Below are positions 1 to 64,000 of a stretch of 64,000 nucleotides of DNA, in pieces. The stretch spans positions 124,001 through 188,000 of the forward strand of contig NZ_CP136761.1 of NCBI RefSeq assembly GCF_032931615.1, given 5' to 3'. Numbering within the stretch: the first letter of the stretch is position 1; each line of letters opens with the position of its first letter. The translations under genes and the position numbers were made by a program. The notes beneath the pieces were generated by a model, which was given only the letters and a program-made list of their open reading frames with translations, was not told the DNA's origin and ran no database searches. This DNA is from Palleronia sp. LCG004. Lineage in GTDB: Bacteria > Pseudomonadota > Alphaproteobacteria > Rhodobacterales > Rhodobacteraceae.

Positions 1-236
1 ACCTCGACGAAGGTCACGCCGCTGACCGCGGCAATCGTGTCGAAGGCGTCCCAGGCCGAAATCTTCTGCATGACCGAGAGCGGCGAGAAGGAATCGACGA
101 AGTTTCGATCCGCGATCTCGAAGAGATAACTCTCCGGTTTCGTCTCGAAGGAATAGGTGACGACCGTCGGGACGCCGGGCGTCGAGGTCCAGTAATCGCC
201 GGACAGGAGGGCCGTATAATCAGCGACGAATGGCAT
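1..236 (-). CDS. Serralysin-like (M10-type) secreted protease, N-terminal part
   Basis: The gene starts at 236 and runs off the left edge, so only about 78 residues are visible. The start has an upstream GGAG box about 7 nt away. The protein opens MPFVADYTALLSGDYW and continues with a VVTYSFET strand and a SAWDAFDTIAAVSGVTFVEV segment. In Rhodobacteraceae this pattern typifies the N-terminus of matrixin/serralysin-fold metalloproteases that carry RTX calcium-binding repeats and leave by type I secretion. The HExxH zinc motif and any RTX repeats would lie outside the window, so catalytic competence cannot be judged. There is no N-terminal signal peptide, which fits type I export. Confidence 0.6.
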   Translation of the reverse strand, partial: MPFVADYTALLSGDYWTSTPGVPTVVTYSFETKPESYLFEIADRNFVDSFSPLSVMQKISAWDAFDTIAAVSGVTFVE

Positions 237-854
237 GAGAAAGCTCCGCAGGCGGTCCAATGAATATCTCAGAACGTCCACCGTCCTTATCATTCATCCT
301 GCTGGCTCACCAAGGATACTCTCAGCGGTTGTCCGTCGCCTTGTTCGGTCGCCCGTCTGAACGATGAGCCATGCGGTCGAAGGAACGGGGCAGGGTGCGT
401 CACGACGATCCAGATGACGGGCCGAGAGCGACCGGTTGCTGCAAACTGCAGTGTGGGGTTGTCGAGCGGAGTCGGCGGTCCTTGGCGCATTCCAGCTCGA
501 CGCACCGGGTGCGGGCCGGGGTCATGTCTTTGACCGCCAGGCAGAGCCCGATCGCGTCGCCGCGGGGACGGTCCCGTGCTGATGTCATACGGTGCGATCG
601 AGGCGATGGCCTCATCCCGCCGGACCGCTGCAAGAGGTGCCTGCCGAGCGCGCAACCGCAGACAGAACGAATGACGAGGTGTCGGAGGCCGGGACGGGGC
701 CTGTCGCTCGCTGATCTGCCGATCTTCGACTGCGGAAACCTGCCGAACCATCTGCCGCGACGAGGCCGTTCGGCTTGCGCCGCCTTTCCCTATCGTGTTC
801 ATGTTATGTCCCCGCGCGGACCCTTCCCGTCCGCCAGTCGACGGACCGCCAGGA
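237..854. other. Intergenic stretch, no supported gene
   Basis: About 600 bases between the protease start and the nuclease. Several open frames cross it, but they are rich in Arg/Pro/Ser, overlap each other on both strands and match no recognisable family. I treat them as GC-driven spurious frames. The divergent promoters of the flanking genes should lie here; no clear -35/-10 pair stood out. Confidence 0.5.
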
Positions 855-1355
855 ATGATCCGACTCCTCTTTTTCGTCGTGAAAGGTCTCTGGTGGATCG
901 TGAGCGGCGTGCTGCGGATCATCGTTCGCGCGTTTGCGGGACGCGGACGGTCGCGGCGGGGGCGTGCGGCACCGGGACGCGTCGTCGTGGGGCGGGCCCG
1001 CGTGATCGACGGTGACACGCTCGATATTTCGGGGGTGCGCATCCGCCTGGCGGGGATCGATGCGCCGGAGATCTCGCACCGTCAGGGGCGGCGGGCCAAG
1101 CGCGTGCTGGCCCGCCTTTGCCGGAGAAAGACGATCACCGCGCGCTTCCTGCCGGGAAAGACCTATGGTCGGCGCGTGGCGACCTGTTACCTGCCCGATG
1201 GCCGTGACCTGAGCGCGGTGATGGTCCGACGGGGCATGGCGCTTGATTGGGAGAGCTATTCGGGAGGCACCTACCGGTCGTTCGAGCCCTGGTTCGCCCG
1301 CGTTTTCCTGTGGCGCGTCGCGCTCAAGCAGGGACGGCGCACGCGCGGCAAGTGA
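855..1355 (+). CDS. Membrane-anchored thermonuclease (SNase) family protein
   Basis: The 166-residue protein has one N-terminal hydrophobic segment (about residues 3-26) and a basic linker, followed by a staphylococcal-nuclease fold from about residue 44. All catalytic positions of the family are visible: the second Asp of DGDTL (54), Arg 64 and Asp 69/Glu 72 in IRLAGIDAPE, and Arg 106 in KTYGRR. It should therefore be an active calcium-dependent nuclease facing the periplasm or anchored in the membrane. The frame stays open back to a GTG at 795. I chose the ATG at 855 because the hydrophobic anchor begins there, but the ribosome site is weak at both. It stands alone, with no obvious operon partner. 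Confidence 0.8.
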   Translation: MIRLLFFVVKGLWWIVSGVLRIIVRAFAGRGRSRRGRAAPGRVVVGRARVIDGDTLDISGVRIRLAGIDAPEISHRQGRRAKRVLARLCRRKTITARFLPGKTYGRRVATCYLPDGRDLSAVMVRRGMALDWESYSGGTYRSFEPWFARVFLWRVALKQGRRTRGK

Positions 1356-1407
1356 TCCGCGCGCCCGCCATCCGGTCCGGCCGCCGCATCCGGCGACCGG
1401 GATACGC

Positions 1408-2661
1408 TCAGTCGGACTGGATCTCGGCGAAGTCCGACTTCCGGATCAGGCCGTGGATGCCCTTGGTCTTGTCGACGACCTGGCTGACCTCGAAATCCGT
1501 CGCCGCGCTCAGATAGGCCAGAGCGGTCGCGCGATCCATGTCGTACTGCGCGGTGAGCAGCCCGATGGCCTGGCGCACCGCCTCCTTCATCGCTTCGTCG
1601 AGATCTTCGTCGAGGCCGACCGGAATCCAGTATTCCTCGGTCTCTCCGATCGGGTTCGTCAGCCCGCCGGTGACGGGGATGTCGTCGCTGTCGGCCTTGA
1701 GCAGCGTGATGCGGAAGGTGGGGCGCATGGAATGTTCCAGCGCGGTCAGCGCGACCTCGCCGTCGCCCTGCGCGGCATGCGGGTCGCCGGTGTAGAACAT
1801 CGCCCCCTCGACGTTGACGGGGTAATAGACCGTGGACCCGGCACCCAGCATGTTGATATCCATGTTGCCGCCATATTCCGCGGGCGGGACCGAAGGCACG
1901 GGGTCTGTCGTGTCGGCGGCGACGCCCATCAGGCCCATGAACGGGCGCAGCGGATATTCGACGAGCTCCTGACGGGTATTGTGCAGAAGCCCGTAGAGGG
2001 TTCCGTCACGCTCAGTGCTGGGCGAGAAGATGGAGACGTTGTGATAGGCCTCCGGGTTCTCGGCGCTCGCATCTTCGGCCGGGGGTTCGGTCTCGGGGAA
2101 CTCGCCGGGAAGGGCGCCCTTTCCGTGCCGGTTCGAGATCACCCCGTAGCCGGTGCGCGGCGTGATCGAGAGCGTCTCGACCTTCAGCACGTCGCCGGGC
2201 TCCGCACCCTCGATCGCGATCGGTCCGGTCACGATATGCGGGCCGTCGGCGAAATCGTGCGCCATGTCCGATCCGGCGATCGCGATCGCGTCCTCGATCA
2301 CGTGCTCTTCGGGGACGCCGAACCTGGCGAAATATTCCACCGGATCGCGCCCCTGATCCTCCAGCAGGCCCTCGTGGGATACGGTGTCGAAGGTGACGAG
2401 CGCCCCCGACGGCACCGTCAGGACCGGCTCGCTCTCGGCATTGGGCAGGAAGCCCCACATCACGGTGTCGACCGTCGAGGGAACGTAGTATCCCTGTCCC
2501 TCCGGCGTCTCGGCCTCGCCCGGTGCGTCCATCATCGGCTGGAGCGTATCGAACTCACCCTCGAACTGGACCGGGTCCACCGGCCCCTGCTGTACTTGCT
2601 GAGCGTGGGCGGTGCCCAGTCCCAGCGCCATGACGGCGGTCAGTCTCGCTGCGGTCTTCAT
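1408..2661 (-). CDS. Exported acetamidase/formamidase family protein
   Basis: The protein has 417 residues. The start at 2661 gives a clean signal peptide (MKTAARLTAVMALGLGTAHA, cleavage near residue 20). The open frame extends about 32 codons upstream, but that part is unlike a protein. The body has the FmdA/AmdA acetamidase-formamidase fold pattern: an early GALVTFDTVSHEG strand, SDMAHDFADGP, a glycine-rich YGGNMDINMLGAGSTVYYPV block, and GDPHAAQGDGEVALTALE. These blocks align with the cytoplasmic formamidase at 37753-38739. Most family members are cytoplasmic, so a signal peptide is notable. Actual amide hydrolysis is inferred from family membership only. It is monocistronic. Confidence 0.85.
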   Translation of the reverse strand: MKTAARLTAVMALGLGTAHAQQVQQGPVDPVQFEGEFDTLQPMMDAPGEAETPEGQGYYVPSTVDTVMWGFLPNAESEPVLTVPSGALVTFDTVSHEGLLEDQGRDPVEYFARFGVPEEHVIEDAIAIAGSDMAHDFADGPHIVTGPIAIEGAEPGDVLKVETLSITPRTGYGVISNRHGKGALPGEFPETEPPAEDASAENPEAYHNVSIFSPSTERDGTLYGLLHNTRQELVEYPLRPFMGLMGVAADTTDPVPSVPPAEYGGNMDINMLGAGSTVYYPVNVEGAMFYTGDPHAAQGDGEVALTALEHSMRPTFRITLLKADSDDIPVTGGLTNPIGETEEYWIPVGLDEDLDEAMKEAVRQAIGLLTAQYDMDRATALAYLSAATDFEVSQVVDKTKGIHGLIRKSDFAEIQSD

Positions 2662-3399
2662 GCGTGTATCCTCTCCGGGTGTCTGACCGGAAGAGCTAGG
2701 CGCATGGCGCGCAAGAGGACATGCCGACCGTCTGCGGTGCGGGCCATTCGTCGGCACGTCAGGAAGATCCGCCTAATCATTCATCATCATGCCGTCGAAA
2801 GCGGCGGAGCCTGCCTTGGGTCGCCGCATGGCCATCCATCCGCGTCCTGTTCCGGTGGCGGATGTGCCAGCTTTGCCGAGCCGATCTGAAAGGGTATGGC
2901 GACAGGCTCACCATCGGCCAAAGTCAGCCTGGAGGAAACGGGAAGGTCCGTCACGGTTTTTCCGGCATTTGCATGAACGGGGGGGATGCGATGAAAGCCG
3001 GTTCGGTATCTCGCAATCATTCGGATAGGCGTGCGGATGAAGCCAAACCCAAATTTAGTCTAAATCGAGTACACTTATTGCGGGAATGAAAGCTCACAAC
3101 ATTCGGATTAGGCGGGTATTTCCAGGCCGAAACGAAAGCAAAGATTGACCGCCTGTGGCTACGAACGTCGAATTCGCAAATCGAGAGCTTGGGCAGGTCG
3201 ATGCCAGATTGGCATCGATGCCTGTAAGTCATCCGATTAACCAAGACCTAAACTTCGTAATCACGGTGTTACTGCCAAGTAAGTTGCAGTAAGGGGCAAA
3301 AATATTTATCTTTAATTTCAAATATTAACACTATTTAACGAACGGTGCGGCCTGACCGCGCTCCAATAAATTTCACTAGTTTGACAGTGGGGAAACCGA
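2662..3399. other. Intergenic stretch, AT-rich towards its right end
   Basis: About 740 bases between divergent genes. Small frames on both strands show no family features. From about 3040 the base composition turns AT-rich, and bases 3290-3345 contain runs of A/T likely to hold the promoter of the DUF4394 gene at 3400. No RNA gene, repeat or hairpin terminator was recognised. Confidence 0.5.
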
Positions 3400-4359
3400 A
3401 TGCGACTTACCTTGATCACCACGGCTATTCTGGGGGCGACCACCCTCACGGCGACCGCGGCAACCCTGTCCGGAAGCACCGGCTACGGTCTGCGCAACAA
3501 CGGCATGGAACTCACGATCTTCGAAGATCTGGGAATGGCGTCGCAGGGGACGAACGTCACCCTTTCCGACAGGCTCAACGCGATCGCCTATCGCCCCGTC
3601 ACGAGAGAGCTTTACGGCTATCAGGTCGGGACTGGCGGCGCAGCCGACCAGGTCTTCATCATCGATCCGATGACCGGCATGCTGACCAATACCGGCGCGA
3701 CCTCGCCCGAAGGTGCCAAGCTTTCGCAGGGCAGCCGTGTCGGCTTCGACTTCAACAACGCGATCGACGCGGCCCGGGCCGTTTCGACCAGCGACGAGAA
3801 CGTGGTCTTCTTCCCGTCGAGCTTCGGGGACGACCGGGCGAACTCCATCCTGCAGTTCACGGATCTTGCATACGCGGAAGGCGACGAGAACTTCGGCAGC
3901 AACCCGCGTATCTTCGCCAATGCCTACACCAACGCGATCGACGGCACGACCGCGAGCGAAACGCTCCAGTTCGCGCTGGATGCCAACTCGAACTCGCTCG
4001 TCACTCTGGCCAACAACGCAGGAACGCTGAACACGATCGCGCCGATCACGCTCAGCGGGCAGATGTTCGATTTCAACCAGAACGGCGGCTTCGAGATCCT
4101 CTCGGATTCCGAGGGCGACAACCTTGCCATCGCGCTGCTGACGGAAAGGGACACGGACAATACCGGTCTCTACACGATCGACCTCGCCACCGGTGCGGCG
4201 TCTTTCTTCGGTGAGGATCTTCGCGGTCAGTACCGGGGCTTTGCCGCGATGACCAACTCCACCGTGGCGGCTGTCCCGCTTCCTGCCGGTATTCCGCTCA
4301 TCCTGACCGGTCTCGGCGCATTCGGTGCGATCCGCGCCGCACGCCGCAAGAAGGCCTGA
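3400..4359 (+). CDS. DUF4394 surface protein with VPLPA-type C-terminal sorting signal
   Basis: The 319-residue protein starts with a signal peptide (MRLTLITTAILGATTLTATA). Its body resembles DUF4394: repeated beta-strand phrases such as RLNAIAYRPVTRELYGY, QVFIIDPMTGMLTNTG and GLYTIDLATGAASFFGEDL, giving a propeller-like extracellular domain. The C-terminus has VPLPAGIPLILTGLGAFG followed by a basic tail, the tripartite motif-hydrophobic-basic arrangement of PEP/VPLPA-CTERM proteins processed by exosortase-type enzymes in Rhodobacterales. It is probably displayed at or released from the cell surface. No exosortase gene is in the window. The gene is single and preceded by an AT-rich region. 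Confidence 0.85.
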   Translation: MRLTLITTAILGATTLTATAATLSGSTGYGLRNNGMELTIFEDLGMASQGTNVTLSDRLNAIAYRPVTRELYGYQVGTGGAADQVFIIDPMTGMLTNTGATSPEGAKLSQGSRVGFDFNNAIDAARAVSTSDENVVFFPSSFGDDRANSILQFTDLAYAEGDENFGSNPRIFANAYTNAIDGTTASETLQFALDANSNSLVTLANNAGTLNTIAPITLSGQMFDFNQNGGFEILSDSEGDNLAIALLTERDTDNTGLYTIDLATGAASFFGEDLRGQYRGFAAMTNSTVAAVPLPAGIPLILTGLGAFGAIRAARRKKA

Positions 4360-4688
4360 AGCCTCGACGCGGTAACCATGCGTCGCCTCTGAGCTGGTGT
4401 CGTCTCGCTTGCAGCTGCCTTGCTGTTTAATTCACAGCATCGGCTGAAAAGCGATCATTCCCAGATCGGAAATGAAATTCCCGAATTCCGATTTTGTCGG
4501 AGTTCGGGGTTAGATCATTTATGCCGCTGCAGTCTTATCTTTTCCGACATTGTGCAAAGAGACATTAAACGCCTTCACGCGCTTTGAATTGATCTCGCTG
4601 CGCGATCGGCCGTTTTGGACGGCACCCGGATCTGCATCCCGCGTACCGAATGACAGCCCATCGTCGGGCGAAATAGACCAGAGGTTTC

Positions 4689-4715
4689 GCCGGGGCCGGA
4701 TCTTGCGGCCCCGGC
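4689..4715. terminator. GC-rich hairpin between convergent genes
   Basis: A perfect 10-bp stem, GCCGGGGCCG (4689-4698) with CGGCCCCGGC (4706-4715), closes a 7-nt loop. It sits between the convergent ends of the DUF4394 gene and the molybdenum hydroxylase operon. No U-tract follows on either strand, so intrinsic termination is plausible but unproven. The rest of 4360-4753 holds no supported gene. Confidence 0.55.
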
Positions 4716-4753
4716 ATTCGCGCTCGATCACCTGAGCGGTGCCGGCCGCGGAT

Positions 4754-6991
4754 TTAAATGCCGACGAGATCCTCGATCCGGATCGGGAAGCGGCGGACGC
4801 GTTTGCCGGTCGCATGCCAGATGGCGTTGGCGATTGCACCCACCGTTCCGGTAATGCCGATTTCCCCCACACCCTTTATCCCCAGCTGGTTCACGTGCGG
4901 ATCGTCCTCGTGCACGGTGATCACCTGCAATCCCTGCACGTCGGCGTTGACCGGGACCTTGTACTCGGCAAGATCGGCGTTGACGATCCGGCCGGTCCTC
5001 GGGTCATGCCGCGCCTCCTCAAGAAGGGCGAAGGACAGGCCCCAGATCATGCCGCCCATCAGCTGGCTTTCGGCGAGGCGGGGATTGATGATGCGCCCGG
5101 CGGCGAAGGCACCCACCAGACGCCGCACGCGGATCTGGCCCAGATCCGGATCGACGGCCACCTCGGCGAAGACCGCGCCGTGAGAGTTCATCGCATAGTC
5201 GCGGGTATCCGCTTCGGGCCGCGAGGCGCTGCCGGTTCCCTGCAGCTCGGAAAGGCCGGCGCGAGAGAGGATGTCCGCGAAGGCATCGCCACGCGTGTCG
5301 TCGCCTGCCACGTACAATCGGCCGTCGCGGGCTTCGAACTCGGAGTTTCCGGCCCCGAAGAGGGGTGATTCAGACTGCTCCGCGGCCAGTTCACCCAGCT
5401 TGTGCAATGCATCGCGCCCCGCGGCATGCAGTGCGCCCCCGGCTGTCGCGGTATGGCCCGAGCCCCCCGCGACGCCGCCGTCGGGCAGGGTGGAGATGCC
5501 GGACCGGAACTCGACCCGGTCGAGCGGGAGACCGAGGCCATCGGCGGCGATCTGCGCGAGGGCGGTCCATGCACCCTGTCCCATATCCGCGGCACCCGTC
5601 TCGACCACCGCGCTGCCATCGGCGCGCAGCGTCGACCGGGCCTCGGCGGCGAACATCGGAGAGGGGAAGAAGGCGGTGCCCATGCCCCAGCCGATCAGTT
5701 GGCCCCCGGAGCTGCGCATCGTGCCGGGTGCGCGGGGCCGATCTGCCCAGCCGAACGCCGTGGCCCCCCGTTCGTAACATTCGCGCAGCGCCTTGGAGGA
5801 GTATGGACGCCCGGTTCCCGGTTCGACCTCTGCGTAGTTGCGCAGCCGAAAGTCGAGCGGGTCCATGTTTGCCGCTTCGGCCAGTTCGTCGATCGCACAT
5901 TCGAGCGCCGCGGACCCCGAGGCCTCTCCGGGGGCGCGCATCGGGCCCGGCGTGCCCACGTCGAGGCGCACACCACGATGGGCGGACCGGATCGCAGACG
6001 CGGTATAGAGCCCTTGGCTGGCATTCGAGGCCGATTCCAGGAATGTCTCGAACGTGGAGGTCGTGGCGAGCGTCTCGTGATCCAACGCAAGGATGTTGCC
6101 GTCCGCGTCGCATCCGAGGCGGAGTCGCTGGCGCGTTGCCCCCCTGTGACCGACGGGTCCGAACATCTGCTGTCGCGTCAGGGAGAGCTTGACCGGCCGG
6201 TTCGCCGCACGTGCCGCCAGCGTCGCGAGGACGAGAGGCCCGGTCGCGATGGCCTTGGAGCCGAATCCACCGCCGAGATACGGGCTGCGGAGCGTCACGT
6301 TCTCGGCCGGAATGCCGAAGAGATGGGCGTAGGCCGCGCATGTCATCCGCAACGCCTGGCTCGGCATGTCGAGGCTCAGCCGGTCGCCATCCCACTCTGC
6401 CACGACCGCATGAGGTTCCATGGCGTTGTGATACTGCGGCGGCGTCTCGTAGGTCGCGTCGATCGAGATGGTCGCATCGGCATGAGCGGCATCGATATCG
6501 CCCAGAACGGTGTCGCCCGGAGCCCCGAAGCCGGGCTCCTCCACCGCGAATGTCGCGTTGTCGTCCAGTCCGGTCCGCGGCGGCTGGGCCTCGTAACGAG
6601 GGGAGAGGAGCCTCGCGCCTTCGGTCGCGGCTTCCAGCGTCTCGCCGAGGACGATGGCGATGGGCTGGCCGGCATACCGGACGGTGTCGTCCTGCAGAAC
6701 CTCGATCCGGAAGGAGAACCGGGTCGGCTTGTCGTCGGGATCGCCCGCCAGATCGGGGCGGTTCGCGGGCGTGAAGACATGCGTGACGCCGGGATGCGCC
6801 TCGGCGGCGGAAACGTCGAGGTCCGCGACCCGGCCCCGGGCGATGGCTGCGGGGACGTAGACAGCATGCAGAAGGCCGTCGGGATGGTTGTCTGCGGCAA
6901 AGGTCGCGGTGCCGGTGACCTTGGCGATCCCGTCGCGGCGGGTCACGGGCTGTCCGGAATTGGAGCCGAAGCGGGTGAAGGTGTCAGGCAT
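4754..6991 (-). CDS. paoC: Molybdenum hydroxylase large (Moco-binding) subunit, PaoC/YagR type
   Basis: This 745-residue subunit belongs to the xanthine dehydrogenase/aldehyde oxidase superfamily and carries the molybdopterin-cytosine-dinucleotide site for oxidising an aldehyde or N-heterocycle. An early VTGTATFAADN segment marks the a/b hammerhead domain. The Moco-binding domains show GGGFGSKA (about residue 250), a PGEASGSAALECAIDELA segment (about 365), and a C-terminal KGVGEIGITGTVGAIANAI containing the catalytic-type Glu. The start at 6991 overlaps the end of the FAD subunit gene by 8 bases; longer frames upstream lie inside that gene. It is the third gene of the operon. The substrate cannot be read from the sequence, so the Pao name rests on subunit architecture. 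Confidence 0.85.
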   Translation of the reverse strand: MPDTFTRFGSNSGQPVTRRDGIAKVTGTATFAADNHPDGLLHAVYVPAAIARGRVADLDVSAAEAHPGVTHVFTPANRPDLAGDPDDKPTRFSFRIEVLQDDTVRYAGQPIAIVLGETLEAATEGARLLSPRYEAQPPRTGLDDNATFAVEEPGFGAPGDTVLGDIDAAHADATISIDATYETPPQYHNAMEPHAVVAEWDGDRLSLDMPSQALRMTCAAYAHLFGIPAENVTLRSPYLGGGFGSKAIATGPLVLATLAARAANRPVKLSLTRQQMFGPVGHRGATRQRLRLGCDADGNILALDHETLATTSTFETFLESASNASQGLYTASAIRSAHRGVRLDVGTPGPMRAPGEASGSAALECAIDELAEAANMDPLDFRLRNYAEVEPGTGRPYSSKALRECYERGATAFGWADRPRAPGTMRSSGGQLIGWGMGTAFFPSPMFAAEARSTLRADGSAVVETGAADMGQGAWTALAQIAADGLGLPLDRVEFRSGISTLPDGGVAGGSGHTATAGGALHAAGRDALHKLGELAAEQSESPLFGAGNSEFEARDGRLYVAGDDTRGDAFADILSRAGLSELQGTGSASRPEADTRDYAMNSHGAVFAEVAVDPDLGQIRVRRLVGAFAAGRIINPRLAESQLMGGMIWGLSFALLEEARHDPRTGRIVNADLAEYKVPVNADVQGLQVITVHEDDPHVNQLGIKGVGEIGITGTVGAIANAIWHATGKRVRRFPIRIEDLVGI

Positions 6992-8036
6992 GGGCGGGAG
7001 CCTCCGCTTGTCCGAAGGGTGAAGCAGGCAGGGCGGGCATCCGTTCGGGAGTCCCGGTCGCCGCAAGGCGAAGGGCGCGGGCCGCGGTCCGGCGCGCGAG
7101 GTCGATCTTCCAGCCGTTGCCGTTCGAGGGCACGGCGTCCTGCAGGGCGATCCCCGCCGCCCGGGCAAAGAGATCGTCGTCCGGCACCTCGCCCGACAGG
7201 AGATCCTCGGCGGCGGAGACCCGCCACGGCTTTGCGGCAACGGAGCCGAGGGCAAGGCGCGCCTCGGCGATGCGCCCGCCATCCATCCGGAATGCGGCAG
7301 CGGCCGAGACGAGCGCGAAGGCATAGGATGTGCGCTCGCGCACCTTGAGATACCGAGAGTTGCCGGCGAAGGCCCGCCCGGAGGCGGGAAGGCGCAGGGC
7401 GAGGATCAGTTCGCCCGGCTCGAGCGCAGTCTCCCGCACGGATTCGTCATCCGGAAGACGGTGGAAGTCGCGCAGGGGGATCTCGCGCGCGCCGTCCGGC
7501 CCCTGCACCTCGACGATCGCGTCGAGCACCGAGAGGGGGACGCAGAAATCCGACGGGTTCGTGGCGATGCAGCCCTCGCCATGGCCCAGGATCGCCGCGT
7601 TCTCCCAGGCACCGCCCTTTGCGTCGCAGCCTGCACCCGGATCGCGCCGGTTGCAGGCGTAGAGCGGGTCCATGAAGTACGGGCAACGGGTGCGCTGCAT
7701 CAGGTTGCCGGCGAGCGTCGCGGCATTCCGGAGCTGTCCCGACGCGCCTGCCAGAAGTGCCTCGGACACCATCGGAAAATTCGCCAGCATTTCCCCATCG
7801 TGTGCGAGGTCGGAATTGCGGACCAATGCACCGAGCCGGAAACTGCCGTCCTCGCAGTGCTCGATCCGGTCGAGGCCGGACAGACGGGTGACGTCGATGA
7901 CGCGTGTGGGTGCGAGGGCTCCGGTCTTCATCAGGTCGACGAGGTTGGTGCCTCCGCCGAGCCACGCCGCGCCCGGCTCCCAGGCCGCCAGTGCCTCGTC
8001 GACGGTGGTCGGTTGCACGAAGTCGAACGGTTTCAT
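6984..8036 (-). CDS. paoB: Molybdenum hydroxylase FAD-binding subunit, PaoB/YagS type
   Basis: This 350-residue CO-dehydrogenase-flavoprotein-like subunit passes electrons from the Fe-S subunit to the acceptor. It begins MKPFDFVQPTTVDEALAAW, and the FAD pyrophosphate loop GGGTNLVDLMKTG lies near residue 35. A Cys-rich insert (RTRCPYFMDPLYACNRRDPG, then GCDAKGG and GEGCIA) matches the extra [4Fe-4S] cluster known in E. coli PaoB/YagS and absent from ordinary XdhB. The C-terminal CO_deh_flav_C domain follows. Its start overlaps the stop of the 2Fe-2S gene in an ATGA arrangement, so translation is probably coupled. Confidence 0.87.
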   Translation of the reverse strand: MKPFDFVQPTTVDEALAAWEPGAAWLGGGTNLVDLMKTGALAPTRVIDVTRLSGLDRIEHCEDGSFRLGALVRNSDLAHDGEMLANFPMVSEALLAGASGQLRNAATLAGNLMQRTRCPYFMDPLYACNRRDPGAGCDAKGGAWENAAILGHGEGCIATNPSDFCVPLSVLDAIVEVQGPDGAREIPLRDFHRLPDDESVRETALEPGELILALRLPASGRAFAGNSRYLKVRERTSYAFALVSAAAAFRMDGGRIAEARLALGSVAAKPWRVSAAEDLLSGEVPDDDLFARAAGIALQDAVPSNGNGWKIDLARRTAARALRLAATGTPERMPALPASPFGQAEAPAHA

Positions 8037-8530
8037 GCCGCGTCTCCCTTCCTGTCGTTGTCCATCCGGCGCAGGGCCTGCTGAACCGCGAGGGTGATGC
8101 CGTGATAGGCCGCGCAACGGCAGATATTGCCGCTCATCCCCTCGCGGATCCGTTCGGGATCGTCGCCTGTCGTGCCCTCGGCGATCAGGCCGACGGCGCT
8201 CATGATCTGGCCCGGCGTGCAGTAGCCGCACTGGAACCCGTCATTGTCGATGAAGGCCTGCTGGACGGGGTGCAGATCGTCTTCGCGTGCCAGCCCCTCG
8301 ATGGTCGTGACATCGGCACCGTCCAGCGTGGCGGCGAGCGTCAGGCAGGAATTGACCCGTCTTCCGTCGACGAGGACCGTACAGGCGCCGCATTGCCCCC
8401 GGTCGCACCCCTTCTTGGTTCCTGCCAGGTCCAGACGCTCTCGCAGGAGGTCGAGAAGCGTGACGCGCGGATCGTCGAGTGCGACCTCGCGCTCCGTGCC
8501 GTTTAGTGTCAGGCTGATCGAAAGCGACAT
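8033..8530 (-). CDS. paoA: Molybdenum hydroxylase 2Fe-2S subunit, PaoA/YagT type, no Tat signal
   Basis: The 165-residue iron-sulfur subunit is first in the operon. The plant-ferredoxin-type cluster ligands are in KKGCDRGQCGACTVLVDG plus a later Cys in NSC (about residues 40-62). The second, helical-domain cluster is in FQCGYCTPGQ and GNICRCAAY. E. coli PaoA is exported with a Tat signal. Here the protein begins directly MSLSISLTLNG with no twin-arginine leader, so the complex should be cytoplasmic. The promoter should lie in the gap towards the divergent TetR gene, where two inverted repeats are visible. Confidence 0.9.
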   Translation of the reverse strand: MSLSISLTLNGTEREVALDDPRVTLLDLLRERLDLAGTKKGCDRGQCGACTVLVDGRRVNSCLTLAATLDGADVTTIEGLAREDDLHPVQQAFIDNDGFQCGYCTPGQIMSAVGLIAEGTTGDDPERIREGMSGNICRCAAYHGITLAVQQALRRMDNDRKGDAA

Positions 8531-8550
8531 GCCTCTCCCTTTCTGGTTAC

Positions 8551-9264
8551 TTGGCGTGCGTGGTTCTCGCGCCTTGCGACGCCGGGCTCTATGCTTGCGG
8601 CAATCGGACCGCGTGGGCGGTCCCTGTCAAAATATACGGAGGGTGCCTCCGGTTTCAAGGAAAGGATAAGTCGATCGAGGAAGATCGCAAGCGCAAGCCG
8701 CGTCGTGACGCCGTCGAAAACCGCACGCGTCTGATCGCCGCGGCGAAGGTGGTTCTCGGGGGTGGGGGGCCTTCGGCGAGCCTCGAAGCCGTCGCCCGGA
8801 CGGCCGGCGTCGGCGTCGGCACGCTGTATCGCCACTTTCCGAACCGCGATGCCCTGTTTCATGCGGTCTTTCGCCAGGAGCTGGAACAGGTGGTCACCCG
8901 GGCCGAAGCGCTGGAGGCTGCCGGGAGCCCGCTCGAAGCCCTGCGGGAATGGCTGCACGCGAACGTTGATCTGGTGGAGACCAAGCGGGGGCTTCTCGGG
9001 GCGCTTTCGGTCGTGGTGACGGAGGAGGCGAAGGCGTCCTATTCGGAGCTGTCGGGGCGTCTCACGGTGGCCCTGAACACCCTTCTGCAGCGTGGAGCCG
9101 AGGCAGGACATCTTCGCGCGGACGTGACGGGCGAGGATCTGGTCGAGACCATGTATGCGCTCTGTTATGCCCATGAGCCGGGTCCCGCCTGGAAACGGCA
9201 GGTTCTGCGGCGTCTGGATATTTTCCTCGACGGTCTGCGGGTCCAGCCTCCGCCTTCTGAATGA
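8551..9264 (+). CDS. TetR family transcriptional regulator, divergent from the hydroxylase operon
   Basis: The N-terminal TetR DNA-binding domain shows RTRLIAAAKVVL, ASLEAVARTAGVGVGTLYRH and FPNRDALFHAVF. The C-terminal ligand domain follows (about 190 residues from the first helix). It is a likely local repressor of the divergent paoABC-like operon. The start is uncertain: the frame has no ATG before the HTH, only TTG at 8551 and GTG at 8560, neither with a convincing ribosome site. A purine-rich AAGGAAAGGA at 8656-8665 precedes codons with no canonical start. If translation begins at TTG 8551, two palindromes lie inside the coding sequence; more likely the start is a rare codon downstream or the 5' end carries an error. 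Confidence 0.8.
   Translation: MACVVLAPCDAGLYACGNRTAWAVPVKIYGGCLRFQGKDKSIEEDRKRKPRRDAVENRTRLIAAAKVVLGGGGPSASLEAVARTAGVGVGTLYRHFPNRDALFHAVFRQELEQVVTRAEALEAAGSPLEALREWLHANVDLVETKRGLLGALSVVVTEEAKASYSELSGRLTVALNTLLQRGAEAGHLRADVTGEDLVETMYALCYAHEPGPAWKRQVLRRLDIFLDGLRVQPPPSE
8606..8651. promoter_or_regulatory. Two adjacent inverted repeats, candidate TetR operators
   Basis: GGACCG (8606-8611) pairs with CGGTCC (8618-8623) across 6 bases. CGGAGG (8637-8642) pairs with CCTCCG (8646-8651) across 3 bases. Both lie between the paoA start and the first helix of the TetR protein, where operators for a local regulator would be expected. An AT-rich AAAATATA at 8629-8636 separates them and could be a -10 element. 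Confidence 0.5.
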
Positions 9265-9346
9265 TTGCCCCGGTCGGATCGGTGGATCCAAGCAGATAAA
9301 GGGTGCAGCCGTTGCAGGTGTGTCGATGCATGGCCGGAAACTCCGG

Positions 9347-10987
9347 CTACACCTCCGCGCTGCGGTCCTGGATCTCGTGGTGGAGGATCCGGTCGTTCTC
9401 GGAATAGTCGACGGGACAGTCGATTACGTGCACACCGCCTTCCGCGAGACACCGTTCGAGCGTCGGGGCGAGCGCGTCGGCCGACGCGATGCGGTGTCCC
9501 TCGGCACCGTAGCTGCGGGCATAGGTCACGAAGTCGGGATTGTTGTAGCTCAGGCCGTAATCGCGGAATCCCATATCGGCCTGCTTCCAGCGGATCATGC
9601 CGTATGCCGCGTCGTTCAGGATCAGCAGCGTCAGGTCGAGGCCGAGCCGCACGGCCGTTTCGAGTTCCTGGCTGTTCATCATGAATCCGCCATCGCCCAC
9701 CACGGCCAGCACGCGCCGGCCGGGATTGACCAGCGTGGCCGCCATCGCCGAGGGCAGACCCGCCCCCATCGACGCGAGCGCGTTATCGAGGATGACCGTA
9801 TTCGGCCCGTGCGCGAGGTAGTTCCGGGCGAACCAGATCTTGTAGATGCCGTTGTCGAGACAGACGATGCCGTCCGACGGCAGGACCCGCCGGACATCGG
9901 CGACGAGCCGCTGGGGATAGACCGGGAACCGGTCATCGTCGGCCCCTTCCTCGAGATGGGCGTCGTGGTGGCGCTTGATCTCTCGCATCCGGGTGCAGTC
10001 GAAGACGGGATGGTCCGCCAGGCCCGTCTTGATCTGCCAGATCGCGTTGGCGATGTCGCCCACGACCTCGAGCTGCGGGAAGTAGACCGGATCGACCTCG
10101 GCGGAGCGGAAGTTGATATGCACCACCTCGGTGCCATCGGGCTTCATGAAGAAGGGGGGCTTCTCGATCACGTCGTGGCCGATATTGACGATGAGGTCGG
10201 CCGCGTCGATCGCGCGATGCACGAAATCGCCCGACGACAGTGCCGCACAGCCCATGAAATGCGGGCTTCGTTCGTCCACGACCCCCTTGCCGAGCTGCGT
10301 CGTGACGAAGGGGATGCCGAATGTATCGACCAGTTCGGTTAGCATCTTCGAGGTCAGCTTGCGGTTGGCCCCCGCCCCGATCACGAGGATGGGGGCCTTC
10401 GCGGCGCGGAGCTTCTCGACCGCAGCCCGAACGGCCTTCTCCTCCGGCACGGGGCGGCGCGTCTGGGACGGGTCGATCGGGATGCCGTCCACCTCTTCCT
10501 GGGCGATGTCCTCGGGCAGCTCCAGATGGGTGGCACCGGGCTTCTCCTCTTCGGCCAGGCGCACCGCCTCGCGCAGGCGGCTCGGGATGCCCGTGCCGGA
10601 AAGAAGCTGTCTGGAGGATTTGGTGACCGGCTGCATCATGTCCACGACGTCGAGGATCTGGAACCGGCCCTGCTTGGAGCTGCGGATCGGCTTCTGGCCG
10701 GTCAGCATCAGCATGGGCATGCCGCCGAGCGTTGCATAGGCGGCGGCCGTGACGAGGTTGGTGGCACCGGGTCCCAGCGTCGAGAGACAGACGCCGGCCT
10801 TCCCGGTGAAGCGGCCATAGGTCGCCGCCATGAAGCCCGCGGCCTGTTCGTGACGGGTGAGTACGAGCTTGATCCGAGAGCCGGCGAGGCTTTCGAGCAG
10901 GTCGAGATTTTCTTCGCCGGGAATGCCGAAGATGTACTCGACCCCTTCGTTCTCCAACGCAGCGACCAGAAGATCGGAAGCTTTCAT
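9347..10987 (-). CDS. ThDP-dependent enzyme, acetolactate synthase large-subunit type
   Basis: The 546-residue enzyme has the three ThDP-family domains: an N-terminal Pyr domain with GIPGEENLDLLESL and the activating Glu region TRHEQAAGFMA (about residue 48), a central domain, and a C-terminal PP domain with the cofactor motif GDGGFMMN to ILND (about residues 440-470). It would condense pyruvate or a related 2-oxoacid. No ilvH-like regulatory subunit follows, so a catabolic AlsS-like role is more likely than branched-chain amino acid synthesis. The start at 10987 was chosen because it gives the canonical MKASDLLVAALE; the longer frame is unlike the family. It lies tail-to-tail with the TetR gene. 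Confidence 0.85.
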   Translation of the reverse strand: MKASDLLVAALENEGVEYIFGIPGEENLDLLESLAGSRIKLVLTRHEQAAGFMAATYGRFTGKAGVCLSTLGPGATNLVTAAAYATLGGMPMLMLTGQKPIRSSKQGRFQILDVVDMMQPVTKSSRQLLSGTGIPSRLREAVRLAEEEKPGATHLELPEDIAQEEVDGIPIDPSQTRRPVPEEKAVRAAVEKLRAAKAPILVIGAGANRKLTSKMLTELVDTFGIPFVTTQLGKGVVDERSPHFMGCAALSSGDFVHRAIDAADLIVNIGHDVIEKPPFFMKPDGTEVVHINFRSAEVDPVYFPQLEVVGDIANAIWQIKTGLADHPVFDCTRMREIKRHHDAHLEEGADDDRFPVYPQRLVADVRRVLPSDGIVCLDNGIYKIWFARNYLAHGPNTVILDNALASMGAGLPSAMAATLVNPGRRVLAVVGDGGFMMNSQELETAVRLGLDLTLLILNDAAYGMIRWKQADMGFRDYGLSYNNPDFVTYARSYGAEGHRIASADALAPTLERCLAEGGVHVIDCPVDYSENDRILHHEIQDRSAEV

Positions 10988-11570
10988 GAGGGCTGGTCCT
11001 TGTTCAATTCGAAGGGGACGGCGACGACCTGGGTCGAACGCCGCTTCTGTGACCCGGTACGCAAGCAGGGCCGTCCACTGGCAGGCGAACATGTAAGTCG
11101 AGGATCGTGACGGGCCAGACTTGGCCCGATCCGTCGGAGAAGCGCATGGCGGCGAAGGAGTGTCAGCTTCAGGATGCCCCGAGCGGGTCGGATGCCCGTC
11201 CCGAACGCGGACATGGCCAACCGCCTGATCCCGCCCGCGCATTCTTCGGTGAGAGCCTGAGGCGTAGGCCACGTCCGGTGGTCAGAATATTTCAGGAGCC
11301 GGTGGGCCTGACTTCGTCTCGGTTCGATCTCTCGTCTCCCGCGATTTGGCGGCAGCCTGTCCACGGCCCGTGAGAGGCCGATCTGCGGCAGGAATTACTC
11401 GCTTGGTCGGCCGTGATGAGTTCGGGGGGCTCACCGATGTTCCGCCGGACCGAGACCCGTGAGAACCGAAACGGATGTCCAAGGCTTGCAGTCAGGCCGT
11501 GAAAACCTCTCAGCAAATGCTTCGCAACAATCTCCTTCCAGCGAAGAGTGGTCTGGAGCTATGATTTGCC
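10988..11570. other. Intergenic stretch between divergent genes
   Basis: About 580 bases between the acetolactate-synthase-like gene and dctB. Open frames on both strands overlap and lack family features. Promoters for both neighbours should be here. No terminator, RNA or repeat was recognised. Confidence 0.45.
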
Positions 11571-13397
11571 ATGCGGAGACCTCGACCCGTTCATGCACCT
11601 GTTCGCCGTCGGCGTGCGTCGCTCCTCTGGGGTGCCGCGGGTGCCGTGCTATTCGTGGCCGCGTTCCTCTCGGCCAACGCCCTTCTCGTGGAGCGCACGC
11701 GTGCCAACGCCCTGGCGCAACTTTCGCAGACGAACGAGACCATCGGCGGCTGGTTTCACCGCTACGAAACGCTGCCCGCGCTCTATGCGCGCAATCCGCG
11801 GGTCATTTCAGCGCTGGAGGACGGTGCCGGGCGGGACGAGCTCGATGCGCTGAACCGCGAACTCGCGGAGTGGAACCAAATCGCGGGAACTTCCGACACG
11901 TATCTCATCGCGAGGGACGGCACGACCGTCGCCGCGTCGAACTGGGACCTCATCACCACGTTCGTCGGCCGGAATTTTTCGTACCGACCGTATTTCGCCG
12001 ATGCGATTTCCGGACGACCGGGCCATTTCTTCGGCCTCGGGACGACATCGGGGCAACGGGGATATTACCTGTCGGCACCGATCCAGCGCGGGGACGAGAC
12101 CATCGGTGTCGTGGTGGTCAAGGTCTCTGCCGCTGCGCTCGAACGGACACTGGCCGAAGCGGCCTATCCGATCTTCATCACGGACAAGGCGGGCGTTGTG
12201 ATCCTGTCGACCCTGCCTGCGCTCCGGCTGACCGCGCTCGAACCGCTCACGCCGTCCGCGAAGGCCGAGGTCGCGAGGGTCCGGTCCTACGACCCCGAAA
12301 CCATCGGTCCCGCCCCGCTTTCCGCCCGGTCGCAGTTCCTCCGCGTGACAGGGGGCACGGCCCGGACGTACCTGCCCGTGGAGCGTGCGCTGGAGCGTGA
12401 GCGGTGGACGCTCCATCTGCTCTACGGCATCGCCGATCTGCGGCGTCAGCAATGGATGCTGGCCGTGGCGCTTGCCGCTGCCGGGATCGCCGCCGCGGCC
12501 CTGGCCCGGCTTTCGGTTCAGCGGCGTGACCGGCTCGCTCGCAAACTCGCGGACCGGGAACGGTATCGCCTGGAGCTCGAACGGCGCGTGGCGGACCGCA
12601 CCGCCGATCTGACATCGACAAATGCACGGCTCGAGATCGAGGTGGCGGAACGACGGGCGGCCGAGGATGGATTGCGCCGCACGCAGGAGGAACTCGTGCA
12701 GGCCGGCAAGCTCGCTGCGCTGGGTCAGATGTCCGCGGCGCTCAGCCACGAATTCAATCAGCCGCTCATGGCGATCAGGACGTATTGCGGCAATGCGCGG
12801 GCCTTTCACCGTGCGGGACAGGTCGATCGGGCCGATGACACCCTCGCGCGTATCATGCGCCTGACAGAACGCATGGCGGCGCTGTCGAAGCACCTGACCC
12901 GGTTTGCCCGCAAATCCGACGGGACATCGGAGCCGGTCGATCTTGCGGTCATCGTGGACGAGGCGCTTGCCCTGATCGAGGGACGGTTGCAGGCCGCGCA
13001 CGCGACGGTGGAGGTAACGGGCAAGGCGGGTGGCCCTGTCGTGGGCGGCATGATCCGGTTGCAGCACGTCGTGATGAACCTTGTCGTGAACGCGCTCGAC
13101 GCGATGCCGGAGGGGCGGGAGCCGCATGTGCGGATCGCGATCATGCCGCAGGCCGAGACGGTGGATCTTGTCGTGGAAGATAACGGCACGGGCATTCCCG
13201 ACGCGGTGCTGGACAAGATCTTCGATCCGTTCTTCACGACGAAGGAGGTCGGTCTGGGGCTGGGTCTCGGCCTCTCGATCTCCTTCAACATCGTGCGTGA
13301 TTTCGGAGGAACGCTCACGGCGGGGAACGTGCCCGGCGGCGGCGCGCGGTTCGTCCTCTCGTTGCGCCGGGTCCTGGCTGCGGACGTGGCGGCATGA
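11571..13397 (+). CDS. dctB: C4-dicarboxylate sensor histidine kinase DctB
   Basis: The 608-residue membrane kinase has a TM segment at about residues 18-38, a periplasmic double-PDC sensor domain (YLIARDGTTVAASNW, GRNFSYRPYF, GQRGYYLSAPI) and a second TM at about 291-312. A coiled coil (DRERYRLELERRVADRTADL) precedes the kinase core. The H-box is MSAALSHEFNQPL, with the phosphorylated His at about 393, followed by an N-box with NLVVNALDAM and G-boxes EDNGTGI and GLGLGLGLS. This layout is that of DctB, which senses succinate, malate or fumarate. Its stop overlaps the dctD start (ATGA), so the pair is co-translated. The ribosome site before 11571 is distant (GGAG about 14 nt upstream), so the exact start is moderately certain. 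Confidence 0.9.
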   Translation: MRRPRPVHAPVRRRRASLLWGAAGAVLFVAAFLSANALLVERTRANALAQLSQTNETIGGWFHRYETLPALYARNPRVISALEDGAGRDELDALNRELAEWNQIAGTSDTYLIARDGTTVAASNWDLITTFVGRNFSYRPYFADAISGRPGHFFGLGTTSGQRGYYLSAPIQRGDETIGVVVVKVSAAALERTLAEAAYPIFITDKAGVVILSTLPALRLTALEPLTPSAKAEVARVRSYDPETIGPAPLSARSQFLRVTGGTARTYLPVERALERERWTLHLLYGIADLRRQQWMLAVALAAAGIAAAALARLSVQRRDRLARKLADRERYRLELERRVADRTADLTSTNARLEIEVAERRAAEDGLRRTQEELVQAGKLAALGQMSAALSHEFNQPLMAIRTYCGNARAFHRAGQVDRADDTLARIMRLTERMAALSKHLTRFARKSDGTSEPVDLAVIVDEALALIEGRLQAAHATVEVTGKAGGPVVGGMIRLQHVVMNLVVNALDAMPEGREPHVRIAIMPQAETVDLVVEDNGTGIPDAVLDKIFDPFFTTKEVGLGLGLGLSISFNIVRDFGGTLTAGNVPGGGARFVLSLRRVLAADVAA

Positions 13398-14725
13398 CGG
13401 ATGTGATCCTGGTCGACGACGAGGAGGATATCCGGATCTCGGTCGCCGAGTCGCTGGAGCTGAGCGGATACAAGGTCATGGCCTTCGCGCGGGCCGAGCG
13501 GGCGCTCGACCGCATCGGGCCGGGCTTCGGCGGCATCGTCGTGTCGGATATCCGAATGCCGCGCATGGACGGGCTGGCATTCCTGAAGGCGGCCCTCGCG
13601 CGCGACCCCGATGTGCCGGTGGTTCTCATGACGGGCTACGGCGATGTGCCGATGGCGGTGGAGGCGCTCGGTCAGGGGGCCTACGATTTCATTGAGAAGC
13701 CCTTCGCGATCGAACGGCTGGTCGGCGCAATCGAGCGTGGCCTCGAAAAGCGCCGCCTCAGAAGCGAGATCGAGGCGTTGCGGTCGACCGCCTTCCATTT
13801 GGGCGACGATCCGGTCGCGACGGCGATCCCGGGACAATCGCCGCAGATCGTGTCGCTGCGCGCCCGGGTGCGGGCCGTGGCGGCAAGCGCGCTCGACGCG
13901 CTCATCGTGGGTGAGACCGGCACGGGCAAGGAGCATGTCGCGCGCGTCATCCACGAATTGTCCTGCGGGGCCGGGAAGCCCTTCGTCGCGCTGAACCTCG
14001 CCGCTCTGCCGGCCGAACATCTCGAATCCGAATTGTTCGGCCATGTCGCGGGGGCCTTTCCCGGGGCGATGCGGACGCGGATCGGACGGCTTGAGCATGC
14101 GAGGGGCGGGACGGTCTATCTCGACCAGATCGAAGCGACATCGCTCGCCATCCAGCTCAAGCTTCTGCGGGTGATCGAGGAACGGCGGATCGTGCCGCTG
14201 GGCGCGACCGATCCGGTGGACCTCTCCGTACGGTTCGTCGCGTCGAGCAGGACCCCGCTCGAGCCGCTTGTGGCCGCCGGTACGTTCCGCGACGATCTGC
14301 TCTACCGGATCGCGCCGGTCACGCTGACCCTGCCACCGCTCGTCGCACGACCGGGCGACGTGCCGAAGCTCTACCAGACCTTTCTCATCGAGGCAGCCGA
14401 GAGGCTGTCCCGTCCTCTTCCGGAGGTCACGCCCGACCGGGCCATGGCGCTCCTGCGGCGGGAATGGCCTGGCAATCTGCGCGAATTGCAAAGCGCGGCG
14501 GAGTTGCATGTCCTTGGCCTCGACATCGAGGCCGATGCGGGAACCGAGACGAAGGGCACGCTGCACGAACGCGTCGACAGGTTCGAGCGGGACCTGATCG
14601 CGTCCACGCTCGCCTCGAATGGCGGCAGCCTGAAATCGACCTACGAATCGCTCGGGCTGGGCCGCAAGACGCTCTACGAGAAGATGCACAAACACGGCAT
14701 CCGCCGCGAGGACTTCACCGACTGA
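13394..14725 (+). CDS. dctD: DctD-like response regulator with altered AAA+ motifs
   Basis: The 443-residue regulator has a receiver (acidic pocket VDDEED, phospho-Asp in VVSDIRMP, Lys in IEKPF), an AAA+ domain with Walker A GETGTGKEHVARV (about residues 173-185) and a C-terminal Fis-type HTH (GGSLKSTYESLGLGRKTLYE). Two key positions depart from the NtrC/DctD standard. The sigma-54 contact loop GAFTGA reads GAFPGA, and Walker B reads YLDQIE where the family has LDEI, replacing the ATP-hydrolysis Glu by Gln. The arginine-finger region FRDDLLYRI is present. I infer that it controls dctPQM downstream, but possibly not through ordinary sigma-54 activation. Confidence 0.88.
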   Translation: MTDVILVDDEEDIRISVAESLELSGYKVMAFARAERALDRIGPGFGGIVVSDIRMPRMDGLAFLKAALARDPDVPVVLMTGYGDVPMAVEALGQGAYDFIEKPFAIERLVGAIERGLEKRRLRSEIEALRSTAFHLGDDPVATAIPGQSPQIVSLRARVRAVAASALDALIVGETGTGKEHVARVIHELSCGAGKPFVALNLAALPAEHLESELFGHVAGAFPGAMRTRIGRLEHARGGTVYLDQIEATSLAIQLKLLRVIEERRIVPLGATDPVDLSVRFVASSRTPLEPLVAAGTFRDDLLYRIAPVTLTLPPLVARPGDVPKLYQTFLIEAAERLSRPLPEVTPDRAMALLRREWPGNLRELQSAAELHVLGLDIEADAGTETKGTLHERVDRFERDLIASTLASNGGSLKSTYESLGLGRKTLYEKMHKHGIRREDFTD

Positions 14726-14825
14726 CCGGTTCCGCGTTTCGGTTTCGGACGCGTCGGATGGCCACCGATGGGTGGAACCCGAAACATCCCGCCGAATTGC
14801 CCGGGTCTTATTTCATGCATAGCCG

Positions 14826-14844
14826 CCTTGCGCTCTTCGCAAGG
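14826..14844. promoter_or_regulatory. Inverted repeat in the dctD-dctP gap
   Basis: CCTTGCG (14826-14832) and CGCAAGG (14838-14844) form a perfect 7-bp stem with a 5-nt loop, about 80 bases before dctP and 100 after dctD. It could be a DctD binding site or a weak terminator. No convincing -24/-12 sigma-54 promoter (GG-N10-GC) was found between it and dctP. Confidence 0.45.
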
Positions 14845-14921
14845 CTCGCGATCGGCGCGAACGATCCCGACCAGCCGACAGGAGCGCACGTGGCGCACCG
14901 GGTTTTCGGGAGGAACCCCAG

Positions 14922-15941
14922 ATGAAGTTTCTGACCACCACCGCCATCGCACTCGTTCTCGCCGCGGGATGCGCATCCGCGCAGGAGGCAGGCGGCTGCG
15001 ACGACGGCGAGACCGTCATCAAGTTCAGCCATATCACCAATACCGACAAGCATCCAAAGGGTATCGCCGCCGAGCTGCTGAAGGAGCGCGTCAATGCCGA
15101 GATGGACGGCAAGGTCTGCATGGAGGTCTACGCCAACTCGGTCCTCTACGACGACGACAAGGTGCTCGAGGCGATGCTGCAGGGCGATGTCCAGCTCGCC
15201 GCGCCGTCGCTGTCGAAATTCGAGACCTTCACCAAGGTGTTCCAGATCTACGACCTGCCGTTCATGTTCGCCAACATGGAGGCCGTCGATGAATTCCAGG
15301 CCTCCGAGACCGGGCAGGACATGCTTTCGTCGATGGAACGCCGCGGTCTGTCGGGCCTCGCCTACTGGCACAACGGCCTGAAGCAGTTCTCGGCCGACAA
15401 GCCGCTCCTCGTGCCGGCCGACGCGAAGGGCCTGAAGTTCCGCGTGCAGCCGTCCGACGTTCTCGTGGCCCAGATGCAGGCGCTCGGGGCCACCGCCGAG
15501 CCTCTGGCCTTCTCGGAAACCTACGGCGCACTTCAGCAGGGCGTCGTCGACGGGCAGGAGAATACCTGGTCGAACATCTACGGCCAGAAGTTCTTCGAGG
15601 TGCAGGACGGCACGACCGAGACGAATCACGGCGTTCTGGATTACGTGGTCGTGGCCTCCGTCGACTGGCTCGACGGCCTCGAGCCGGATGTGCGCGACCA
15701 GTTCATGACGATCCTGGACGAAGTGACGGCCGAGCGGAACGCTGCGGTGACCCAGGTGGACGCCGAGGCCCGGCAGGCGATCATCGACGCGGGCGGCGTG
15801 GTCCGCGAGCTTACCCCCGAGCAGCGTCAGGAATGGGTCGATGCCATGAAGCCCGTCTGGTCGCAGTTCGAGGACGGCATCGGGGCCGACACCATCTCGG
15901 CCGCGCAGGCGATCAACCAGCGCGTCGCCTCGGGCTCCTGA
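14922..15941 (+). CDS. dctP: TRAP transporter C4-dicarboxylate-binding protein DctP
   Basis: The 339-residue periplasmic receptor has a signal peptide ending near residue 20 (VLAAGCASA). DctP-family features include VIKFSHITNTDKHPKG, a YDDDKVLEAMLQGDVQLAAP segment, the substrate-clamping Arg in GLKFRVQPS (about residue 170) and QQGVVDGQENTWSNI. It captures dicarboxylates and delivers them to DctQM. The ribosome site GGGAGGAA lies 8 nt before the ATG. A strong hairpin follows the stop. DctB/DctD directly upstream on the same strand make it their probable target. Confidence 0.92.
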   Translation: MKFLTTTAIALVLAAGCASAQEAGGCDDGETVIKFSHITNTDKHPKGIAAELLKERVNAEMDGKVCMEVYANSVLYDDDKVLEAMLQGDVQLAAPSLSKFETFTKVFQIYDLPFMFANMEAVDEFQASETGQDMLSSMERRGLSGLAYWHNGLKQFSADKPLLVPADAKGLKFRVQPSDVLVAQMQALGATAEPLAFSETYGALQQGVVDGQENTWSNIYGQKFFEVQDGTTETNHGVLDYVVVASVDWLDGLEPDVRDQFMTILDEVTAERNAAVTQVDAEARQAIIDAGGVVRELTPEQRQEWVDAMKPVWSQFEDGIGADTISAAQAINQRVASGS

Positions 15942-15948
15942 GGGGTCC

Positions 15949-15975
15949 GGCGGCCCCGGCAGGACCGGGGCCGCC
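15949..15975 (+). terminator. Intercistronic hairpin between dctP and dctQ
   Basis: GGCGGCCCCGG (15949-15959) and CCGGGGCCGCC (15965-15975) form a perfect 11-bp stem with loop CAGGA, 7 bases after the dctP stop. A short pyrimidine-rich stretch follows. It may partly terminate transcription or protect the 3' end of a dctP-only mRNA, raising receptor levels over the membrane subunits. Confidence 0.65.
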
Positions 15976-16009
15976 ACATTCTTTTCCATCTTCATCCCGG
16001 GAGGGGACA

Positions 16010-16696
16010 ATGTCTGCCAAGCCATCCGGTTACACCGGCTGGTCACGGGCGGTCGACGAATTCGAGCGGACGGCCATCGCCGTCCTTCTCGGCCTCATGA
16101 CCCTAGTGACCTTCGTCAACGTCATCCTGCGCTATGTCTTCAACGCATCGCTGATTTGGGGTCTCGAGGCGACGCTCGTCCTCTTCGCGTGGCTGATCCT
16201 GTTCGGCATCAGCTACTGCGTGAAGATCACCGCGCATCTCGGGGTGGACGCCGTCCTCAACATCGTCTCCGGCCGGCAGAAGCGCTGGATGGGCATCGCC
16301 GCGGGCATCTGCTGCCTCGTTTACGCGTTCCTCCTGATGAAGGGCTCGTGGGATTACTGGGCACCCTACGCCGCCCTTGATCGCACCGCGGGACGCTGGT
16401 TCCCCCTCGGGTTCGAGGAAACGCGCGATCAGGCATGGTACGTCACCGACCAGATTCCGATGCTGCCGTTCCTGCGCTGGCTCGAGCCGCTCATCAACAT
16501 GGGCGAGACCTACGAGAAACTTCCCCGCGTCGTCGGCTACACGATGCTTCCGGTCGGCGTGGCCCTCTATTCGTTCCGCCTCGTCCAGGCCTTCGTCGGC
16601 GTCTGGCAAGGCACCCGCGCCAGCTTCATCGTCAGCCACGAAGCCGAAGACGACGTCGCCGAGGTGCAGGCGAAACTTCGGGCAGAGGAGGCCTGA
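16010..16696 (+). CDS. dctQ: TRAP transporter small permease subunit DctQ
   Basis: The 228-residue protein has four predicted TM helices: about 22-42 (AIAVLLGLMTLVTFVNVILR), 50-70, 95-115 and near 180-200. ILRYVFNASLIWGLEATLVL is typical of DctQ. The ATG at 16010 has GGGAGGGG about 4-10 nt upstream; the frame runs further upstream but into dctP and the hairpin. The loop between TM3 and TM4 (about 60 residues, WFPLGFEETRDQAWYVTDQI) is longer than in most DctQ proteins. Its stop is 3 bases before dctM. Confidence 0.9.
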   Translation: MSAKPSGYTGWSRAVDEFERTAIAVLLGLMTLVTFVNVILRYVFNASLIWGLEATLVLFAWLILFGISYCVKITAHLGVDAVLNIVSGRQKRWMGIAAGICCLVYAFLLMKGSWDYWAPYAALDRTAGRWFPLGFEETRDQAWYVTDQIPMLPFLRWLEPLINMGETYEKLPRVVGYTMLPVGVALYSFRLVQAFVGVWQGTRASFIVSHEAEDDVAEVQAKLRAEEA

Positions 16697-16699
16697 TTC

Positions 16700-18154
16700 A
16701 TGGATGTCGTTCTCCTGTTTCTCATGACGATCGGCTTCCTGCTGATCGGCGTGCCCATCGCGGTCTCTCTGGGTCTTGCCTCGACCCTGTTCCTGCTGTG
16801 GTTCTCGGATACGTCTCTCGCCTCCATCGCGCAGCAATTCTACAACGCGATGGCCGGCCACTACACGCTTCTCGCGATCCCGTTCTTCGTCCTCGCCTCG
16901 TGCTTCATGTCGACGGGCGGGGTGGCCAAGCGGATCATCCGCTTCGCCATCGCGCTGACCGGGCATCTTCCGGGCGGCCTCGCCATCGCCGGCGTCTTTG
17001 CCTGCATGATGTTCGCGGCCCTTTCCGGATCGTCGCCCGCCACCGTGGTCGCCATCGGCTCCATCGTCATCGCGGCGATGCGGCAGACCGGCTATTCCAA
17101 GGAGTTCGCGGCAGGCGTCATCTGCAATGCCGGTACGCTCGGCATCCTGATCCCGCCCTCGATCGTCATGGTGGTCTACGCCTCGGCCACGGACGTCTCG
17201 GTCGGGCGAATGTTCCTCGCGGGCGTGATCCCGGGCCTTCTCGCGGGCATCATGCTGATGACCACGATCTACGTGGTCGCCAAGGTCAAGCACCTGCCGC
17301 AGGGCGAGTGGAAGGGCTGGGGCGAGGTCTGGGCATCGGGCAAGGATGCCGCCTGGGGCCTTTTCCTGATCGTGATCATCCTCGGCGGCATCTACGGCGG
17401 TATCTTCACGCCGACCGAAGCGGCGGCCGTGGCGTCGGTCTATGCCTTCTTCATCGCCTGTTTCGTCTACCGCGACATGGGGCCGCTCGCCACCGGCGGC
17501 AGGACCCCGAAGCCCGCCATGAGCGCCATCCTGGGCGAGCCCGGCCCGAGGTCCCTCTCGGCGGCGGCCGCTCCGGCGATGGACGAGAAGTCGACCCTTC
17601 TCGAGAAACCCTGGGCCATCGTCACGGCATTCTTCCACCGCGATACCCGCGAGACCCTCTTCGAGGCGGGCAAGCTGACTATCGTGCTGATGTTCATCAT
17701 CGCCAATGCGCTGATCCTGAAGCACGTCCTGACCGACGAGCAGATCCCGCAGCATATCGCGGGTGCCATGCTGAGCGCCGGGTTCGGGCCGATCATGTTC
17801 CTCGTGATCGTGAACGTGATCCTCCTGATCGGCGGCCAGTTCATGGAGCCCTCCGGCCTCATCGTGATCGTCGCACCGCTCGTGTTTCCCATCGCCATCC
17901 AGCTCGGGATCGATCCGATCCACCTGGGCATCATCATGGTGGTGAACATGGAGATCGGGATGATCACACCGCCCGTGGGCCTCAACCTCTTCGTGACCTC
18001 GGGCGTGGCCAACATGTCGGTGATGGGCGTTGTCCGCGCCGCCCTGCCGTTCCTGGCGGTGCTCTTTGTGTTCCTGATCCTCGTGACATACGTGCCGTTC
18101 CTTTCGACCTGGTTGCCGACGGCATTCATGGGGCCGGAAATCGTGACGAACTGA
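16700..18154 (+). CDS. dctM: TRAP transporter large permease subunit DctM
   Basis: The 484-residue protein has about 12 TM helices and the DctM signatures ALSGSSPATVVAIGSIVIAA, GTLGILIPPSIVMVVYA and IFTPTEAAAVASVYA. Sodium-coupled dicarboxylate import by DctPQM is the established family role. It is about 45 residues longer than typical DctM; the extra material is a hydrophilic loop after residue 260 (TGGRTPKPAMSAILGEPGPR onward). It is the last gene of the operon, with a hairpin 18 bases after the stop. Confidence 0.92.
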   Translation: MDVVLLFLMTIGFLLIGVPIAVSLGLASTLFLLWFSDTSLASIAQQFYNAMAGHYTLLAIPFFVLASCFMSTGGVAKRIIRFAIALTGHLPGGLAIAGVFACMMFAALSGSSPATVVAIGSIVIAAMRQTGYSKEFAAGVICNAGTLGILIPPSIVMVVYASATDVSVGRMFLAGVIPGLLAGIMLMTTIYVVAKVKHLPQGEWKGWGEVWASGKDAAWGLFLIVIILGGIYGGIFTPTEAAAVASVYAFFIACFVYRDMGPLATGGRTPKPAMSAILGEPGPRSLSAAAAPAMDEKSTLLEKPWAIVTAFFHRDTRETLFEAGKLTIVLMFIIANALILKHVLTDEQIPQHIAGAMLSAGFGPIMFLVIVNVILLIGGQFMEPSGLIVIVAPLVFPIAIQLGIDPIHLGIIMVVNMEIGMITPPVGLNLFVTSGVANMSVMGVVRAALPFLAVLFVFLILVTYVPFLSTWLPTAFMGPEIVTN

Positions 18155-18171
18155 CCCCGCAACCGAGATGG

Positions 18172-18198
18172 TCACCGGCGGACACGTTCCGCCGGTGA
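18172..18198 (+). terminator. Hairpin after dctM
   Basis: TCACCGGCGGA (18172-18182) and TCCGCCGGTGA (18188-18198) pair perfectly over 11 bp around loop CACGT. It follows the last TRAP gene closely. No U-tract follows, so Rho may assist. The remaining 340 bases up to the mgtE stop hold no supported gene. Confidence 0.65.
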
Positions 18199-18538
18199 TC
18201 CTGGTCCGAATATGCGGATCCTGAGAAGGGTCGAACCGGACGGACCGCAAGACGCCAAGCAGGCGAGCGCGCCGTTCACTTCGATCGAGCGTCGACCGCC
18301 ACAGGTTCGGCGCTTGCATCGGGGCGAGGGTGTTCCAGAGCTGCCCGGCAGGTGTTACCGGGTTGTTTGGCGAGCGAGGCCACACGTCCAGACGCGATCC
18401 AAGGCGAAGGATACGTGCGGTTCAGGCTTCCTTGCCAGCCGCCGCAACCGGAAACGGACGTCATCTATCGCACGTGCGCCGGGTCGACCGCGTCACCGAC
18501 AGCCAATCCATCACGGGTGATCTTCCCGTCCGCGTGGC

Positions 18539-19855
18539 TCAGACCCCCAGCACGGCGCGGGCGACCAGGAAATAGATCAGAAGCCCGGAGGCATCGACGA
18601 CCGTCGTGACGAAGGGGGCGCTGAAGACCGCGGGGTCGATGGAAAGCACCCGGGCGATGACAGGCATCAGCGATCCCACCAGGGCGGCGAGCGTGCAGAT
18701 GAATATCAGCGTCAACGCCACGACGAGCGCGATCGAGAGGTCGAACAGAAATGAGAGCAGCACGAACGCGAAGACGGAGATGACGAGGCCCATGACAAAG
18801 CCGGTTCGGGTTTCGCGCCAGGCGATGCGCAGGGCGTCCCGCGGTGCGACGTCACCGATCGCGAGCGCACGGACGATGGTGGTGGCCGACTGCGCGCCTG
18901 CATTTCCCCCGATGCCGATCAGCAACGGAATGAACAGGGCGAGGGTCACGACACTTTCCAGTGTCGCCTCGAATGCGTTGAGCACGTTCACGGTCAGGCT
19001 GGCGGCGACCGCAAGCACCGACAGCCAGACGATCCGCGACTGGACAAGGCGCAGGACGGGGACGGACAGGTAGGGGCGGCCGACCGGTTCGGCAGCTCCG
19101 GAGCGGGCGAAATCCTCGCCTTCCTCGAATTCCAGAACCTCCATGGCATCGTCGAATGTGATGATGCCGACCAGTCGGTCCTGCGTCTCGACGACCGGTA
19201 CGATCATCAGATCCGCCGATTTCATCAGTCGTGCGACCTCTTCCTGATCGTCCATGACCGAAACCGCGGGCACGTTCCGCTCTGCCAGATCGGCGATCCT
19301 CATATCCGGCGACGCGAGAACGATCTGGGCGAGATCGACGGTGCCGAGCAGCCGCATGTCGTCATTCGCGACCGGCATCACGAACACGGTCTCGGCGCGT
19401 TTCTGGCCAGCCCGGATGGCGACAAGGGCGTCGGACACGCTCATCTCGGGGGTCAGGCGCATGAATTCGGGGCTCATGATCCGGCCGGCGCTGTGTCTGG
19501 GATAGCCGAGCACCGTTCGCGTGGTCGCCCGCTCGTCCGGCGTGAGCTGTTGCAGAAGCGCCTCGGCATCATCGTCCGACAAAAAGCTCAGCATTCGAGC
19601 CCGGTCGTCGGGCTCCATCTCGTGGAGCAGCCGCCGTCGCTCGTTCTCGTCGGCCGATTGCAGCACGTCGAGCTGGTTCGTCGGCTCGAGAAGGCCGAAG
19701 ACCCAAACCGCCTTGTCGTTCGGCAAGGCCCGCATCGCACGGGTTCGGTCCGCGGAGGGGGCACGGTTCAGCACACGGGCCAGGGCGTGCGGTTCGGCCT
19801 CCGACAGTCGGTCTTCTACCCCGGGCGCATCGTCGGAGATCCTCATCCCTTGCAT
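18539..19855 (-). CDS. mgtE: Magnesium transporter MgtE
   Basis: The 438-residue protein has an N-terminal MgtE_N helical repeat domain (HALARVLNRAPSADRTRAMR, then LQQLTPDERATTRTVLGYP), paired CBS domains (about residues 135-255, with VFVMPVANDDMRLLGTVDL and LIVPVVETQDRLVGIITFDD) and five C-terminal TM helices. The pore segment includes LLIGIGGNAGAQSATTIVRALA. The family is a Mg2+-gated Mg2+ channel. The start at 19855 has an ideal GAAGGAGACGAC site; the frame extends further upstream without family similarity. The preceding 259 bases hold no gene and no recognised M-box. Confidence 0.92.
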   Translation of the reverse strand: MQGMRISDDAPGVEDRLSEAEPHALARVLNRAPSADRTRAMRALPNDKAVWVFGLLEPTNQLDVLQSADENERRRLLHEMEPDDRARMLSFLSDDDAEALLQQLTPDERATTRTVLGYPRHSAGRIMSPEFMRLTPEMSVSDALVAIRAGQKRAETVFVMPVANDDMRLLGTVDLAQIVLASPDMRIADLAERNVPAVSVMDDQEEVARLMKSADLMIVPVVETQDRLVGIITFDDAMEVLEFEEGEDFARSGAAEPVGRPYLSVPVLRLVQSRIVWLSVLAVAASLTVNVLNAFEATLESVVTLALFIPLLIGIGGNAGAQSATTIVRALAIGDVAPRDALRIAWRETRTGFVMGLVISVFAFVLLSFLFDLSIALVVALTLIFICTLAALVGSLMPVIARVLSIDPAVFSAPFVTTVVDASGLLIYFLVARAVLGV

Positions 19856-20114
19856 GTCGTCTCCTTCGTTCCGTGCGTGGTCGCGACATGATCCGCGTGC
19901 GAAGTTTCCCCACGGGCGCGATACGTTGAACACTTGGGAACTGAACTTGTCCCCCGTGCCGGTGCAAGCCGGGCAGGTCGGGTCCCGGCCTTCCGGGCAC
20001 GCGGTATGCAACTTGCGAGGGTTCCGAAAGGAGCGATGGGCCAGTCGGGCCCGGGGAGAGGGCCTTTGCCGTTCAATCTTGCGTCATGGCGGCAGGGGCC
20101 TGACGGAGAGGGTG

Positions 20115-20975
20115 CTAGGATCCGGACCCGCCGGAGGTCGCCGCGGTCTTCACGGAATTCCAGAGCATGTTCTTGAGGTTCACCATGGGCGGGTTCGCCA
20201 GCTTCGGCGGTGGTTGGTGCCCGGTCTCTCCCGGCGCCGCGATGACGGAAACCTCGATCTCGCCATCCGTGTAGTACCGATCACCCCCGCCGTTGCGGCC
20301 GTTCAGCGTCGGACCGACACCGGTCACCTCGTAGGTCTCGGTGATCAGTCCGGTCGCGGCAAGATCGACACTCAGCTGATCGCGCATCGCGTCGATATCG
20401 GGGGAAATGTCGTGCGTGACGGCTCCGGTATAATGGCTGAGGCCGACGCCGGTATCGAAGGATGCAGAGCCGAGCCAGACCGGCCGCCCTTCCTGTCCCG
20501 AAGGGAGGACCTTCCAGAAGCGCACGTGCTGGCGTCGGTCGGCGCTGCGCCCGACTGCCTTCTCGAAGGCAAGGTCCTGCCTGCGCCCTTGATAGAACAG
20601 GGGACTGACCGGGGCATCACGATCGGATCTGTCGAGGACGACGCTGCCGACGATCCCGATGCTCGTGCGCAAGGTGACGGGATCGGCCGGCACCCAGTCC
20701 GCCTTCGTCAGTGCCGAGACGAGCTCGGCCTGCGATCCGACGAGCCCCACGTTCAACGGATCGCCGGCGAGACCGTCCGCGGTATGGGTCACCATCTCGA
20801 GACCCTCGAGGCCGGGCTGGTGATCGTAATGGCGCAGGGCGTTCGGAAGGACGAAATAGGCCATGCCGATCCAGACGGCAGCAATCAGGCCGAAGACGAG
20901 GGCGGCGCGGCGGACGAGAGCACGTCCCTTTCGTGGCCCCCTGACCGGGGCCTTTCCTTTGGAGGACCTCGTCAT
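20115..20975 (-). CDS. LssY C-terminal domain (LssY_C) membrane-anchored protein
   Basis: The 286-residue protein has a basic cytoplasmic N-terminus (residues 1-22) and one TM (about 24-44, LVFGLIAAVWIGMAYFVLP). An LssY_C domain follows: GDPLNVGLVGSQAELVSAL, ADWVPADPVTLRTSIGI, FYQGRRQDLAFEKAVG and RRQHVRFWKVLP. In other proteins this domain accompanies DedA or PAP2 membrane modules, and its biochemical role is unsettled. The ATG overlaps the stop of the glucosidase gene (ATGA), so the two are co-translated. A TSGGSGS tail ends the protein. The function is unknown. Confidence 0.8.
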   Translation of the reverse strand: MTRSSKGKAPVRGPRKGRALVRRAALVFGLIAAVWIGMAYFVLPNALRHYDHQPGLEGLEMVTHTADGLAGDPLNVGLVGSQAELVSALTKADWVPADPVTLRTSIGIVGSVVLDRSDRDAPVSPLFYQGRRQDLAFEKAVGRSADRRQHVRFWKVLPSGQEGRPVWLGSASFDTGVGLSHYTGAVTHDISPDIDAMRDQLSVDLAATGLITETYEVTGVGPTLNGRNGGGDRYYTDGEIEVSVIAAPGETGHQPPPKLANPPMVNLKNMLWNSVKTAATSGGSGS

Positions 20976-23656
20976 TTCACGCTTTGCCGGGCCGGCCGCC
21001 GAAGAAGAAGGGCCACCAGCGCCGTCCATCCGGTCTGATGGGAGGCACCGAGGCCGAGGCCCGTTTCGCCATGGAAGAATTCGTTGAACTGGAGGAGTTC
21101 TTCCCCGTCCAGACCGCCACGCGGTGCCTTGCCGCCAGTCGAGGGCCGCAAACCTTCCGCGTCTTTGAGAAAGAGAGCTTCGAGGCGGCGCGAAAGTTCG
21201 TCGGCCACGCCTCCGAGGTCAACATTTCGCCCCGATCCAGAGGGGCATTCGACCTTGATCTCGTCGCCGTAGAATCGCGCGAACTCACGCAGCGCATCGA
21301 TCAGCATGAAGTTGAGCGGCATCCATACGGGACCGCGCCAATTGGAATTTCCGCCGAACAGGCCGCTCTGCGAGGCACCGGGCTCGTACCCTACCGAGAA
21401 ACTCCGATCCCCGATCGCGATCTCGAACGGACCGGTGCCATGTGCCTTCGACACGGAGCGAACCCCGTGCGGCGACAGGAATTCGGTTTCGTCCAGCATC
21501 CGCCCGAGCACGGCCGTCATGCGGTGTCTTCGCAGGAGGGACAGAAGGAGGCGGTCGTTCTGCCCCGGCTCCGCATATCGCGAGACCTGATCCGTCAGGT
21601 CGGGGCGGTGCCGCAGCATCCAGTCGAGACGACGGGCGAATGCAGGATGGCGCTGCGCAAGATCGCGGTCGAGCACTTCGACAGCGCAGAGCGGGATCAG
21701 CCCCACCAGAGACCGCACGCGAAGGGTCGTGGTCGACCCATCCGGCAGGACCAGCACGTCGTAGAAGAAGCCGTCGGCCTCGTTCCACAGACCGTCGCCT
21801 TCCTCGCCCGTGTCCTTTTCGGCCTCGGATCGGCCGAGATGGGTCATGGCCGACGCGATGGTCAGGAAATGTTCGAAGAACTTCGTCGCGATGTCCTCGT
21901 AGGCGGGATTGTCCTCGGCCAGCTCCAGCGCCATTCGCATCATGTTGAGCGCATACATCGCCATCCAGGCCGTCGCGTCGGCTTGTTCGAGGGTGCCGCC
22001 GCCCGGAACGGGGGCCGAACGATCGAATACCCCGATATTGTCGAGCCCGAGAAAACCTCCCTGAAACAGATTTCGCCCGGACACGTCCTTCCGGTTCACC
22101 CACCAGGTGAAGTTCACGATCAGCTTGTGGAAGATCCGTTCGAGGAAGGCGCGGTCGGGCCGGCCGGTGAGTTCCGCGTCCGCGCGATAGACCCGCAGGG
22201 CCGCATATGCGTGGATCGGCGGGTTGGCGTCGGAGAACGACCATTCGTAGGCCGGGAGCTGACCGCTCGGGTGCATGTACCATTCGCGTGTCAGAAGCAG
22301 GAGCTGATCCTTGGCGAAGGCCGGATCGACGCATGCGGCCGCCATCGCGTGGAACGCCAGATCCCACGAGGCGTACCAGGGATATTCCCAGGTATCCGGC
22401 ATGAGGATCACCTCGGAATTGTTGAGATGCGTCCAGTCCGAATTGCGCCCGCGCCGTCGCTCGGCAGGTGGAACGGGACCGGCCGGATCACCTTCGAGCC
22501 AGCGCTTCACGTCGTACCGATAGACCTGCTTGGACCACAGGAGGCCGGCGAGCGCCCGTCTCTGGACCAGCCGTTCGTCCGGTTCGGTCATCTCCTGCTG
22601 GAGCGCGCCGTAGAACGCATCCGCTTCGGCGGCGCGGTCGCGCAGGATGCCGTCGAACGCCGTGGCATCCAGCGCGTCGGCCGATGCCGGGGCAAGGCGG
22701 TACCGCAGGGTTACGGATGCCCCCGCCTCGATCTCGTGCTCGGACAGTGCCGCGCATTTCGTCCCGGATCCGGGCAGCTCGACCGCGCCGCCGACAAGAT
22801 GGTCGTTGATCGCATCCTTGAAGGGGCCGTCCGGGCCGATCCCGTAAAGGCGGTGCTTGTTGGTTTCGTTCTCGCAAAACAGCCAGCGGACGTCCTGCAG
22901 CGCCTCGAGGCGCAACGGCGTCTTGCCCGGTTGGCTGGCCAGAACGCTGCCCGGCCCATCAGGCGCGATGGTCGGTTTTTCGCTGTTGCCGCCCCAGCTC
23001 CAGGTGTTGCGGGCGACGAGCTGCGGCAAGACGTGGATGCGGGCCTTCTGCGGACCGCGATTGAGGACGGTGACGCGCATGAGCACGTCGTCGGGGCCGG
23101 CCTTGGCATACGCGACCTCGACGTCGAAGAATCTGTCGTCCGACAGGATGCCGGTATCTTCCAGCTTGTATTCTGGGGCGTCGGTCCCCCGCCGTCGCGC
23201 GTTTTCCGCCACGAGGTCGGCATAGGGAAAGGCACGCTGCGGATAACGGTAGAGCATGCGCTGCCAGGCGTGGCTCGGCACGGCGTCGAGGTGCCACCAG
23301 AGCTCTTTGACATCCTCGCCGTGGTTGCCTTCCGCGTTCGTCAACCCGAAGAGGCGTTCCTTCACGATCGGATCGGCACCGTTCCAGAGACCGAGCGACA
23401 GGCACCATGTCTGCCCCTCGTCGCAGAAACCCGCGATGCCGTCCTCGCCCCAGCGATAGGCCCGCGAGCGGGCATGGTCATGCGGAAAGGCGGACCACGC
23501 ATCGCCGTCGGCGCTGTAATCCTCGCGCACCGTTCCCCATTGACGCTCGGCCAGGTAGGGGCCCCAACGCCGCCATCCGTCCGTATCCGCGTTTTGGATG
23601 CGGTGCCCTTCGGCGGTGTCGAAGATCGGCGCGCCCGGCCCCGGATCGCCTACCAC
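20972..23656 (-). CDS. GH63-like glucosidase (MGH1-type glycoside hydrolase)
   Basis: The roughly 894-residue protein resembles the mannosyl-oligosaccharide-glucosidase-like GH63 proteins of bacteria. It has NAEGNHGEDVKELWWHLD and RMLYRYPQRAFPYADLV in the N-terminal beta domain. The (alpha/alpha)6 barrel has KQVYRYDVKRWLEGDP, EYPWYASWDLAFHAMA, GQLPAYEWSFSDANPP and SNWRGPVWMPLNFML. The Asp in the first two barrel motifs and the Glu in AYEWSF are candidate catalytic acids. There is no signal peptide, so it acts in the cytoplasm on an intracellular glucoside or glycan. The start is probably GTG at 23656; no better ATG is in frame. It lies 79 bases downstream of zwf on the same strand. Confidence 0.85.
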   Translation of the reverse strand: MVGDPGPGAPIFDTAEGHRIQNADTDGWRRWGPYLAERQWGTVREDYSADGDAWSAFPHDHARSRAYRWGEDGIAGFCDEGQTWCLSLGLWNGADPIVKERLFGLTNAEGNHGEDVKELWWHLDAVPSHAWQRMLYRYPQRAFPYADLVAENARRRGTDAPEYKLEDTGILSDDRFFDVEVAYAKAGPDDVLMRVTVLNRGPQKARIHVLPQLVARNTWSWGGNSEKPTIAPDGPGSVLASQPGKTPLRLEALQDVRWLFCENETNKHRLYGIGPDGPFKDAINDHLVGGAVELPGSGTKCAALSEHEIEAGASVTLRYRLAPASADALDATAFDGILRDRAAEADAFYGALQQEMTEPDERLVQRRALAGLLWSKQVYRYDVKRWLEGDPAGPVPPAERRRGRNSDWTHLNNSEVILMPDTWEYPWYASWDLAFHAMAAACVDPAFAKDQLLLLTREWYMHPSGQLPAYEWSFSDANPPIHAYAALRVYRADAELTGRPDRAFLERIFHKLIVNFTWWVNRKDVSGRNLFQGGFLGLDNIGVFDRSAPVPGGGTLEQADATAWMAMYALNMMRMALELAEDNPAYEDIATKFFEHFLTIASAMTHLGRSEAEKDTGEEGDGLWNEADGFFYDVLVLPDGSTTTLRVRSLVGLIPLCAVEVLDRDLAQRHPAFARRLDWMLRHRPDLTDQVSRYAEPGQNDRLLLSLLRRHRMTAVLGRMLDETEFLSPHGVRSVSKAHGTGPFEIAIGDRSFSVGYEPGASQSGLFGGNSNWRGPVWMPLNFMLIDALREFARFYGDEIKVECPSGSGRNVDLGGVADELSRRLEALFLKDAEGLRPSTGGKAPRGGLDGEELLQFNEFFHGETGLGLGASHQTGWTALVALLLRRPARQSVK

Positions 23657-23735
23657 GTTTCGGCGCGGGCATTGTGCCCGGAAAGCTCAAGGGATATCGG
23701 CCCGCCGACCATGCGCCGGTTATCGGCTCGGCCGT

Positions 23736-25247
23736 TCAAGACGGCTCATCCGATGGCGCGACGGACTTCAGCGGCGTCCACGTCCAGTCGTCCGGCCCGT
23801 CTCCTCCCGCCTCGTAGAAGGCCGGCACCGCGTCCTGCGCGTGGTTCAGGACCGGGTCGACGATGCGCCACGCCGCCTCGATCGTGTCGGCTCTCTGGAA
23901 CAGCGTCGCGTCGCCGAGCATGCAATCGTAGAGCAGCGCCTCGTAGCCGACGGTCGGCGATCGATCGAACCCCTTGTCGAACGAGAACCACGTCGCCGCG
24001 GGCGCGAGCGTCACGTCCGGGCCCGGTTGCTTGACGTCGAACGCGATCTCGATCCCGTGTTTCGGGTCGATCGAGAAGATGATCCGGCTCGCGCTGTCGG
24101 TTCTCTGCGGTGTGTTCGGGAAGAGGGCGAATGGCGCGGGCCGCAGATGCACGACGATCTCCGTCCGCCTCGCGGCGAGCCGTTTGCCGGTTCGCAGCAG
24201 GAACGGCGTACCCGCCCAACGCCAGTTGTTGATCATCAACCGCGCCGCGACATAGGTTTCGGTCCGGCTGTCCGCGGCCACGTCCGCCTCGTCGCGATAG
24301 CCCGGCACCGCCTTGCCGTCGACCGTGCCCGCCTCGTACTGGCCGAAGACGACATCGTCCTTGCCGAGGGGGGCCACGGCGGACAGCAGCCGCGTCTTTT
24401 CGCTGCGAACGGCGTCGGGGTCGAGAGACGAGGGCGGGTCCATCGCCGCCATGCAGAGCAGCTGGAAGAGATGGTTCGGCACCATGTCCCGCAATGCGCC
24501 GGTCGCCTCGTAGAAGTGCCCGCGGCTTTCGATGCCGATCGTCTCGGCGGCCGTGATCTCCACACGTTCGATGTGCTCGGACCGCCAGATCGGCTCGAAG
24601 AGACGGTTGGCGAAGCGCATCGCGAGGATGCTCTGGACCGGCTCCTTCCCCATGAAATGGTCGATGCGAAATACCTGGGCTTCCTGCGCGACGGACAGGA
24701 TCTTCGTGTTGAGCTCGCGCGCCGATGCGAGGTCGTGGCCGAACGGCTTTTCGATCACCAGTCGCCGGAACGCCCCGTCCGGCTCTTCCAGAAGGCCCGC
24801 CGCACCGAGCCGTTCGATGATGGGCCAGAAGAACCGCGACGACACGGCAAGATAGAAGATCGCTGACCGGTCCTTCAGCCGTTCGGCCAAGGCATCGAAT
24901 GTCTTCGCATCGGTGACATCGCCACGCTGGTAGGTGGCGCGCGACATCAACCAGTCCCACGCGTCGGAATCGATGTGATCGGGATGGAATTCGGCATCCG
25001 GATCATCGGCGAACGAGTCGATCGTGTCGCCGAGGCCCTTGCGCCAAGCGGCGTCGTCGCTCTCGGCGATATCGATGCCCTCGACTTTGAAGTCCTCGTC
25101 GAGCAGGCTCATCTCCACAAGGTTGTAGAGGGAGGGGAACAGCAGCCGCTTGGTCAGGTCCCCCCTCGCTCCGAAGATCACCATCGTGCAGGCGGGTGCC
25201 GTGGCATGACCCGGCTTGGACCTGTGTGACGAACCGTTCGTCGGCAT
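23736..25247 (-). CDS. zwf: Glucose-6-phosphate 1-dehydrogenase
   Basis: The 503-residue enzyme oxidises glucose-6-phosphate to 6-phosphogluconolactone with NADP+. The Rossmann motif FGARGDLTKRLLFPSLYNL lies at about residue 25. The active-site stretch RIDHFMGKEPVQSILAMRFAN (His-Asp-Lys) is near residue 205. Substrate-binding RTGKRL and the C-terminal domain are complete. Pgl or Edd, frequent neighbours in alphaproteobacteria, are absent. Instead zwf is followed by the glucosidase and LssY_C genes, suggesting that glucose released inside the cell feeds the Entner-Doudoroff or pentose phosphate routes. Confidence 0.93.
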   Translation of the reverse strand: MPTNGSSHRSKPGHATAPACTMVIFGARGDLTKRLLFPSLYNLVEMSLLDEDFKVEGIDIAESDDAAWRKGLGDTIDSFADDPDAEFHPDHIDSDAWDWLMSRATYQRGDVTDAKTFDALAERLKDRSAIFYLAVSSRFFWPIIERLGAAGLLEEPDGAFRRLVIEKPFGHDLASARELNTKILSVAQEAQVFRIDHFMGKEPVQSILAMRFANRLFEPIWRSEHIERVEITAAETIGIESRGHFYEATGALRDMVPNHLFQLLCMAAMDPPSSLDPDAVRSEKTRLLSAVAPLGKDDVVFGQYEAGTVDGKAVPGYRDEADVAADSRTETYVAARLMINNWRWAGTPFLLRTGKRLAARRTEIVVHLRPAPFALFPNTPQRTDSASRIIFSIDPKHGIEIAFDVKQPGPDVTLAPAATWFSFDKGFDRSPTVGYEALLYDCMLGDATLFQRADTIEAAWRIVDPVLNHAQDAVPAFYEAGGDGPDDWTWTPLKSVAPSDEPS

Positions 25248-25718
25248 GAGACATCCTCTCAGATAAGCCTGCAGTCACCGCCGGAACGAGACCGTTGGAA
25301 ACGATTTCGGCAGCATACGTCATCGGTATAATCCGATGGATTTTTCCGGCAAGGTGCCGCGATGCGGGCAATCCGAGGTGGAACGCCCGGCTTTCAAGAC
25401 CTGACGAGCATTTGCCGTCCTCGATCGGGCTTTCCGCACGACCCGCCAAGGCCGGTGGCGGGTGGGAAATTCTCAAGAACAGGCCGCGAAATAACCGGGC
25501 AGGTCAGCGCTTCCGAAATTTCTGGCCACCAGTCTTTCGGAGACGCGACGCAGGCCTCACATGGCTCGACGCGCTTTCAGCCAAGGCGGAAGAGTATGGT
25601 TCAAGGCAACCGGCTTCGGTGGATCTGGCTACTTAGTTCCTATCATGTGCTGCTTTGCGGAAGGGTCCGACCCCTATCCGCCCGCTGTCGTCCAAGGAAT
25701 CCCTCAAGGCGACCGAAA
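25248..25718. other. Intergenic stretch upstream of zwf
   Basis: About 470 bases between the zwf start and the stop of the methionine aminopeptidase gene. Overlapping open frames have no family features, and no RNA gene or terminator was recognised. The zwf promoter is expected here. Confidence 0.45.
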
Positions 25719-26480
25719 TCATGGGGCTGCCTGGCCGGGGAGGGTAAGGATCGTCGCGCCGCGCTTCAGAGCGACGATGGTGTGTTCGTATTGCACGACC
25801 GGGGCGGGCGGATCGCTGTAGAGCGTCCAGCCGTCGAGGCCGTCGGTCGCGGCGATGCCGCCCGTCGACAGGAAGGGTTCGATCGTGAAGACGAGGCCTT
25901 TGGTGATGCGCCGCGTGTCGCGTCGGTCGGGCCAGGTTGCGATCTCGCCGGGATATTCGTGTAGCGAGCGGCCGACGCCGTGGCTCGCGAGGTTGCGGAT
26001 GAGCGTATAGCCGCGCCCCGAGGCGAACCGGCCGATCGCGGTGCCGATACCGGCGAGGGGCTTGCCGGCCGCGACCTGCGAGATGCCGATCTGCATGGCG
26101 CGACGGCCATCTCGGCAGAGCCGGTCGCGCGCTGCATCCGACGGCGGGACGACGACGCTTGCGCCCGTATCGGCGAAATAGCCGTCCTTCGAGGCCGAGA
26201 CGTCGATATTGACCATATCCCCCGGCGCGATCACGCGGGGTCCGGGAATGCCGTGGGCGATCTCCTCGTTGACGCTGATGCAGGTGGTGCCCGGAAAGCC
26301 GTAGGTCGCGCTCGGGGCTGGGATCGCCCCCTCGCGGTCGAGATGCGCGCGACCGATCTCGTCGAGTTCGGCGGTCGTCATGCCGGGCTCAAGGGCTGCG
26401 GTCATGTCGCGCAGCGTGTTGGCGACGATCCGGCCGATGATCTTCAGCCCGTCGAGTTCCGCCTGGTTCGTGATCGTCAT
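25719..26480 (-). CDS. map: Type I methionine aminopeptidase
   Basis: The 253-residue enzyme removes N-terminal Met from nascent proteins. Pita-bread-fold metal ligands are visible: Asp in NIDVSASKDGYFADTG (two Asp), His in NLASHGVGRSLHE, Glu in FTIEPFLSTGG and Glu in QYEHTIVAL. CISVNEEIAHGIPGPRVI is the canonical substrate-loop motif. The start at 26480 gives the usual MTITNQAELDGLKIIGRIVA. The length is normal for MetAP1 without an N-terminal SH3 or zinc extension. Many Rhodobacteraceae carry more than one map, so this copy need not be the essential one. Confidence 0.92.
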   Translation of the reverse strand: MTITNQAELDGLKIIGRIVANTLRDMTAALEPGMTTAELDEIGRAHLDREGAIPAPSATYGFPGTTCISVNEEIAHGIPGPRVIAPGDMVNIDVSASKDGYFADTGASVVVPPSDAARDRLCRDGRRAMQIGISQVAAGKPLAGIGTAIGRFASGRGYTLIRNLASHGVGRSLHEYPGEIATWPDRRDTRRITKGLVFTIEPFLSTGGIAATDGLDGWTLYSDPPAPVVQYEHTIVALKRGATILTLPGQAAP

Positions 26481-26587
26481 TCGGGTCGCTCTCGTATCCT
26501 GAATTGCGAGGATAGCCGGATTCGTGAGGTCTGTCGCGTTGGAAGGGACTCTGGCCCCGACGGTCACCAGCTTGATCGGGAGCCGGC

Positions 26588-26606
26588 ATTGGCATATATC
26601 GCCAAT
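26588..26606 (+). promoter_or_regulatory. Palindromic candidate operator of the ParDE pair
   Basis: ATTGGC (26588-26593) and GCCAAT (26601-26606) flank ATATATC, just 15 bases before the parD start. The AT-rich centre could be the -10 element. Type II toxin-antitoxin operons are usually autorepressed at such a site. Confidence 0.55.
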
Positions 26607-26621
26607 GAGGAGGCGACGGAC

Positions 26622-26879
26622 ATGGTCACACGCAATGTCGTCCTGACGGACATGCAGGATCAGCTGGTGCAATCGCTGGTTGCGTCCGGGCGGTTCCAGA
26701 ATGCCAGCGAGGCGCTTCGCGCGGGTCTGCGGCTGCTCGAACGCGAGGAGGCGGAGCTGTCGGCCATCCGTCGCGGCATTGAGGAAGGGCTCGCGCAGGT
26801 GCGGGACGGCGATCTTGCACAGGGCACGGGCGAAGATGCGATCCGCCGGGCCTTTGCCGCGGCGCGCGCCGCATCGTGA
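26622..26879 (+). CDS. parD: Type II antitoxin, ParD/CC2985 family
   Basis: The 85-residue ribbon-helix-helix protein begins MVTRNVVLTDMQDQLVQSLV, with the helix-turn GRFQNASEALRAGLRLLERE, matching the ParD N-terminal DNA-binding domain. The C-terminal half is flexible and would bind ParE. GAGGAGG lies 10 nt upstream of the ATG. The longer upstream frame runs antisense to map and is rejected. Its last codons overlap the toxin start (GTGA). Confidence 0.88.
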   Translation: MVTRNVVLTDMQDQLVQSLVASGRFQNASEALRAGLRLLEREEAELSAIRRGIEEGLAQVRDGDLAQGTGEDAIRRAFAAARAAS

Positions 26880-27214
26880 ACCGTTCGCTGAGGCTCACCC
26901 GCCGAGCGGAGGAGAGCCTCGCCCAGATCGCACGCTGGACGATCGAGAGTTTCGGCACGGCGCAGGCCGATCGCTATGAGATGGATCTGCTGGATCGCTG
27001 CCGCGAGATTTGCGAGGGCAGGGCGCTCAGCCGAAGTTGTGCGGTACTGGCCGAGGATGCCGCCGATCTGCGGTTCACCCGGGCGGGAGAGCACTTCCTT
27101 GTCTTCCTCGACGATCCGGAGGAGGTCGTTATCGTCGATATTCTTCATTCCCGGAGCGACCTGCCACGGCATGTCGCGGCGCTCGGGCAGGCGAAGGGTG
27201 TTCGCGGGAATTAG
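26876..27214 (+). CDS. parE: Type II toxin, RelE/ParE family
   Basis: The 112-residue RelE/ParE-fold protein has LRLTRRAEESLAQIARWTIE at the start, FGTAQADRYEMDLLDRCREI in the middle, and the C-terminal strands FTRAGEHFLVFLDDPEEVVI and DILHSR. ParE toxins generally poison DNA gyrase; the target here is inferred from the family. It starts with GTG at 26876, overlapping the antitoxin stop by 4 bases. The C-terminal extension after ILHSR (SDLPRHVAALGQ) is usual. It meets the CoA-transferase gene tail to tail, with a 4-base overlap of annotated ends. Confidence 0.88.
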   Translation: MNRSLRLTRRAEESLAQIARWTIESFGTAQADRYEMDLLDRCREICEGRALSRSCAVLAEDAADLRFTRAGEHFLVFLDDPEEVVIVDILHSRSDLPRHVAALGQAKGVRGN

Positions 27215-28355
27215 TCCCAACCTTTCCAGCCATCCGCACCGAGGATGGGGGCGGCCCGTTCCAAGGACAGCTCGCTTCGCGAAAAGCCGATCGGCGTGCG
27301 TACCCCCTGAAGCCCTTCGGGCGAGATCACCATGCCGCGCGCGGCGACCTGCGGGTCCGAAAGTGCCTCGGCCACGGAATTGATCGGTCCGCAGGGCACA
27401 CCGGCACCCCCCAGATCCGCGATGAGCGCGTCGCGCAGACGGCGACGGGTCGCGTCCTCGATCATCGGGGCGAGGGTCTCGCGATTGGCGACACGCGCGC
27501 CGTTGGTCGCGAAGCGCGGATCCGAGGCGAGGCCGCCCAAGCCCAGCACGTCGGCCAGTGCGGCGAATTGACGGTCGTTGCCGCAGGCGACGATGAGGTG
27601 GCCGTCGGAGGTCGCGAAGACCTGATAGGGCACGATGTTCGGATGTGCGTTGCCGAGCCGCGTGGGCGCGGTCCCTCCGAGGAGGTGGTTCGTCGCCTGG
27701 TTCGCAAGCACGGCAACCCCTGTATCGAGCAGCGACAGATCGACGTGCTGCCCCATCCCCGAGCGCGCGCGTTCGGCAAGCGCGGCCTGGATGCCGATCA
27801 CGCCGTAGAGCCCGGTGAAGACGTCGATCCAGGCGACGCCGACCTTCTGCGGCTGGCCGTCGGGCTCGCCCGTCAGGTCCATGATGCCCGAAAGGCCCTG
27901 GATCATGAAATCGTATCCCGGCTGCGCGGCGCGTGGTCCGTCCTGTCCGAAACCGGTGACGGAGGCATAGACGAGACCGGAATTGTCAGCCGAGAGCGTA
28001 GGGTAATCGAGGCCCCACCTGGCGAGGCCGCCGAGCTTGAAATTCTCGATCAGCACGTCCGCGCCCGCGATCAGGTCCTTGAGCCGCGCGAGATCCTCCG
28101 GATCGGCGAAGTCGCACCGCACGGAACGCTTTCCGCGATTGGCCGCGTGGAAATAGGCGGCGACCGTCTCGGTGCCGCCATGGCCGTCGTCGCGCTCGAC
28201 GAAGGGAGGGCCCCAGCGGCGGGTATCGTCGCCCTCGGGGGCCTCGACCTTGATGACCTCGGCCCCGAGATCAGCCAGCGTCTGGCCGATCCACGGCCCG
28301 GCGAGGATGCGGGCGAGCTCGACCACGCGCAGGCCCGCGAGCGGTGCGTCGCCCA

Positions 28356-28356
<1 letters not shown>
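27211..28356 (-). CDS. CaiB/BaiF (class III) CoA-transferase, probable glutarate CoA-transferase
   Basis: The 381-residue protein begins PLAGLRVVELARILAGPWIG, the class III CoA-transferase N-terminus. NRGKRSVRCDF, ADVLIENFKLGGLARWGLDY and the catalytic Asp in QPGYDFMIQGLSGIMDLTG (about residue 147) follow. Its ATG shares one base with the stop of the glutaryl-CoA dehydrogenase gene, so they are translationally coupled. With that partner the best guess is succinyl-CoA:glutarate CoA-transferase (SUGCT-like), making glutaryl-CoA for oxidation. Substrate assignment is inference from context. Confidence 0.88.
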
Positions 28357-29555
<1,199 letters not shown>

Positions 29556-29582
29556 GGCGCGTCCCTCTCCCTCCATGACACC

Positions 29583-29608
29583 GACCGGCCCCGTGCGACG
29601 GGGCGGTC
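29583..29608 (-). terminator. Imperfect hairpin between the MFS gene and gcdH
   Basis: GACCG (29583-29587) pairs with CGGTC (29604-29608), with inner CCCCGT and ACGGGG arms, about 75 bases after the MFS stop and 28 before the gcdH start. No U-tract follows. It may separate the two transcripts. Confidence 0.4.
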
Positions 29609-29683
29609 TTCCACCCGAGTCTAGGACATGGCGGGCCGGTTTGCCATCGTGGAAGCCCGGCCCGGGCGGATCGGCGGAAGCGG

Positions 29684-31018
29684 TCAGGATCCCGGCATCG
29701 TATCGGGCGTCTCGTCTTCCTCGTCTTCTTCCGGATCTTCCTCGTCGCCCTGTTCGGCCGCCTGTTCGGCCGCCCAGCTGCCTGCCGCCTCGACCGCGAC
29801 GGACGATGCCGTCGGCACGACGCCGAGATAGCTGTCGCTCGTGCTCATGGCCGGGCGGACATTCTGCGTCATCCGGTAGAGCGCATAGAGCGCGATCAGC
29901 GTGAAGGTCGATCCGAGCACGAGCCAGAAGGCGTAGGGATCGACGTGCTGCATCGCCCAGCCGGTGACGAGCGGGCCGATAATTGCCCCGATCCCGAAGG
30001 TGAGCACCAGCCCGCCCGAGGCGGCCGGCATGTCCTCGACCGAAAGGGCGTCGTTCGTATAGGCGAGGAAGAGCGCATAGAGCGGCGTCGTCACCCCGCC
30101 CGCGAGAAAGGCCGCCCCCATCAGGAACCAGAGCCCGTCGCCCGCCATCCAGCCGGCCGCGCAGGAGGCGGCTCCGAGCGCCGAGGTCCAGAGGATTAGC
30201 CGCCGACGGTCCAGCCGGTCCGACAGCCAGCCGATCGGATATTGCAGCACCAGCGCCCCGCCGAAGAGCATGGCCACGAAGAGCGAGATCTGCGGTGCGG
30301 TCATCGCGATCTGCGTGCCGAAGACCGCGGCCATGCCCGATTGCGTGGCATAGGCCGCCCCCAGCAGGAAGATCCCGACCGTGCCAAGGGGAGAGCCCGA
30401 GAAGAGCCGCCAGAGCGACATGGGCCGCGTGACCGCTGCGGCGGGAACGGGAGAGATCGACAGCAGGATCGGCGCGAAGGAGATCGAGACGAGGATCGAC
30501 GCCCCGATGAAGAGCACCGAGGTGCCCGCATCCCCCAGCGTCAGCAATCCCTGCGCGCCGATGATTCCGAGGGTCTGCGCGATCATGTAGGCGGCGAGGA
30601 CCTTGCCGCGCGTCTCGTTTGTGGCGGCATCGTTGAGCCAGCTCTCGGCGGTGACGTAGATGCCCGACATGCAGAATCCGAGCAACAGCCGCAGGAGGGT
30701 CCAGGCGATCGGATCGGCGAGAAGCGGAAACGCGATGAGCCCCGCCGACACGAAGCTGCCGAGCGCCGCGAAGACGCGGACATGGCCCACGCGCCGGATC
30801 ATCACGGGGGCATAACGCGCACCTGCGAGAAAACCCGCGAAATAGGCCGAGGTGACGATGGCGAGTTCGGCGGCAGAAAACCCCTCGATCCCGCCCCTGA
30901 TGCCAATCAGGGTGAACTGCATCCCGTTGCCGAGCATGATCAGCACGATTCCGAGAAGCAGCGCCCAGATGGCGGAGAGGACTTGGATCATGAACGCTCC
31001 GCTCGGGGCCGGTGGCAT
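29684..31018 (-). CDS. MFS transporter with acidic C-terminal tail
   Basis: The 444-residue major facilitator protein has 12 TM segments. [20 protein letters not shown] and the [21 protein letters not shown] region recall the YcaD/UMF2-type subfamily. The second half has [14 protein letters not shown] between TM8 and TM9. After TM12 there is a 55-residue cytoplasmic tail ending in an Asp/Glu-rich run (about residues 426-440). The substrate is unknown. The gene precedes gcdH on the same strand, so a glutarate-related substrate is possible but unproven. I keep the first ATG (31018, with AGGGAAG upstream); an internal Met at codon 10 is an alternative. Confidence 0.85.
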
Positions 31019-31150
31019 CGTCTTCCCTGTCGGGAACGGCTAACGCCCAACCTAACCGCGTCGCGGAGGGCCTGTCCATGGCCGCAGGGACGCGCGGCCC
31101 CGCGGCCATGGAAGATTGACGCGGAAAAAGGCTCCGCGCCGCTGTCTTGA

Positions 31151-31372
31151 TCAGTAACGCGGACGGCGGCAGATGCCCGCATCGTCGCAGAAGACGCCGG
31201 CGAGGCCGCCCACGATCGCGCCGCGATCGCCGTTCCCGTCGACGGCCCGCGCGGCACCGTAGCCGAGCGCCGCGCCGACGAGGCCGCGTTCCATGTCAGT
31301 GTCGATGGCGGCACCCGGGGCGCAGGCCGAGAGAAGGGCGGTCGCCGCGACGAGCGGAAGGATGAATTTCAT
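31151..31372 (-). CDS. Small glycine-zipper lipoprotein
   Basis: The 73-residue protein begins [20 protein letters not shown], with lipobox LSAC, so it is probably anchored in the outer membrane. The mature part contains a Gly/Ala-rich segment ([16 protein letters not shown], then [10 protein letters not shown]) like glycine-zipper proteins, ending [11 protein letters not shown]. Cys residues near the end could form a disulfide. GAGGAG lies before the start. The function is unknown; such proteins are common in Rhodobacteraceae envelopes. Confidence 0.75.
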
Positions 31373-31615
31373 GGTGGTCTCCTCGAGGGGCCGCGCGGAT
31401 GTCGGCGGCGTTGCACATGTCGGAGACCCTGCGGGAGAGACGATACCTCTCCGGGTCCCCGCCGATGCGCCGGCAGATATGTCGCCAGGGTTCGGTCATG
31501 CGATCACGGACCTGCATATCCACGCCGCTATCCGATAGCAGTTGGCTGTTATCCCATGTTTTCAGGGTGCTGGCCCAAATCCGTCCGGGCCACCCATGGA
31601 TCGCGGGACCCAACG

Positions 31616-31645
31616 AAAAACGCCCCCGCAGAACCTGCGGGGGCG
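31616..31645 (-). terminator. Rho-independent terminator of the PRC-barrel gene
   Basis: CGCCCCCGCA (31621-31630) and TGCGGGGGCG (31636-31645) form a 10-bp stem with a 5-nt loop. On the minus strand a run of five U follows (31616-31620). It lies 38 bases after the PRC-barrel stop and is a textbook intrinsic terminator. Confidence 0.9.
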
Positions 31646-31682
31646 CGATCGCCGCACGGTGCGGCGTCATTGGCGACGGGAA

Positions 31683-32006
31683 TCAGTCGTCCCAGGTCGG
31701 AAGCTGCTCGACCTCGTCGGCGGTCATCTCGGTCGTGTACTGGTCGCCGTCCCAGGTCAGGTCGTCGACATTCATCACGACTTCGGTATCGCCCAGGTCG
31801 AGGAAGCCGTCATCGACCTCGACCACGAAGGCGACGGGCTGGCCGGAACCGTCGACAAGGACGGTTTCGATTTCGCCGACCTCGTCGTTGTCGGCACCCA
31901 TGATCTCGAGCCCGTCGACATCGGTATAGCTCGAGACATCGGCAGACTGCGCGAGGGCGGCACCGGCGAGGGGCAGCGTAAGAGCGGCAATCATCAGACT
32001 TTTCAT
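31683..32006 (-). CDS. Exported PRC-barrel domain protein
   Basis: The 107-residue protein has a signal peptide (MKSLMIAALTLPLAGAALAQ). A PRC-barrel-like domain follows: VDGLEIMGADNDEVGEIETV, LVDGSGQPVAFVVEVDDGFL, DTEVVMNVDDL. It is very acidic. Periplasmic PRC-barrel proteins are frequent in alphaproteobacteria but their role is unclear. Its own terminator makes it monocistronic. The start at 32006 was chosen because it gives the signal peptide. Confidence 0.85.
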   Translation of the reverse strand: MKSLMIAALTLPLAGAALAQSADVSSYTDVDGLEIMGADNDEVGEIETVLVDGSGQPVAFVVEVDDGFLDLGDTEVVMNVDDLTWDGDQYTTEMTADEVEQLPTWDD

Positions 32007-32233
32007 AGCGTTACCTTTCGAAGTTTGAATCTGCCGGTCAACACGGAGACCGCTTTCAGGTTCCGCCCGATGCGAGAAATCGGGTTTCTGCCGGCTTCGG
32101 GGCGATCCGGGAGCGGTGCAGGAGGGTCGAGAACGTCCCGCGGCCCCGGTGGCACCGAGATGCCTAATCCTTCCTTCATCATTTCGCGGTGAAAGTTTCA
32201 TAGGCACATTTTCAGTGGGAATGCGGGAAGGCG

Positions 32234-32728
32234 ATGTTGGAAGGTATCGAAGGGAGGTTCGAGGATGACACGAACGACCGATCCGGTAGCCTGACGGCGC
32301 GGATGGACCCATTGGCGCGCGCGACGACCCGGGATGGTCGCGTTGCGGGGCGGTCGCTCAGGATCCTCGTGGTCGAGGACAACCGGACGAACCAACTCGT
32401 CATGCGGCACCTGCTGAAATCGGTGGAGGGCGAGGTCGCGCTGGCCGAGAACGGACGGGAAGCCGTCGAACTGGCGATGTCCGCGCATTACGACGTGATC
32501 CTGATGGACATTCAGATGCCGCTTCTCGACGGGGTCGAGGCCGCGCGCCAGATCCGCGCGATCGAGCGGGCCGACCCGATCCGGAGCCGCGCCGTGATCC
32601 TTGCGACGACGGCCAACACGATGACCGACCAGATCGCCGAATACGGCAGGGCCGGGATGGACGGATGGCTCGCCAAGCCGATCGCGAAGGATCGCCTGCT
32701 GACCGCAATAACCGAACGCCTGAACTGA
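32234..32728 (+). CDS. Single-domain response regulator
   Basis: The 164-residue protein has a receiver domain from about residue 42: ILVVEDNRTNQLVMRHLL (acidic pair), phospho-Asp in YDVILMDIQMPLLDGVEAAR (about residue 97), Thr in ILATTAN and Lys in GWLAKPI. The style (DNxxNQ, DxQMPxMDG) is that of receivers at the ends of hybrid kinases. No output domain follows. GGGAAGG precedes the ATG, and the N-terminal 40 residues look disordered. The kinase gene starts 32 bases later, so the two are probably partners. Confidence 0.87.
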   Translation: MLEGIEGRFEDDTNDRSGSLTARMDPLARATTRDGRVAGRSLRILVVEDNRTNQLVMRHLLKSVEGEVALAENGREAVELAMSAHYDVILMDIQMPLLDGVEAARQIRAIERADPIRSRAVILATTANTMTDQIAEYGRAGMDGWLAKPIAKDRLLTAITERLN

Positions 32729-32760
32729 CCGCCAACCTCAGAGAAAAGACAGAGACGCCG

Positions 32761-34023
32761 ATGGACGATCCCCGTGAAGCCGGCCCCGTGACCCCGAGCC
32801 TGCAATCCTATCCGATCCCGGCGAACGATCGTGCGCGGGTCGAGATCATCAATGCGATGATGATCGAACGCCGGCGGAAAGATCCGTTCTTCGAGCATGT
32901 CACCGAGGCCGCCAAGACCGTCTTCGGCACGCCGATCGCGTATGTCTCGCTCATGCAACGCGAAACGCAGCGGCTTCTGCATTGCAACGGGGCCGATGTG
33001 GAGGGAACGCCACGCGAGGCCTCGCTCTGCGCGTTCACGGTCGCGGCGAAACAGACGATCGTGATCCACGACACCTGGCAGGATGCGCGCAGCGTCGATC
33101 ATCCGGCGGTCGTCGACAACAATCGGCTGCGCTTCTCGGCTTCGGCACCCGTGATCCTGTCGTCGGGATTCTGCGTCGGGACGCTCTGCGCTGTCGATCT
33201 CGTTCCCCACGAGGCACCCGATGCGGGTCAGATCGCCGTGCTCGAGCACCTGGCCGCGATGATCGCGCGGTTCTACGAGGCACCGGCGGAACCCGACCCC
33301 GCGCGGCTGGCCGAGATCGGCCGGATTGCCCACGAGGCGCAGGAGGAGTTCCTCGCGCTGATCGGTCACGAGTTGCGCACGCCGCTGAATGGGATCTGCG
33401 GGCTTCTTCCGCTACTCGAACCGGCGAACGCGGAGGAAGCCGAGATCCGCGACGCGATCGACGGGTCGGCGGATCTGCTCACGCGGGTGGTCAACAGCAT
33501 CCTCTTCTACACCGAGCTGTCGTCGGCCGATATCGAGATCGAGGAGAGCGCGATCGACCTGGCCGAGCTTCTGCGCAGGACCACGGCCGGGCATCAGGCT
33601 CTGATGCGGATCGGCGACAAGACCTGCGACATGACCGGCATCCCGGAATGCCTGCCTTACAGCGGCGACCGGGAAAAGCTCGAACTGGCATTCTCGTGCC
33701 TGCTGGCCAATGTCGTCGTGCATGGCGGGCGCAACGCGCGGGTAAGCCTGGGCGTGGACGAGAACGGCATCGTCGAGATCGCGATCGGCGATGACGGCCC
33801 CGGGATCACGGCCGAACGCGAAAGCCGGATCTGGCATGCCTTCGGAACCGGTGAGGCGGTCCGCACGCGCCGCGCCGACGGTATCGGGCTCGGCCTGCCG
33901 CTGACGCGCCGGTTGATCGAACTGCACGGAGGCGACGTCACGCTCGACCAGACGGGCGGGGGGCTTGCCGTCCGGATCCGTCTGCCGGCCTGGCGGATGA
34001 GGGTGGCCGAAGTGGCCGCCTGA
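32761..34023 (+). CDS. Cytoplasmic GAF-domain sensor histidine kinase
   Basis: The 420-residue protein has no TM segments. A GAF domain (about residues 30-170) shows VFGTPIAYVSLMQRETQRLL, SLCAFTVAAKQTIVIHD and GFCVGTLCAVDLVP, a type often found with PAS/GAF kinases in Rhodobacterales. The H-box is FLALIGHELRTPLNGICGLL (about residue 200), the N-box lies in LLANVVVHGG, and the G-boxes are IGDDGPGI and GIGLGLPLTRRLIELHGG. The signal is unknown. Its start is an ATG at 32761. It probably phosphorylates the receiver protein just upstream and ends 6 bases from the convergent sqdC stop. Confidence 0.88.
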   Translation: MDDPREAGPVTPSLQSYPIPANDRARVEIINAMMIERRRKDPFFEHVTEAAKTVFGTPIAYVSLMQRETQRLLHCNGADVEGTPREASLCAFTVAAKQTIVIHDTWQDARSVDHPAVVDNNRLRFSASAPVILSSGFCVGTLCAVDLVPHEAPDAGQIAVLEHLAAMIARFYEAPAEPDPARLAEIGRIAHEAQEEFLALIGHELRTPLNGICGLLPLLEPANAEEAEIRDAIDGSADLLTRVVNSILFYTELSSADIEIEESAIDLAELLRRTTAGHQALMRIGDKTCDMTGIPECLPYSGDREKLELAFSCLLANVVVHGGRNARVSLGVDENGIVEIAIGDDGPGITAERESRIWHAFGTGEAVRTRRADGIGLGLPLTRRLIELHGGDVTLDQTGGGLAVRIRLPAWRMRVAEVAA

Positions 34024-34029
34024 GACCGC

Positions 34030-34857
34030 TCAGGGGCGCATTCCGGCGAGCGTATCACGCAGTCCCGCCATGCCGCGGGGCGTCCAGCCAAGCGCGCGTA
34101 GGCGGGTGGTTTCCATCTCGCGGACGGAAGACGCATCTGCGCGCCGGGGGAGTGGCCCTGCGATCCCGTGGATCGCACCCCATGTCCCGAGAAGGTCGCA
34201 CCGGTCGAGCACGATGTCGGAGACGTTGAGGATCTGCGGTTGCTCGAGATCGAGCGCAAGCGCGACCGCCGTGGCGAGGTCGTCCACGTGCAGCTCGGTC
34301 GCGACGCGGGGGGCGATGGGGCGGCCGGCGCTGAAATCGGCGAAGAGGTCGGCCCATTTATGCGCCTTTCCCGGTCGCGGGGGGCCGTAGAGGCCCGTGG
34401 CCCTGAGCGAGACGCCGCCGCGATCGGTGACGGCGATCTCGACCTCGCGCTTCATCTTTCCGTAGAGCGTGTCGGGGGCGGGCTCCCGCGTCTCGGGGAG
34501 GGAGGTTCCGGGCGGCGGGCTGCCATAGACGGCACGCGAGGACAGGAACACGATGCGACGGCCCCGCACGGCATCGAAAAGTCGCAGCGTGCCATCGCGG
34601 TTCCGTGCGATAAACCCGGGCGCATCGTCGCCCTCCCCACCGCGATAGCGGCCCGGCACGTGGTCGAAGGCTGCATGGACCAGCGCATCGGCGAAGCCCA
34701 GATCGGGGCAGGGGCCGCCGAGCTGCCAGTCGAGATGCGGCAGGCCGAGCACCGAGGGCCGCCGTCCGAGTGTCGTCACCTCGTGGCCCATCCGGGAAAG
34801 GTGGCGTGCGGCGGGGTGGCCCGCCCGACCCGTGGCGCCGGTCAGGACGATGCGCAT
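34030..34857 (-). CDS. sqdC: NAD(P)-binding epimerase-like protein, SqdC
   Basis: The 275-residue extended-SDR protein has the Rossmann motif VLTGATGRAGHPAARHL at the N-terminus, LSSRAVYGSPPP (the catalytic-like Tyr region) and KMKREVEIA later. It is the third gene of sqdB-sqdD-sqdC, matching the sulfolipid operon described in Rhodobacter sphaeroides. There sqdC mutants accumulate a sulfoquinovosyl intermediate, implying a role late in sulfoquinovosyldiacylglycerol synthesis. Its start lies inside the end of sqdD (16-base overlap). Its exact reaction is not established. Confidence 0.78.
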   Translation of the reverse strand: MRIVLTGATGRAGHPAARHLSRMGHEVTTLGRRPSVLGLPHLDWQLGGPCPDLGFADALVHAAFDHVPGRYRGGEGDDAPGFIARNRDGTLRLFDAVRGRRIVFLSSRAVYGSPPPGTSLPETREPAPDTLYGKMKREVEIAVTDRGGVSLRATGLYGPPRPGKAHKWADLFADFSAGRPIAPRVATELHVDDLATAVALALDLEQPQILNVSDIVLDRCDLLGTWGAIHGIAGPLPRRADASSVREMETTRLRALGWTPRGMAGLRDTLAGMRP

Positions 34858-35645
34858 GGGCCAGGCAAAGCAGAAAGGTCCGGGGCGCGACCTGCCGCGA
34901 AATCTTGCCACAGGTCGATCAGCGGACGGAGACTTTCGGCTTTGTCATGGGCCATCCACGGCTTTTCGTACTGGTAGTGCAGGACGTGGATCGCGTCCCA
35001 CGACCAGAGGTCGGGGAGGTTCAGCCAGACATATTGCAGCATATTCATCGTCACCGGCAGGCCGTGCCAGTCGGGAAAGAAATCCTGCAGGAAGGTCTGG
35101 TCCGTGCGTCGCCAGAACGCGCCCGGAGCGTCGAGCCGGGCAAGCATCCGTTCGAATGTCGCGGGATCGGGCCGGGCTGTGAAGACGCCGGAATTGAGCC
35201 TGTGGAAATCACCGAGGCTCTCGTAGACGTTCGGGGCGGCGCAGAATTCGGGATAGTCGAAAAGCCGGTCGATGTTGCGCAGGACGAGCGTGTCGGCATC
35301 GAGGAACACGACGCGATCATACTCAAGCTGCCAGAGCCTGAGCTTGGCGAAATTGTCGAGCGGCGTGTGGAAGACGGGTTTCTCGCCCTTCGTAAAGGGG
35401 GCTGCGCCGTGCAGACGGTCGCGCGCATGCAGAGCGTTGAATTCGGGCGCGGTCGGCAGCAGTTCGACCGGGATCAGCCGCGCACCCAGTTCGGCGAGAG
35501 GGGCCAAGGCGCTATCGGGGGTGCCGGCCGTGTGCATCACCACGCGATCCGCGCAGCTGCCGCTTGCCGCGATGGAATTCAGGAGCGCGCCGGCCCCGCG
35601 CGCGAAATCGGCATTCGTGACCAGCGTGACGTAGGCGTCCGACAT
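34842..35645 (-). CDS. sqdD: Family 8-type glycosyltransferase, SqdD
   Basis: The 267-residue nucleotide-sugar transferase has a GT8/glycogenin-like fold: YVTLVTNADFARGAGALLNS at the start and the metal-binding DxD in YDRVVFLDADTLVLRNIDRL (about residue 110). LNSGVFTARP and the later LHYQYEKPWM are also GT8-like. In R. sphaeroides SqdD is thought to transfer sulfoquinovose in sulfolipid synthesis. The start at 35645 is 4 bases after the sqdB stop; the longer frame overlaps sqdB and lacks family similarity. Confidence 0.82.
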   Translation of the reverse strand: MSDAYVTLVTNADFARGAGALLNSIAASGSCADRVVMHTAGTPDSALAPLAELGARLIPVELLPTAPEFNALHARDRLHGAAPFTKGEKPVFHTPLDNFAKLRLWQLEYDRVVFLDADTLVLRNIDRLFDYPEFCAAPNVYESLGDFHRLNSGVFTARPDPATFERMLARLDAPGAFWRRTDQTFLQDFFPDWHGLPVTMNMLQYVWLNLPDLWSWDAIHVLHYQYEKPWMAHDKAESLRPLIDLWQDFAAGRAPDLSALPGPCASS

Positions 35646-35649
35646 CGGT

Positions 35650-36867
35650 TCAGGACGCGGATCTGAGGCTCTTGCCCTCCGGGTCGCGGTCGACCTTTGC
35701 GCCCAGTTCGCGCGTCCAGCCCGAGACGGCCGGTACGCGGGTGCGGTCGATGCGATGGGCGAACTTGCGCGCGACATCGACGACCTCGGACATGAGGCCC
35801 TCGGCCAGCGTCGTCGGCTCGAGCCCGAGGGCAAGGAATTGGTCGTTCCTGACGATGAGGTCGTTCTCGGCGGCTTCCTTGCGCGGATTGGGCAGGTAGG
35901 CCACGCGCGCGCCGGTCTGACCCGCGATCATCTCGGCCAGGTCGCGGACGCGGTGCGTCTCGGTCATCTGGTTGAAGATCTTGACGCGGTCGCCAGATTT
36001 CGGCGCGTCGCCGAGCGCAAGCTCGATGCAGCGGACACTGTCGCGGATATGGATGAAGGCGCGGGTCTGGCCGCCCGATCCGTGGACCGTCAACGGATAG
36101 CCGATCGCGGCCTGGATGAGGAAACGGTTGAGGACGGTCCCGTAATCGCCGTCGTAGTCGAAGCGATTGACGAGCTGCGGGTCGCGCAGCGTCTGGTCGG
36201 TATTGGTCCCCCAGACGATCCCCTGATGCAGGTCGGTGATCCGAAGGCCGTCATTCTGGGCGTAGAACTGAAACAGGATCTGATCGAGCGACTTGGTCAT
36301 GTGATAGACCGAGCCGGGCCGCGTGGGATAGAGGATCTCCTGCGCCTTCTTGCCCGAAGGGGTATCGATCTCGACGTCGAGATACCCTTCGGGGATGGGC
36401 GCGCCGACGGAGGAATAACCGTAGACGCCCATCGTGCCGAGATGGACGAGATGCGCGTCGATCCCGGTCTCGACCATCGCGGCGAGCAGGTTGTGCGTCG
36501 CGTTCGTGTTGTTGCGGACAGTGTAGACCTTGTGACGGTCGGTCTTCATCGAATAGGGCGCGGCACGCTGTTCGGCTAGGTGCACGATCGCGTCGGGGCG
36601 ATGTTCAGAGAGCCAAGATTTCAGCCGCTCGTATTCGTCTGCGAGGTCGAGCAGGTGGAAATGGATCGTCCGGCCCGTCGTCTCGCGCCAGATGCGGCAG
36701 CGCTCCTGAATGGAATCCATCGGCGTGAGGGATTGCACGCCGAGCTCGGTGTCGATCCAGCGTCGCGAGAGGTTGTCGAGGATGTGGACCTCGTGTCCCG
36801 CATCGCTCAGATGGAGGGTCGTCGGCCATCCGCAGAAGCCGTCGCCGCCGAGTATCGCCACCTTCAT
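35650..36867 (-). CDS. sqdB: UDP-sulfoquinovose synthase
   Basis: The 405-residue SDR enzyme converts UDP-glucose and sulfite to UDP-sulfoquinovose. SqdB/SQD1 motifs are clear: the glycine motif VAILGGDGFCGWPTTLHLSD, HILDNLSRRWIDTELG, HLAEQRAAPYSMK, a YHMTKSLDQILFQFY segment with the catalytic Tyr/Lys, and GIVWGTNTDQT. The ATG at 36867 has AGAAAGGA upstream; the longer frame adds an unrelated N-terminus. It is first in the operon and commits carbon to sulfolipid, which can replace phospholipid under phosphate limitation. No Pho box was identified upstream. Confidence 0.93.
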   Translation of the reverse strand: MKVAILGGDGFCGWPTTLHLSDAGHEVHILDNLSRRWIDTELGVQSLTPMDSIQERCRIWRETTGRTIHFHLLDLADEYERLKSWLSEHRPDAIVHLAEQRAAPYSMKTDRHKVYTVRNNTNATHNLLAAMVETGIDAHLVHLGTMGVYGYSSVGAPIPEGYLDVEIDTPSGKKAQEILYPTRPGSVYHMTKSLDQILFQFYAQNDGLRITDLHQGIVWGTNTDQTLRDPQLVNRFDYDGDYGTVLNRFLIQAAIGYPLTVHGSGGQTRAFIHIRDSVRCIELALGDAPKSGDRVKIFNQMTETHRVRDLAEMIAGQTGARVAYLPNPRKEAAENDLIVRNDQFLALGLEPTTLAEGLMSEVVDVARKFAHRIDRTRVPAVSGWTRELGAKVDRDPEGKSLRSAS

Positions 36868-36967
36868 GGACCAATCCTTTCTGGCATCGTCCGTTGCCCG
36901 ATTGGTAAGCATGGCGAGGCCGCGATGGCAAGTCCGGGCGGGACGCGTCCCGCCCGAGGTCCTTTCG

Positions 36968-37729
36968 TCAGAGCTGGACGCCCCTGGTCAGCGCCCCGTC
37001 CACGACGAGGTTCGTCCCCGTCGTGAAGCTCGAGGCGGGGCTCGCGAGGAAGACGATGGCGCGGGCGACCTCCTCGGGGCGGGCCATGCGGCCCGTGGGG
37101 TTGAGCGACAGCGCCTCGGCGAAGAGGTCGGGATTGCCGGTCTCGATCCCCTCCCAGATGCCGCCGGGGAAGTAGGTATTGCCCGGAGAGACGGTGTTTG
37201 CGCGAATGCCCTGCGCGGCGAGACGGTAGGCCAATCCTTGCGCGTAATGGACCAGCGCGGCCTTGAAGGCACCGTAGGCGGGGCCGGTGAAGTCGATCTC
37301 GCGTCCCGACACGGAGGAGACGAAGGTGATCGAGGCCGCGTCGCTCTTTTCCAGCCAGGGCATCGCGGCATTTACCAGCCGGACCGAATGCATCATGTCG
37401 GTATCGAAGCCTGCCTGCCAGGCCTCCTCGTCATCCGAGACGGCGAGGGCGGAGACATTGCCGACCACGATGTCGATGCCGCCGAGTTCCTCGGCCGAGG
37501 AGGTCACCCAGCCGTCGAGCGCGTCGCGCTGAGAGACGTCGACGGCCGAACCGGTGATCGTCGCGCCCTGGTCCGAGAGGCGCGAGACAACCGCCTCGAC
37601 GCCCTCGGCATTGCGCGCGCAGATAGAGACGGCCGCCCCTTCGGCCGCGAAGATCTCGGCGCAGGCGAGGCCGATCCCCTTGCTGCCGCCGGTGACGAGA
37701 ACGCGCTTGCCCTTCAATCCCAGATCCAT
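36968..37729 (-). CDS. Short-chain dehydrogenase/reductase, last gene of the amide operon
   Basis: The 253-residue classical SDR has the cofactor motif VTGGSKGIGLACAEIFAAEG near the N-terminus, NVSALA (variant of NNAG), a Ser in FVSSVSG, and catalytic Tyr/Lys in AYGAFKAALVHYA. It ends with GTNLVVDGALTRGVQL. The usual YxxSK has Phe in place of Ser next to Lys, which is tolerated in some members. The start is 23 bases after the formamidase stop on the same strand, so it is likely co-transcribed. Its substrate and its link to amide metabolism are unknown. Confidence 0.83.
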   Translation of the reverse strand: MDLGLKGKRVLVTGGSKGIGLACAEIFAAEGAAVSICARNAEGVEAVVSRLSDQGATITGSAVDVSQRDALDGWVTSSAEELGGIDIVVGNVSALAVSDDEEAWQAGFDTDMMHSVRLVNAAMPWLEKSDAASITFVSSVSGREIDFTGPAYGAFKAALVHYAQGLAYRLAAQGIRANTVSPGNTYFPGGIWEGIETGNPDLFAEALSLNPTGRMARPEEVARAIVFLASPASSFTTGTNLVVDGALTRGVQL

Positions 37730-37752
37730 GTCTTGATCCTCCTATGCGCCGA

Positions 37753-38739
37753 TCAGGTCAGGTACTTCTTCTCGATGGCCGCGCCGATCGAGTATTTCGG
37801 ATCGACCATGTTGCCGAGGCGGACCTTGCCGCACATCGTGAGCAGCATGTAGGCGTCGGCCTCGCTCTGGCCCGTCTCGGCCGCGACCCAGCGGACGAGC
37901 TCGCGATAGGCGATGCGGGCGGCGTCCTCCATCGGGCGGGCGGAGCCGATGAACATCATCCGGTCCTCGGTCTCGAGCTGCGGCCAGGAATTGCCGTGTC
38001 CCTTGATGAGATCGACCTGGAGCTCGACGGTCGCGGGCATCTCGAGCGCCACGCCGCAGAGCTCTCCGTCGCCCTGGATCGCATGACAATCGCCGAGATA
38101 GAGAAAGCCGCCCTCGGTCTGCACGGGGAGGTAGATGATCGAGCCGGGGGCCACGTCGGGCAGGTCCATGTTGCCGCCGTAGTAATCGGGCTGCAGAGAG
38201 GAGATCGCCTCGATCTGGGGCGCGGTGCCGATCGTGCCGATGAAGGGCTCGTAGGGAAGCGTCACCGTGTCGGACCAGTAGACGCCGTTCTCGTCCACGC
38301 GGATCTTCTTGACCTTCTCGGGCAAGGGAGGGTTCAGGAGCGCGGTGTCACCGGTCGCCACGAGGCCGCCGAATTCGGTCAGCAGGCAGGTCGTGCCGAC
38401 GGGCTGAGGGCCGCGCGGCTTGATCGAGATGATCCGCACGGCGAGCGCGTCGCCCTTTTCGGCACCCTTGACGTAGATCGGGCCGGTCTGGGGGTTGAGG
38501 AAGGGGAAGTTCAGATGCTCGGACGGGTTCGAAACCTCTTCCTTGATCTTGCCCTCGAAGGCGTCGTGGGTCTCGACGGTGACGACGGCACCGGGCTCGA
38601 CCTCGAGCACGGGATCGACATAGGGGCCGTAGACGTAGTGGAACGTGCCCTGATCCTCGATCGTGATCTTGTGGCGCGCGCCTTCGACCCCTTTCGCGAC
38701 GCCCTTGCGATTCATGATGGATGTTTCAAACCAGCTCAT
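37753..38739 (-). CDS. fmdA: Formamidase/acetamidase (FmdA type), cytoplasmic
   Basis: The 328-residue enzyme hydrolyses formamide or other short amides to ammonia and the acid. Family blocks include EVEPGAVVTVETHDAFEGK, NPQTGPIYVKGAEKGDALAV, PDYYGGNMDLPDVAPGSI, GDCHAIQGDGELCGVALE and a C-terminal DAYMLLTMCGKVRLGNMVDP. There is no signal peptide, unlike the paralogue at 1408-2661. It directly follows the importer genes, giving uptake then hydrolysis in one transcript, as with fmd genes of methylotrophs. The gap to the ATPase gene is 53 bases. Confidence 0.9.
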   Translation of the reverse strand: MSWFETSIMNRKGVAKGVEGARHKITIEDQGTFHYVYGPYVDPVLEVEPGAVVTVETHDAFEGKIKEEVSNPSEHLNFPFLNPQTGPIYVKGAEKGDALAVRIISIKPRGPQPVGTTCLLTEFGGLVATGDTALLNPPLPEKVKKIRVDENGVYWSDTVTLPYEPFIGTIGTAPQIEAISSLQPDYYGGNMDLPDVAPGSIIYLPVQTEGGFLYLGDCHAIQGDGELCGVALEMPATVELQVDLIKGHGNSWPQLETEDRMMFIGSARPMEDAARIAYRELVRWVAAETGQSEADAYMLLTMCGKVRLGNMVDPKYSIGAAIEKKYLT

Positions 38740-38792
38740 TTTCGGTCTTCCTCCGTTCAGGTCTGTCGTCGGTTCGGCTCTGGCCCAAAGGG

Positions 38793-39506
38793 TCAGATCG
38801 TCAGGTGCTTGCGGACGCTCGCGCGGTCGCGGATCGCCTCGCCGTCGAGTTCAGCGACGACGCGGCCCTTTTCCATCACGTATCCACGGTCGGCCAACGT
38901 CACGATGAGGTCGAGGTTCTGCTCGACCAGAAGCACGGCCACGCCGGTCTCGGCATTGAGCGCACGCATGTTGCGGGCGATGTCCTTGATGATCGAGGGC
39001 TGGATGCCCTCCGAGGGCTCGTCGAGCAGCATGAGCTTCGGATCGCCCATCATCGCGCGAGCGATGGCGAGCTGCTGCTGCTGGCCGCCCGACAGCGTAC
39101 CCGCGCGCTGCCGCGCGCGTTCCTTCAGGATCGGGAAGGATTTGTAGACGCGATCGTAATCGGGCCTGGCGCGGCCGCGACCCGCCGTCTCGCCCACGAC
39201 GAGGTTCTCGCGGATCGTGAGCTCGGGAAACACCTCGCGTCCCTGGGGAATGTACCCGATCCCGGCCCGCGCGCGGCTATCGGCCCCGTCGCCGCTCACG
39301 TCACGCCCGTCGAGCTGGATCGTGCCCGATCGCACCTTGAGAAGGCCCGTCAGGGTCTTCATCAGCGTGCTCTTGCCGACGCCGTTGCGGCCGATCACGG
39401 CGACCAGTTCGCCCGGCCCGATCTCGAGATCGACGCCCTGCAGCACCGTCTCGCTGCCATAACCCGAAGTGAGGCCGCCGACCTTCAGAAGCGGTGTGTC
39501 AGACAT
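38793..39506 (-). CDS. ABC transporter ATPase (UrtE/FmdF/LivF type)
   Basis: The 237-residue ATPase has Walker A GRNGVGKSTLMKTLTGLL, Q-loop IPQGREVFPELT, signature LSGGQQQQLAIARAMM, Walker B KLMLLDEPSEGIQPS and the switch His region VLLVEQNLD. It is the LivF/UrtE partner of the upstream LivG/UrtD-type ATPase; the start overlaps that gene by 8 bases. The short YIPQGREVF stretch is typical of the branched-chain amino acid/urea importer group. I leave the symbol open because urea and short amide importers of this group cannot be separated by eye. Confidence 0.9.
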   Translation of the reverse strand: MSDTPLLKVGGLTSGYGSETVLQGVDLEIGPGELVAVIGRNGVGKSTLMKTLTGLLKVRSGTIQLDGRDVSGDGADSRARAGIGYIPQGREVFPELTIRENLVVGETAGRGRARPDYDRVYKSFPILKERARQRAGTLSGGQQQQLAIARAMMGDPKLMLLDEPSEGIQPSIIKDIARNMRALNAETGVAVLLVEQNLDLIVTLADRGYVMEKGRVVAELDGEAIRDRASVRKHLTI

Positions 39507-40218
39507 CGGCGGTCCCCAGATAGATTTCCTGCACGCCCGGATGGGCGACGATCTCGGCGATGGTCCCTTCGGCGAAGATCGACCCGAAATGCAGAACCGT
39601 CACCCGCCGCGAGATCTGCTCGACGAAGGCCATGTCATGCTCGACCGCGAGGATGGTGATGCCGCGTTCGTTGAGATCGTGAAGCATCTCCCCGGTCTTG
39701 CGGGTCTCGTCCGGCGACATGCCGGCGGTCGGCTCGTCAAGGAGGAGGAGCTGAGGCTCGACCCCCACCGCCATCGCGATCTCCAGCCATTGCTGCTGCC
39801 CGTGCGAAAGGACGCCAGCCGGCAGGTCGGCCTCGCGTTCCAGCCCGGCGAAGTCGAGCATCGCGCGCACGGTCGCCGCAAGGCTTTGTCCGTGGAGGTG
39901 ATGCTGGAACGCAACCTCGAGGTTCTGGCGCACGGAAAGCGCCTTGAAGATGCCCGGCACCTGGAACTTGACCGAGATGCCCCGTCGGATGCGCTGGAAC
40001 GGGCGGAGCGCGGTGATGTCGTCCCCCGCGAAGACGATCCGTCCCGCATCGGGGGCGTGCTCGCCCAGGATCAGGCGGAAGAAGCTCGACTTCCCGGCAC
40101 CGTTCGGGCCGATCAGGCAATGCATGGCGCCCCGTTCGAGCGCGAAGTCGATCCCGTCGGCGACGGTGACGCCGCCGAAGGACTTCCTGAGACCAGCGAC
40201 TTCGAGAATGGCGGTCAT
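39499..40218 (-). CDS. ABC transporter ATPase (UrtD/FmdE/LivG type)
   Basis: The 239-residue ATPase has Walker A GPNGAGKSSFFRLILGE, the UrtD-like FQRIRRGISVKFQVPGIFKA, signature LSHGQQQWLEIAMAVG (LSHGQ instead of LSGGQ, characteristic of UrtD) and Walker B LLLLDEPTAGMSPDET. VEHDMAFV is the switch region. The LSHGQQQWLEI form strongly favours the urea/short-chain amide importer subgroup over general amino acid importers. The start overlaps the permease stop (ATGA). Confidence 0.9.
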   Translation of the reverse strand: MTAILEVAGLRKSFGGVTVADGIDFALERGAMHCLIGPNGAGKSSFFRLILGEHAPDAGRIVFAGDDITALRPFQRIRRGISVKFQVPGIFKALSVRQNLEVAFQHHLHGQSLAATVRAMLDFAGLEREADLPAGVLSHGQQQWLEIAMAVGVEPQLLLLDEPTAGMSPDETRKTGEMLHDLNERGITILAVEHDMAFVEQISRRVTVLHFGSIFAEGTIAEIVAHPGVQEIYLGTADV

Positions 40219-41306
40219 CGGCGCGCCCTCCGCCACAAGGATCGGGCACCGGTCATCGCCGCGACGATCAGGCCCTCGGGCGCGGCCAGCACGGTCAGAA
40301 GGAGCAGGGACCCCATGACGACGAGGGCGTACTGGCTTCCGTAGATCGTGAGCGACTGGAACCCCGCGAGGACGAGGATCGTCCCCAGAAGCGTTGCCGT
40401 GATGTCGCGACGTCCGCCGACGGCGACCCAGACGATAGGAAGCGCGGCCGCGGTGAGCCCCATGCTCGACGGCGTGATGTACTGACCCCAGGCCGTGTAG
40501 AGCGCGCCCGAAAGACCCGCGAGCGCCCCCCCGAGCCCGAACGCGAGGGTCTGGTAGAGACGGATGTCGTAGCCCAGCATCTCCGCGCGGTGGGGATTCT
40601 CGCGGATCGCGACGAGCACGTTGCCGAACCGTGCGTTGAGAAGCATCCTGAGGCCAAGATAGCAGGCGACGACGAGGGCCAGCAGCACGTAGTAGAACCC
40701 GCGCCCGGGAAAGAGGACGAGATCGCCGCCCGGCCATGGGATCGTCAGCGGCGGCATCCCCGACATGCCGTTGAAGCCGTTGAGCCGTGCCTCGCCGATG
40801 CGCCATTGCGGACCGGCGGTCTGCGCCATGAACGTCTCGAGCACGAGCGTCACCGACAGGGTGACGATGCCCACGAACACACCGCGAATGCGACCGTAGA
40901 ACATGAAGTAACCGATCAGCAGCGCGAAGAGCCCCGCGAGCGCGATCGACAGGATCACGGCGAGGATCGTGAAGCCGTAGGCCGTTCCGATGTTGATGGT
41001 GAGGACGCCGTAGGCATAGCCCGCCAGCCCGAAGAACGCGGTCTGCCCGAAGCTGAGCGCGCCGGCATAGCCCCAGACGACCCCGAGCCCCATCGCCATG
41101 AAGGTCCAGACCATAAAGTAGGCGGCATTGCCGACGGTCCAGGCATCCGCAAAGAGCGGATAGATCGCGGCGGCCACGATCGCCAGTGCCACGAGACCCC
41201 AGAAGACCGGACCGCGGCCCATCGTCTGCGGCCCCTCGAGATGGGCGATGGCCCTTCGGAGCCCGCTTTCCCCGCGAAGGGGCACGTCGTTGGATTGCAC
41301 GCTCAT
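40215..41306 (-). CDS. ABC transporter permease (UrtC/LivM type)
   Basis: The 363-residue protein has about ten TM segments. The LivM-family signature GYAGALSFGQTAFFGLAGY lies at about residue 80 and VAIRENPHRAEMLGYD (cytoplasmic coupling helix) near 240, then FGLGGALAGLSGALYT. The hydrophilic N-terminus (residues 1-35) is as in UrtC. The start overlaps the previous permease stop by 4 bases (ATGA). It forms the heterodimeric channel with the UrtB-type subunit. Confidence 0.9.
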   Translation of the reverse strand: MSVQSNDVPLRGESGLRRAIAHLEGPQTMGRGPVFWGLVALAIVAAAIYPLFADAWTVGNAAYFMVWTFMAMGLGVVWGYAGALSFGQTAFFGLAGYAYGVLTINIGTAYGFTILAVILSIALAGLFALLIGYFMFYGRIRGVFVGIVTLSVTLVLETFMAQTAGPQWRIGEARLNGFNGMSGMPPLTIPWPGGDLVLFPGRGFYYVLLALVVACYLGLRMLLNARFGNVLVAIRENPHRAEMLGYDIRLYQTLAFGLGGALAGLSGALYTAWGQYITPSSMGLTAAALPIVWVAVGGRRDITATLLGTILVLAGFQSLTIYGSQYALVVMGSLLLLTVLAAPEGLIVAAMTGARSLWRRARR

Positions 41307-42175
41307 CGGGACCCTCCCTTGAGCCAGCCGGAGAGCCCTCCGGGTAGGATGCGGATGACGACGATCACCGCGACGAGCAGGCCGATCTGGCCGAAGAGCT
41401 GCCCGTACCAGGCGGTGAGCGTCGCGCGGATGAGGGCAAGGATCGCGGCGGCAGGAGCCGCGCCCACGAAGATGTCGGCCCCGCCGACCACCACGGTCAC
41501 GAAGCTTTCGACGATGAAGGTTGCGCCCATCGTCGGCACCATCGTCATGGTCGGCGCGTAGAGCCCGCCCGCGAGGCCCGCGAGCGCGGCCCCGAGGCCG
41601 AAGGTCAGGCCGTACATCCGGCCCGTATCGACGCCGAGGGCGCGGGCCATGTCGGGTTTCTGGATCGTCGCGCGGGCGACGACGCCGAACCGCGTGCGGT
41701 AGAACAGGACGTAGAGCGCCGCGAGGAGTGCGATCGCGGCGGCCATCAGCACCAGCCGGTAGGCCGAATAGCTGTCGCCGCCGATCGTGACCGCGCCGAG
41801 TGGCGTGCCGATCCCGGCCATGGTGGAACCCAGCACGATGAGCACGCCCTGCGTGGCGATCAGGCTGATCCCCCATGTGGCGATGATGGAATCGAGCGGC
41901 CGGTGATAGAGGTGCCGGATGACGAGGCGTTCGATCACCATCCCGACCAGCCCCGCGACCAGCGCCCCCGCGAGGATCGCCGCCACCAGCGGCAGGCCCG
42001 CGCGGGCCGTCGCGGCGGTCACGTAGGCCCCGCACATGATGAATTCGCCATGAGCGAGATTGATCACGCCCATCATCCCGAAGATGACGGCGAGCCCCGC
42101 GCAGGAGATGACCAGAAAGGCGAATGCGTCGCCGAACTGGTAGAGCATCGCGAAGGCTGTCTGGAACAGCGCCAT
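41303..42175 (-). CDS. ABC transporter permease (UrtB/LivH type)
   Basis: The 290-residue permease has eight or so TM segments. VIFGMMGVINLAHGEFIMCG at about residue 30 is the UrtB/LivH hallmark. TRFGVVARATIQKPDMARALG is the coupling loop, and LAGLAGGLYAPTMTMVPTMG follows. The start at 42175 was chosen over an upstream frame that would run into a hairpin. The 82-base gap to the binding-protein gene is the only sizeable gap among the importer genes and contains a perfect hairpin. Confidence 0.9.
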   Translation of the reverse strand: MALFQTAFAMLYQFGDAFAFLVISCAGLAVIFGMMGVINLAHGEFIMCGAYVTAATARAGLPLVAAILAGALVAGLVGMVIERLVIRHLYHRPLDSIIATWGISLIATQGVLIVLGSTMAGIGTPLGAVTIGGDSYSAYRLVLMAAAIALLAALYVLFYRTRFGVVARATIQKPDMARALGVDTGRMYGLTFGLGAALAGLAGGLYAPTMTMVPTMGATFIVESFVTVVVGGADIFVGAAPAAAILALIRATLTAWYGQLFGQIGLLVAVIVVIRILPGGLSGWLKGGSR

Positions 42176-42210
42176 CTCGGTCTCCTCTTTCGTGTCTGAT
42201 CCGGTTGAGC

Positions 42211-42242
42211 GACCCCGCCGGCCCGGTCTCGCCGGCGGGGTC
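42211..42242 (-). terminator. Intercistronic hairpin between the amide-binding protein and permease genes
   Basis: GACCCCGCCGGC (42211-42222) and GCCGGCGGGGTC (42231-42242) form a perfect 12-bp stem with an 8-nt loop, starting 16 bases after the binding-protein stop. It mirrors the hairpin after dctP. It probably stabilises an upstream mRNA end or attenuates read-through so that the receptor exceeds the membrane subunits. Confidence 0.7.
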
Positions 42243-42257
42243 ATGGGCGATCGGCGC

Positions 42258-43502
42258 TTACTGGCCCGGCGGGTTCGAAGGCGTGTATTGGGCGCTCGGG
42301 TCGTTCTGCGTCAGGTCGCAGCCCTCGTCGCCCAGCCAGTAGGGTGCGATGTTCTCCCAGGTCTGGGGGAAGTCGATCGAATGATCCTCGTTCACGTGGG
42401 CGAGGTAGATCGTGTGCGACATGTGCTGGCTCTGCGGGTCGAGGCAGACATTGCCAGACGGTCCGTCGAAGCAGACGTCGCCCTCGGCGATGACCTCTCG
42501 AACGGCGTCGTGATCGGTCGTGCCCGCGCGTTCGACCAGCTGCTTGTAGAGGTTCATCGCGATGTAGGAATTCGCGGCCTCCTGATTGATGTAGGGCTCG
42601 TCGGGGAACATCGTGCGGAAGCGGTCGACGAAGTCGTTCGAGGCGGGGGTGTCGATCTCCTCGATGTAGTTCGTGGTCACGTACATGTCGGCGAGGCTCG
42701 GGGGCGTGAAGCGCTTGTGCTCGTAGCCCTGTCCCACGTTCACCGAGGAGGCCATCGGCAGGTTCACGTCGCTCGCATTGGCCTGTTCGTAGTAGGAGGC
42801 CTGTGCCGCCCCCACGAGGAGGGTCACGACGAAGTCGGCCTCCGAGGCCTGGATGTTCTGGATCGTCTGGGAGAATTGCGAGACGCCCAGCGGGATGAAC
42901 TCCTCGCCGACCATGGTGCCGCCCTGCTCCTCGACGATCTGGCGGACCCATTCGGCGGAGATCTGTCCGAAATTGTAGTCGGCGGCGATCGTGTAGACGT
43001 TGGGGCCGTATTGCTCCATCATCCACGGGATGAGCGTCGAGAACTGCTGCTCGGGCACGGCCCCGGTGACGATCATGTTCGCATCGCAGACGCCGCCCTC
43101 GTACTGGTTGTTGTAGAAGGCGAGCCCGTCGAACTGGTTGACGATCGGCCGGTATGCCTCGCGCGAGGCGGATGAGAACCCGGCAAAGACCACGTCGACC
43201 TGATCGGATTGCAGAACCCGGCGCATGAATTCCTGATAACGGCGATTGTCGGACTGGGTGTCGTAGATGACGAGCTCGACCGGGCGTCCGTCGATGCCGC
43301 CGGCCTCGTTGATCTCGCTTGCGGCGAGCTCGATCGCATGGACCTTGACGTTGGTCGCGGCGGCGAAGTCGCCTGACTGGTCCTCGAGGACGCCGATCTT
43401 GATCGGTTCGCCCTCCTGCGCGAGCGACGGGGCGGCCGTGACGGCCAGGCACAGGCCGGCAAGCGTGCCCGCACGGCGCAGAATTCTCGTGGTCGGGGTC
43501 AT
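42258..43502 (-). CDS. Periplasmic urea/short-chain amide-binding protein (UrtA/FmdD type)
   Basis: The 414-residue receptor has a signal peptide (LAGLCLAVTAAPSLAQ, residues about 13-28). The type I periplasmic-binding fold begins IKIGVLEDQSGDFA, then AIELAASEINEAGGIDGRPV, FAGFSSASREAYRPI and TIAADYNFGQISAEWVRQIV. C-terminal Cys pairs (DVCFDGPSGNVCLD) are usual in UrtA relatives. Its ATG overlaps the stop of the ANTAR gene (ATGA). It is a paralogue of the signal-less sensor two genes upstream: one binds substrate for import, the other for regulation. Confidence 0.9.
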   Translation of the reverse strand: MTPTTRILRRAGTLAGLCLAVTAAPSLAQEGEPIKIGVLEDQSGDFAAATNVKVHAIELAASEINEAGGIDGRPVELVIYDTQSDNRRYQEFMRRVLQSDQVDVVFAGFSSASREAYRPIVNQFDGLAFYNNQYEGGVCDANMIVTGAVPEQQFSTLIPWMMEQYGPNVYTIAADYNFGQISAEWVRQIVEEQGGTMVGEEFIPLGVSQFSQTIQNIQASEADFVVTLLVGAAQASYYEQANASDVNLPMASSVNVGQGYEHKRFTPPSLADMYVTTNYIEEIDTPASNDFVDRFRTMFPDEPYINQEAANSYIAMNLYKQLVERAGTTDHDAVREVIAEGDVCFDGPSGNVCLDPQSQHMSHTIYLAHVNEDHSIDFPQTWENIAPYWLGDEGCDLTQNDPSAQYTPSNPPGQ

Positions 43503-44167
43503 TCCTGGTCTCCTCTGATGGACAGCCCCATGACGGGGCCCTTCGTGATGCCGCCGGTTGCGTCCGGCAGTCGGTCTATCGGGTCGGCGTCGCCCTCGGC
43601 CGGGTCGAGCACGGCGCGAGCGACCTCCTCGATGGTGAGGCGCTTCTCCATGGCTTCGCGGCGAAGGCGGCCATAGGCTTCCTGATCGTCGATGCCCCAG
43701 CGGGTCATCATCGTGAGGATCGCGCGGACGAGCGTTCTGCGCCCGGCGAGGCGACGTCGCAGCGTGGCCTCCTCCTTCGCGATCTCGGTACGTCGCACGC
43801 TCTCGTTCGCGGCGAGGAACAGGGCGGTGAACACACCCGAGCTGCGGACAGGTTTCTGGATATGGCTGGTGATCCGCGCCTTGACCGCCTTGCCGAGCCT
43901 GGAGGGCGTCTCGCTCCCCACGAGAGCGATCACGGGAGTGCCGCCAGCGGCGGCGGCATCGAACGCGCCGGCCTCTGCATCGTCGAGATCGATGAAGGCG
44001 ATGTCTGCCCCGGTGAAATCCGCGGCCCCCGCCATTCTTGGCGGGGCAAGACGGACCTCGAGCCCCAGATTGGCGAGCGTTCGCGCGAGACCGGTGCGTC
44101 CGGGCGTGTCGTCCTGCAAGATCAGGGCCGTCCAGCCGCGGAAGTTCTTGAGGACCGCGCCGCTCAT
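43499..44167 (-). CDS. amiR: AmiR-like ANTAR-domain RNA-binding antiterminator
   Basis: The 222-residue protein has an N-terminal pseudo-receiver (TALILQDDTPGRTGLARTLA, then IAFIDLDDAEAG), a coiled-coil linker (SVRRTEIAKEEATLRRRLAG) and a C-terminal ANTAR domain: RTLVRAILTMMTRWGIDDQE and AYGRLRREAMEKRLTIEEVA. In Pseudomonas, AmiR binds the amidase leader RNA and prevents termination unless held by AmiC. The receiver-like domain lacks a complete phosphorylation pocket, as in AmiR. It overlaps the AmiC-like gene and the binding-protein gene by 4 bases each, so the switch is co-translated with its target operon. Confidence 0.88.
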   Translation of the reverse strand: MSGAVLKNFRGWTALILQDDTPGRTGLARTLANLGLEVRLAPPRMAGAADFTGADIAFIDLDDAEAGAFDAAAAGGTPVIALVGSETPSRLGKAVKARITSHIQKPVRSSGVFTALFLAANESVRRTEIAKEEATLRRRLAGRRTLVRAILTMMTRWGIDDQEAYGRLRREAMEKRLTIEEVARAVLDPAEGDADPIDRLPDATGGITKGPVMGLSIRGDQE

Positions 44168-45318
44168 GGCACCACCTTCAGATGCGTCGCGGCGGCAATG
44201 CGGAACTCGCTGTCCTGCGTCCAGGTAAGATATGGGTCCGGCGCGACGGGCTGTTTGCTTTCCCAGGCGATGTCGAAGGTCCCGTCGTCGCGCGAGATCC
44301 CGATCCGGGGGCGCAGGCTGCAATGCAGGTTCATCGGGTCAACCTCGATCTCGCCCTGAGGGGCGGCGAAGCGGATGCCACGCGCGGCCTCCCGCACCGC
44401 CTCGAACCCGTCGCTGCCCGCCCGTTCGATCGCGCGGGCGAGGAGATGCACGGCAACATAGGTGGCTTCGGCATCGGCCGATGCGTGGCCGAGGTCCGAA
44501 AAGCGGGCGTTCCACGCCTCGGTGAAGCGCTGATTCTCGGGCGTGTCGACGGTCGAGAAGTAGACGGAGGAGGAGAGATGGCCCGCGGCTGCGCGACCGA
44601 TCAGCGGCAGTTCCGCCTCGGACAGGCTGCAGCTCGCAACCGGGATGTCGGCCGACTGGTCGAGCCCCGCCGCACCGGCCAGATCGCGCAGGTCGTCGAG
44701 AAACGCGAACAGCGACGAACCGATCAGCGTGGTGAAGACGAAATCGGGCCGGTCGCAGACGATCTGGCGTGCGATGTCGCGCAGATCGGTCTCGCCCACG
44801 GGGACGTAACGCTCGCCCATGACGGTTCCGCCGGCGATCCCCAGCGCCTCGCGCAGGATGCGGTTGTTCTCCCATGCCCAGACGTAGTTGGAGCCGACGA
44901 GCCAGCCGCGATGGCGCGACTGGCCGAGAAGGTACTTCGCGAGCGGGATGACGTGCTGGTTCGGGGCGGCCCCTGAATAGACGACGTTCTCGGAGGTCTC
45001 GAACCCCTCGTAATGCGACGGATACCAGAGAAGGGCGTCGCGTTTCTCGAGGACCGGCAGGATCTCCTTTCGGCTCGATGAGGTATAGCACCCGACGAGA
45101 TGCGTGATCGCGGGATCTGCGAGGAGGTCGGTCGTCGCGGTCACGTAGGCACCGAGACATCCGCCGGGATCGACGGTAACGGAATCGAGCACGAGTCGTC
45201 CGGAGGCATTGATCTCGTCGATGGCAAGATCCGCGGCTGCGCGCATCGACCGGCAGACCCCGGCATAGGAGCCGGTTTCCGAAAAGATGAGCCCGATCCT
45301 GGTCCCGCTTCCGCTCAC
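44164..45318 (-). CDS. amiC: AmiC-like cytoplasmic amide sensor
   Basis: The 384-residue type I binding-protein-fold protein has no signal peptide: it starts VSGSGTRIGLIFSETGSYAG. AmiC/UrtA-like blocks follow: AADLAIDEINASGRLVLDSV, LVGCYTSSSRKEILPVLEKR, DALLWYPSHYEGFETSENVV and LVGSNYVWAWENNRILREAL. In Pseudomonas, AmiC sequesters AmiR and releases it when amides bind. The start is GTG at 45318. The frame is open to 45456, but that would place coding sequence across a terminator hairpin. It is first in the operon, directly behind the leader. Confidence 0.87.
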   Translation of the reverse strand: MSGSGTRIGLIFSETGSYAGVCRSMRAAADLAIDEINASGRLVLDSVTVDPGGCLGAYVTATTDLLADPAITHLVGCYTSSSRKEILPVLEKRDALLWYPSHYEGFETSENVVYSGAAPNQHVIPLAKYLLGQSRHRGWLVGSNYVWAWENNRILREALGIAGGTVMGERYVPVGETDLRDIARQIVCDRPDFVFTTLIGSSLFAFLDDLRDLAGAAGLDQSADIPVASCSLSEAELPLIGRAAAGHLSSSVYFSTVDTPENQRFTEAWNARFSDLGHASADAEATYVAVHLLARAIERAGSDGFEAVREAARGIRFAAPQGEIEVDPMNLHCSLRPRIGISRDDGTFDIAWESKQPVAPDPYLTWTQDSEFRIAAATHLKVVP

Positions 45319-45333
45319 GCGCGCCCCCAAACG

Positions 45334-45375
45334 AAAAAAGCCCCTGCAGATCCTGCCGGATCGTCGCAGAGGCTT
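45334..45375 (-). terminator. Leader terminator immediately before the AmiC-like start codon
   Basis: On the minus strand AAGCCTCTGC (45375-45366) pairs with GCAGGGGCTT (45347-45338). An inner GATCC/GGATC stem sits between them, and a run of U reaches 45334. The tract ends only 15 bases before the GTG at 45318, so this terminator lies inside the operon leader, not behind another gene. That is where an AmiR-type antiterminator would act. Confidence 0.85.
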
Positions 45376-45383
45376 CGTTGCCC

Positions 45384-45447
45384 GGCCAATCATGTGGCCA
45401 ATCTGTAGATCGTCGGCGGTGGTCTCGACCCTGAGCCCATGACCGCC
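45384..45447 (-). promoter_or_regulatory. Structured leader RNA upstream of the terminator, candidate ANTAR target
   Basis: Reading the minus strand, GGCGGT (45447-45442) can pair with ACCGCC (45420-45415), enclosing a GGTC/GACC pair. Next comes a small hairpin with stem GGCCA/TGGCC (45399-45384) and a six-base loop CATGAT. The terminator follows 8 bases later. ANTAR proteins bind tandem hairpins with hexanucleotide loops. The size fits, but the loop lacks A at position 1, so this is a candidate only. The promoter should lie between here and 45702. Confidence 0.45.
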
Positions 45448-45701
45448 TTTGCTCACTGGAGCTTCTTCACGCTGGCGCGATCAAGGCTCGTTGGCAACAA
45501 AAATCGTGCGCTACCGGGAACGACCGCTTTTTGTGCAGCCTACGGCGCAAATGATCGTTTCGAGCGTCATGGCGGGATCCCGGCACTCGGTCTGGCAAGA
45601 CCGCTGCCGGCGTCGTGCACTCCGTCGATGACCGGGCATACCGGTCCCCGGCTGGGGTCGAAGCCTGAGCCCTGCTGTGTCTGCTTCCCTTGCGATATTG
45701 G

Positions 45702-46352
45702 TCAGACGGCGACCGCGCGGAGGAACAGGTCGAGCCCCGTTTCGAATCGCCGCAGCGGGTCGCGGACGTCATGCGTTCGATGGGGATCGAAAAGCGCATC
45801 CGCGATCGACGGTCGCACCATCGCCGACAGGATCGCCGCCGCCTGATCGGTATCGTCGAGTTGCGCCTCGCCCCGCGCCACGGCGCGGTCGAGCTCGGCG
45901 CGGATGAGTGCGCGGTCGCGCGAGATGAACCCGGCGAGACAGGTCCGAGTGGATTCGGAGAGGCCTTCGCATCCAGATGCCGTCATCCGCAGGATTGCGA
46001 TCGGCAGGCCATTATGGCGCGAGCAGGGTGCCGGCATCAGCAGGCGTCGAAGACGTTCGGCCAACGGCAATTCGTGTTCCTCGGGCGTCAGTTCGCGAAT
46101 GAACTCGCTTCGGAGGCGTTCCATGTAGGCCACGAAGAGCGCGTCGCGATCCGGCACCGCAGCATAGAGCGTGCGCTTGGACATTCCGGCCTCGGAGGCG
46201 ATCGCGGACATCGTCGTCCCGGCAAGGCCCTGCCGCTCGAATACGGTGCCGAGCGCGTGCAATATCTGATCCATCCGGTCGTCGGCGGACATCACCGGCG
46301 GGCGCCCCCGCGCGCGTTCGCCCTCGGCAATCGTTCGTGCGTCGCCGCACAT
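45702..46352 (-). CDS. TetR family repressor of the adjacent RND efflux genes
   Basis: The 216-residue regulator has HTH helices MDQILHALGTVFERQGLAGT, TMSAIASEAGMSKRTLYAAV and PDRDALFVAYMERL. The C-terminal domain resembles TetR_C (AefR/AcrR-like). ATG 46352 has GGAGGGGAA upstream; a TTG nine codons earlier is the only longer choice. It is divergent from the RND adaptor, with a perfect palindrome between the two starts, so it is very likely the local repressor of the pump. Confidence 0.88.
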   Translation of the reverse strand: MCGDARTIAEGERARGRPPVMSADDRMDQILHALGTVFERQGLAGTTMSAIASEAGMSKRTLYAAVPDRDALFVAYMERLRSEFIRELTPEEHELPLAERLRRLLMPAPCSRHNGLPIAILRMTASGCEGLSESTRTCLAGFISRDRALIRAELDRAVARGEAQLDDTDQAAAILSAMVRPSIADALFDPHRTHDVRDPLRRFETGLDLFLRAVAV

Positions 46353-46396
46353 TTCCCCTCCGTCATGCCGCACTTGCAAGATCCTCCGCCCCGGAT

Positions 46397-46418
46397 TAGG
46401 AAACCTGCACGTTTCCTA
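46397..46418. promoter_or_regulatory. Palindromic operator between the TetR and RND genes
   Basis: TAGGAAAC (46397-46404) and GTTTCCTA (46411-46418) form a perfect 8-bp inverted repeat with spacer CTGCAC, 22 bp in total. It lies 45 bases from the TetR start and 56 from the adaptor start, the typical size and place for a TetR-family operator controlling both genes. Confidence 0.85.
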
Positions 46419-46473
46419 TTTCCGGGCGCGCCGGACATCAAGTCCGCCCGCGCTGCGTCACAGAAAGCTCGCC

Positions 46474-47679
46474 ATGACCAGGTTTCACGCGATCGCGGTC
46501 TTCGCCGCTCTCTCGGGGTTCGTTCTCATCAGTGCCGCAAGCGCGCAGGAGCCGCCTCCGCCCGCCGTCACCGTGGTGACGCTCGAACCGGAATCCGTGA
46601 CGCTGAGCTCGACCCTGCCGGGCCGGGTTCGTGCCTCGTCCGAGGCGGAGGTCCGCCCGCAGGTCAGCGGCATCGTCACCGAGCGGCTCTTCGAGGAGGG
46701 CGGCGACGTCGAGGCGGGGGAGGTGCTCTACCGGATCGAACCCAGCAGCTACGAGGCAGCCGTGGCGCAGGCGCGGGCCGCCGTGGCACAGGCAGAGGCG
46801 CAGCTTCGGGCCGCGACCAGCGATGCGGACCGGGTCCAGAGCCTCAGCGACCGGGGCATTTCCGCGGCCGCGACCGAGGATAACGCCATCTCGACGCGCG
46901 ACGCCGCGTCCGCAGCCCTCGACGCGGCTCGGGCGCAACTGCAAGCCTCCGAGATCGAGCTCGACCATACCGCCATCCGGGCCCGGCTGTCCGGCCGGAT
47001 CGGTTTTTCGGAGGCGAGCGCCGGTGCCCTCGTCACGGCGAGCCAGGCGACACCGCTCGCCGTGATCCGGACGCTCGATCCCGTCTACGTGGATGTGACG
47101 CAATCGGCGGCCGACCTGCTCAGCTGGCGGCGCGGAGGCGGCGCGCCGAGCGACGAGGACATGCCCACCGAGGTGAGCCTGCAACTCGCCGATGGCACGA
47201 CCTACGACCAGACCGGTCGGCTGAGCGCCGCCGAGCCGCATGTGGACGAACAGACGGGCGTGGTCCTCCTCAGGATGGCGTTCGACAATCCCGACGGGCT
47301 TCTCCTGCCGGGCATGTATGTCCAGGTCGAGATGCCGACGCGCACGGCGGAAAACGTGTTCCTCGTACCGCAGGAGGGGGTCTCGCGCGATCGGCGCGGG
47401 AATCCGACGGCCCTTGTCGTCAACGCCGACAACGTGGTCGAGAGCCGCGAGTTGACGATCCTGCAGGATCGCGGGGCGGACTGGATCGTGGAAGCGGGGC
47501 TCGAGGCCGGCGACCGCGTGATTGTCGCGGGATTGCAGAAGGCCGCGCCCGGCGCGACCGTCACCCCCGAAGAGAGATCGGAGGCCCCGGCCGACGATCA
47601 GGCCAACGCCGCAGGCCCGGCTTCATCCGACGAGGCGCGCCGGCTGGCAGAGGCCGAGCCCGAGCCCGAGGACAACTGA
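46474..47679 (+). CDS. RND efflux periplasmic adaptor (AcrA/MexA type)
   Basis: The 401-residue membrane fusion protein has signal segment FVLISAASAQ (residues about 14-23). The lipoyl half-motifs VRASSEAEVRPQVSGIVTER and DVEAGEVLYRIEPSSYEAAV come next, then an alpha-hairpin (AVAQAEAQLRAATSDADRVQ), the second lipoyl half (IRARLSGRIGFSEASAGALV) and beta-barrel strands. No lipobox Cys is seen, so it is probably soluble or held by the pump. An acidic C-terminal tail (EAEPEPEDN) ends it. The permease start is 3 bases after its stop. Confidence 0.92.
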   Translation: MTRFHAIAVFAALSGFVLISAASAQEPPPPAVTVVTLEPESVTLSSTLPGRVRASSEAEVRPQVSGIVTERLFEEGGDVEAGEVLYRIEPSSYEAAVAQARAAVAQAEAQLRAATSDADRVQSLSDRGISAAATEDNAISTRDAASAALDAARAQLQASEIELDHTAIRARLSGRIGFSEASAGALVTASQATPLAVIRTLDPVYVDVTQSAADLLSWRRGGGAPSDEDMPTEVSLQLADGTTYDQTGRLSAAEPHVDEQTGVVLLRMAFDNPDGLLLPGMYVQVEMPTRTAENVFLVPQEGVSRDRRGNPTALVVNADNVVESRELTILQDRGADWIVEAGLEAGDRVIVAGLQKAAPGATVTPEERSEAPADDQANAAGPASSDEARRLAEAEPEPEDN

Positions 47680-47682
47680 TCC

Positions 47683-50600
47683 ATGGCCCGCTTCTTCATC
47701 GACAGACCGGTTTTCGCCTGGGTGATCTCGATCCTCATCATGGGGATCGGGATCCTCGCCATCCGGACCCTGCCCATCGCGCAGTATCCGCAGATCGCGC
47801 CGCCCACAGTCTCGGTCAGTGCGTCGTATCCGGGCGCGTCGGCGCAGACGGTCGCCAACACCGTAACGCAGGTCCTCGAAGAACAGATGACCGGTCTCGA
47901 CGGGCTGCGCTATTTCTCTTCCACCTCGTCCTCGGCCGGGACGACCTCGATCACGCTGACCTTCGAAACCGGCACCGATCCCGACATCGCGCAGGTGCAG
48001 GTGCAGAACCGCGTGAGCCAGGCGAGCGCGCTTCTGCCCGAACCCGTCCAGCGACAGGGCGTGACAGTGCAGAAATCCGCGTCCGGGTTCCTGCAGGTGA
48101 TCTCGCTCATTTCGACCGACGGCAGCTACGATCAGTCGGACCTCGCCGATTACCTCGCGACCAACCTGCGTGACGAGATCAGCCGCATCGACGGGGTGGG
48201 CAGTTTGCAGGTCTTCGGCGCGCCCTATGCGATGCGGATCTGGCTCGACCCCTCGAAGCTCTCGGCCTACGGCCTGTCGACTTCCGACGTCGTCGCCGCC
48301 GTCTCCGAGGAGAACGCCCAGATTTCGGCGGGGGCCTTCGGGACCCGGCCAGTGGCGGGCGAGCAGCAGCTCAACGCGACCATCACAGCGCAATCGCTTC
48401 TTCAGACGCCCGAGGATTTCCGCCAGATCGTGCTCAGGGCCGAAACGGGCGGCGGGCTCGTCCTTCTCGACGATGTAGCGCGGGTCGAGATCGGTGCCGA
48501 GAATTACGGCTTCGAATCCCGCTATAACGGGGCACCGTCGGCCGGTATGGCGATCTCCCTCGCGCCGGGTGCGAACGCGCTCGACACCGCCGTGGCGGTC
48601 GAGGAACGCATGGAGGAATTCGCAAACAACTTCCCCGAGGGGATCGACTACGTCATTCCCTACGACACGACGCCCTTCGTCGAGATCTCGATCGAGGAGG
48701 TCATCAAGACCCTGATCGAGGCGATCGTGCTGGTCTTCCTCGTGATGCTCCTGTTCCTGCAGAACCTGCGCGCTACGCTGATCCCAACACTCGCGGTGCC
48801 GGTCGTAATTCTCGGGACCTTCGCGGTGCTCGCCGTGGCGGGCTTCACGATCAACACGCTGACCATGCTCGCCATGGTGCTGGCCATCGGCCTCCTCGTC
48901 GACGACGCGATCGTCGTGGTCGAGAACGTCGAGCGCGTGATGGAGGAGGACGGCCTTTCCCCGCGCGAGGCGACGCGCAAGTCGATGGGTCAGATCACCG
49001 GCGCGCTCATCGGCATCGCCATGGTCCTGTCGGCCGTCTTCGTGCCGATGGCCTTCTTCGGCGGCTCGACGGGCGTGATCTATCAGCAATTCGCGATCAC
49101 CATCGTATCGGCCATGGCGCTGTCGGTGGTCGTGGCGCTGACCTTGACGCCCGCGCTTTGCGCGACGCTGCTCAAGCCCAAATCCCACGCCGCGCGACGC
49201 GGGCCCTTCGCGTGGTTCAACTGGGGGTTCGCGCGCGTGCTCGGCGGCTATGCGGGGACCGTGGGCTGGATCGTCCGGCGTCCGTTCCGCACGGGGCTCA
49301 TCTATGTGGGGCTCGCCGTGGTCATGGCGCTGCTGTTCGTGCGCACGCCGACGGGCTTCCTGCCCGAGGAGGATCAGGGCATTCTCTTTACCATCGTGCA
49401 GGGGCCGACGGGTGCCACGCTCGACCGGACCGTCGACGTGATCGAACAGATCGAGGATTATTATTTCACCGCCGAGAGCGAGGCGGTGGAATCGGTCTTC
49501 GGCGTGGGCGGTTTCGGCTTCGGCGGCGCGGGCCAGAACATGGGCCTCGCATTCGTTCGGTTGAAGGATTGGGAGGAGCGCAAGGACCCGTCGCTGAGCG
49601 CGCAGGCGGTGGCGGGCAGGGCCTTCGGGGCATTCTCGCAGATCCGCGACGCCATGGTCTTTCCGGTCGTACCGCCATCGGTCATCGAACTCGGCAACGT
49701 GTCGGGCTTCGACGTCTACCTGCAGGCCCGCCAGGGCCAGAGCCATGACGAGCTTCTGGACGCCCGCAACCAACTCCTGGGCATGGCCGCGCAGAGCGAT
49801 CTCATCGCGTCCGCCCGGCCCAACGGGCTCGAGGATGCAGCGCAGTTCAACATCGACATCGATTGGCGAAAGGCTGGCGCGATGGGGGTTTCGGCGTCGA
49901 ACGTCAGCAACCTCCTGTCGACCGCCTGGGCCGGTACCTACGTGAACGACTTCATCGATCGCGGCCAGATCAAGCGCGTCTACGTTCAGGGCGAAGCCGA
50001 TGCCCGCAGCACCCCTACGGATCTCGAGAAATGGAGGGTGCGAAACGCTTCCGGCGGTCTGGTGCCGTTCTCGAACTTCGCCGACGGCAACTGGACCAGC
50101 GGACCTCAGGGGGTCTACCGCTATAACGGCATTCCGTCGATGCAGCTGCAGGGCTCTCCCGCGCCGGGCGTTTCCACCGGCGAGGCCATGGCCGAAATGG
50201 AACGGCTCGCCGGTCAGCTTCCGGCAGGCTATTCCCTCGCCTGGACCGGCCTGTCGCTCGAGGAACGGCAATCGGGAAATCAGGCACCGCTGCTTTATGC
50301 CCTGTCGCTCGCGGCGGTATTCCTGTCCCTTGCCGCGCTTTACGAAAGCTGGTCGATCCCGTTCGCGGTCATGCTCGCCATGCCGATCGGGGTTCTGGGG
50401 GCCCTCGTCGGGGCGTGGCTCGGCGGGTTCGAGAATGGCGTTTTCTTCCAGGTGGGACTCCTGACGGTGATCGGCCTGACGGGCAAGAACGCGATCCTGA
50501 TCGTCGAATTCGCCCGCGACCGCGTCGCGGACGGGGAGGCGCTGATCCCTGCGACGATCGACGCGGCGCGCCAGAGGTTCCGCCCGATCGTGATGACCTC

Positions 50601-50820
50601 CATGGCCTTTTCGCTGGGCGTCCTGCCGCTCGTGCTCAGCACCGGGGCCGGTGCGGGCGGACGGAACGCGATCGGCTCGGGTGTTCTGGGCGGTACGATC
50701 TCGGCGACGATCCTCGGTGTTCTCTTCGTGCCGATGTTCTTCGTCGCGGTGGCCCGTCTCTTCTCCCGCCGCAGCAAGCGCGCGGATGCCGAACCGGCCG
50801 AGGCTCCATCCACGAGCTGA
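47683..50820 (+). CDS. RND efflux permease, HAE1 family (AcrB/MexB type)
   Basis: The 1045-residue inner-membrane proton/drug antiporter begins ARFFIDRPVFAWVISILIMG, the HAE1 signature. The proton-relay residues are present: the Asp pair in LAIGLLVDDAIVVVENVERV (about residue 400) and the Lys in IGLTGKNAILIVEFARD (about 935). Porter-domain sequences such as GVGSLQVFGAPYAMRIWLDP are normal, and the length is standard. No outer-membrane TolC-type gene follows, so the channel must be supplied elsewhere. Broad drug or solvent export is expected, but substrates cannot be predicted. Confidence 0.95.
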   Translation: MARFFIDRPVFAWVISILIMGIGILAIRTLPIAQYPQIAPPTVSVSASYPGASAQTVANTVTQVLEEQMTGLDGLRYFSSTSSSAGTTSITLTFETGTDPDIAQVQVQNRVSQASALLPEPVQRQGVTVQKSASGFLQVISLISTDGSYDQSDLADYLATNLRDEISRIDGVGSLQVFGAPYAMRIWLDPSKLSAYGLSTSDVVAAVSEENAQISAGAFGTRPVAGEQQLNATITAQSLLQTPEDFRQIVLRAETGGGLVLLDDVARVEIGAENYGFESRYNGAPSAGMAISLAPGANALDTAVAVEERMEEFANNFPEGIDYVIPYDTTPFVEISIEEVIKTLIEAIVLVFLVMLLFLQNLRATLIPTLAVPVVILGTFAVLAVAGFTINTLTMLAMVLAIGLLVDDAIVVVENVERVMEEDGLSPREATRKSMGQITGALIGIAMVLSAVFVPMAFFGGSTGVIYQQFAITIVSAMALSVVVALTLTPALCATLLKPKSHAARRGPFAWFNWGFARVLGGYAGTVGWIVRRPFRTGLIYVGLAVVMALLFVRTPTGFLPEEDQGILFTIVQGPTGATLDRTVDVIEQIEDYYFTAESEAVESVFGVGGFGFGGAGQNMGLAFVRLKDWEERKDPSLSAQAVAGRAFGAFSQIRDAMVFPVVPPSVIELGNVSGFDVYLQARQGQSHDELLDARNQLLGMAAQSDLIASARPNGLEDAAQFNIDIDWRKAGAMGVSASNVSNLLSTAWAGTYVNDFIDRGQIKRVYVQGEADARSTPTDLEKWRVRNASGGLVPFSNFADGNWTSGPQGVYRYNGIPSMQLQGSPAPGVSTGEAMAEMERLAGQLPAGYSLAWTGLSLEERQSGNQAPLLYALSLAAVFLSLAALYESWSIPFAVMLAMPIGVLGALVGAWLGGFENGVFFQVGLLTVIGLTGKNAILIVEFARDRVADGEALIPATIDAARQRFRPIVMTSMAFSLGVLPLVLSTGAGAGGRNAIGSGVLGGTISATILGVLFVPMFFVAVARLFSRRSKRADAEPAEAPSTS

Positions 50821-50988
50821 GAACCGTGCAGCGAGTGGGATCGGCTGAATGGCCGATCCCCGCCATCGCGATGGATGCGTGGGCGGGGGGGTCGAATCGT
50901 AATATTACATAAATCGACTTCTCGGCATCGCCGGACTATCAGGCGTACTTTGGATTAGCATCCTGCACCGCCAAATCGTGCCGGTAAC

Positions 50989-51027
50989 GAGCCTTCGCCC
51001 CGCCATCGAAACGGGGGGCAAAGGCTC
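50989..51027. terminator. Long hairpin between convergent genes
   Basis: GAGCCTT (50989-50995) pairs with AAGGCTC (51021-51027). An inner GCCCCG arm pairs with CGGGGGGC across one mismatch and a bulge. It lies 168 bases after the RND permease and 42 before the stop of the convergent gene, and could serve both. No long U-tract. Confidence 0.6.
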
Positions 51028-51068
51028 AGGCTTCGACGGTCTTCGTTGGACCGTCGGCAGCGTCGGAT

Positions 51069-51545
51069 CTAATCGTTGTCGCTGTATGCAGCGAAGTAGA
51101 GGCGGGCGAGTTCCGAGCGCGTGTAATCCTCTGCATTCAAGCCTAGCGCGTCGGCAAGCTGCGCACGTTCGGCTCGTTCCACGCCCTGCGTCGTCCCGGC
51201 ATTCGCCTCGGTGATGAAGTTCTCAAGCTCTTCGTCGTTTTCCTGACGGGCACGGCGCAGCTCGATCAGTTCATTCGTGGTGTACTTGCCGCCTTCGACA
51301 CCGAGCGATTTCGCCAGCTGCGACTGCGTATTCGAAGATGCGTTCTTCGTGGAGATGACTGTATGGTCGGTGATCAGCTTGAGGCGTAGATCGTCGTTCT
51401 CTTCCTGGGCGCGGCGCAGAACGATGAGTTCATTGGTCGTGTAGGCCCCATCGTCGACTCCGACGGAGCGTGCCAGCTGATTTGCTGCGACAGCCGGGGA
51501 GGCGAGTGCGAAGGCGGCGATGGCGATTGGTACAATACGGTTCAC
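51069..51545 (-). CDS. Exported protein with three copies of a QLA-LG-YT-NEL repeat
   Basis: I do not recognise the family. The 158-residue protein has a signal peptide (IVPIAIAAFALASPAVAA). Three related units follow. The first begins QLARSVGVDDGAYTTNELIV, the second QLAKSLGVEGGKYTTNELIE and the third QLADALGLNAEDYTRSELAR. The first two end in LRRA(Q/R)xENDxxL(I). Each unit looks like a helix, a turn containing Tyr-Thr, then a second helix, about 38-65 residues apart. The start is probably GTG at 51545 with GAGG upstream. It is a likely soluble periplasmic protein of unknown role and appears to be the last backbone gene before the mobile remnants. Confidence 0.75.
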   Translation of the reverse strand: MNRIVPIAIAAFALASPAVAANQLARSVGVDDGAYTTNELIVLRRAQEENDDLRLKLITDHTVISTKNASSNTQSQLAKSLGVEGGKYTTNELIELRRARQENDEELENFITEANAGTTQGVERAERAQLADALGLNAEDYTRSELARLYFAAYSDND

Positions 51546-51757
51546 TGTTATTACCTCGGGGTCTTGGGTCCGAAACATCTGCTTCGGCGGATGAGAATTG
51601 ATCAGCGAGGTCGATGCGTCGGCCTCTGATGCAGGTCATCTATATCTGTGCGTCTAAGATGATATTCCCAAAGAACGGCCTTCTTGTGTGCAAATATGCA
51701 CATGAGAATTAGCAGTGAAGGACTTGTATTGAACGCGCCTGATAGGGGCCGGTCCGA

Positions 51758-51949
51758 TTATGAACTGGCATGCAAAATTGGCTCTGAACCAAAGTTGGTG
51801 CATTTCTGGAGCCATGATGCGGCGACCGCACGCGCCCTCAGGAGCTCGACGTTGGCACGGCCATACATCTGTCGTTTGAGGGTCTTCAGGCGGTTGAACT
51901 GTCCCTCCGTCTCGCCGTTTGACCACGGCCCTATCCGGGCTGCGACCAC
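51758..51949 (-). pseudogene. ISL3-family transposase, C-terminal remnant
   Basis: The minus-strand translation reads ARIGPWSNGETEGQFNRLKT, continuing LKRQMYGRANVELLRARAV. This is the conserved C-terminal WSNGxxEGxxNRLKxxKRxMYGR block of ISL3-family (DDE, transposase_12) transposases. The upstream catalytic region is missing; the frame before it has no similarity. The sequence just beyond (51775-51815), with GGCTCTGAACCAAAG, may be the terminal inverted repeat end. Confidence 0.75.
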
Positions 51950-53128
51950 GGCCACCCGATCAGGCGGTGCGGCGGCGTTCGACAGGGGCCTCGCCCGCCA
52001 TCTTGTGCACGGCCTGCCGTTCGAGAAAGGGGAAAAGGCCATCCACCGCGCGATCGAGATCGCCTTCGTCACGGCGATCGGCACGAACTGGCGGCATCGC
52101 GACGTCAAGCGTGACCTTACATAGACCTTTCTCATCGAAGGCGCGCGAGACCAGCCCGTCATTCGGCGCGAGTTGAAGTAGCTGGAAGACTAGCTTTGGG
52201 AGAATGACTTAGGGTATGCCGATCGCCATGCCGCTGTGGAGCGGCGGCGTTATCTACTCAGCCATCTGAAGGAGAGGCTCACGACCGATTCTGGCCCCGA
52301 GCGCCATACGACCGACGCGCTCCGTCTGCTTATGTCGCAGCACTGAGACTATGGCGTCAATCGTCGGCGCATGGTCGACTACATTTCGTCGATCAACACA
52401 TTTCTTATCCGTGCCAACAATCAGGACGGTGTAAACTTCGTCGAGCTCGTGTTCCTCGGGACGGACAACCTTTACCTGAACGACCGCAAGAACGAGGACC
52501 ATTCGGTAATCGGGGCTTTTCGAGACCGGCTACTCACTCCACGCTCAGCAAGAAACACGCACTCGTCCTCGCCAACGCAGACATACCGCTCGAGAGTGGA
52601 CACGTGCTGCTAACTGACTATCGAAAAGTTGAAGGAAGACGCGCCGGCCCATTGAACCGCGCTGTTAACTGAGGCTGTCGAACCTGCCACCTTGCTCGCA
52701 ACAAGCATTATCGGGCGGCCTTCGAAGCGCTCGAGATTGCGCGTGAGGAGTTGACGCAAGTCCCAGTTGAAACGCCAAACCGCGCGAACATCGCCGCATA
52801 TCTTTCGGCAATCGCGGTAATCATTTAATGGCGGTACACTCAAGAGCCGTCGCCCGCATTTGAAGGCTAAGGCCCGCTAGGTGCTCCGAGATATCCATAC
52901 AAACACCCGGGCCGAAGACGTCATCATCGATGCTGCGCTCAACCACCTTATCCTCGAAGTTATGATTTTGCGCCAACTCCACAAGGCGGTGCACCTCCCG
53001 ACTTGACCGAGATTGAGAAAATCGCCACTGTGATAGTTCATCTTATTGATACATGAATTCCTGGCTACTGTCATTTCAGCGTAGACACCATTGCGGGACG
53101 CGCGCGCCGCAAGGTGACCTGCCGCTGC
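51950..53128. other. Decayed sequence with scattered short frames
   Basis: No intact gene. On the plus strand, discontinuous phrases (for example 52371-52540, MVDYISSINTFLIRANNQDG and NLYLNDRKNEDHSVIGAFRD, and 52700-52830, FEALEIAREELTQVPVETPN) look protein-like but are broken by stops and frame changes. I could not assign a family. The stretch looks like eroded genes between IS remnants. Confidence 0.5.
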
Positions 53129-53263
53129 ACACGGCTGCGAATAATTATTACCGACGGTCAGAATGCGAAGTTTCTTACCCTTGGCTAGCTGATCGTGGAC
53201 GAAGTCCATGGCCCATACGTCGTTCGGACTGATAGCTTGCTGGGGATCTTTCTGCAGTCCCAC
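53129..53263 (-). pseudogene. IS3-family transposase (OrfB, rve core) remnant
   Basis: The minus-strand translation reads SPNDVWAMDFVHDQLAKGKK, continuing LRILTVGNNYSQPC. This is the first catalytic-Asp block of IS3-group OrfB integrase domains (usual form PNQVWSMDFVSDxLxxGRRL, LRxLTVVDDFSREC). The second Asp position reads GNN instead of VDD. Nothing before or after continues the family, so it is an inactive fragment. Confidence 0.75.
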
Positions 53264-53300
53264 ATAGCTGTCGCCCAGACATTAAATAGCGTAGAGTTGC

Positions 53301-53343
53301 TAATAAGCGGTCGGAGATGATGGCCCAAACCGACCGCTTATTA
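53301..53343. repeat. 14-bp perfect inverted repeat
   Basis: TAATAAGCGGTCGG (53301-53314) and CCGACCGCTTATTA (53330-53343) are exact reverse complements around a 15-base spacer. It lies just upstream of the IS3 fragment and could be an IS end pair, a dispersed intergenic repeat or a small structured RNA. No gene overlaps it. The following 500 bases hold no supported gene. Confidence 0.75.
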
Positions 53344-53856
53344 AGTAGCCGCTAATGCAGATCTCAATGCGTATCGAGCCAAGTCCGCAAAATCCGAGAG
53401 GCCTAGCTTTATCCAATTCTGTACTTAGTGGTTGAAGTCCGATGTGGGGAAACTGCACTGCGGCAAAGAAGGCCTGTGCGAATGTTCGGAAGGGGCCGAA
53501 CGACGATCGGCGCAGCGCGCTCAGTTTTCGATCGGCTGCGCCGCCGTGGGTCCGGTCTGAACTTGAGATGCCCCAATGCTCAGAGCCACGCTCGCAGGCC
53601 CCGCGAAGTACGCCTCGGCGCGAACGATGGGGCAGGTTAGTTGGGAGTCCCGATCCGAAGGGTCGGTGGTCTCGCGCAAAGCTAGACCTTGGATTGAAAT
53701 GGTCCAGCATCGGGAAGCGTTCATGGTGGACGCCATAAACCTTCACGGCGGAGCGACGGGTCCGCAAATGACCCGATCGAAAGCCATTACTTACCTGAGG
53801 TCAGGACCTATTGATGGGATCGTCGCGATCTCATCAGGCTCCGCAATGAGGCTGTG

Positions 53857-53965
53857 ATGAGCGACCCGTTTTGGCTAACGGAAGAGCCGATGGACCGACT
53901 GAGCCCGTTCTGTCCCAATACCGATGGTCAGCCTCGAATGGACGATCGACGGGCGCTATGCGGCC
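53857..53965 (+). pseudogene. IS5-family transposase, N-terminal remnant
   Basis: The ATG at 53857 opens MSDPFWLTEEPMDRLSPFCP, then NTDGQPRMDDRRALCG. This is the N-terminus of IS5/IS1031-group transposases (usual form WLTDAQMARLxPFFPKSHGxPRVDDRRVLSG). After about 36 residues the similarity stops, and the epoxide hydrolase gene begins 93 bases later. It is clearly inactive. Confidence 0.75.
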
Positions 53966-54057
53966 GTCGGCTGTGAAAACATCCATCGACAATATGGATA
54001 GCGGATCGATGGACGTTACCTCCATCGAACCGCACCCCAGTTCAAGCGGAGAACATC

Positions 54058-55197
54058 ATGATTTCACCCTACACGATCAACATCCCTGACGAACGGCTCG
54101 CCACGATCAGAGCGAAGGTCGAGGCTTATGACTGGAGCCGGTTGCCGGATGCGGGGGGCTGGTCAGCGGGGGTCGGGGTTGATGACCTCAAGCGGCTTGC
54201 CGCGTACTGGCAGGACAACTACGACTGGCGTGCGGTCGAGCGGCGGCTCAACGCACTCCCCAACTTCATGGCTGACGTGGAAGGCGAGCACATCCACTTC
54301 GTTCATGTGAAAGGCGACGGCTCCAAGCCGCCCGTCCTGCTTCTCCACGGCTGGCCGGGCTCGTATCTCGAGTTCGAGCGGTTGTTGGAGCCGCTCGCAG
54401 AGGATGGGCACGATGTCGTCGTCCCCTCGCTTCCCGGGTTCGCGTTCTCCAACCCGATCGCGCGCCCGATCGGCCCGCGGCGGGCTGCCGCGCTCATGCA
54501 TGGGCTGATGAATCAGCTGTTCGGCGACGCGCGGTACTTCGTTCAAGGGGGTGATTGGGGGCACGGCATTGCGGCCTGGTTAGCGCATGATCGACCGGAC
54601 ACTCTGCACGGTATCCATATCAACATGATGACGGTGCGTGCGGAGGACGCCGCCCCGACGACCGACGAGGAGAAGGCGTATGCCGCCAGGCGGGCTTTGG
54701 TTGCCGATCAGGAGAGCGCCTACTTTCACGAGCAGGAAACCCGTCCGCAGACACTTGGCGTCGCAATGGCCGACAGCCCGGTCGGAGCGGCGGGCTGGAT
54801 ACTCGAGAAGTTCGGTAAATGGGCCGATCTTCCGACAAACGCCAATGGCGACCCCGACATCTGGAGCAAGTTTTCCGAAGAGGAGCTGCTCACCAACATC
54901 ATGCTCTACATCGCGCCGGCATCGTTCGTGACTGCAACCTGGATCTACTACGGCAGCCGGCTTGAGAATTCGCGGATGCTACCGGCCGGAACACGCATCC
55001 AGGTGCCGACCGGCTTTGCGGCCTTCCCCGATCCGGTGTTCTCTCCACCGCCGCGCTCGTTCGCGGAGAAGACTTACAACATCGTGCATTGGACCGACAT
55101 GCCGCGGGGCGGCCATTTCGCTGCGCTGGAGGAGCCGGAACTGATGCTGGCCGATCTGCGCGCCTTTATCGCAATGGTGTCGGGAGCGCGCGCCTGA
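54058..55197 (+). CDS. Epoxide hydrolase (EHN-domain alpha/beta hydrolase)
   Basis: The 379-residue soluble enzyme has an N-terminal EHN domain (ISPYTINIPDERLATIRAKV to about residue 110), then an alpha/beta hydrolase core. The oxyanion motif HGWPGSYLEF is at about residue 97. The nucleophile Asp is in FVQGGDWGHGIAAWLAHD (about 165), and the catalytic His in PRGGHFAALEEPELM (about 353). The cap-domain Tyr in IYYGSRLENSR fits ring-opening Tyr roles. It opens epoxides to diols, probably for detoxification or xenobiotic use. It is intact, with AAGCGGAG upstream, but lies between two IS5-family remnants in a decayed region, so it was probably acquired as cargo. Confidence 0.92.
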   Translation: MISPYTINIPDERLATIRAKVEAYDWSRLPDAGGWSAGVGVDDLKRLAAYWQDNYDWRAVERRLNALPNFMADVEGEHIHFVHVKGDGSKPPVLLLHGWPGSYLEFERLLEPLAEDGHDVVVPSLPGFAFSNPIARPIGPRRAAALMHGLMNQLFGDARYFVQGGDWGHGIAAWLAHDRPDTLHGIHINMMTVRAEDAAPTTDEEKAYAARRALVADQESAYFHEQETRPQTLGVAMADSPVGAAGWILEKFGKWADLPTNANGDPDIWSKFSEEELLTNIMLYIAPASFVTATWIYYGSRLENSRMLPAGTRIQVPTGFAAFPDPVFSPPPRSFAEKTYNIVHWTDMPRGGHFAALEEPELMLADLRAFIAMVSGARA

Positions 55198-55328
55198 AGG
55201 TGGAGCTCGATTTCCGAAGCGCGTTGCGTGGGGCCCTGTCAAACCAGATGCACCTGTAGGTTAGGAGGGCAGGTCAGGGAGTCTTGGATGCCTCGCCCAA
55301 GCGTGTCAGGGGCAGAACACGCTGATTG

Positions 55329-55644
55329 CAGCCAGAAGATGATCGCGGCGACGAAGCCGATGGCGGAGAAGAAGGCGGTAGGGCTGCGGTCGTAGCGGGC
55401 GGCGGCCCGGTGCCGGTCCTTCAGGCGTCCGCGTGAAAACACCCGCCTCGCCCCACCGCTTCCATCGATTGTCGAGCGTCTTGTGCGGACCGTAATCGCG
55501 CCACACTAGCCCGTTGCGGTCGATGAATACGATGCCGGTCAACACCCGCCGGTCGTCTACCCGCAGCCGGCCCTGGCTCGTGGGAAAGAGCGGGTGCAGC
55601 CGCTCCATCAGTTCTTCAATCGGCGAAAACCGGTCGCTTATCAC
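55329..55644 (-). pseudogene. IS5-family transposase with internal deletion
   Basis: From 55644 the minus strand encodes FSPIEELMERLHPLFPTSQG, RLRVDDRRVLTGIVFIDRNG and DYGPHKTLDNRWKRWGEAGV, the N-terminal third of an IS5-family transposase. At about 55440 another frame takes over with GRLKDRHRAAARYDRSPTAF, then FSAIGFVAAIIFWL, which is the C-terminal end of the same family. The whole DDE centre is missing, so the element has an internal deletion of several hundred bases and is dead. It is on the opposite strand to the 53857 remnant. Confidence 0.8.
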
Positions 55645-56162
55645 GGCCTCTTGGCAGAAGCTGATTCAAATAACGGCGCTGACATCAATGGGTATGGTCC
55701 TAGCGCGCAATATTGCCCCAAGTAGAACCAGCCTTGAACAGGCAAACTTCCAATGAGTTGAATTGCCAATGGAAGGCGAGTCTGCTCACTTCATTTTCAC
55801 CGTCCGAAAGCGCTGCGTGATGCGCCAATGTTCGGTCCGGTCAAGTCGGGCCACAGCGATGATCTTGCCAGTGAACGGTAGCTTTGGGCCGGCGAGCGAT
55901 GCCAGGTTGATGCGGACCCGGCATGCGCCCCGCAGCCCTGCCGCATGTCCGCATCGAGCCCAAAGCGACTGCCTCCACCGTTTCTTCAGTGAACGAGAGT
56001 AAGAATTAGCATCTCGTTCAGTTTATCGAGATGATTGCGTAATAAGCAGGAGGTAGGCTCACCTCGTTTGTGACGGCGTCTCAGTGGGAAAAACTGTTTT
56101 GGCCATTGATGTAGACAAAGGGACTCAGGGAGTCGCAGGTTGATTGACCATGACGAATACGA
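55645..56162. other. Region without supported genes
   Basis: About 500 bases between the IS5 remnant and the next gene. Frames on both strands are short and lack family features. No repeat or RNA gene was recognised. Confidence 0.45.
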
Positions 56163-56760
56163 ATGGTCTTGAATACTGAAACCCGGCAAGTGCTTACTCT
56201 GGAACGGACGGCCAGATTATGGGCGAGCATTCTTCGAGTTCGCCGGACACGTGAAGATATGGCATGCGAGCCTTGGTCTCGGAGCATTCGTCATGTGGCT
56301 GTCTATGCCTTTTATCGACAACAACGGAACGTTGGAGCGCGGTGACGCTATCTGGGTTTTCGGTGCGCTATCGTTGGCCTTCGGCGCAATCTCGTTGTTG
56401 CTTGCCTCGAGCCGTCAGTATGTTCTGATGAATTTATTCTACGCTGTAACCGATCGTCGCGCGGTTGTGTGCCGACGCGGAAGAGACGCTTTTCTAAGAA
56501 GCCGTCTCTATCTTGTCTCGTGTCTTCACGTATGGAGCTTTACGTATCCGATCAAGGATGCTCGCCCGTATCCGTCATTGGCGATAGGCAGTATGCTGTC
56601 GGAAGATGCGGTCCAGCCATTCGGTCTGGGCCTGACCCATCCGGGCTGGCCCATGCTGCAATCACGAGGAATAAACCCAATTTTATTCGAGAACATCCGG
56701 GAGGCCGAGATAGTCCAGGACATCATCCTTCGGCAATCCGAGGTGCTAGATTCCGCTTGA
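56163..56760 (+). pseudogene. Small membrane protein (bacterial PH-like family), probable one-base frameshift
   Basis: The main frame (GTG 56251 to 56760) encodes two TM segments (HASLGLGAFVMWLSMPFI and DAIWVFGALSLAFGAISLLL), then YAVTDRRAVVCRRG and a C-terminal half with LAIGSML and GINPILFENIREAEIVQDII. This resembles small PH-like membrane proteins whose N-terminus carries an LLWxGRP motif. That motif exists upstream in the same frame (LLWNGRPDYGRAFFEF), but without a start. An ATG at 56163 in another frame gives MVLNTETRQVL. Removing one A near 56196 joins them as RQVLLWNGRPDYG, a 198-residue protein. So the gene is probably frameshifted, or the sequence has an error there. Confidence 0.6.
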
Positions 56761-57012
56761 AAAGGCGGCACTATTCTACGGTTCCTTGCTGTTCACGTCG
56801 CGGCGTCAGACGGCAGCTTCGTCACGTATAGTGTGAGTTCGACCCGGAATCGGTCTCACGGTCACGGCGATCGACTGGTCTGGTGAAGCCGCATTGCAGC
56901 CAACGGCCTTGTCGGAAGGGCCCACGAAGGGCCGGGAATTAATATTATGATATATGTATTTATCATCAAGCCCAAAGGCTGCGAAGCCGTTTCAGAATTA
57001 TTCCAATGAATT

Positions 57013-57558
57013 TTACTGATATTCGACAAAACCACCTTCTGTCAAAATGAAAGCGATAATCTCTTTGTTGGAGTATTCCTCCAAAAAATCTCCGCTTCCA
57101 TAGATGTATGCTGCTGATAACAGCAAAACACATCTTTTAAGCCCTTTGCCCTTAACCTCTTGAGTGTCAATAATTCCAACTTGGGTTGAGCCCTCATCGC
57201 CTTCAATCTCGATATTGGCGCAATTAGATCCGCCCACTTTTCCTCCACTTAACTTACTTAGTGCTTCATCAGGCGAAAACCGGTTTTCCGGTAAGGCGAT
57301 AATGCCATTCTGTATAATATTTTCACCACTAATAATTATCATCAAGGATGCCTCGCCATCTGTAGCTTCATTCATCCTTTCATTCAATTTATTACTGATA
57401 TGCGAAAGCGTTCTCTCTATTAACATATCTTCTCTTTCGTTGCCGGAGAAGATAGCCACACCTTGGCCCGAACGTTCATTCTCGCTTTGGGAGTAGCTCT
57501 GCGTTGCTAAAGTTGACAGAATAATTCCAACGCATGCGAAAGTAAGCTTAAAACGCAC
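57013..57558 (-). CDS. Exported protein of unknown function, AT-rich gene
   Basis: I do not recognise the family. The 181-residue protein has a signal peptide (FACVGIILSTLATQSYSQSE). The mature part contains MLIERTLSHISNKLNERMNE, SLMIIISGENIIQNG, a Cys at GGSNCANIE and RCVLLLSAAYIYGSG. It may be a small alpha/beta periplasmic domain. Base composition and codon use (many AAA, ATT, TTA) are far from the window norm, so it is likely a transferred gene. The gene at 57794 on the same strand, also AT-rich, lies 235 bases upstream and may be part of the same import. Confidence 0.65.
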   Translation of the reverse strand: MRFKLTFACVGIILSTLATQSYSQSENERSGQGVAIFSGNEREDMLIERTLSHISNKLNERMNEATDGEASLMIIISGENIIQNGIIALPENRFSPDEALSKLSGGKVGGSNCANIEIEGDEGSTQVGIIDTQEVKGKGLKRCVLLLSAAYIYGSGDFLEEYSNKEIIAFILTEGGFVEYQ

Positions 57559-57793
57559 TATATTGTACCTCCGCTATTCTGATAGGAAATTTGTAGATTA
57601 CTCCAGGGATTCTTTTTGGCTCTCTGGGCTTTAATTTGTTGCCTTCATAAGCGGGATCTGGGCTTACGGATAAGACATGGGAATGTGACGGTCCTCCCGA
57701 TAGTATCGATATGATGATCCAGTGCTACTGTAAACCACGGGAGGTAGTGATCACGCTATGAACGCCCCGTTCAAGGCATTCTCTTTTCCTCAT

Positions 57794-58228
57794 TTAATGG
57801 AGAAGTGTTGGAATCTTTACAATGCCGCGTATGACAAGAGCGGAAAGATAGCAAAGTGTAAGAAGAATCGCGGGTATGATGAAAATAGAACCAGTTAAAA
57901 GTGCGATCTGCAGGTCGCCCCATTTATAGAATGCTGAGTTCAAAGCGTCATAGGATGGGCCAACGACTTCGCTGGGAAGATTGAATAGGTTCTCATCATC
58001 CGTAAGCCTGACGAACGCATACCTATGAACGGTCGCTGGGATTGCATATAAAAGTATTCCGGTAAGAACGTAAAGAATACCGAGGCGTTTCTTTGGAAGT
58101 AATCGCCCGGAGCGAGATATAGAAGTATAGCAAAAATACGTAAGCAAGACGCATCCAAGAAATACGATAACCAATGTGTCAATGTTTAGGACAAAGTTTT
58201 CAATCTGATGACGTTGCATCAATTCCAT
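57794..58228 (-). CDS. Small membrane protein of unknown function, AT-rich gene
   Basis: The 144-residue protein has three clear TM segments: LVIVFLGCVLLTYFCYTSIS (about residues 18-38), LGILYVLTGILLYAIPATVH (49-69) and the C-terminal LLTGSIFIIPAILLTLCYLS (109-130). The middle loop is acidic (RLTDDENLFNLPSEVVGPSY). No family was recognised. Codon use is AT-rich as in the neighbour at 57013. It starts at 58228; 58229-58485 holds no gene. Confidence 0.6.
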   Translation of the reverse strand: MELMQRHQIENFVLNIDTLVIVFLGCVLLTYFCYTSISRSGRLLPKKRLGILYVLTGILLYAIPATVHRYAFVRLTDDENLFNLPSEVVGPSYDALNSAFYKWGDLQIALLTGSIFIIPAILLTLCYLSALVIRGIVKIPTLLH

Positions 58229-58485
58229 CTTTCTGAGGCTGCCTTCATCTGGGTATAGCTAAATGTGGTAAGACACCACCGTTTTCCCTGATGTTGGATG
58301 CAGGATATTGGTAGAACTACGCGCTCGCAATTCGCCTTTTGAGCGGCCGGAAGCCATATTTTTTAAGGATTCGGTATAGGGTTATGGAGTGCGACGGTGT
58401 CGGAGGTGAACTTGGGGATTCATCCTTCTGGCCCTTGTGCTAAGGTCTGACGTATGGACGTCCTGCCCTCGCCCCCGGAGACGAA

Positions 58486-59076
58486 ATGCTCAGATTAACC
58501 CGGATCCTCTCCGCCTCATTCGCGTATACCAGCGCCGCCGCAATCACCGCCTTGGCGGGTATCGGACCCGCGCCAGCCATGGCCCAGAACTACGATATGG
58601 ACTGTAAGGTGATACTCTGTATGCCGGCCGGGTTCCCCGGCGGCTGCGGCGACGCTTTCGATCACATGATCGACCGCCTCCGCGATGGTAAGTCACCCAT
58701 CGGCTTCTGCTCCATGTCGAATGGCGACGCGTACGATCGCTATGACATCGACTACCGCATGCAGTCCGCGACCTCTCCGGAAGGCTGGGATTGCCCGGCC
58801 GACAAGACCCTCTATCACCGCGCTTCCCAGAACGATGGATTCCAGAACTACACGGTCAATACCTTCTGCTACGACAGCGCCTACGAGCAACGCGGCTGGA
58901 CCGGCGCTGACGGTTACACGACGACGACCACTTACACCAACAAGACCCGTCCCGAGCGGACGGACTTCTGGGTGAACCTGACACTCGAACCGGGCACACC
59001 CGAAGAGTTCACCCAAGGATGGCAGAAGTTCGACACCGGTCGCGGCTCCCTTGTCCGGGTGCAATACACCGAGTGA
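58486..59076 (+). CDS. trbM: TrbM-like conjugal transfer protein
   Basis: The 196-residue exported protein has signal peptide ITALAGIGPAPAMAQ ending near residue 33. The mature N-terminus CKVILCMPAGFPGGCGDAFD, then HMIDRLRDGKSPIGFCSMSN, is the TrbM pattern: paired Cys, GFPxGCxDA and MIDRL followed by a short Cys-containing phrase. TrbM belongs to P-type (RP4-like) mating systems. The rest is Tyr/Thr-rich and ends normally. No other trb or tra gene is in the window, so it is an orphan of a lost or distant transfer region. GGAG precedes the ATG by 8 nt. Confidence 0.78.
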   Translation: MLRLTRILSASFAYTSAAAITALAGIGPAPAMAQNYDMDCKVILCMPAGFPGGCGDAFDHMIDRLRDGKSPIGFCSMSNGDAYDRYDIDYRMQSATSPEGWDCPADKTLYHRASQNDGFQNYTVNTFCYDSAYEQRGWTGADGYTTTTTYTNKTRPERTDFWVNLTLEPGTPEEFTQGWQKFDTGRGSLVRVQYTE

Positions 59077-59366
59077 TCCGGGCAGCGACATTCCTGGTGA
59101 TGCTGGCGGCTCCGACCTTTGCCATCGCGCAGGTCGGGTGCATGCCACCCGAGGAGCCCTTCGCCTACGAGCCGCCCGCGGATGACCCCGAGTTGCGCGC
59201 GCTGATCGACGAACAGTACCAGGACTACATCCGCGGGACCGAGGACTATTTGAACTGCCTCAATGCCGAGGCCACGCGCGCACGCGCCGAGTACCAGGCG
59301 ATCTTCGATCGCTACCTGCGCTATTTCGGGGAAAACGCTGGTCTGAAATCGAACGCACCGGGCTGA
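59073..59366 (+). CDS. Small exported protein co-translated with trbM
   Basis: The 97-residue protein starts with GTG at 59073, overlapping the trbM stop (GTGA). Signal segment ATFLVMLAAPTFAIA is followed by a short mature chain with two Cys (VGCMPPEEPFAYEPP and YLNCLNAEATRARAEYQAIF) and a helical C-terminus. Similar small periplasmic proteins accompany trbM genes on alphaproteobacterial plasmids. Its function is unknown, probably linked to the mating apparatus. Confidence 0.7.
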   Translation: MIRAATFLVMLAAPTFAIAQVGCMPPEEPFAYEPPADDPELRALIDEQYQDYIRGTEDYLNCLNAEATRARAEYQAIFDRYLRYFGENAGLKSNAPG

Positions 59367-59369
59367 CGC

Positions 59370-60413
59370 TCAGCGCACCACCGGCAGGTCCGAGAGCCGC
59401 GTCGTGTAGCGCGGAGACCGGTGATCGGAGCGCAGCTTCCATTTCCGTTCCACCCCCTCACTCGCCAAAACCATCGTCTTCTTGCCGAACCTATCGTTCA
59501 CCTCGTCGAGCGCGCTCATCAGCGCCGCGGATCTCGGACGCGGTGCCTCGAAGAGCGTTCGCGGGCGATCCTCGATCGGCAGCAGATCGTCGAGCATCAC
59601 GCCCGCCGTGGTGAAGCCGTAGCCTTTGCCCGTATCCTTCGGCCAGGCCGCCTTGGCGCAGCGCCGGGCGGCCTCAACCAGATCGAACGTGTCGCAAGTC
59701 ATCGGCATGAGCAGTGCCGTGCGGGAGCCAGAATATTGCGGGCGGTCCTGACGGTGCCGGTTGGTGTGGAAGAAGACCGTCAGCGTGCCGGCAACGAGCC
59801 CGTGCTTGCGGAGCTTCTCGGCCGCGCGCGTCGCGTGCGCGGAGATCGCCTCGAAGAGCGTATCGAACTCAGTCATCGGAGTGCCGGCCGAGCGGGTCAC
59901 GGCCATACCCTTCCTCTGAGGCTCCACCTCGTCGAATGACAGACATGCCTCGCCCTGCAGCTCGCAGACGATGCGCTCGAGCACCACGGTGCCGACCTTG
60001 CGCGCCTGGCGCAGCGGCATGTCGCGCAGCTCGGCCGCGGTCGCGATCCCGAGCTTTTGCAGCTTTTTCTCGGTCTGCCGCCGGATCCCCCAAATGTCGC
60101 CGACCGGCACCTTCGGCAGTAGCCAGTTCGCCAGCGTCTCGTCCATCATGTCGAGGACGCCGCCAAAGATCGGGTTCTTCTTGGCGATCTCATTGGCGCA
60201 TTTCGCCAGTGTTTTCGACGAGGCGATGCCGACACGCACGGGGATGCCGACGCGCCTCAGCACGGCCGCGCGCATCTCGCGGGCATGTTCGGTTCGGTCT
60301 CTAACCCCTTGAAAGTAGAGGAATGCCTCGTCGATCGAGTAGATCTCCACCGACGGCGTGAAGTCCTCGTAGACTGTCACGACACGCGCGCTGACGTCGC
60401 CATTTATGTGGAA
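59370..60413 (-). pseudogene. umuC: Y-family DNA polymerase (UmuC), N-terminus missing
   Basis: From about 60413 the minus strand reads NGDVSARVVTVYEDFTPSVE, then IYSIDEAFLYFQGV, and continues through the thumb and little-finger regions to a normal C-terminus. Intact UmuC begins about 75 residues earlier with the palm motif carrying the first catalytic Asp (DCNNFYAS-like). Here a TGA lies three codons before this point and the upstream sequence is unrelated. The SIDE motif survives, but without the first Asp the protein cannot polymerise. A GTG at 60380 could still start a truncated product. The partner umuD is not present. Plasmids often carry umuDC, which fits the surrounding genes. Confidence 0.82.
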
Positions 60414-60464
60414 TCAAAAACGACGCCACTTCTATCTGCTGGGACTATCAAGCGTGGGCCGTTA

Positions 60465-60515
60465 GATGGCCTGAAGCGCCGTAGCCCTCAGCTAGCGTAG
60501 GTGGTTCAGGCCATC
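60465..60515. repeat. 11-bp inverted repeat beside the umuC break
   Basis: GATGGCCTGAA (60465-60475) and TTCAGGCCATC (60505-60515) are perfect reverse complements across 29 bases. They lie 50-100 bases from the point where umuC similarity stops and before the truncated rep gene, so they may mark a recombination or resolution site. Confidence 0.55.
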
Positions 60516-61502
60516 GACTTCAGCACAACCTTCGCCCGGAGCGGCCGTTCGTTCTTGCCGCAGCGAATGACCGGGCCGGTTCCTACTGACGGCGACGGCG
60601 CAACCCGTGTTATAAAATGCAGCGATGTAGACCTCGTAGTGCACGGCCCAAAGCGGACCTTAGGCCTGGGCGACCATACCGCGGCGCAGCTTCACGGAAG
60701 CGGTCGTTCTTGCGTCCCGCAGCATTTTCCGTCGGCCAAGGTCCGCAGTGCGGGACTTGGCGTGAAACTGTCAGGGGAATACCGGGGCGACCCGTGGGGC
60801 GCGGTTGTCCTGGCCGAATGGCACATCACCGAGGGCGGCAGCATGGCGCGCCTGCTGATCCCACCGGCGGGGGTCCACGCGCTTCGCAGCCCCGCGAACT
60901 TCACCAAGATCGAGGCCACAGCGGCACACCGTCTGACCGGCCATGCTCGCCGTCTCTACGCAATCCTGGCCGACAAGAAGCGGCTTGGACGCCCTTACTG
61001 GACTTTCACCTTGGAAGAGCTGCGCGCCCTCATGGCGGCAGACACCCAGAAGTCTTACGACCGCTTCAACACATTTCGTCAGCGTGTTCTCGACCCAGCC
61101 GTTGAAGCGATCAACGACTACGGCACCGTGACCGTAACTATGACACCGGAAAAGCGCGGTCGCTCGGTCCACGCCGTTCGCTTTGACTGGCGCTGGAAAG
61201 ACCCCCACGACGCCACCGAAACGGCGGCCGAGAATGAGCGCCATAGCCAAGCCCGTCGCCAGAGGCAGGCTGCAGACGATGCTCCACCCATGATCGAAGA
61301 ACAGGAGCAAACTGAACCCGCGTTGACCTGGTGGGGGAACCTGACGGATGCGAAGCGCGAAGAATGGGCTAAACCGGTGGGGCGAACATTCGAGCTGGAA
61401 GGCCCAAACGGTCAAAAAATAAATCACACACGCCGACAAGCCGATATTGCCAGAAATAGCTTTTTAGCATTTTGCAAAAAACAGAGTTTTTATCAAAAAT
61501 GA
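60501..61502 (+). pseudogene. Rep_3/RepB-type plasmid replication initiator, N-terminal half missing
   Basis: The frame spans 333 codons, but only the part from about 60768 is Rep-like: SGEYRGDPWGAVVLAEWHIT, RLYAILADKKRLGRPYWTFT, LEELRALMAADTQKSYDRFN and TFRQRVLDPAVEAINDYGTV, then RGRSVHAVRFDW. This is the second winged-helix domain of Rep_3 initiators plus a C-terminal tail. The first winged-helix domain (dimerisation and iteron contact) is missing; the first 85 codons are unrelated sequence. It is probably inactive unless a start such as ATG 60843 yields a partial protein. No iterons were recognised nearby. Confidence 0.65.
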
Positions 61503-61860
61503 TTCTGTTTGATATAATTGCTGAAAAGACTAAAAAGATATAATCTCGCTGGCTAAAGCGCCCTCTTCTCGCAATAATATTTATTCTCTCAATTATGTAT
61601 TTTATAGGTAACTGGCAAAAATACCTACAAGGGCCATACTCTCACCTGTAGATAAAGCTCTCGATCTTCGCAAATCTGCGCACATGGCCTGTACTCCAGC
61701 AAATCGCCTACATCGTGCTCGTGATGGCCGCGATCTACATACCTAGTCATTTCGCCGCAATATTAAGACCAGTCGTTTTACTCAAGCCAGTCCAAACGAG
61801 ACTCTTGATGCCGGTCTTATACGCCATGACGTCATGAAGGGCACCTTGGGTCCTTGAGTA
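61503..61860. other. AT-rich region, no supported gene
   Basis: Low-GC sequence after the rep remnant with several stops in all frames. AT-rich DNA next to a rep gene could be a former origin, but no iterated repeats or DnaA box were recognised by eye. Confidence 0.4.
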
Positions 61861-62103
61861 CTATTCAGTAATCTTTTGATAATTTCTATCGGTCCTTTTT
61901 TTCTTCTTCTTATTATACAAGTAGATAACGTCAATGGGAATTAGCAACGGTGAGAGCTTTAAAAATAAGATTGCTTGCGCCCGATATATTGATGGAGATC
62001 CAGATTCTGGTATAATAACTACTAGAATAAGCAATATTACCCATATGATCGATAAACTCACAATATCGATGAAAAACTGTTTTTTAATACTGCGATCCTT
62101 CAC
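61861..62103 (-). CDS. Possible small two-TM membrane protein
   Basis: The 80-residue frame starts with GTG at 62103 behind AAAGGATCGTAA. It encodes two hydrophobic helices (IDIVSLSIIWVILLILVVII and AILFLKLSPLLIPIDVIYLY) and a very basic tail (NKKKKKRTDRNYQKI). No family was recognised, and it is AT-rich like 57013-58228. It could be a real small gene or a chance frame in AT-rich DNA. Confidence 0.4.
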   Translation of the reverse strand: MKDRSIKKQFFIDIVSLSIIWVILLILVVIIPESGSPSIYRAQAILFLKLSPLLIPIDVIYLYNKKKKKRTDRNYQKITE

Positions 62104-62254
62104 TTACGATCCTTTCGACGACATTCTACTGCCAAACTTTTCGTAGGCGGATAAATACGCCACCCCGGGACTAAACACCTAGCCCCTTAGTGATCGCTCT
62201 CGCAACTCACGCTACAGCTATATGAACACGCTCGACCAAAAGCTCGAAAAGGGC

Positions 62255-62269
62255 ATTACCGGTGGTAAT
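62255..62269 (+). promoter_or_regulatory. Palindrome upstream of the 62299 gene
   Basis: ATTACC (62255-62260) and GGTAAT (62264-62269) flank GGT, 30 bases before the ATG. The AT-rich sequence that follows could be the promoter. It may be an autoregulatory site. Confidence 0.45.
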
Positions 62270-62298
62270 TTTTAGTAATGCTAGTGTAGCGTTTGACC

Positions 62299-62583
62299 AT
62301 GCAAAATAAGCTTAGAACCAGCAGTACCAAGATTCCGTCCTGGCAGGTGAAGGGCGTGACCTTCGAGACGCGCGAAGCGGTCAAGGCTGCGGCCCGGAAG
62401 TCCGGGATGACAATGGGGGAATGGGTCAACGAGACCCTGCACTCGGCTGCCGTCTCCACGATCTCTGGCCAGTCCAACCTTCCGGCCCACCGGATCGAGG
62501 ATCAGCTCGACGCGATCATGGCTCAACTGGACGATCTGCACCGCCCGTTCTGGCGCCGCATCTTCGGTTCAAGACGGCGCTAG
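62299..62583 (+). CDS. Small plasmid-type DNA-binding-like protein
   Basis: The 94-residue protein contains WQVKGVTFETREAVKAAARK, then SGMTMGEWVNETLHSAAV. This is a short helical motif shared with the N-termini of PodJ-like proteins and many small plasmid-borne proteins of Rhodobacterales; its fold resembles a ribbon-helix-helix (strand, then two helices). A later amphipathic segment (IEDQLDAIMAQLDDLHRPFW) could oligomerise. The ATG at 62299 is preferred over a TTG two codons earlier. I infer a role in plasmid gene control or maintenance with low certainty. Confidence 0.6.
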   Translation: MQNKLRTSSTKIPSWQVKGVTFETREAVKAAARKSGMTMGEWVNETLHSAAVSTISGQSNLPAHRIEDQLDAIMAQLDDLHRPFWRRIFGSRRR

Positions 62584-62956
62584 CCGTACTGCCGTCTGAT
62601 CTTGGCTCCACGGCCTGCCTCGGTGTGCGCCGGCCGGAACCAGGCCTTCTTCAAATCGCCGACGACATCGCCCGCCAAGAGGCATAGGAGGAGGCGATTT
62701 ACCGCCCGCCAGGGCGGCCTCGAACCTTCACGATAGAGCAACCCTTTTAGCCTTGAGGACAAGGGATGAAGCGGCGCGCAGGGTGTGAACAAAGACCCCT
62801 ATTTCCTGCCATCTTCGCCCCTCATACGTCCCCAAAACGAATTTGTATCACACGCCACATATCCTGCTTTCTACAACCCACTCTTCGCCTCTGGCAGAGC
62901 CGGTGGTCCCACTTGCTGGCGCAAAGCCTATCCTGCCCTCGTCCACAGACCGGCCC

Positions 62957-62981
62957 CGGATGTTGCCGGGGGCAACATCCG
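62957..62981 (+). terminator. Hairpin upstream of mazEF
   Basis: CGGATGTTGCC (62957-62967) and GGCAACATCCG (62971-62981) form a perfect 11-bp stem with loop GGG. It sits 57 bases before mazE and could end upstream transcription or serve as a protein site. The rest of 62584-63008 holds no supported gene. Confidence 0.55.
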
Positions 62982-63008
62982 CACGGGCTTGAACGGATCG
63001 CCTCACTC

Positions 63009-63022
63009 CGTTACATGTAACG
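63009..63022 (+). promoter_or_regulatory. Perfect palindrome, candidate MazE operator
   Basis: CGTTACATGTAACG is a perfect 14-bp palindrome ending 15 bases before the mazE ATG, where antitoxin-mediated autorepression would be expected. A GACAGGAGAG ribosome site follows. Confidence 0.65.
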
Positions 63023-63037
63023 AGACAGGAGAGCGCC

Positions 63038-63256
63038 ATGCCGACCCCCGTTTCCCATCGTGTTCAGAAGCGCCGTGACGCCTTGCGGGCGGCCGGGTTG
63101 CGACCTGTGCAGATCTGGGTGCCTGACACCCGCCACCCCGGCTTTGCCGATGAGTGCCGCCGTCAGGCGTTGCTCATCGCGGAGTCCGACCGGGCCGACG
63201 CCGCCCTGGGCGATTTCATGGATGCTGCCTTGGTCGACGTGGACGGCTGGGAGTGA
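63038..63256 (+). CDS. mazE: Antitoxin, MazE family (DUF3018 type)
   Basis: The 72-residue protein has RRDALRAAGLRPVQIWVPDT and ECRRQALLIAESDRADAALG, the pattern of DUF3018/MazE-family antitoxins that neutralise MazF in alphaproteobacteria. A ribosome site (AGGAGAG) lies at good spacing. Its stop overlaps the toxin start by 4 bases (GTGA). The N-terminus is basic and fits DNA binding at the palindrome just upstream. Confidence 0.88.
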   Translation: MPTPVSHRVQKRRDALRAAGLRPVQIWVPDTRHPGFADECRRQALLIAESDRADAALGDFMDAALVDVDGWE

Positions 63257-63579
63257 AGCGGGGCGATCTGGTCACGGTCGCCCTGCAGGGCGATCACGGC
63301 AAACCGCGGCCCGCTCTGGTCATCCAGTCCGATCGCTTCCCCGACACGGCGACCACGACGGTTCTGCTGGTTACGTCCACGCTTCTGGATGCTCCCTTGG
63401 TGCGGATGACCATCGAGCCGTCTCCGGAAAACGGACTGCGCGCGACCTCCCAGATCATGATCGATAAGACGATGACCGTCCGCACCGACAAGCTGGGGGC
63501 CGCGTTCGGCCAAGTTGGTGATACCGCGATGCTGCAAGTGAGCCGGTCCTTGGCGCTGTTCCTGGGGATTGCCGGGTAG
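63253..63579 (+). CDS. mazF: Toxin, MazF/PemK family endoribonuclease
   Basis: The 108-residue PemK/MazF-fold protein starts VKRGDLVTVALQGDHGKPRP, where RGD and the KPRPALVIQSD strand are the family signature. SQIMIDKTMTVRTDKLG contains the conserved Arg/Lys region of the active site. MazF toxins cut single-stranded RNA at short motifs; the cutting specificity here is unknown. The start is GTG at 63253, coupled to the antitoxin. Such modules commonly stabilise plasmids. Confidence 0.9.
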   Translation: MKRGDLVTVALQGDHGKPRPALVIQSDRFPDTATTTVLLVTSTLLDAPLVRMTIEPSPENGLRATSQIMIDKTMTVRTDKLGAAFGQVGDTAMLQVSRSLALFLGIAG

Positions 63580-63740
63580 CCGCGACCCTCTCGAAAACCC
63601 GTGCTTTTGCCAGACCCGCTTTTTAGCCCCGTAGAGGCCCATCCTCGGCTCAGGCACCCTCGGGGAGCGAGAAGGGCCGCACCCGTCTCTCAGAGGCGCT
63701 GTGCGGACCGCTGGAGGCTTTGAGGGAGGCAAGCAGAGCG

Positions 63741-64000
63741 TCACTCTCCGTGAGCGCATCCATCGCCCGGCACCGCTAAATTCGAATGTTCTACATTTGA
63801 ATATATCCTGCCATTGACTTCGCCCGCCATTGACTTCGCCCGCGCCACAGCCTCGGTGGAATGGATCTGCTCTAGCCACTTGCGAAGGCGACTGCGTCTG
63901 GTCCCGGCGACCGGCCAGAAGCCCGGCCACGGAGATGTCCTCGTCCAGATCCTCCCAGTGCAGGCCCTTGCCGCGTCCGATCAGTTTCCACCGCGACCGC
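63741..64000 (-). pseudogene. DUF2442 protein, partial and frameshifted
   Basis: From the right edge the minus strand reads WKLIGRGKGLHWEDLDEDIS, then VAGLLAGRRDQTQ, the DUF2442 pattern (GxGxHWPxLDEDxSVxGLL). The expected ending, SRLRKWLEQ, follows in a different frame from about 63895, so a one-base shift has occurred. Further on, a 16-bp tandem duplication (63811-63842) shifts the frame again. With a single copy the protein would stop at a TAG right after MAGYIQM, whereas now it runs to 63741. DUF2442 genes usually sit with DUF4160 genes in toxin-antitoxin-like pairs; that partner would be to the right. Confidence 0.65.
63811..63842. repeat. 16-bp tandem duplication
   Basis: Two exact adjacent copies of CCATTGACTTCGCCCG (63811-63826 and 63827-63842). 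The unit length is not a multiple of three and falls in the 3' end of the DUF2442 frame, changing its C-terminus. Confidence 0.85.

Follow-up and report, generated by a model that had tools for sequence, protein, structure and literature searches.

The 64,000-nucleotide stretch of DNA analyzed here (the window) carries a nine-gene operon, at positions 36968-45318 of the minus strand, that probably constitutes an autoregulated system for the uptake and hydrolysis of a small aliphatic amide. The genes, their order and conservation, the leader elements and the pocket residues were observed directly, and the regulatory scheme is our reading of them. The original prediction had proposed amide-type sensing and antitermination of an importer-plus-hydrolase operon, and this proposal is supported by the hexaloops and terminator that we found upstream of the first gene and by the residues of the ligand pockets.

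Organization of the operon

All nine predicted genes were found in the claimed order on the minus strand, with intact open reading frames, and the identities assigned to their products were upheld, save for the hydrolase discussed below:

44164..45318, minus strand: amiC-like cytoplasmic sensor, 384 aa, GTG start
43499..44167, minus strand: amiR-like antiterminator with AmiR_N pseudo-receiver and ANTAR domains, ATG at 44167 (read at the junction)
42258..43502, minus strand: periplasmic binding protein (SBP), TIGR03669 family, 414 aa, signal peptide by eye
41303..42175, minus strand: UrtB-like permease (family profile searches)
40215..41306, minus strand: UrtC-like permease (family profile searches)
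39499..40218, minus strand: UrtD-like ATPase, LSHGQ read in the sequence
38793..39506, minus strand: UrtE-like ATPase (family profile searches)
37753..38739, minus strand: acetamidase/formamidase-family hydrolase (PF03069), 328 aa, closest solved relative 5ubu
36968..37729, minus strand: SDR oxidoreductase (profile search)

Four junctions (amiC-amiR, amiR-SBP, urtB-urtC and urtC-urtD) are ATGA overlaps, urtD and urtE overlap by 8 nt, and the remaining three are gaps of 82, 53 and 23 nt. The contig that carries the operon is 204 kb long and has a RepC gene. The TetR and RND genes next to the operon (45702-50820) were considered as further members and excluded, because no TetR match was among those kept at 80 related loci and the likeness to Paracoccus aminophilus is weak; that species carries RND and TetR genes in the corresponding position, but its RND proteins are only 44-49% identical and its TetR is unmatched.

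The AmiC-like protein matches Pfam Peripla_BP_5, is related to the cytoplasmic type-I binding-protein sensor AmiC, and, as predicted, has no signal peptide when judged by eye. Its closest solved relatives are 8tg1 and AmiC itself (1pea/1qnl; E 8.9e-68 for 1pea). The AmiR-like protein scored above the cut-offs of both PF21332 and PF03861 and matched 1qo0_D with an E value of 1.9e-11.

A putative antitermination leader upstream of amiC

The 5' edge of the operon had been placed near 45450, as part of amiC. The start codon is instead most likely the GTG at 45318, and just upstream of it lies a leader, absent from the original prediction, whose sequence has the features of the ANTAR antitermination type:

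45479..45484, minus strand: -35-like box TTGATC of a putative promoter, 52 nt upstream of the first hexaloop
45421..45438, minus strand: HP1, promoter-proximal hexaloop hairpin GGGCUC-[AGGGUC]-GAGACC, with A1, G4 and one internal mismatch
45384..45399, minus strand: HP2, spacer hairpin GGCCA-[CAUGAU]-UGGCC; a similarly placed hairpin occurs in most of 19 aligned leaders, the loop not being conserved
45370..45383, minus strand: P2, terminator-proximal hexaloop hairpin GGGC-[AACGAA]-GCCU, with A1 and G4, mutually exclusive with the terminator
45334..45375, minus strand: intrinsic terminator, stem AAGCCUCUGC..GCAGGGGCUU followed by a U tract (RNA folding)

The 3' arm of P2 is shared with the terminator, and the terminator region (45330-45375, 46 nt) folds at -24.5 kcal/mol (z -4.5). 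A simple sigma-70/terminator scan did not list this terminator, probably because of an internal bulge in its stem; the scan likewise gave no promoter in the window, no good -10 box was seen there, and an Rfam gathering scan of the window returned no matches. The sequence features expected of AmiC-AmiR antitermination are all found at this locus: a sensor, a protein with pseudo-receiver and ANTAR domains and, ahead of the genes under control, a putative target RNA that shares sequence with a terminator.

Conservation of the leader in related loci

We compared the leaders of related loci in sets of different size. Nineteen leaders in which P2 had been called, hand-picked among Rhodobacterales-like loci, were aligned, and RNAalifold yielded just the two hexaloop stems. 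The first base of both loops is A in 19/19, and both-side changes occur at four of the five pairs of the HP1 stem. Base 4 of loop 1 is G in 16/19; in loop 2 it is G in 11 and A in 8, which counts against the assignment, G4 being important for EutV. HP2 is paired in only 51% of alignment cells. A pairing of HP2 with P2 as the two hexaloops was also considered and rejected, since the best HP2 loop has six bases in only three of the 19 (the window, L062 and L069), none with A first. A covariance model recovered two leaders on which it had not been trained at E ~2e-8, and no match outside leaders fell below E 0.76. Leaders from Hyphomicrobiales lie beyond the reach of this model, and the hexaloops there come from a pattern search.

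Among 81 leaders the terminator was found in 78, P2 in 74 and both hexaloops in 67, whereas both hexaloops appeared in 23 of 810 shuffled leaders, in which a terminator was not required. In Paracoccus aminophilus JCM 7686 (L150) the stem of P2 appears weak when inspected by eye. From the 81 we hand-picked sets of 56 with a called P2, thinned for Bradyrhizobium. When the best hexaloop hairpin closed by C-G was chosen upstream of P2 with no constraint on the loop, it had A first in 48/56 leaders as against 236 of 1111 mononucleotide shuffles. Loop-1 base 4 is G in only 30/56. In the set of 56 loci without the window, loop 2 begins with G instead of A in 20, mostly from Bradyrhizobium, and a TTGAC box is present in 50, the window having TTGATC. 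Distances were taken from the window plus 55 loci (L066 left out) with an HP1 finder that requires A at loop base 1, so that its A1 count is no evidence. A TTGAC/TTGAT box was placed in 50 leaders, and in all but one of these its distance to loop 1 is 41-53 nt; the HP1 and P2 stems, 39 nt apart in the window, are separated by 28-63 nt across the 56. The spacers folded better than their mononucleotide shuffles by more than 1 sd in only 17/56.

The two window loops (AGGGUC and AACGAA) resemble the dual-hexaloop RNA recognized by EutV, in which both hexaloops carry A1 and G4 and the terminator overlaps the second; this pattern is not universal among the relatives. The linker of the EutV-type RNA is 5-12 nt long in the available parts of PMC3369931 and PMC8934654, unlike the spacers measured here. 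The exceptions among the relatives and the long spacing both weigh against our main reading. We propose, at slightly less than even odds, that AmiR antitermination in alphaproteobacteria uses a recruitment hairpin locked to the promoter and an antitermination hairpin locked to the terminator, joined by a variable spacer of about 30-60 nt and not forming a compact module, and that the short-linker rule of EutV does not extend to the entire ANTAR class. Alternatively, P2 alone would be bound, HP1 being a stability element of the 5' end. According to the part of the structure paper available to us (PMC8934654), one hexaloop suffices as the minimal ANTAR site, the spacing of HP1 and P2 lies outside the EutV limits, and in the sibling Dpp-type leaders, inspected by eye, we noticed a P2-type hexaloop and no second hexaloop with A1 and G4. 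Against this stand the A1 and G4 of the HP1 loop in the 19 aligned leaders, the both-side changes in its stem and its narrow distance from the TTGAC box, and we consider this alternative unlikely.

Ligand and substrate

The pocket residues look more like those of an amide sensor than those of a urea binder. Asn246 of UrtA, the key urea residue, corresponds to Val230 in the operon binding protein and to Ile199 in AmiC, and Trp120 to Phe109 and a Tyr, respectively. The binding protein keeps the Ser, Gln and Tyr of the contacts Ser122, Gln144 and Tyr190, so that it has the urea-contact set of UrtA (these three and Asn246) only in part. The same genome encodes a separate UrtA, above the TIGR03407 cut-off, that retains Asn and Trp at those positions, and its urtA and urease genes lie on another contig. 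Given that sensor and binding protein both lack the key Asn and that a separate UrtA and urease are present, the ligand is better explained as a small amide than as urea.

An operon for urea uptake and sensing, in which AmiC would respond to urea and the PF03069 enzyme would either be incidental or use urea-like compounds, is nevertheless suggested by the binding protein, which passes the archaeal urea-binding model TIGR03669 (596.9; cut-off 494.8), and by the permeases and ATPases, which score highest with Urt models. We regard it as very improbable. Beside the replaced pocket residues and the urease on another contig, all four other subunits fall below the NCBIfam urea equivalog cut-offs (UrtB 344.3/374.25, UrtC 356.4/575.55, UrtD 239.6/304.1, UrtE 284.9/285.8), a PF03069-type gene ends the set in 72/80 related loci, and fmdA directly follows amiC-amiR in six further loci. 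The hydrolase was predicted to be a formamidase, which holds for the family (PF03069, 133.5 against a cut-off of 27) but not as a demonstrated activity or equivalog (81.6 against 500 bits for the FmdA model NF045496). Simple amide hydrolysis offers no obvious role for the SDR, which counts against the small-amide reading. It is possible, though less likely than not, that the true substrate is a larger or functionalized amide, such as a hydroxy-amide or one derived from a nitrile, for which the hydrolase and the SDR, with a carbon-nitrogen hydrolase in Bradyrhizobium, would form a short pathway. An SDR orthologue (at least 55% identity) is near the operon in 51 of the 72 full loci, and in 49 it is downstream on the same strand; at locus L083 the gene between fmdA and the SDR gene matches the carbon-nitrogen hydrolase family (PF00795) twice, and in Paracoccus liaowanqingii an amidase gene follows the SDR gene. 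The AmiC pocket also departs from that of P. aeruginosa AmiC at His102 and Trp147. On the other hand, 21 of the 72 lack such an SDR within the stretch covered.

Distribution and relation to known systems

The gene-order search that accompanied the original prediction was carried out in genome_contigs on 80 loci, those whose amiC matched best, taken as a sample of related loci. The order amiC-amiR-SBP-urtBCDE-fmdA recurred in 72, more than expected by chance, mostly in Rhodobacterales and Hyphomicrobiales to judge by the record titles, and annotated copies are present on two Paracoccus plasmids. The suggestion that combination and order might be undescribed therefore stands in part: with such recurrence the order is not unusual and the parts are known, while no description of the Urt-type arrangement or its leader RNA was found in open-licence papers.

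The P. aeruginosa amidase operon encodes AmiE, and its regulators do not come first. The operon described here differs in having the regulators first, a PF03069 enzyme in place of AmiE and a full Urt-like ABC importer. It shares with P. aeruginosa amidase control (1pea, 1qnl, 1qo0) a cytoplasmic binding-protein sensor and an AmiR-type ANTAR protein, and the leader of the amidase operon likewise has a hexaloop and a terminator, as far as the available part of PMC3369931 describes it. A classical ami operon with AmiS was sought as a comparator and not found: AmiS/UreI was matched in 7 of 398 genomes, none adjoining AmiR among the matches listed.

Closer in content is an operon on plasmids of Klebsiella and other enterobacteria, described in the accessible text of PMC13209695, which joins amiC, amiR, ABC importer genes and an acetamidase gene; lysates of a carrier strain had acetamidase activity, and the enzyme is called AmiE there. 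That operon has a peptide-type importer (cluster 5 in the paper) and another gene order. From its gene set, size and hosts it is apparently the operon at our locus L153, which has no SDR. The Palleronia genome also contains a sibling amiC-amiR-fmdA operon with a peptide-type importer, a type that has thus apparently been published already. Urt-like importers have been placed beside amidases before, the amide substrate being inferred in both cases: in Bradyrhizobium japonicum with PF03069 and aliphatic amidase genes (PMC3098086, the available portion of which does not mention amiC or amiR), and in Pseudomonas veronii as amiE-fmdAB-urtABCDE, without amiC or amiR according to the same portion of PMC13209695. 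In Methylophilus methylotrophus the fmdCABDEF genes, which formamide and urea can induce, encode a formamidase together with a high-affinity transporter for amides and urea; they have another regulator and a porin, and no AmiC-AmiR is named in the part of PMC10781810 at hand.

A model for the operon

Based on these comparisons, we envisage the following scheme. RNA polymerase would start a short way ahead of HP1 and, as long as inducer is absent, would stop at the leader terminator before reaching amiC. AmiC made from basal read-through may bind AmiR and keep it inactive until an amide, bound by AmiC, frees it. AmiR would then bind HP1 and subsequently P2, holding P2 folded and thereby preventing formation of the terminator. 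Transcription would then cover the whole operon, amiC and amiR included, which amounts to positive feedback. The binding protein and the UrtB-E-like importer would take up the amide, and the PF03069 enzyme would release ammonia from it. Either the substrate or the product is probably acted on by the SDR.

Leaders with such different hexaloop spacings allow a direct test of the way in which an ANTAR dimer handles two hexaloops. The presence in one genome of two amiC-amiR-fmdA operons whose importers are unrelated suggests that the sensor and hydrolase form an exchangeable core. In at least some copies genes carry urea-transporter annotations, for example those for the binding proteins on the Paracoccus plasmids, and one AmiC homologue is named a urea-transport protein; if our reading is true, such annotations would misdirect models of how urea and organic nitrogen are used. 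The analysis picks out from sequence what appears to be a conserved amide-nitrogen operon of several alphaproteobacterial orders.

Gene content and surroundings of the operon

The nine minus-strand genes of the original prediction were borne out by gene and family searches of the window, and they run in the order amiC-amiR-SBP-urtB-urtC-urtD-urtE-fmdA-SDR, where SBP is a periplasmic binding protein and FmdA a PF03069 hydrolase. The limits of the operon are as follows:

45318, minus strand: GTG start of the amiC-like gene (refined start)
44167, minus strand: ATG start of amiR, which overlaps the amiC stop
36968, minus strand: end of the SDR gene, the last of the nine operon genes

Four of the junctions are ATGA overlaps, one is an 8-nt overlap, and three are gaps of 82, 53 and 23 nt. 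Inspection by eye detected no signal peptide in the AmiC-like protein and a typical one at the N-terminus of the binding protein. The solved structure nearest in sequence to the AmiC-like protein was 8tg1 (E 3.4e-75), followed by P. aeruginosa AmiC (8.8e-68); the binding protein was likewise nearest to 8tg1 and next to urea-binding proteins, the hydrolase to 5ubu (8.8e-122), and AmiR to P. aeruginosa AmiR (1.9e-11). Immediately beyond the operon, and in the same orientation, lies an NAD-dependent epimerase gene (35650-36912); its top NCBIfam match, UDP-sulfoquinovose synthase, scored 326.1, below the cut-off of 575.

The window covers positions 124001-188000 of its contig, which is 204,105 bases long and is probably a plasmid, because it carries a RepC gene. 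Beside amiC, a TetR gene and a divergent RND efflux pair are present both in the window (45702-50820) and in a Paracoccus aminophilus plasmid locus (L150, 6613-11741); the RND proteins share only 44-49% identity, and the window's TetR had no match in L150. The G+C content at 56001-58000 is 0.47, compared with 0.60-0.62 in the adjoining 2-kb bins and about 0.65 across most of the window.

Conservation of the gene order

A search with an alignment of 22 AmiC proteins yielded 216 relatives in genome contigs, and the 80 best matches were retained. The gene order for which the original prediction had proposed a genome search, AmiC-AmiR-SBP-UrtB-UrtC-UrtD-UrtE-FmdA, was recovered in the same order and orientation at 72 of these best 80 loci. 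A contig end interrupts two others (L053, L069). At the remaining six (L095, L096, L102, L119, L127, L130), FmdA follows AmiC-AmiR without an intervening importer, L096 being cut short and L119 having Urt-like genes further on. Of the 72 full loci, 49 have a same-strand SDR of at least 55% identity downstream, immediately adjacent in 21 and farther away in 28; two carry it on the opposite strand, and in 21 it was not seen. In a Bradyrhizobium locus (L083), a gene located between fmdA and SDR (17237-19324) matches the carbon-nitrogen hydrolase family (PF00795) twice, and in Tabrizicola L071 there follows a second, longer PF03069 gene. Annotated copies of this type, with a urea-transporter-like importer (Urt-type), are found on plasmids of Paracoccus liaowanqingii (L149), SDR included, and P. 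aminophilus (L150), where the SDR is absent after the operon.

The nearest named copy is that of Palleronia aestuarii DSM 22009 (L052), with identities of 86% for AmiC, 83% for AmiR and 93-98% for the remaining seven proteins. A close AmiR (83%) was found in only one of 13 genus mates searched, the other genus matches listed being at most 35% identical. At loci L053-L065, AmiR is the operon protein least conserved relative to the window (42-47%), followed by AmiC (62-67%), the other seven being at roughly 70-90%. We found no description of the amiC-amiR-Urt-fmdA operon or its leader in the open-licence literature; the nearest published work, to judge from the portions available, is PMC13209695 (2026), PMC3098086, PMC10781810 and PMC3369931, the accessible text of the last including urea transporters among the genes behind ANTAR RNAs.

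Two hexaloop hairpins in the leader

A strong intrinsic terminator is predicted by folding 5' of amiC (46 nt, -24.5 kcal/mol, z -4.5), and its 5' arm starts within a hexaloop hairpin, GGGC-AACGAA-GCCU (P2). In predicted folds, P2 forms if the transcript ends before the terminator 3' arm, and the terminator is favoured in the full transcript. Another hexaloop hairpin (HP1), CUC-AGGGUC-GAG extended by outer GG/CC pairs, lies about 50 nt upstream of P2. When the leader was aligned with those of 18 of the 80 loci, RNAalifold returned the HP1 and P2 stems and no others. Position 1 is A in both loops of all 19 leaders; at position 4, loop 1 has G in 16 leaders and A in three, and loop 2 has G in 11 and A in eight. 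The HP1 stem has changes on both sides at four of its five pairs; the P2 stem is invariant and therefore gives no covariation information. The three-helix structure scored above all 500 shuffles on covariation; a register slid by +2 scored higher than the true register (0.266 vs 0.173). By percentage of paired cells, the true register ranked first. A covariance model of the 19 leaders found the untrained L071 and L073 at E about 2e-8, L068 at 0.0088, L067 at 0.29 and L066 at 0.84, with non-leader matches at 0.76 or worse; Hyphomicrobiales leaders were not found by this model.

Among 81 leaders (the window and the 80 loci), which are kin, so that the counts are not independent, 78 had a terminator, 74 also P2 near its base, and 67 an upstream A-type hexaloop too. 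The P2 pattern occurred in 195 and both hexaloops in 23 of 810 dinucleotide shuffles, of which no terminator was required. When the best C-G-closed hexaloop hairpin upstream of P2 was sought with the loop unconstrained, A was first in 48 of 56 leaders, compared with 236 of 1111 shuffled matches, and G was at position 4 in 30 of 56. Counting against the A1 signature, the P2 loop starts with G in 20 of 56 leaders, mostly of Bradyrhizobium.

Upstream of the hairpins, 50 of 56 loci have a TTGAC box. In a separate measurement the box was placed in 50 leaders, and it lies 47 nt from HP1 in 28 of them and 41-53 nt from it in 49. Since this spacing is nearly constant and the loop-to-loop distance from HP1 to P2 ranges between 42 and 77 nt, HP1 looks tied to the promoter, and P2 to the terminator. 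The 28-63 nt between the stems are predicted to fold into a hairpin in the majority of Rhodobacterales leaders and into a longer one in the majority of those from Bradyrhizobium; in Methylobacterium and Mesorhizobium relatives little structure is predicted. This spacing falls outside the range of the dual-hexaloop targets of the ANTAR antiterminator EutV, for which the available parts of PMC3369931 give natural linkers of 5-12 nt and drastic reductions at 3 or 14 nt, and those of PMC8934654 a loss of antitermination upon addition of 20 nt.

A sibling operon and Dpp-type relatives

On contig C1 (L033, C1:990000-1009900; about 8620-18308 of L033), the genome carries another amiC-amiR pair. Behind it come genes for two permeases and a binding protein of family 5, another PF03069 gene (205 bits) and a pair of oligopeptide-type ATPases (Dpp-type). 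The AmiR homologue of this operon (L033 9725-10315) is 34% identical to that of the window (E 3.1e-19) and matched no Pfam model, ANTAR included, despite the matching operon around it; its ANTAR part is, by sequence, divergent. The L033 leader also has a terminal hexaloop, GGC-AAUGGG-GCC, placed on the terminator, and Dpp-type leaders read by eye have a P2-type hexaloop there. In a set of 20 stretches, among them the L033 operon and the copy from P. aestuarii, an FmdA homologue accompanied amiC-amiR in 17 (exceptions L040, L044, L049), the L051 AmiR match coming from a separate AmiR search.

In a survey of the phylum, AmiR matches were found in 122 of 398 genomes. Twenty places picked from the matches listed comprised five Urt-type with fmdA, ten Dpp-type with fmdA, one Dpp-type with no fmdA match (L191), and four with amiC-amiR and no fmdA (L205, L207, L208, L209), L208 and L209 having Urt-like genes some kilobases away. 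Annotated Dpp-type copies are present on S. meliloti pSymB (L152), whose annotation table lacks the AmiR gene, and on a Klebsiella michiganensis plasmid (L153, 6995-14827), adjoining fec genes. An AmiC match was present in 1333 plasmid records, 841 of them from Klebsiella, and one Klebsiella record was inspected. A Pantoea plasmid (L151, 5675-10739) carries, one after another, a cytosine permease gene, a nitrilase-related gene, amiC and amiR; a GGC-GAAGAA-GCC hexaloop and a terminator precede the permease gene.

Candidate ligand and proposed control

The UrtA contacts with urea, from the accessible text of PMC10392092, were placed through the alignment of the binding protein with its nearest solved relatives, one offset accounting for all nine residues. 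Ser, Tyr, Gln, Glu, Tyr and Phe are retained in the binding protein, which has Phe109 for Trp120, Val230 for Asn246 and Asn255 for Ser274. AmiC has Tyr at the Trp120 position and Ile199 at that of Asn246, where P. aeruginosa AmiC, as read from its alignment with the window AmiC, has Val. The genome's own UrtA (L133), which scores 531.3 against the TIGR03407 cut-off of 492.75, retains Trp and Asn. Because Asn246 bonds one urea nitrogen, its loss in both AmiC and the binding protein would suit an amide that presents a non-polar group at that place; counter to this reading, the binding protein scores above the TIGR03669 urea cut-off.

In the model that we propose, transcription would start upstream of HP1, and AmiC, in a complex with AmiR, would most likely be a ligand-controlled brake on it, as in P. 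aeruginosa, with AmiR acting by antitermination in the leader. What differs from P. aeruginosa is that the importer and hydrolase, with their putative transport and catalytic activities, lie inside the controlled operon, with the regulators first, an arrangement that would give positive feedback.
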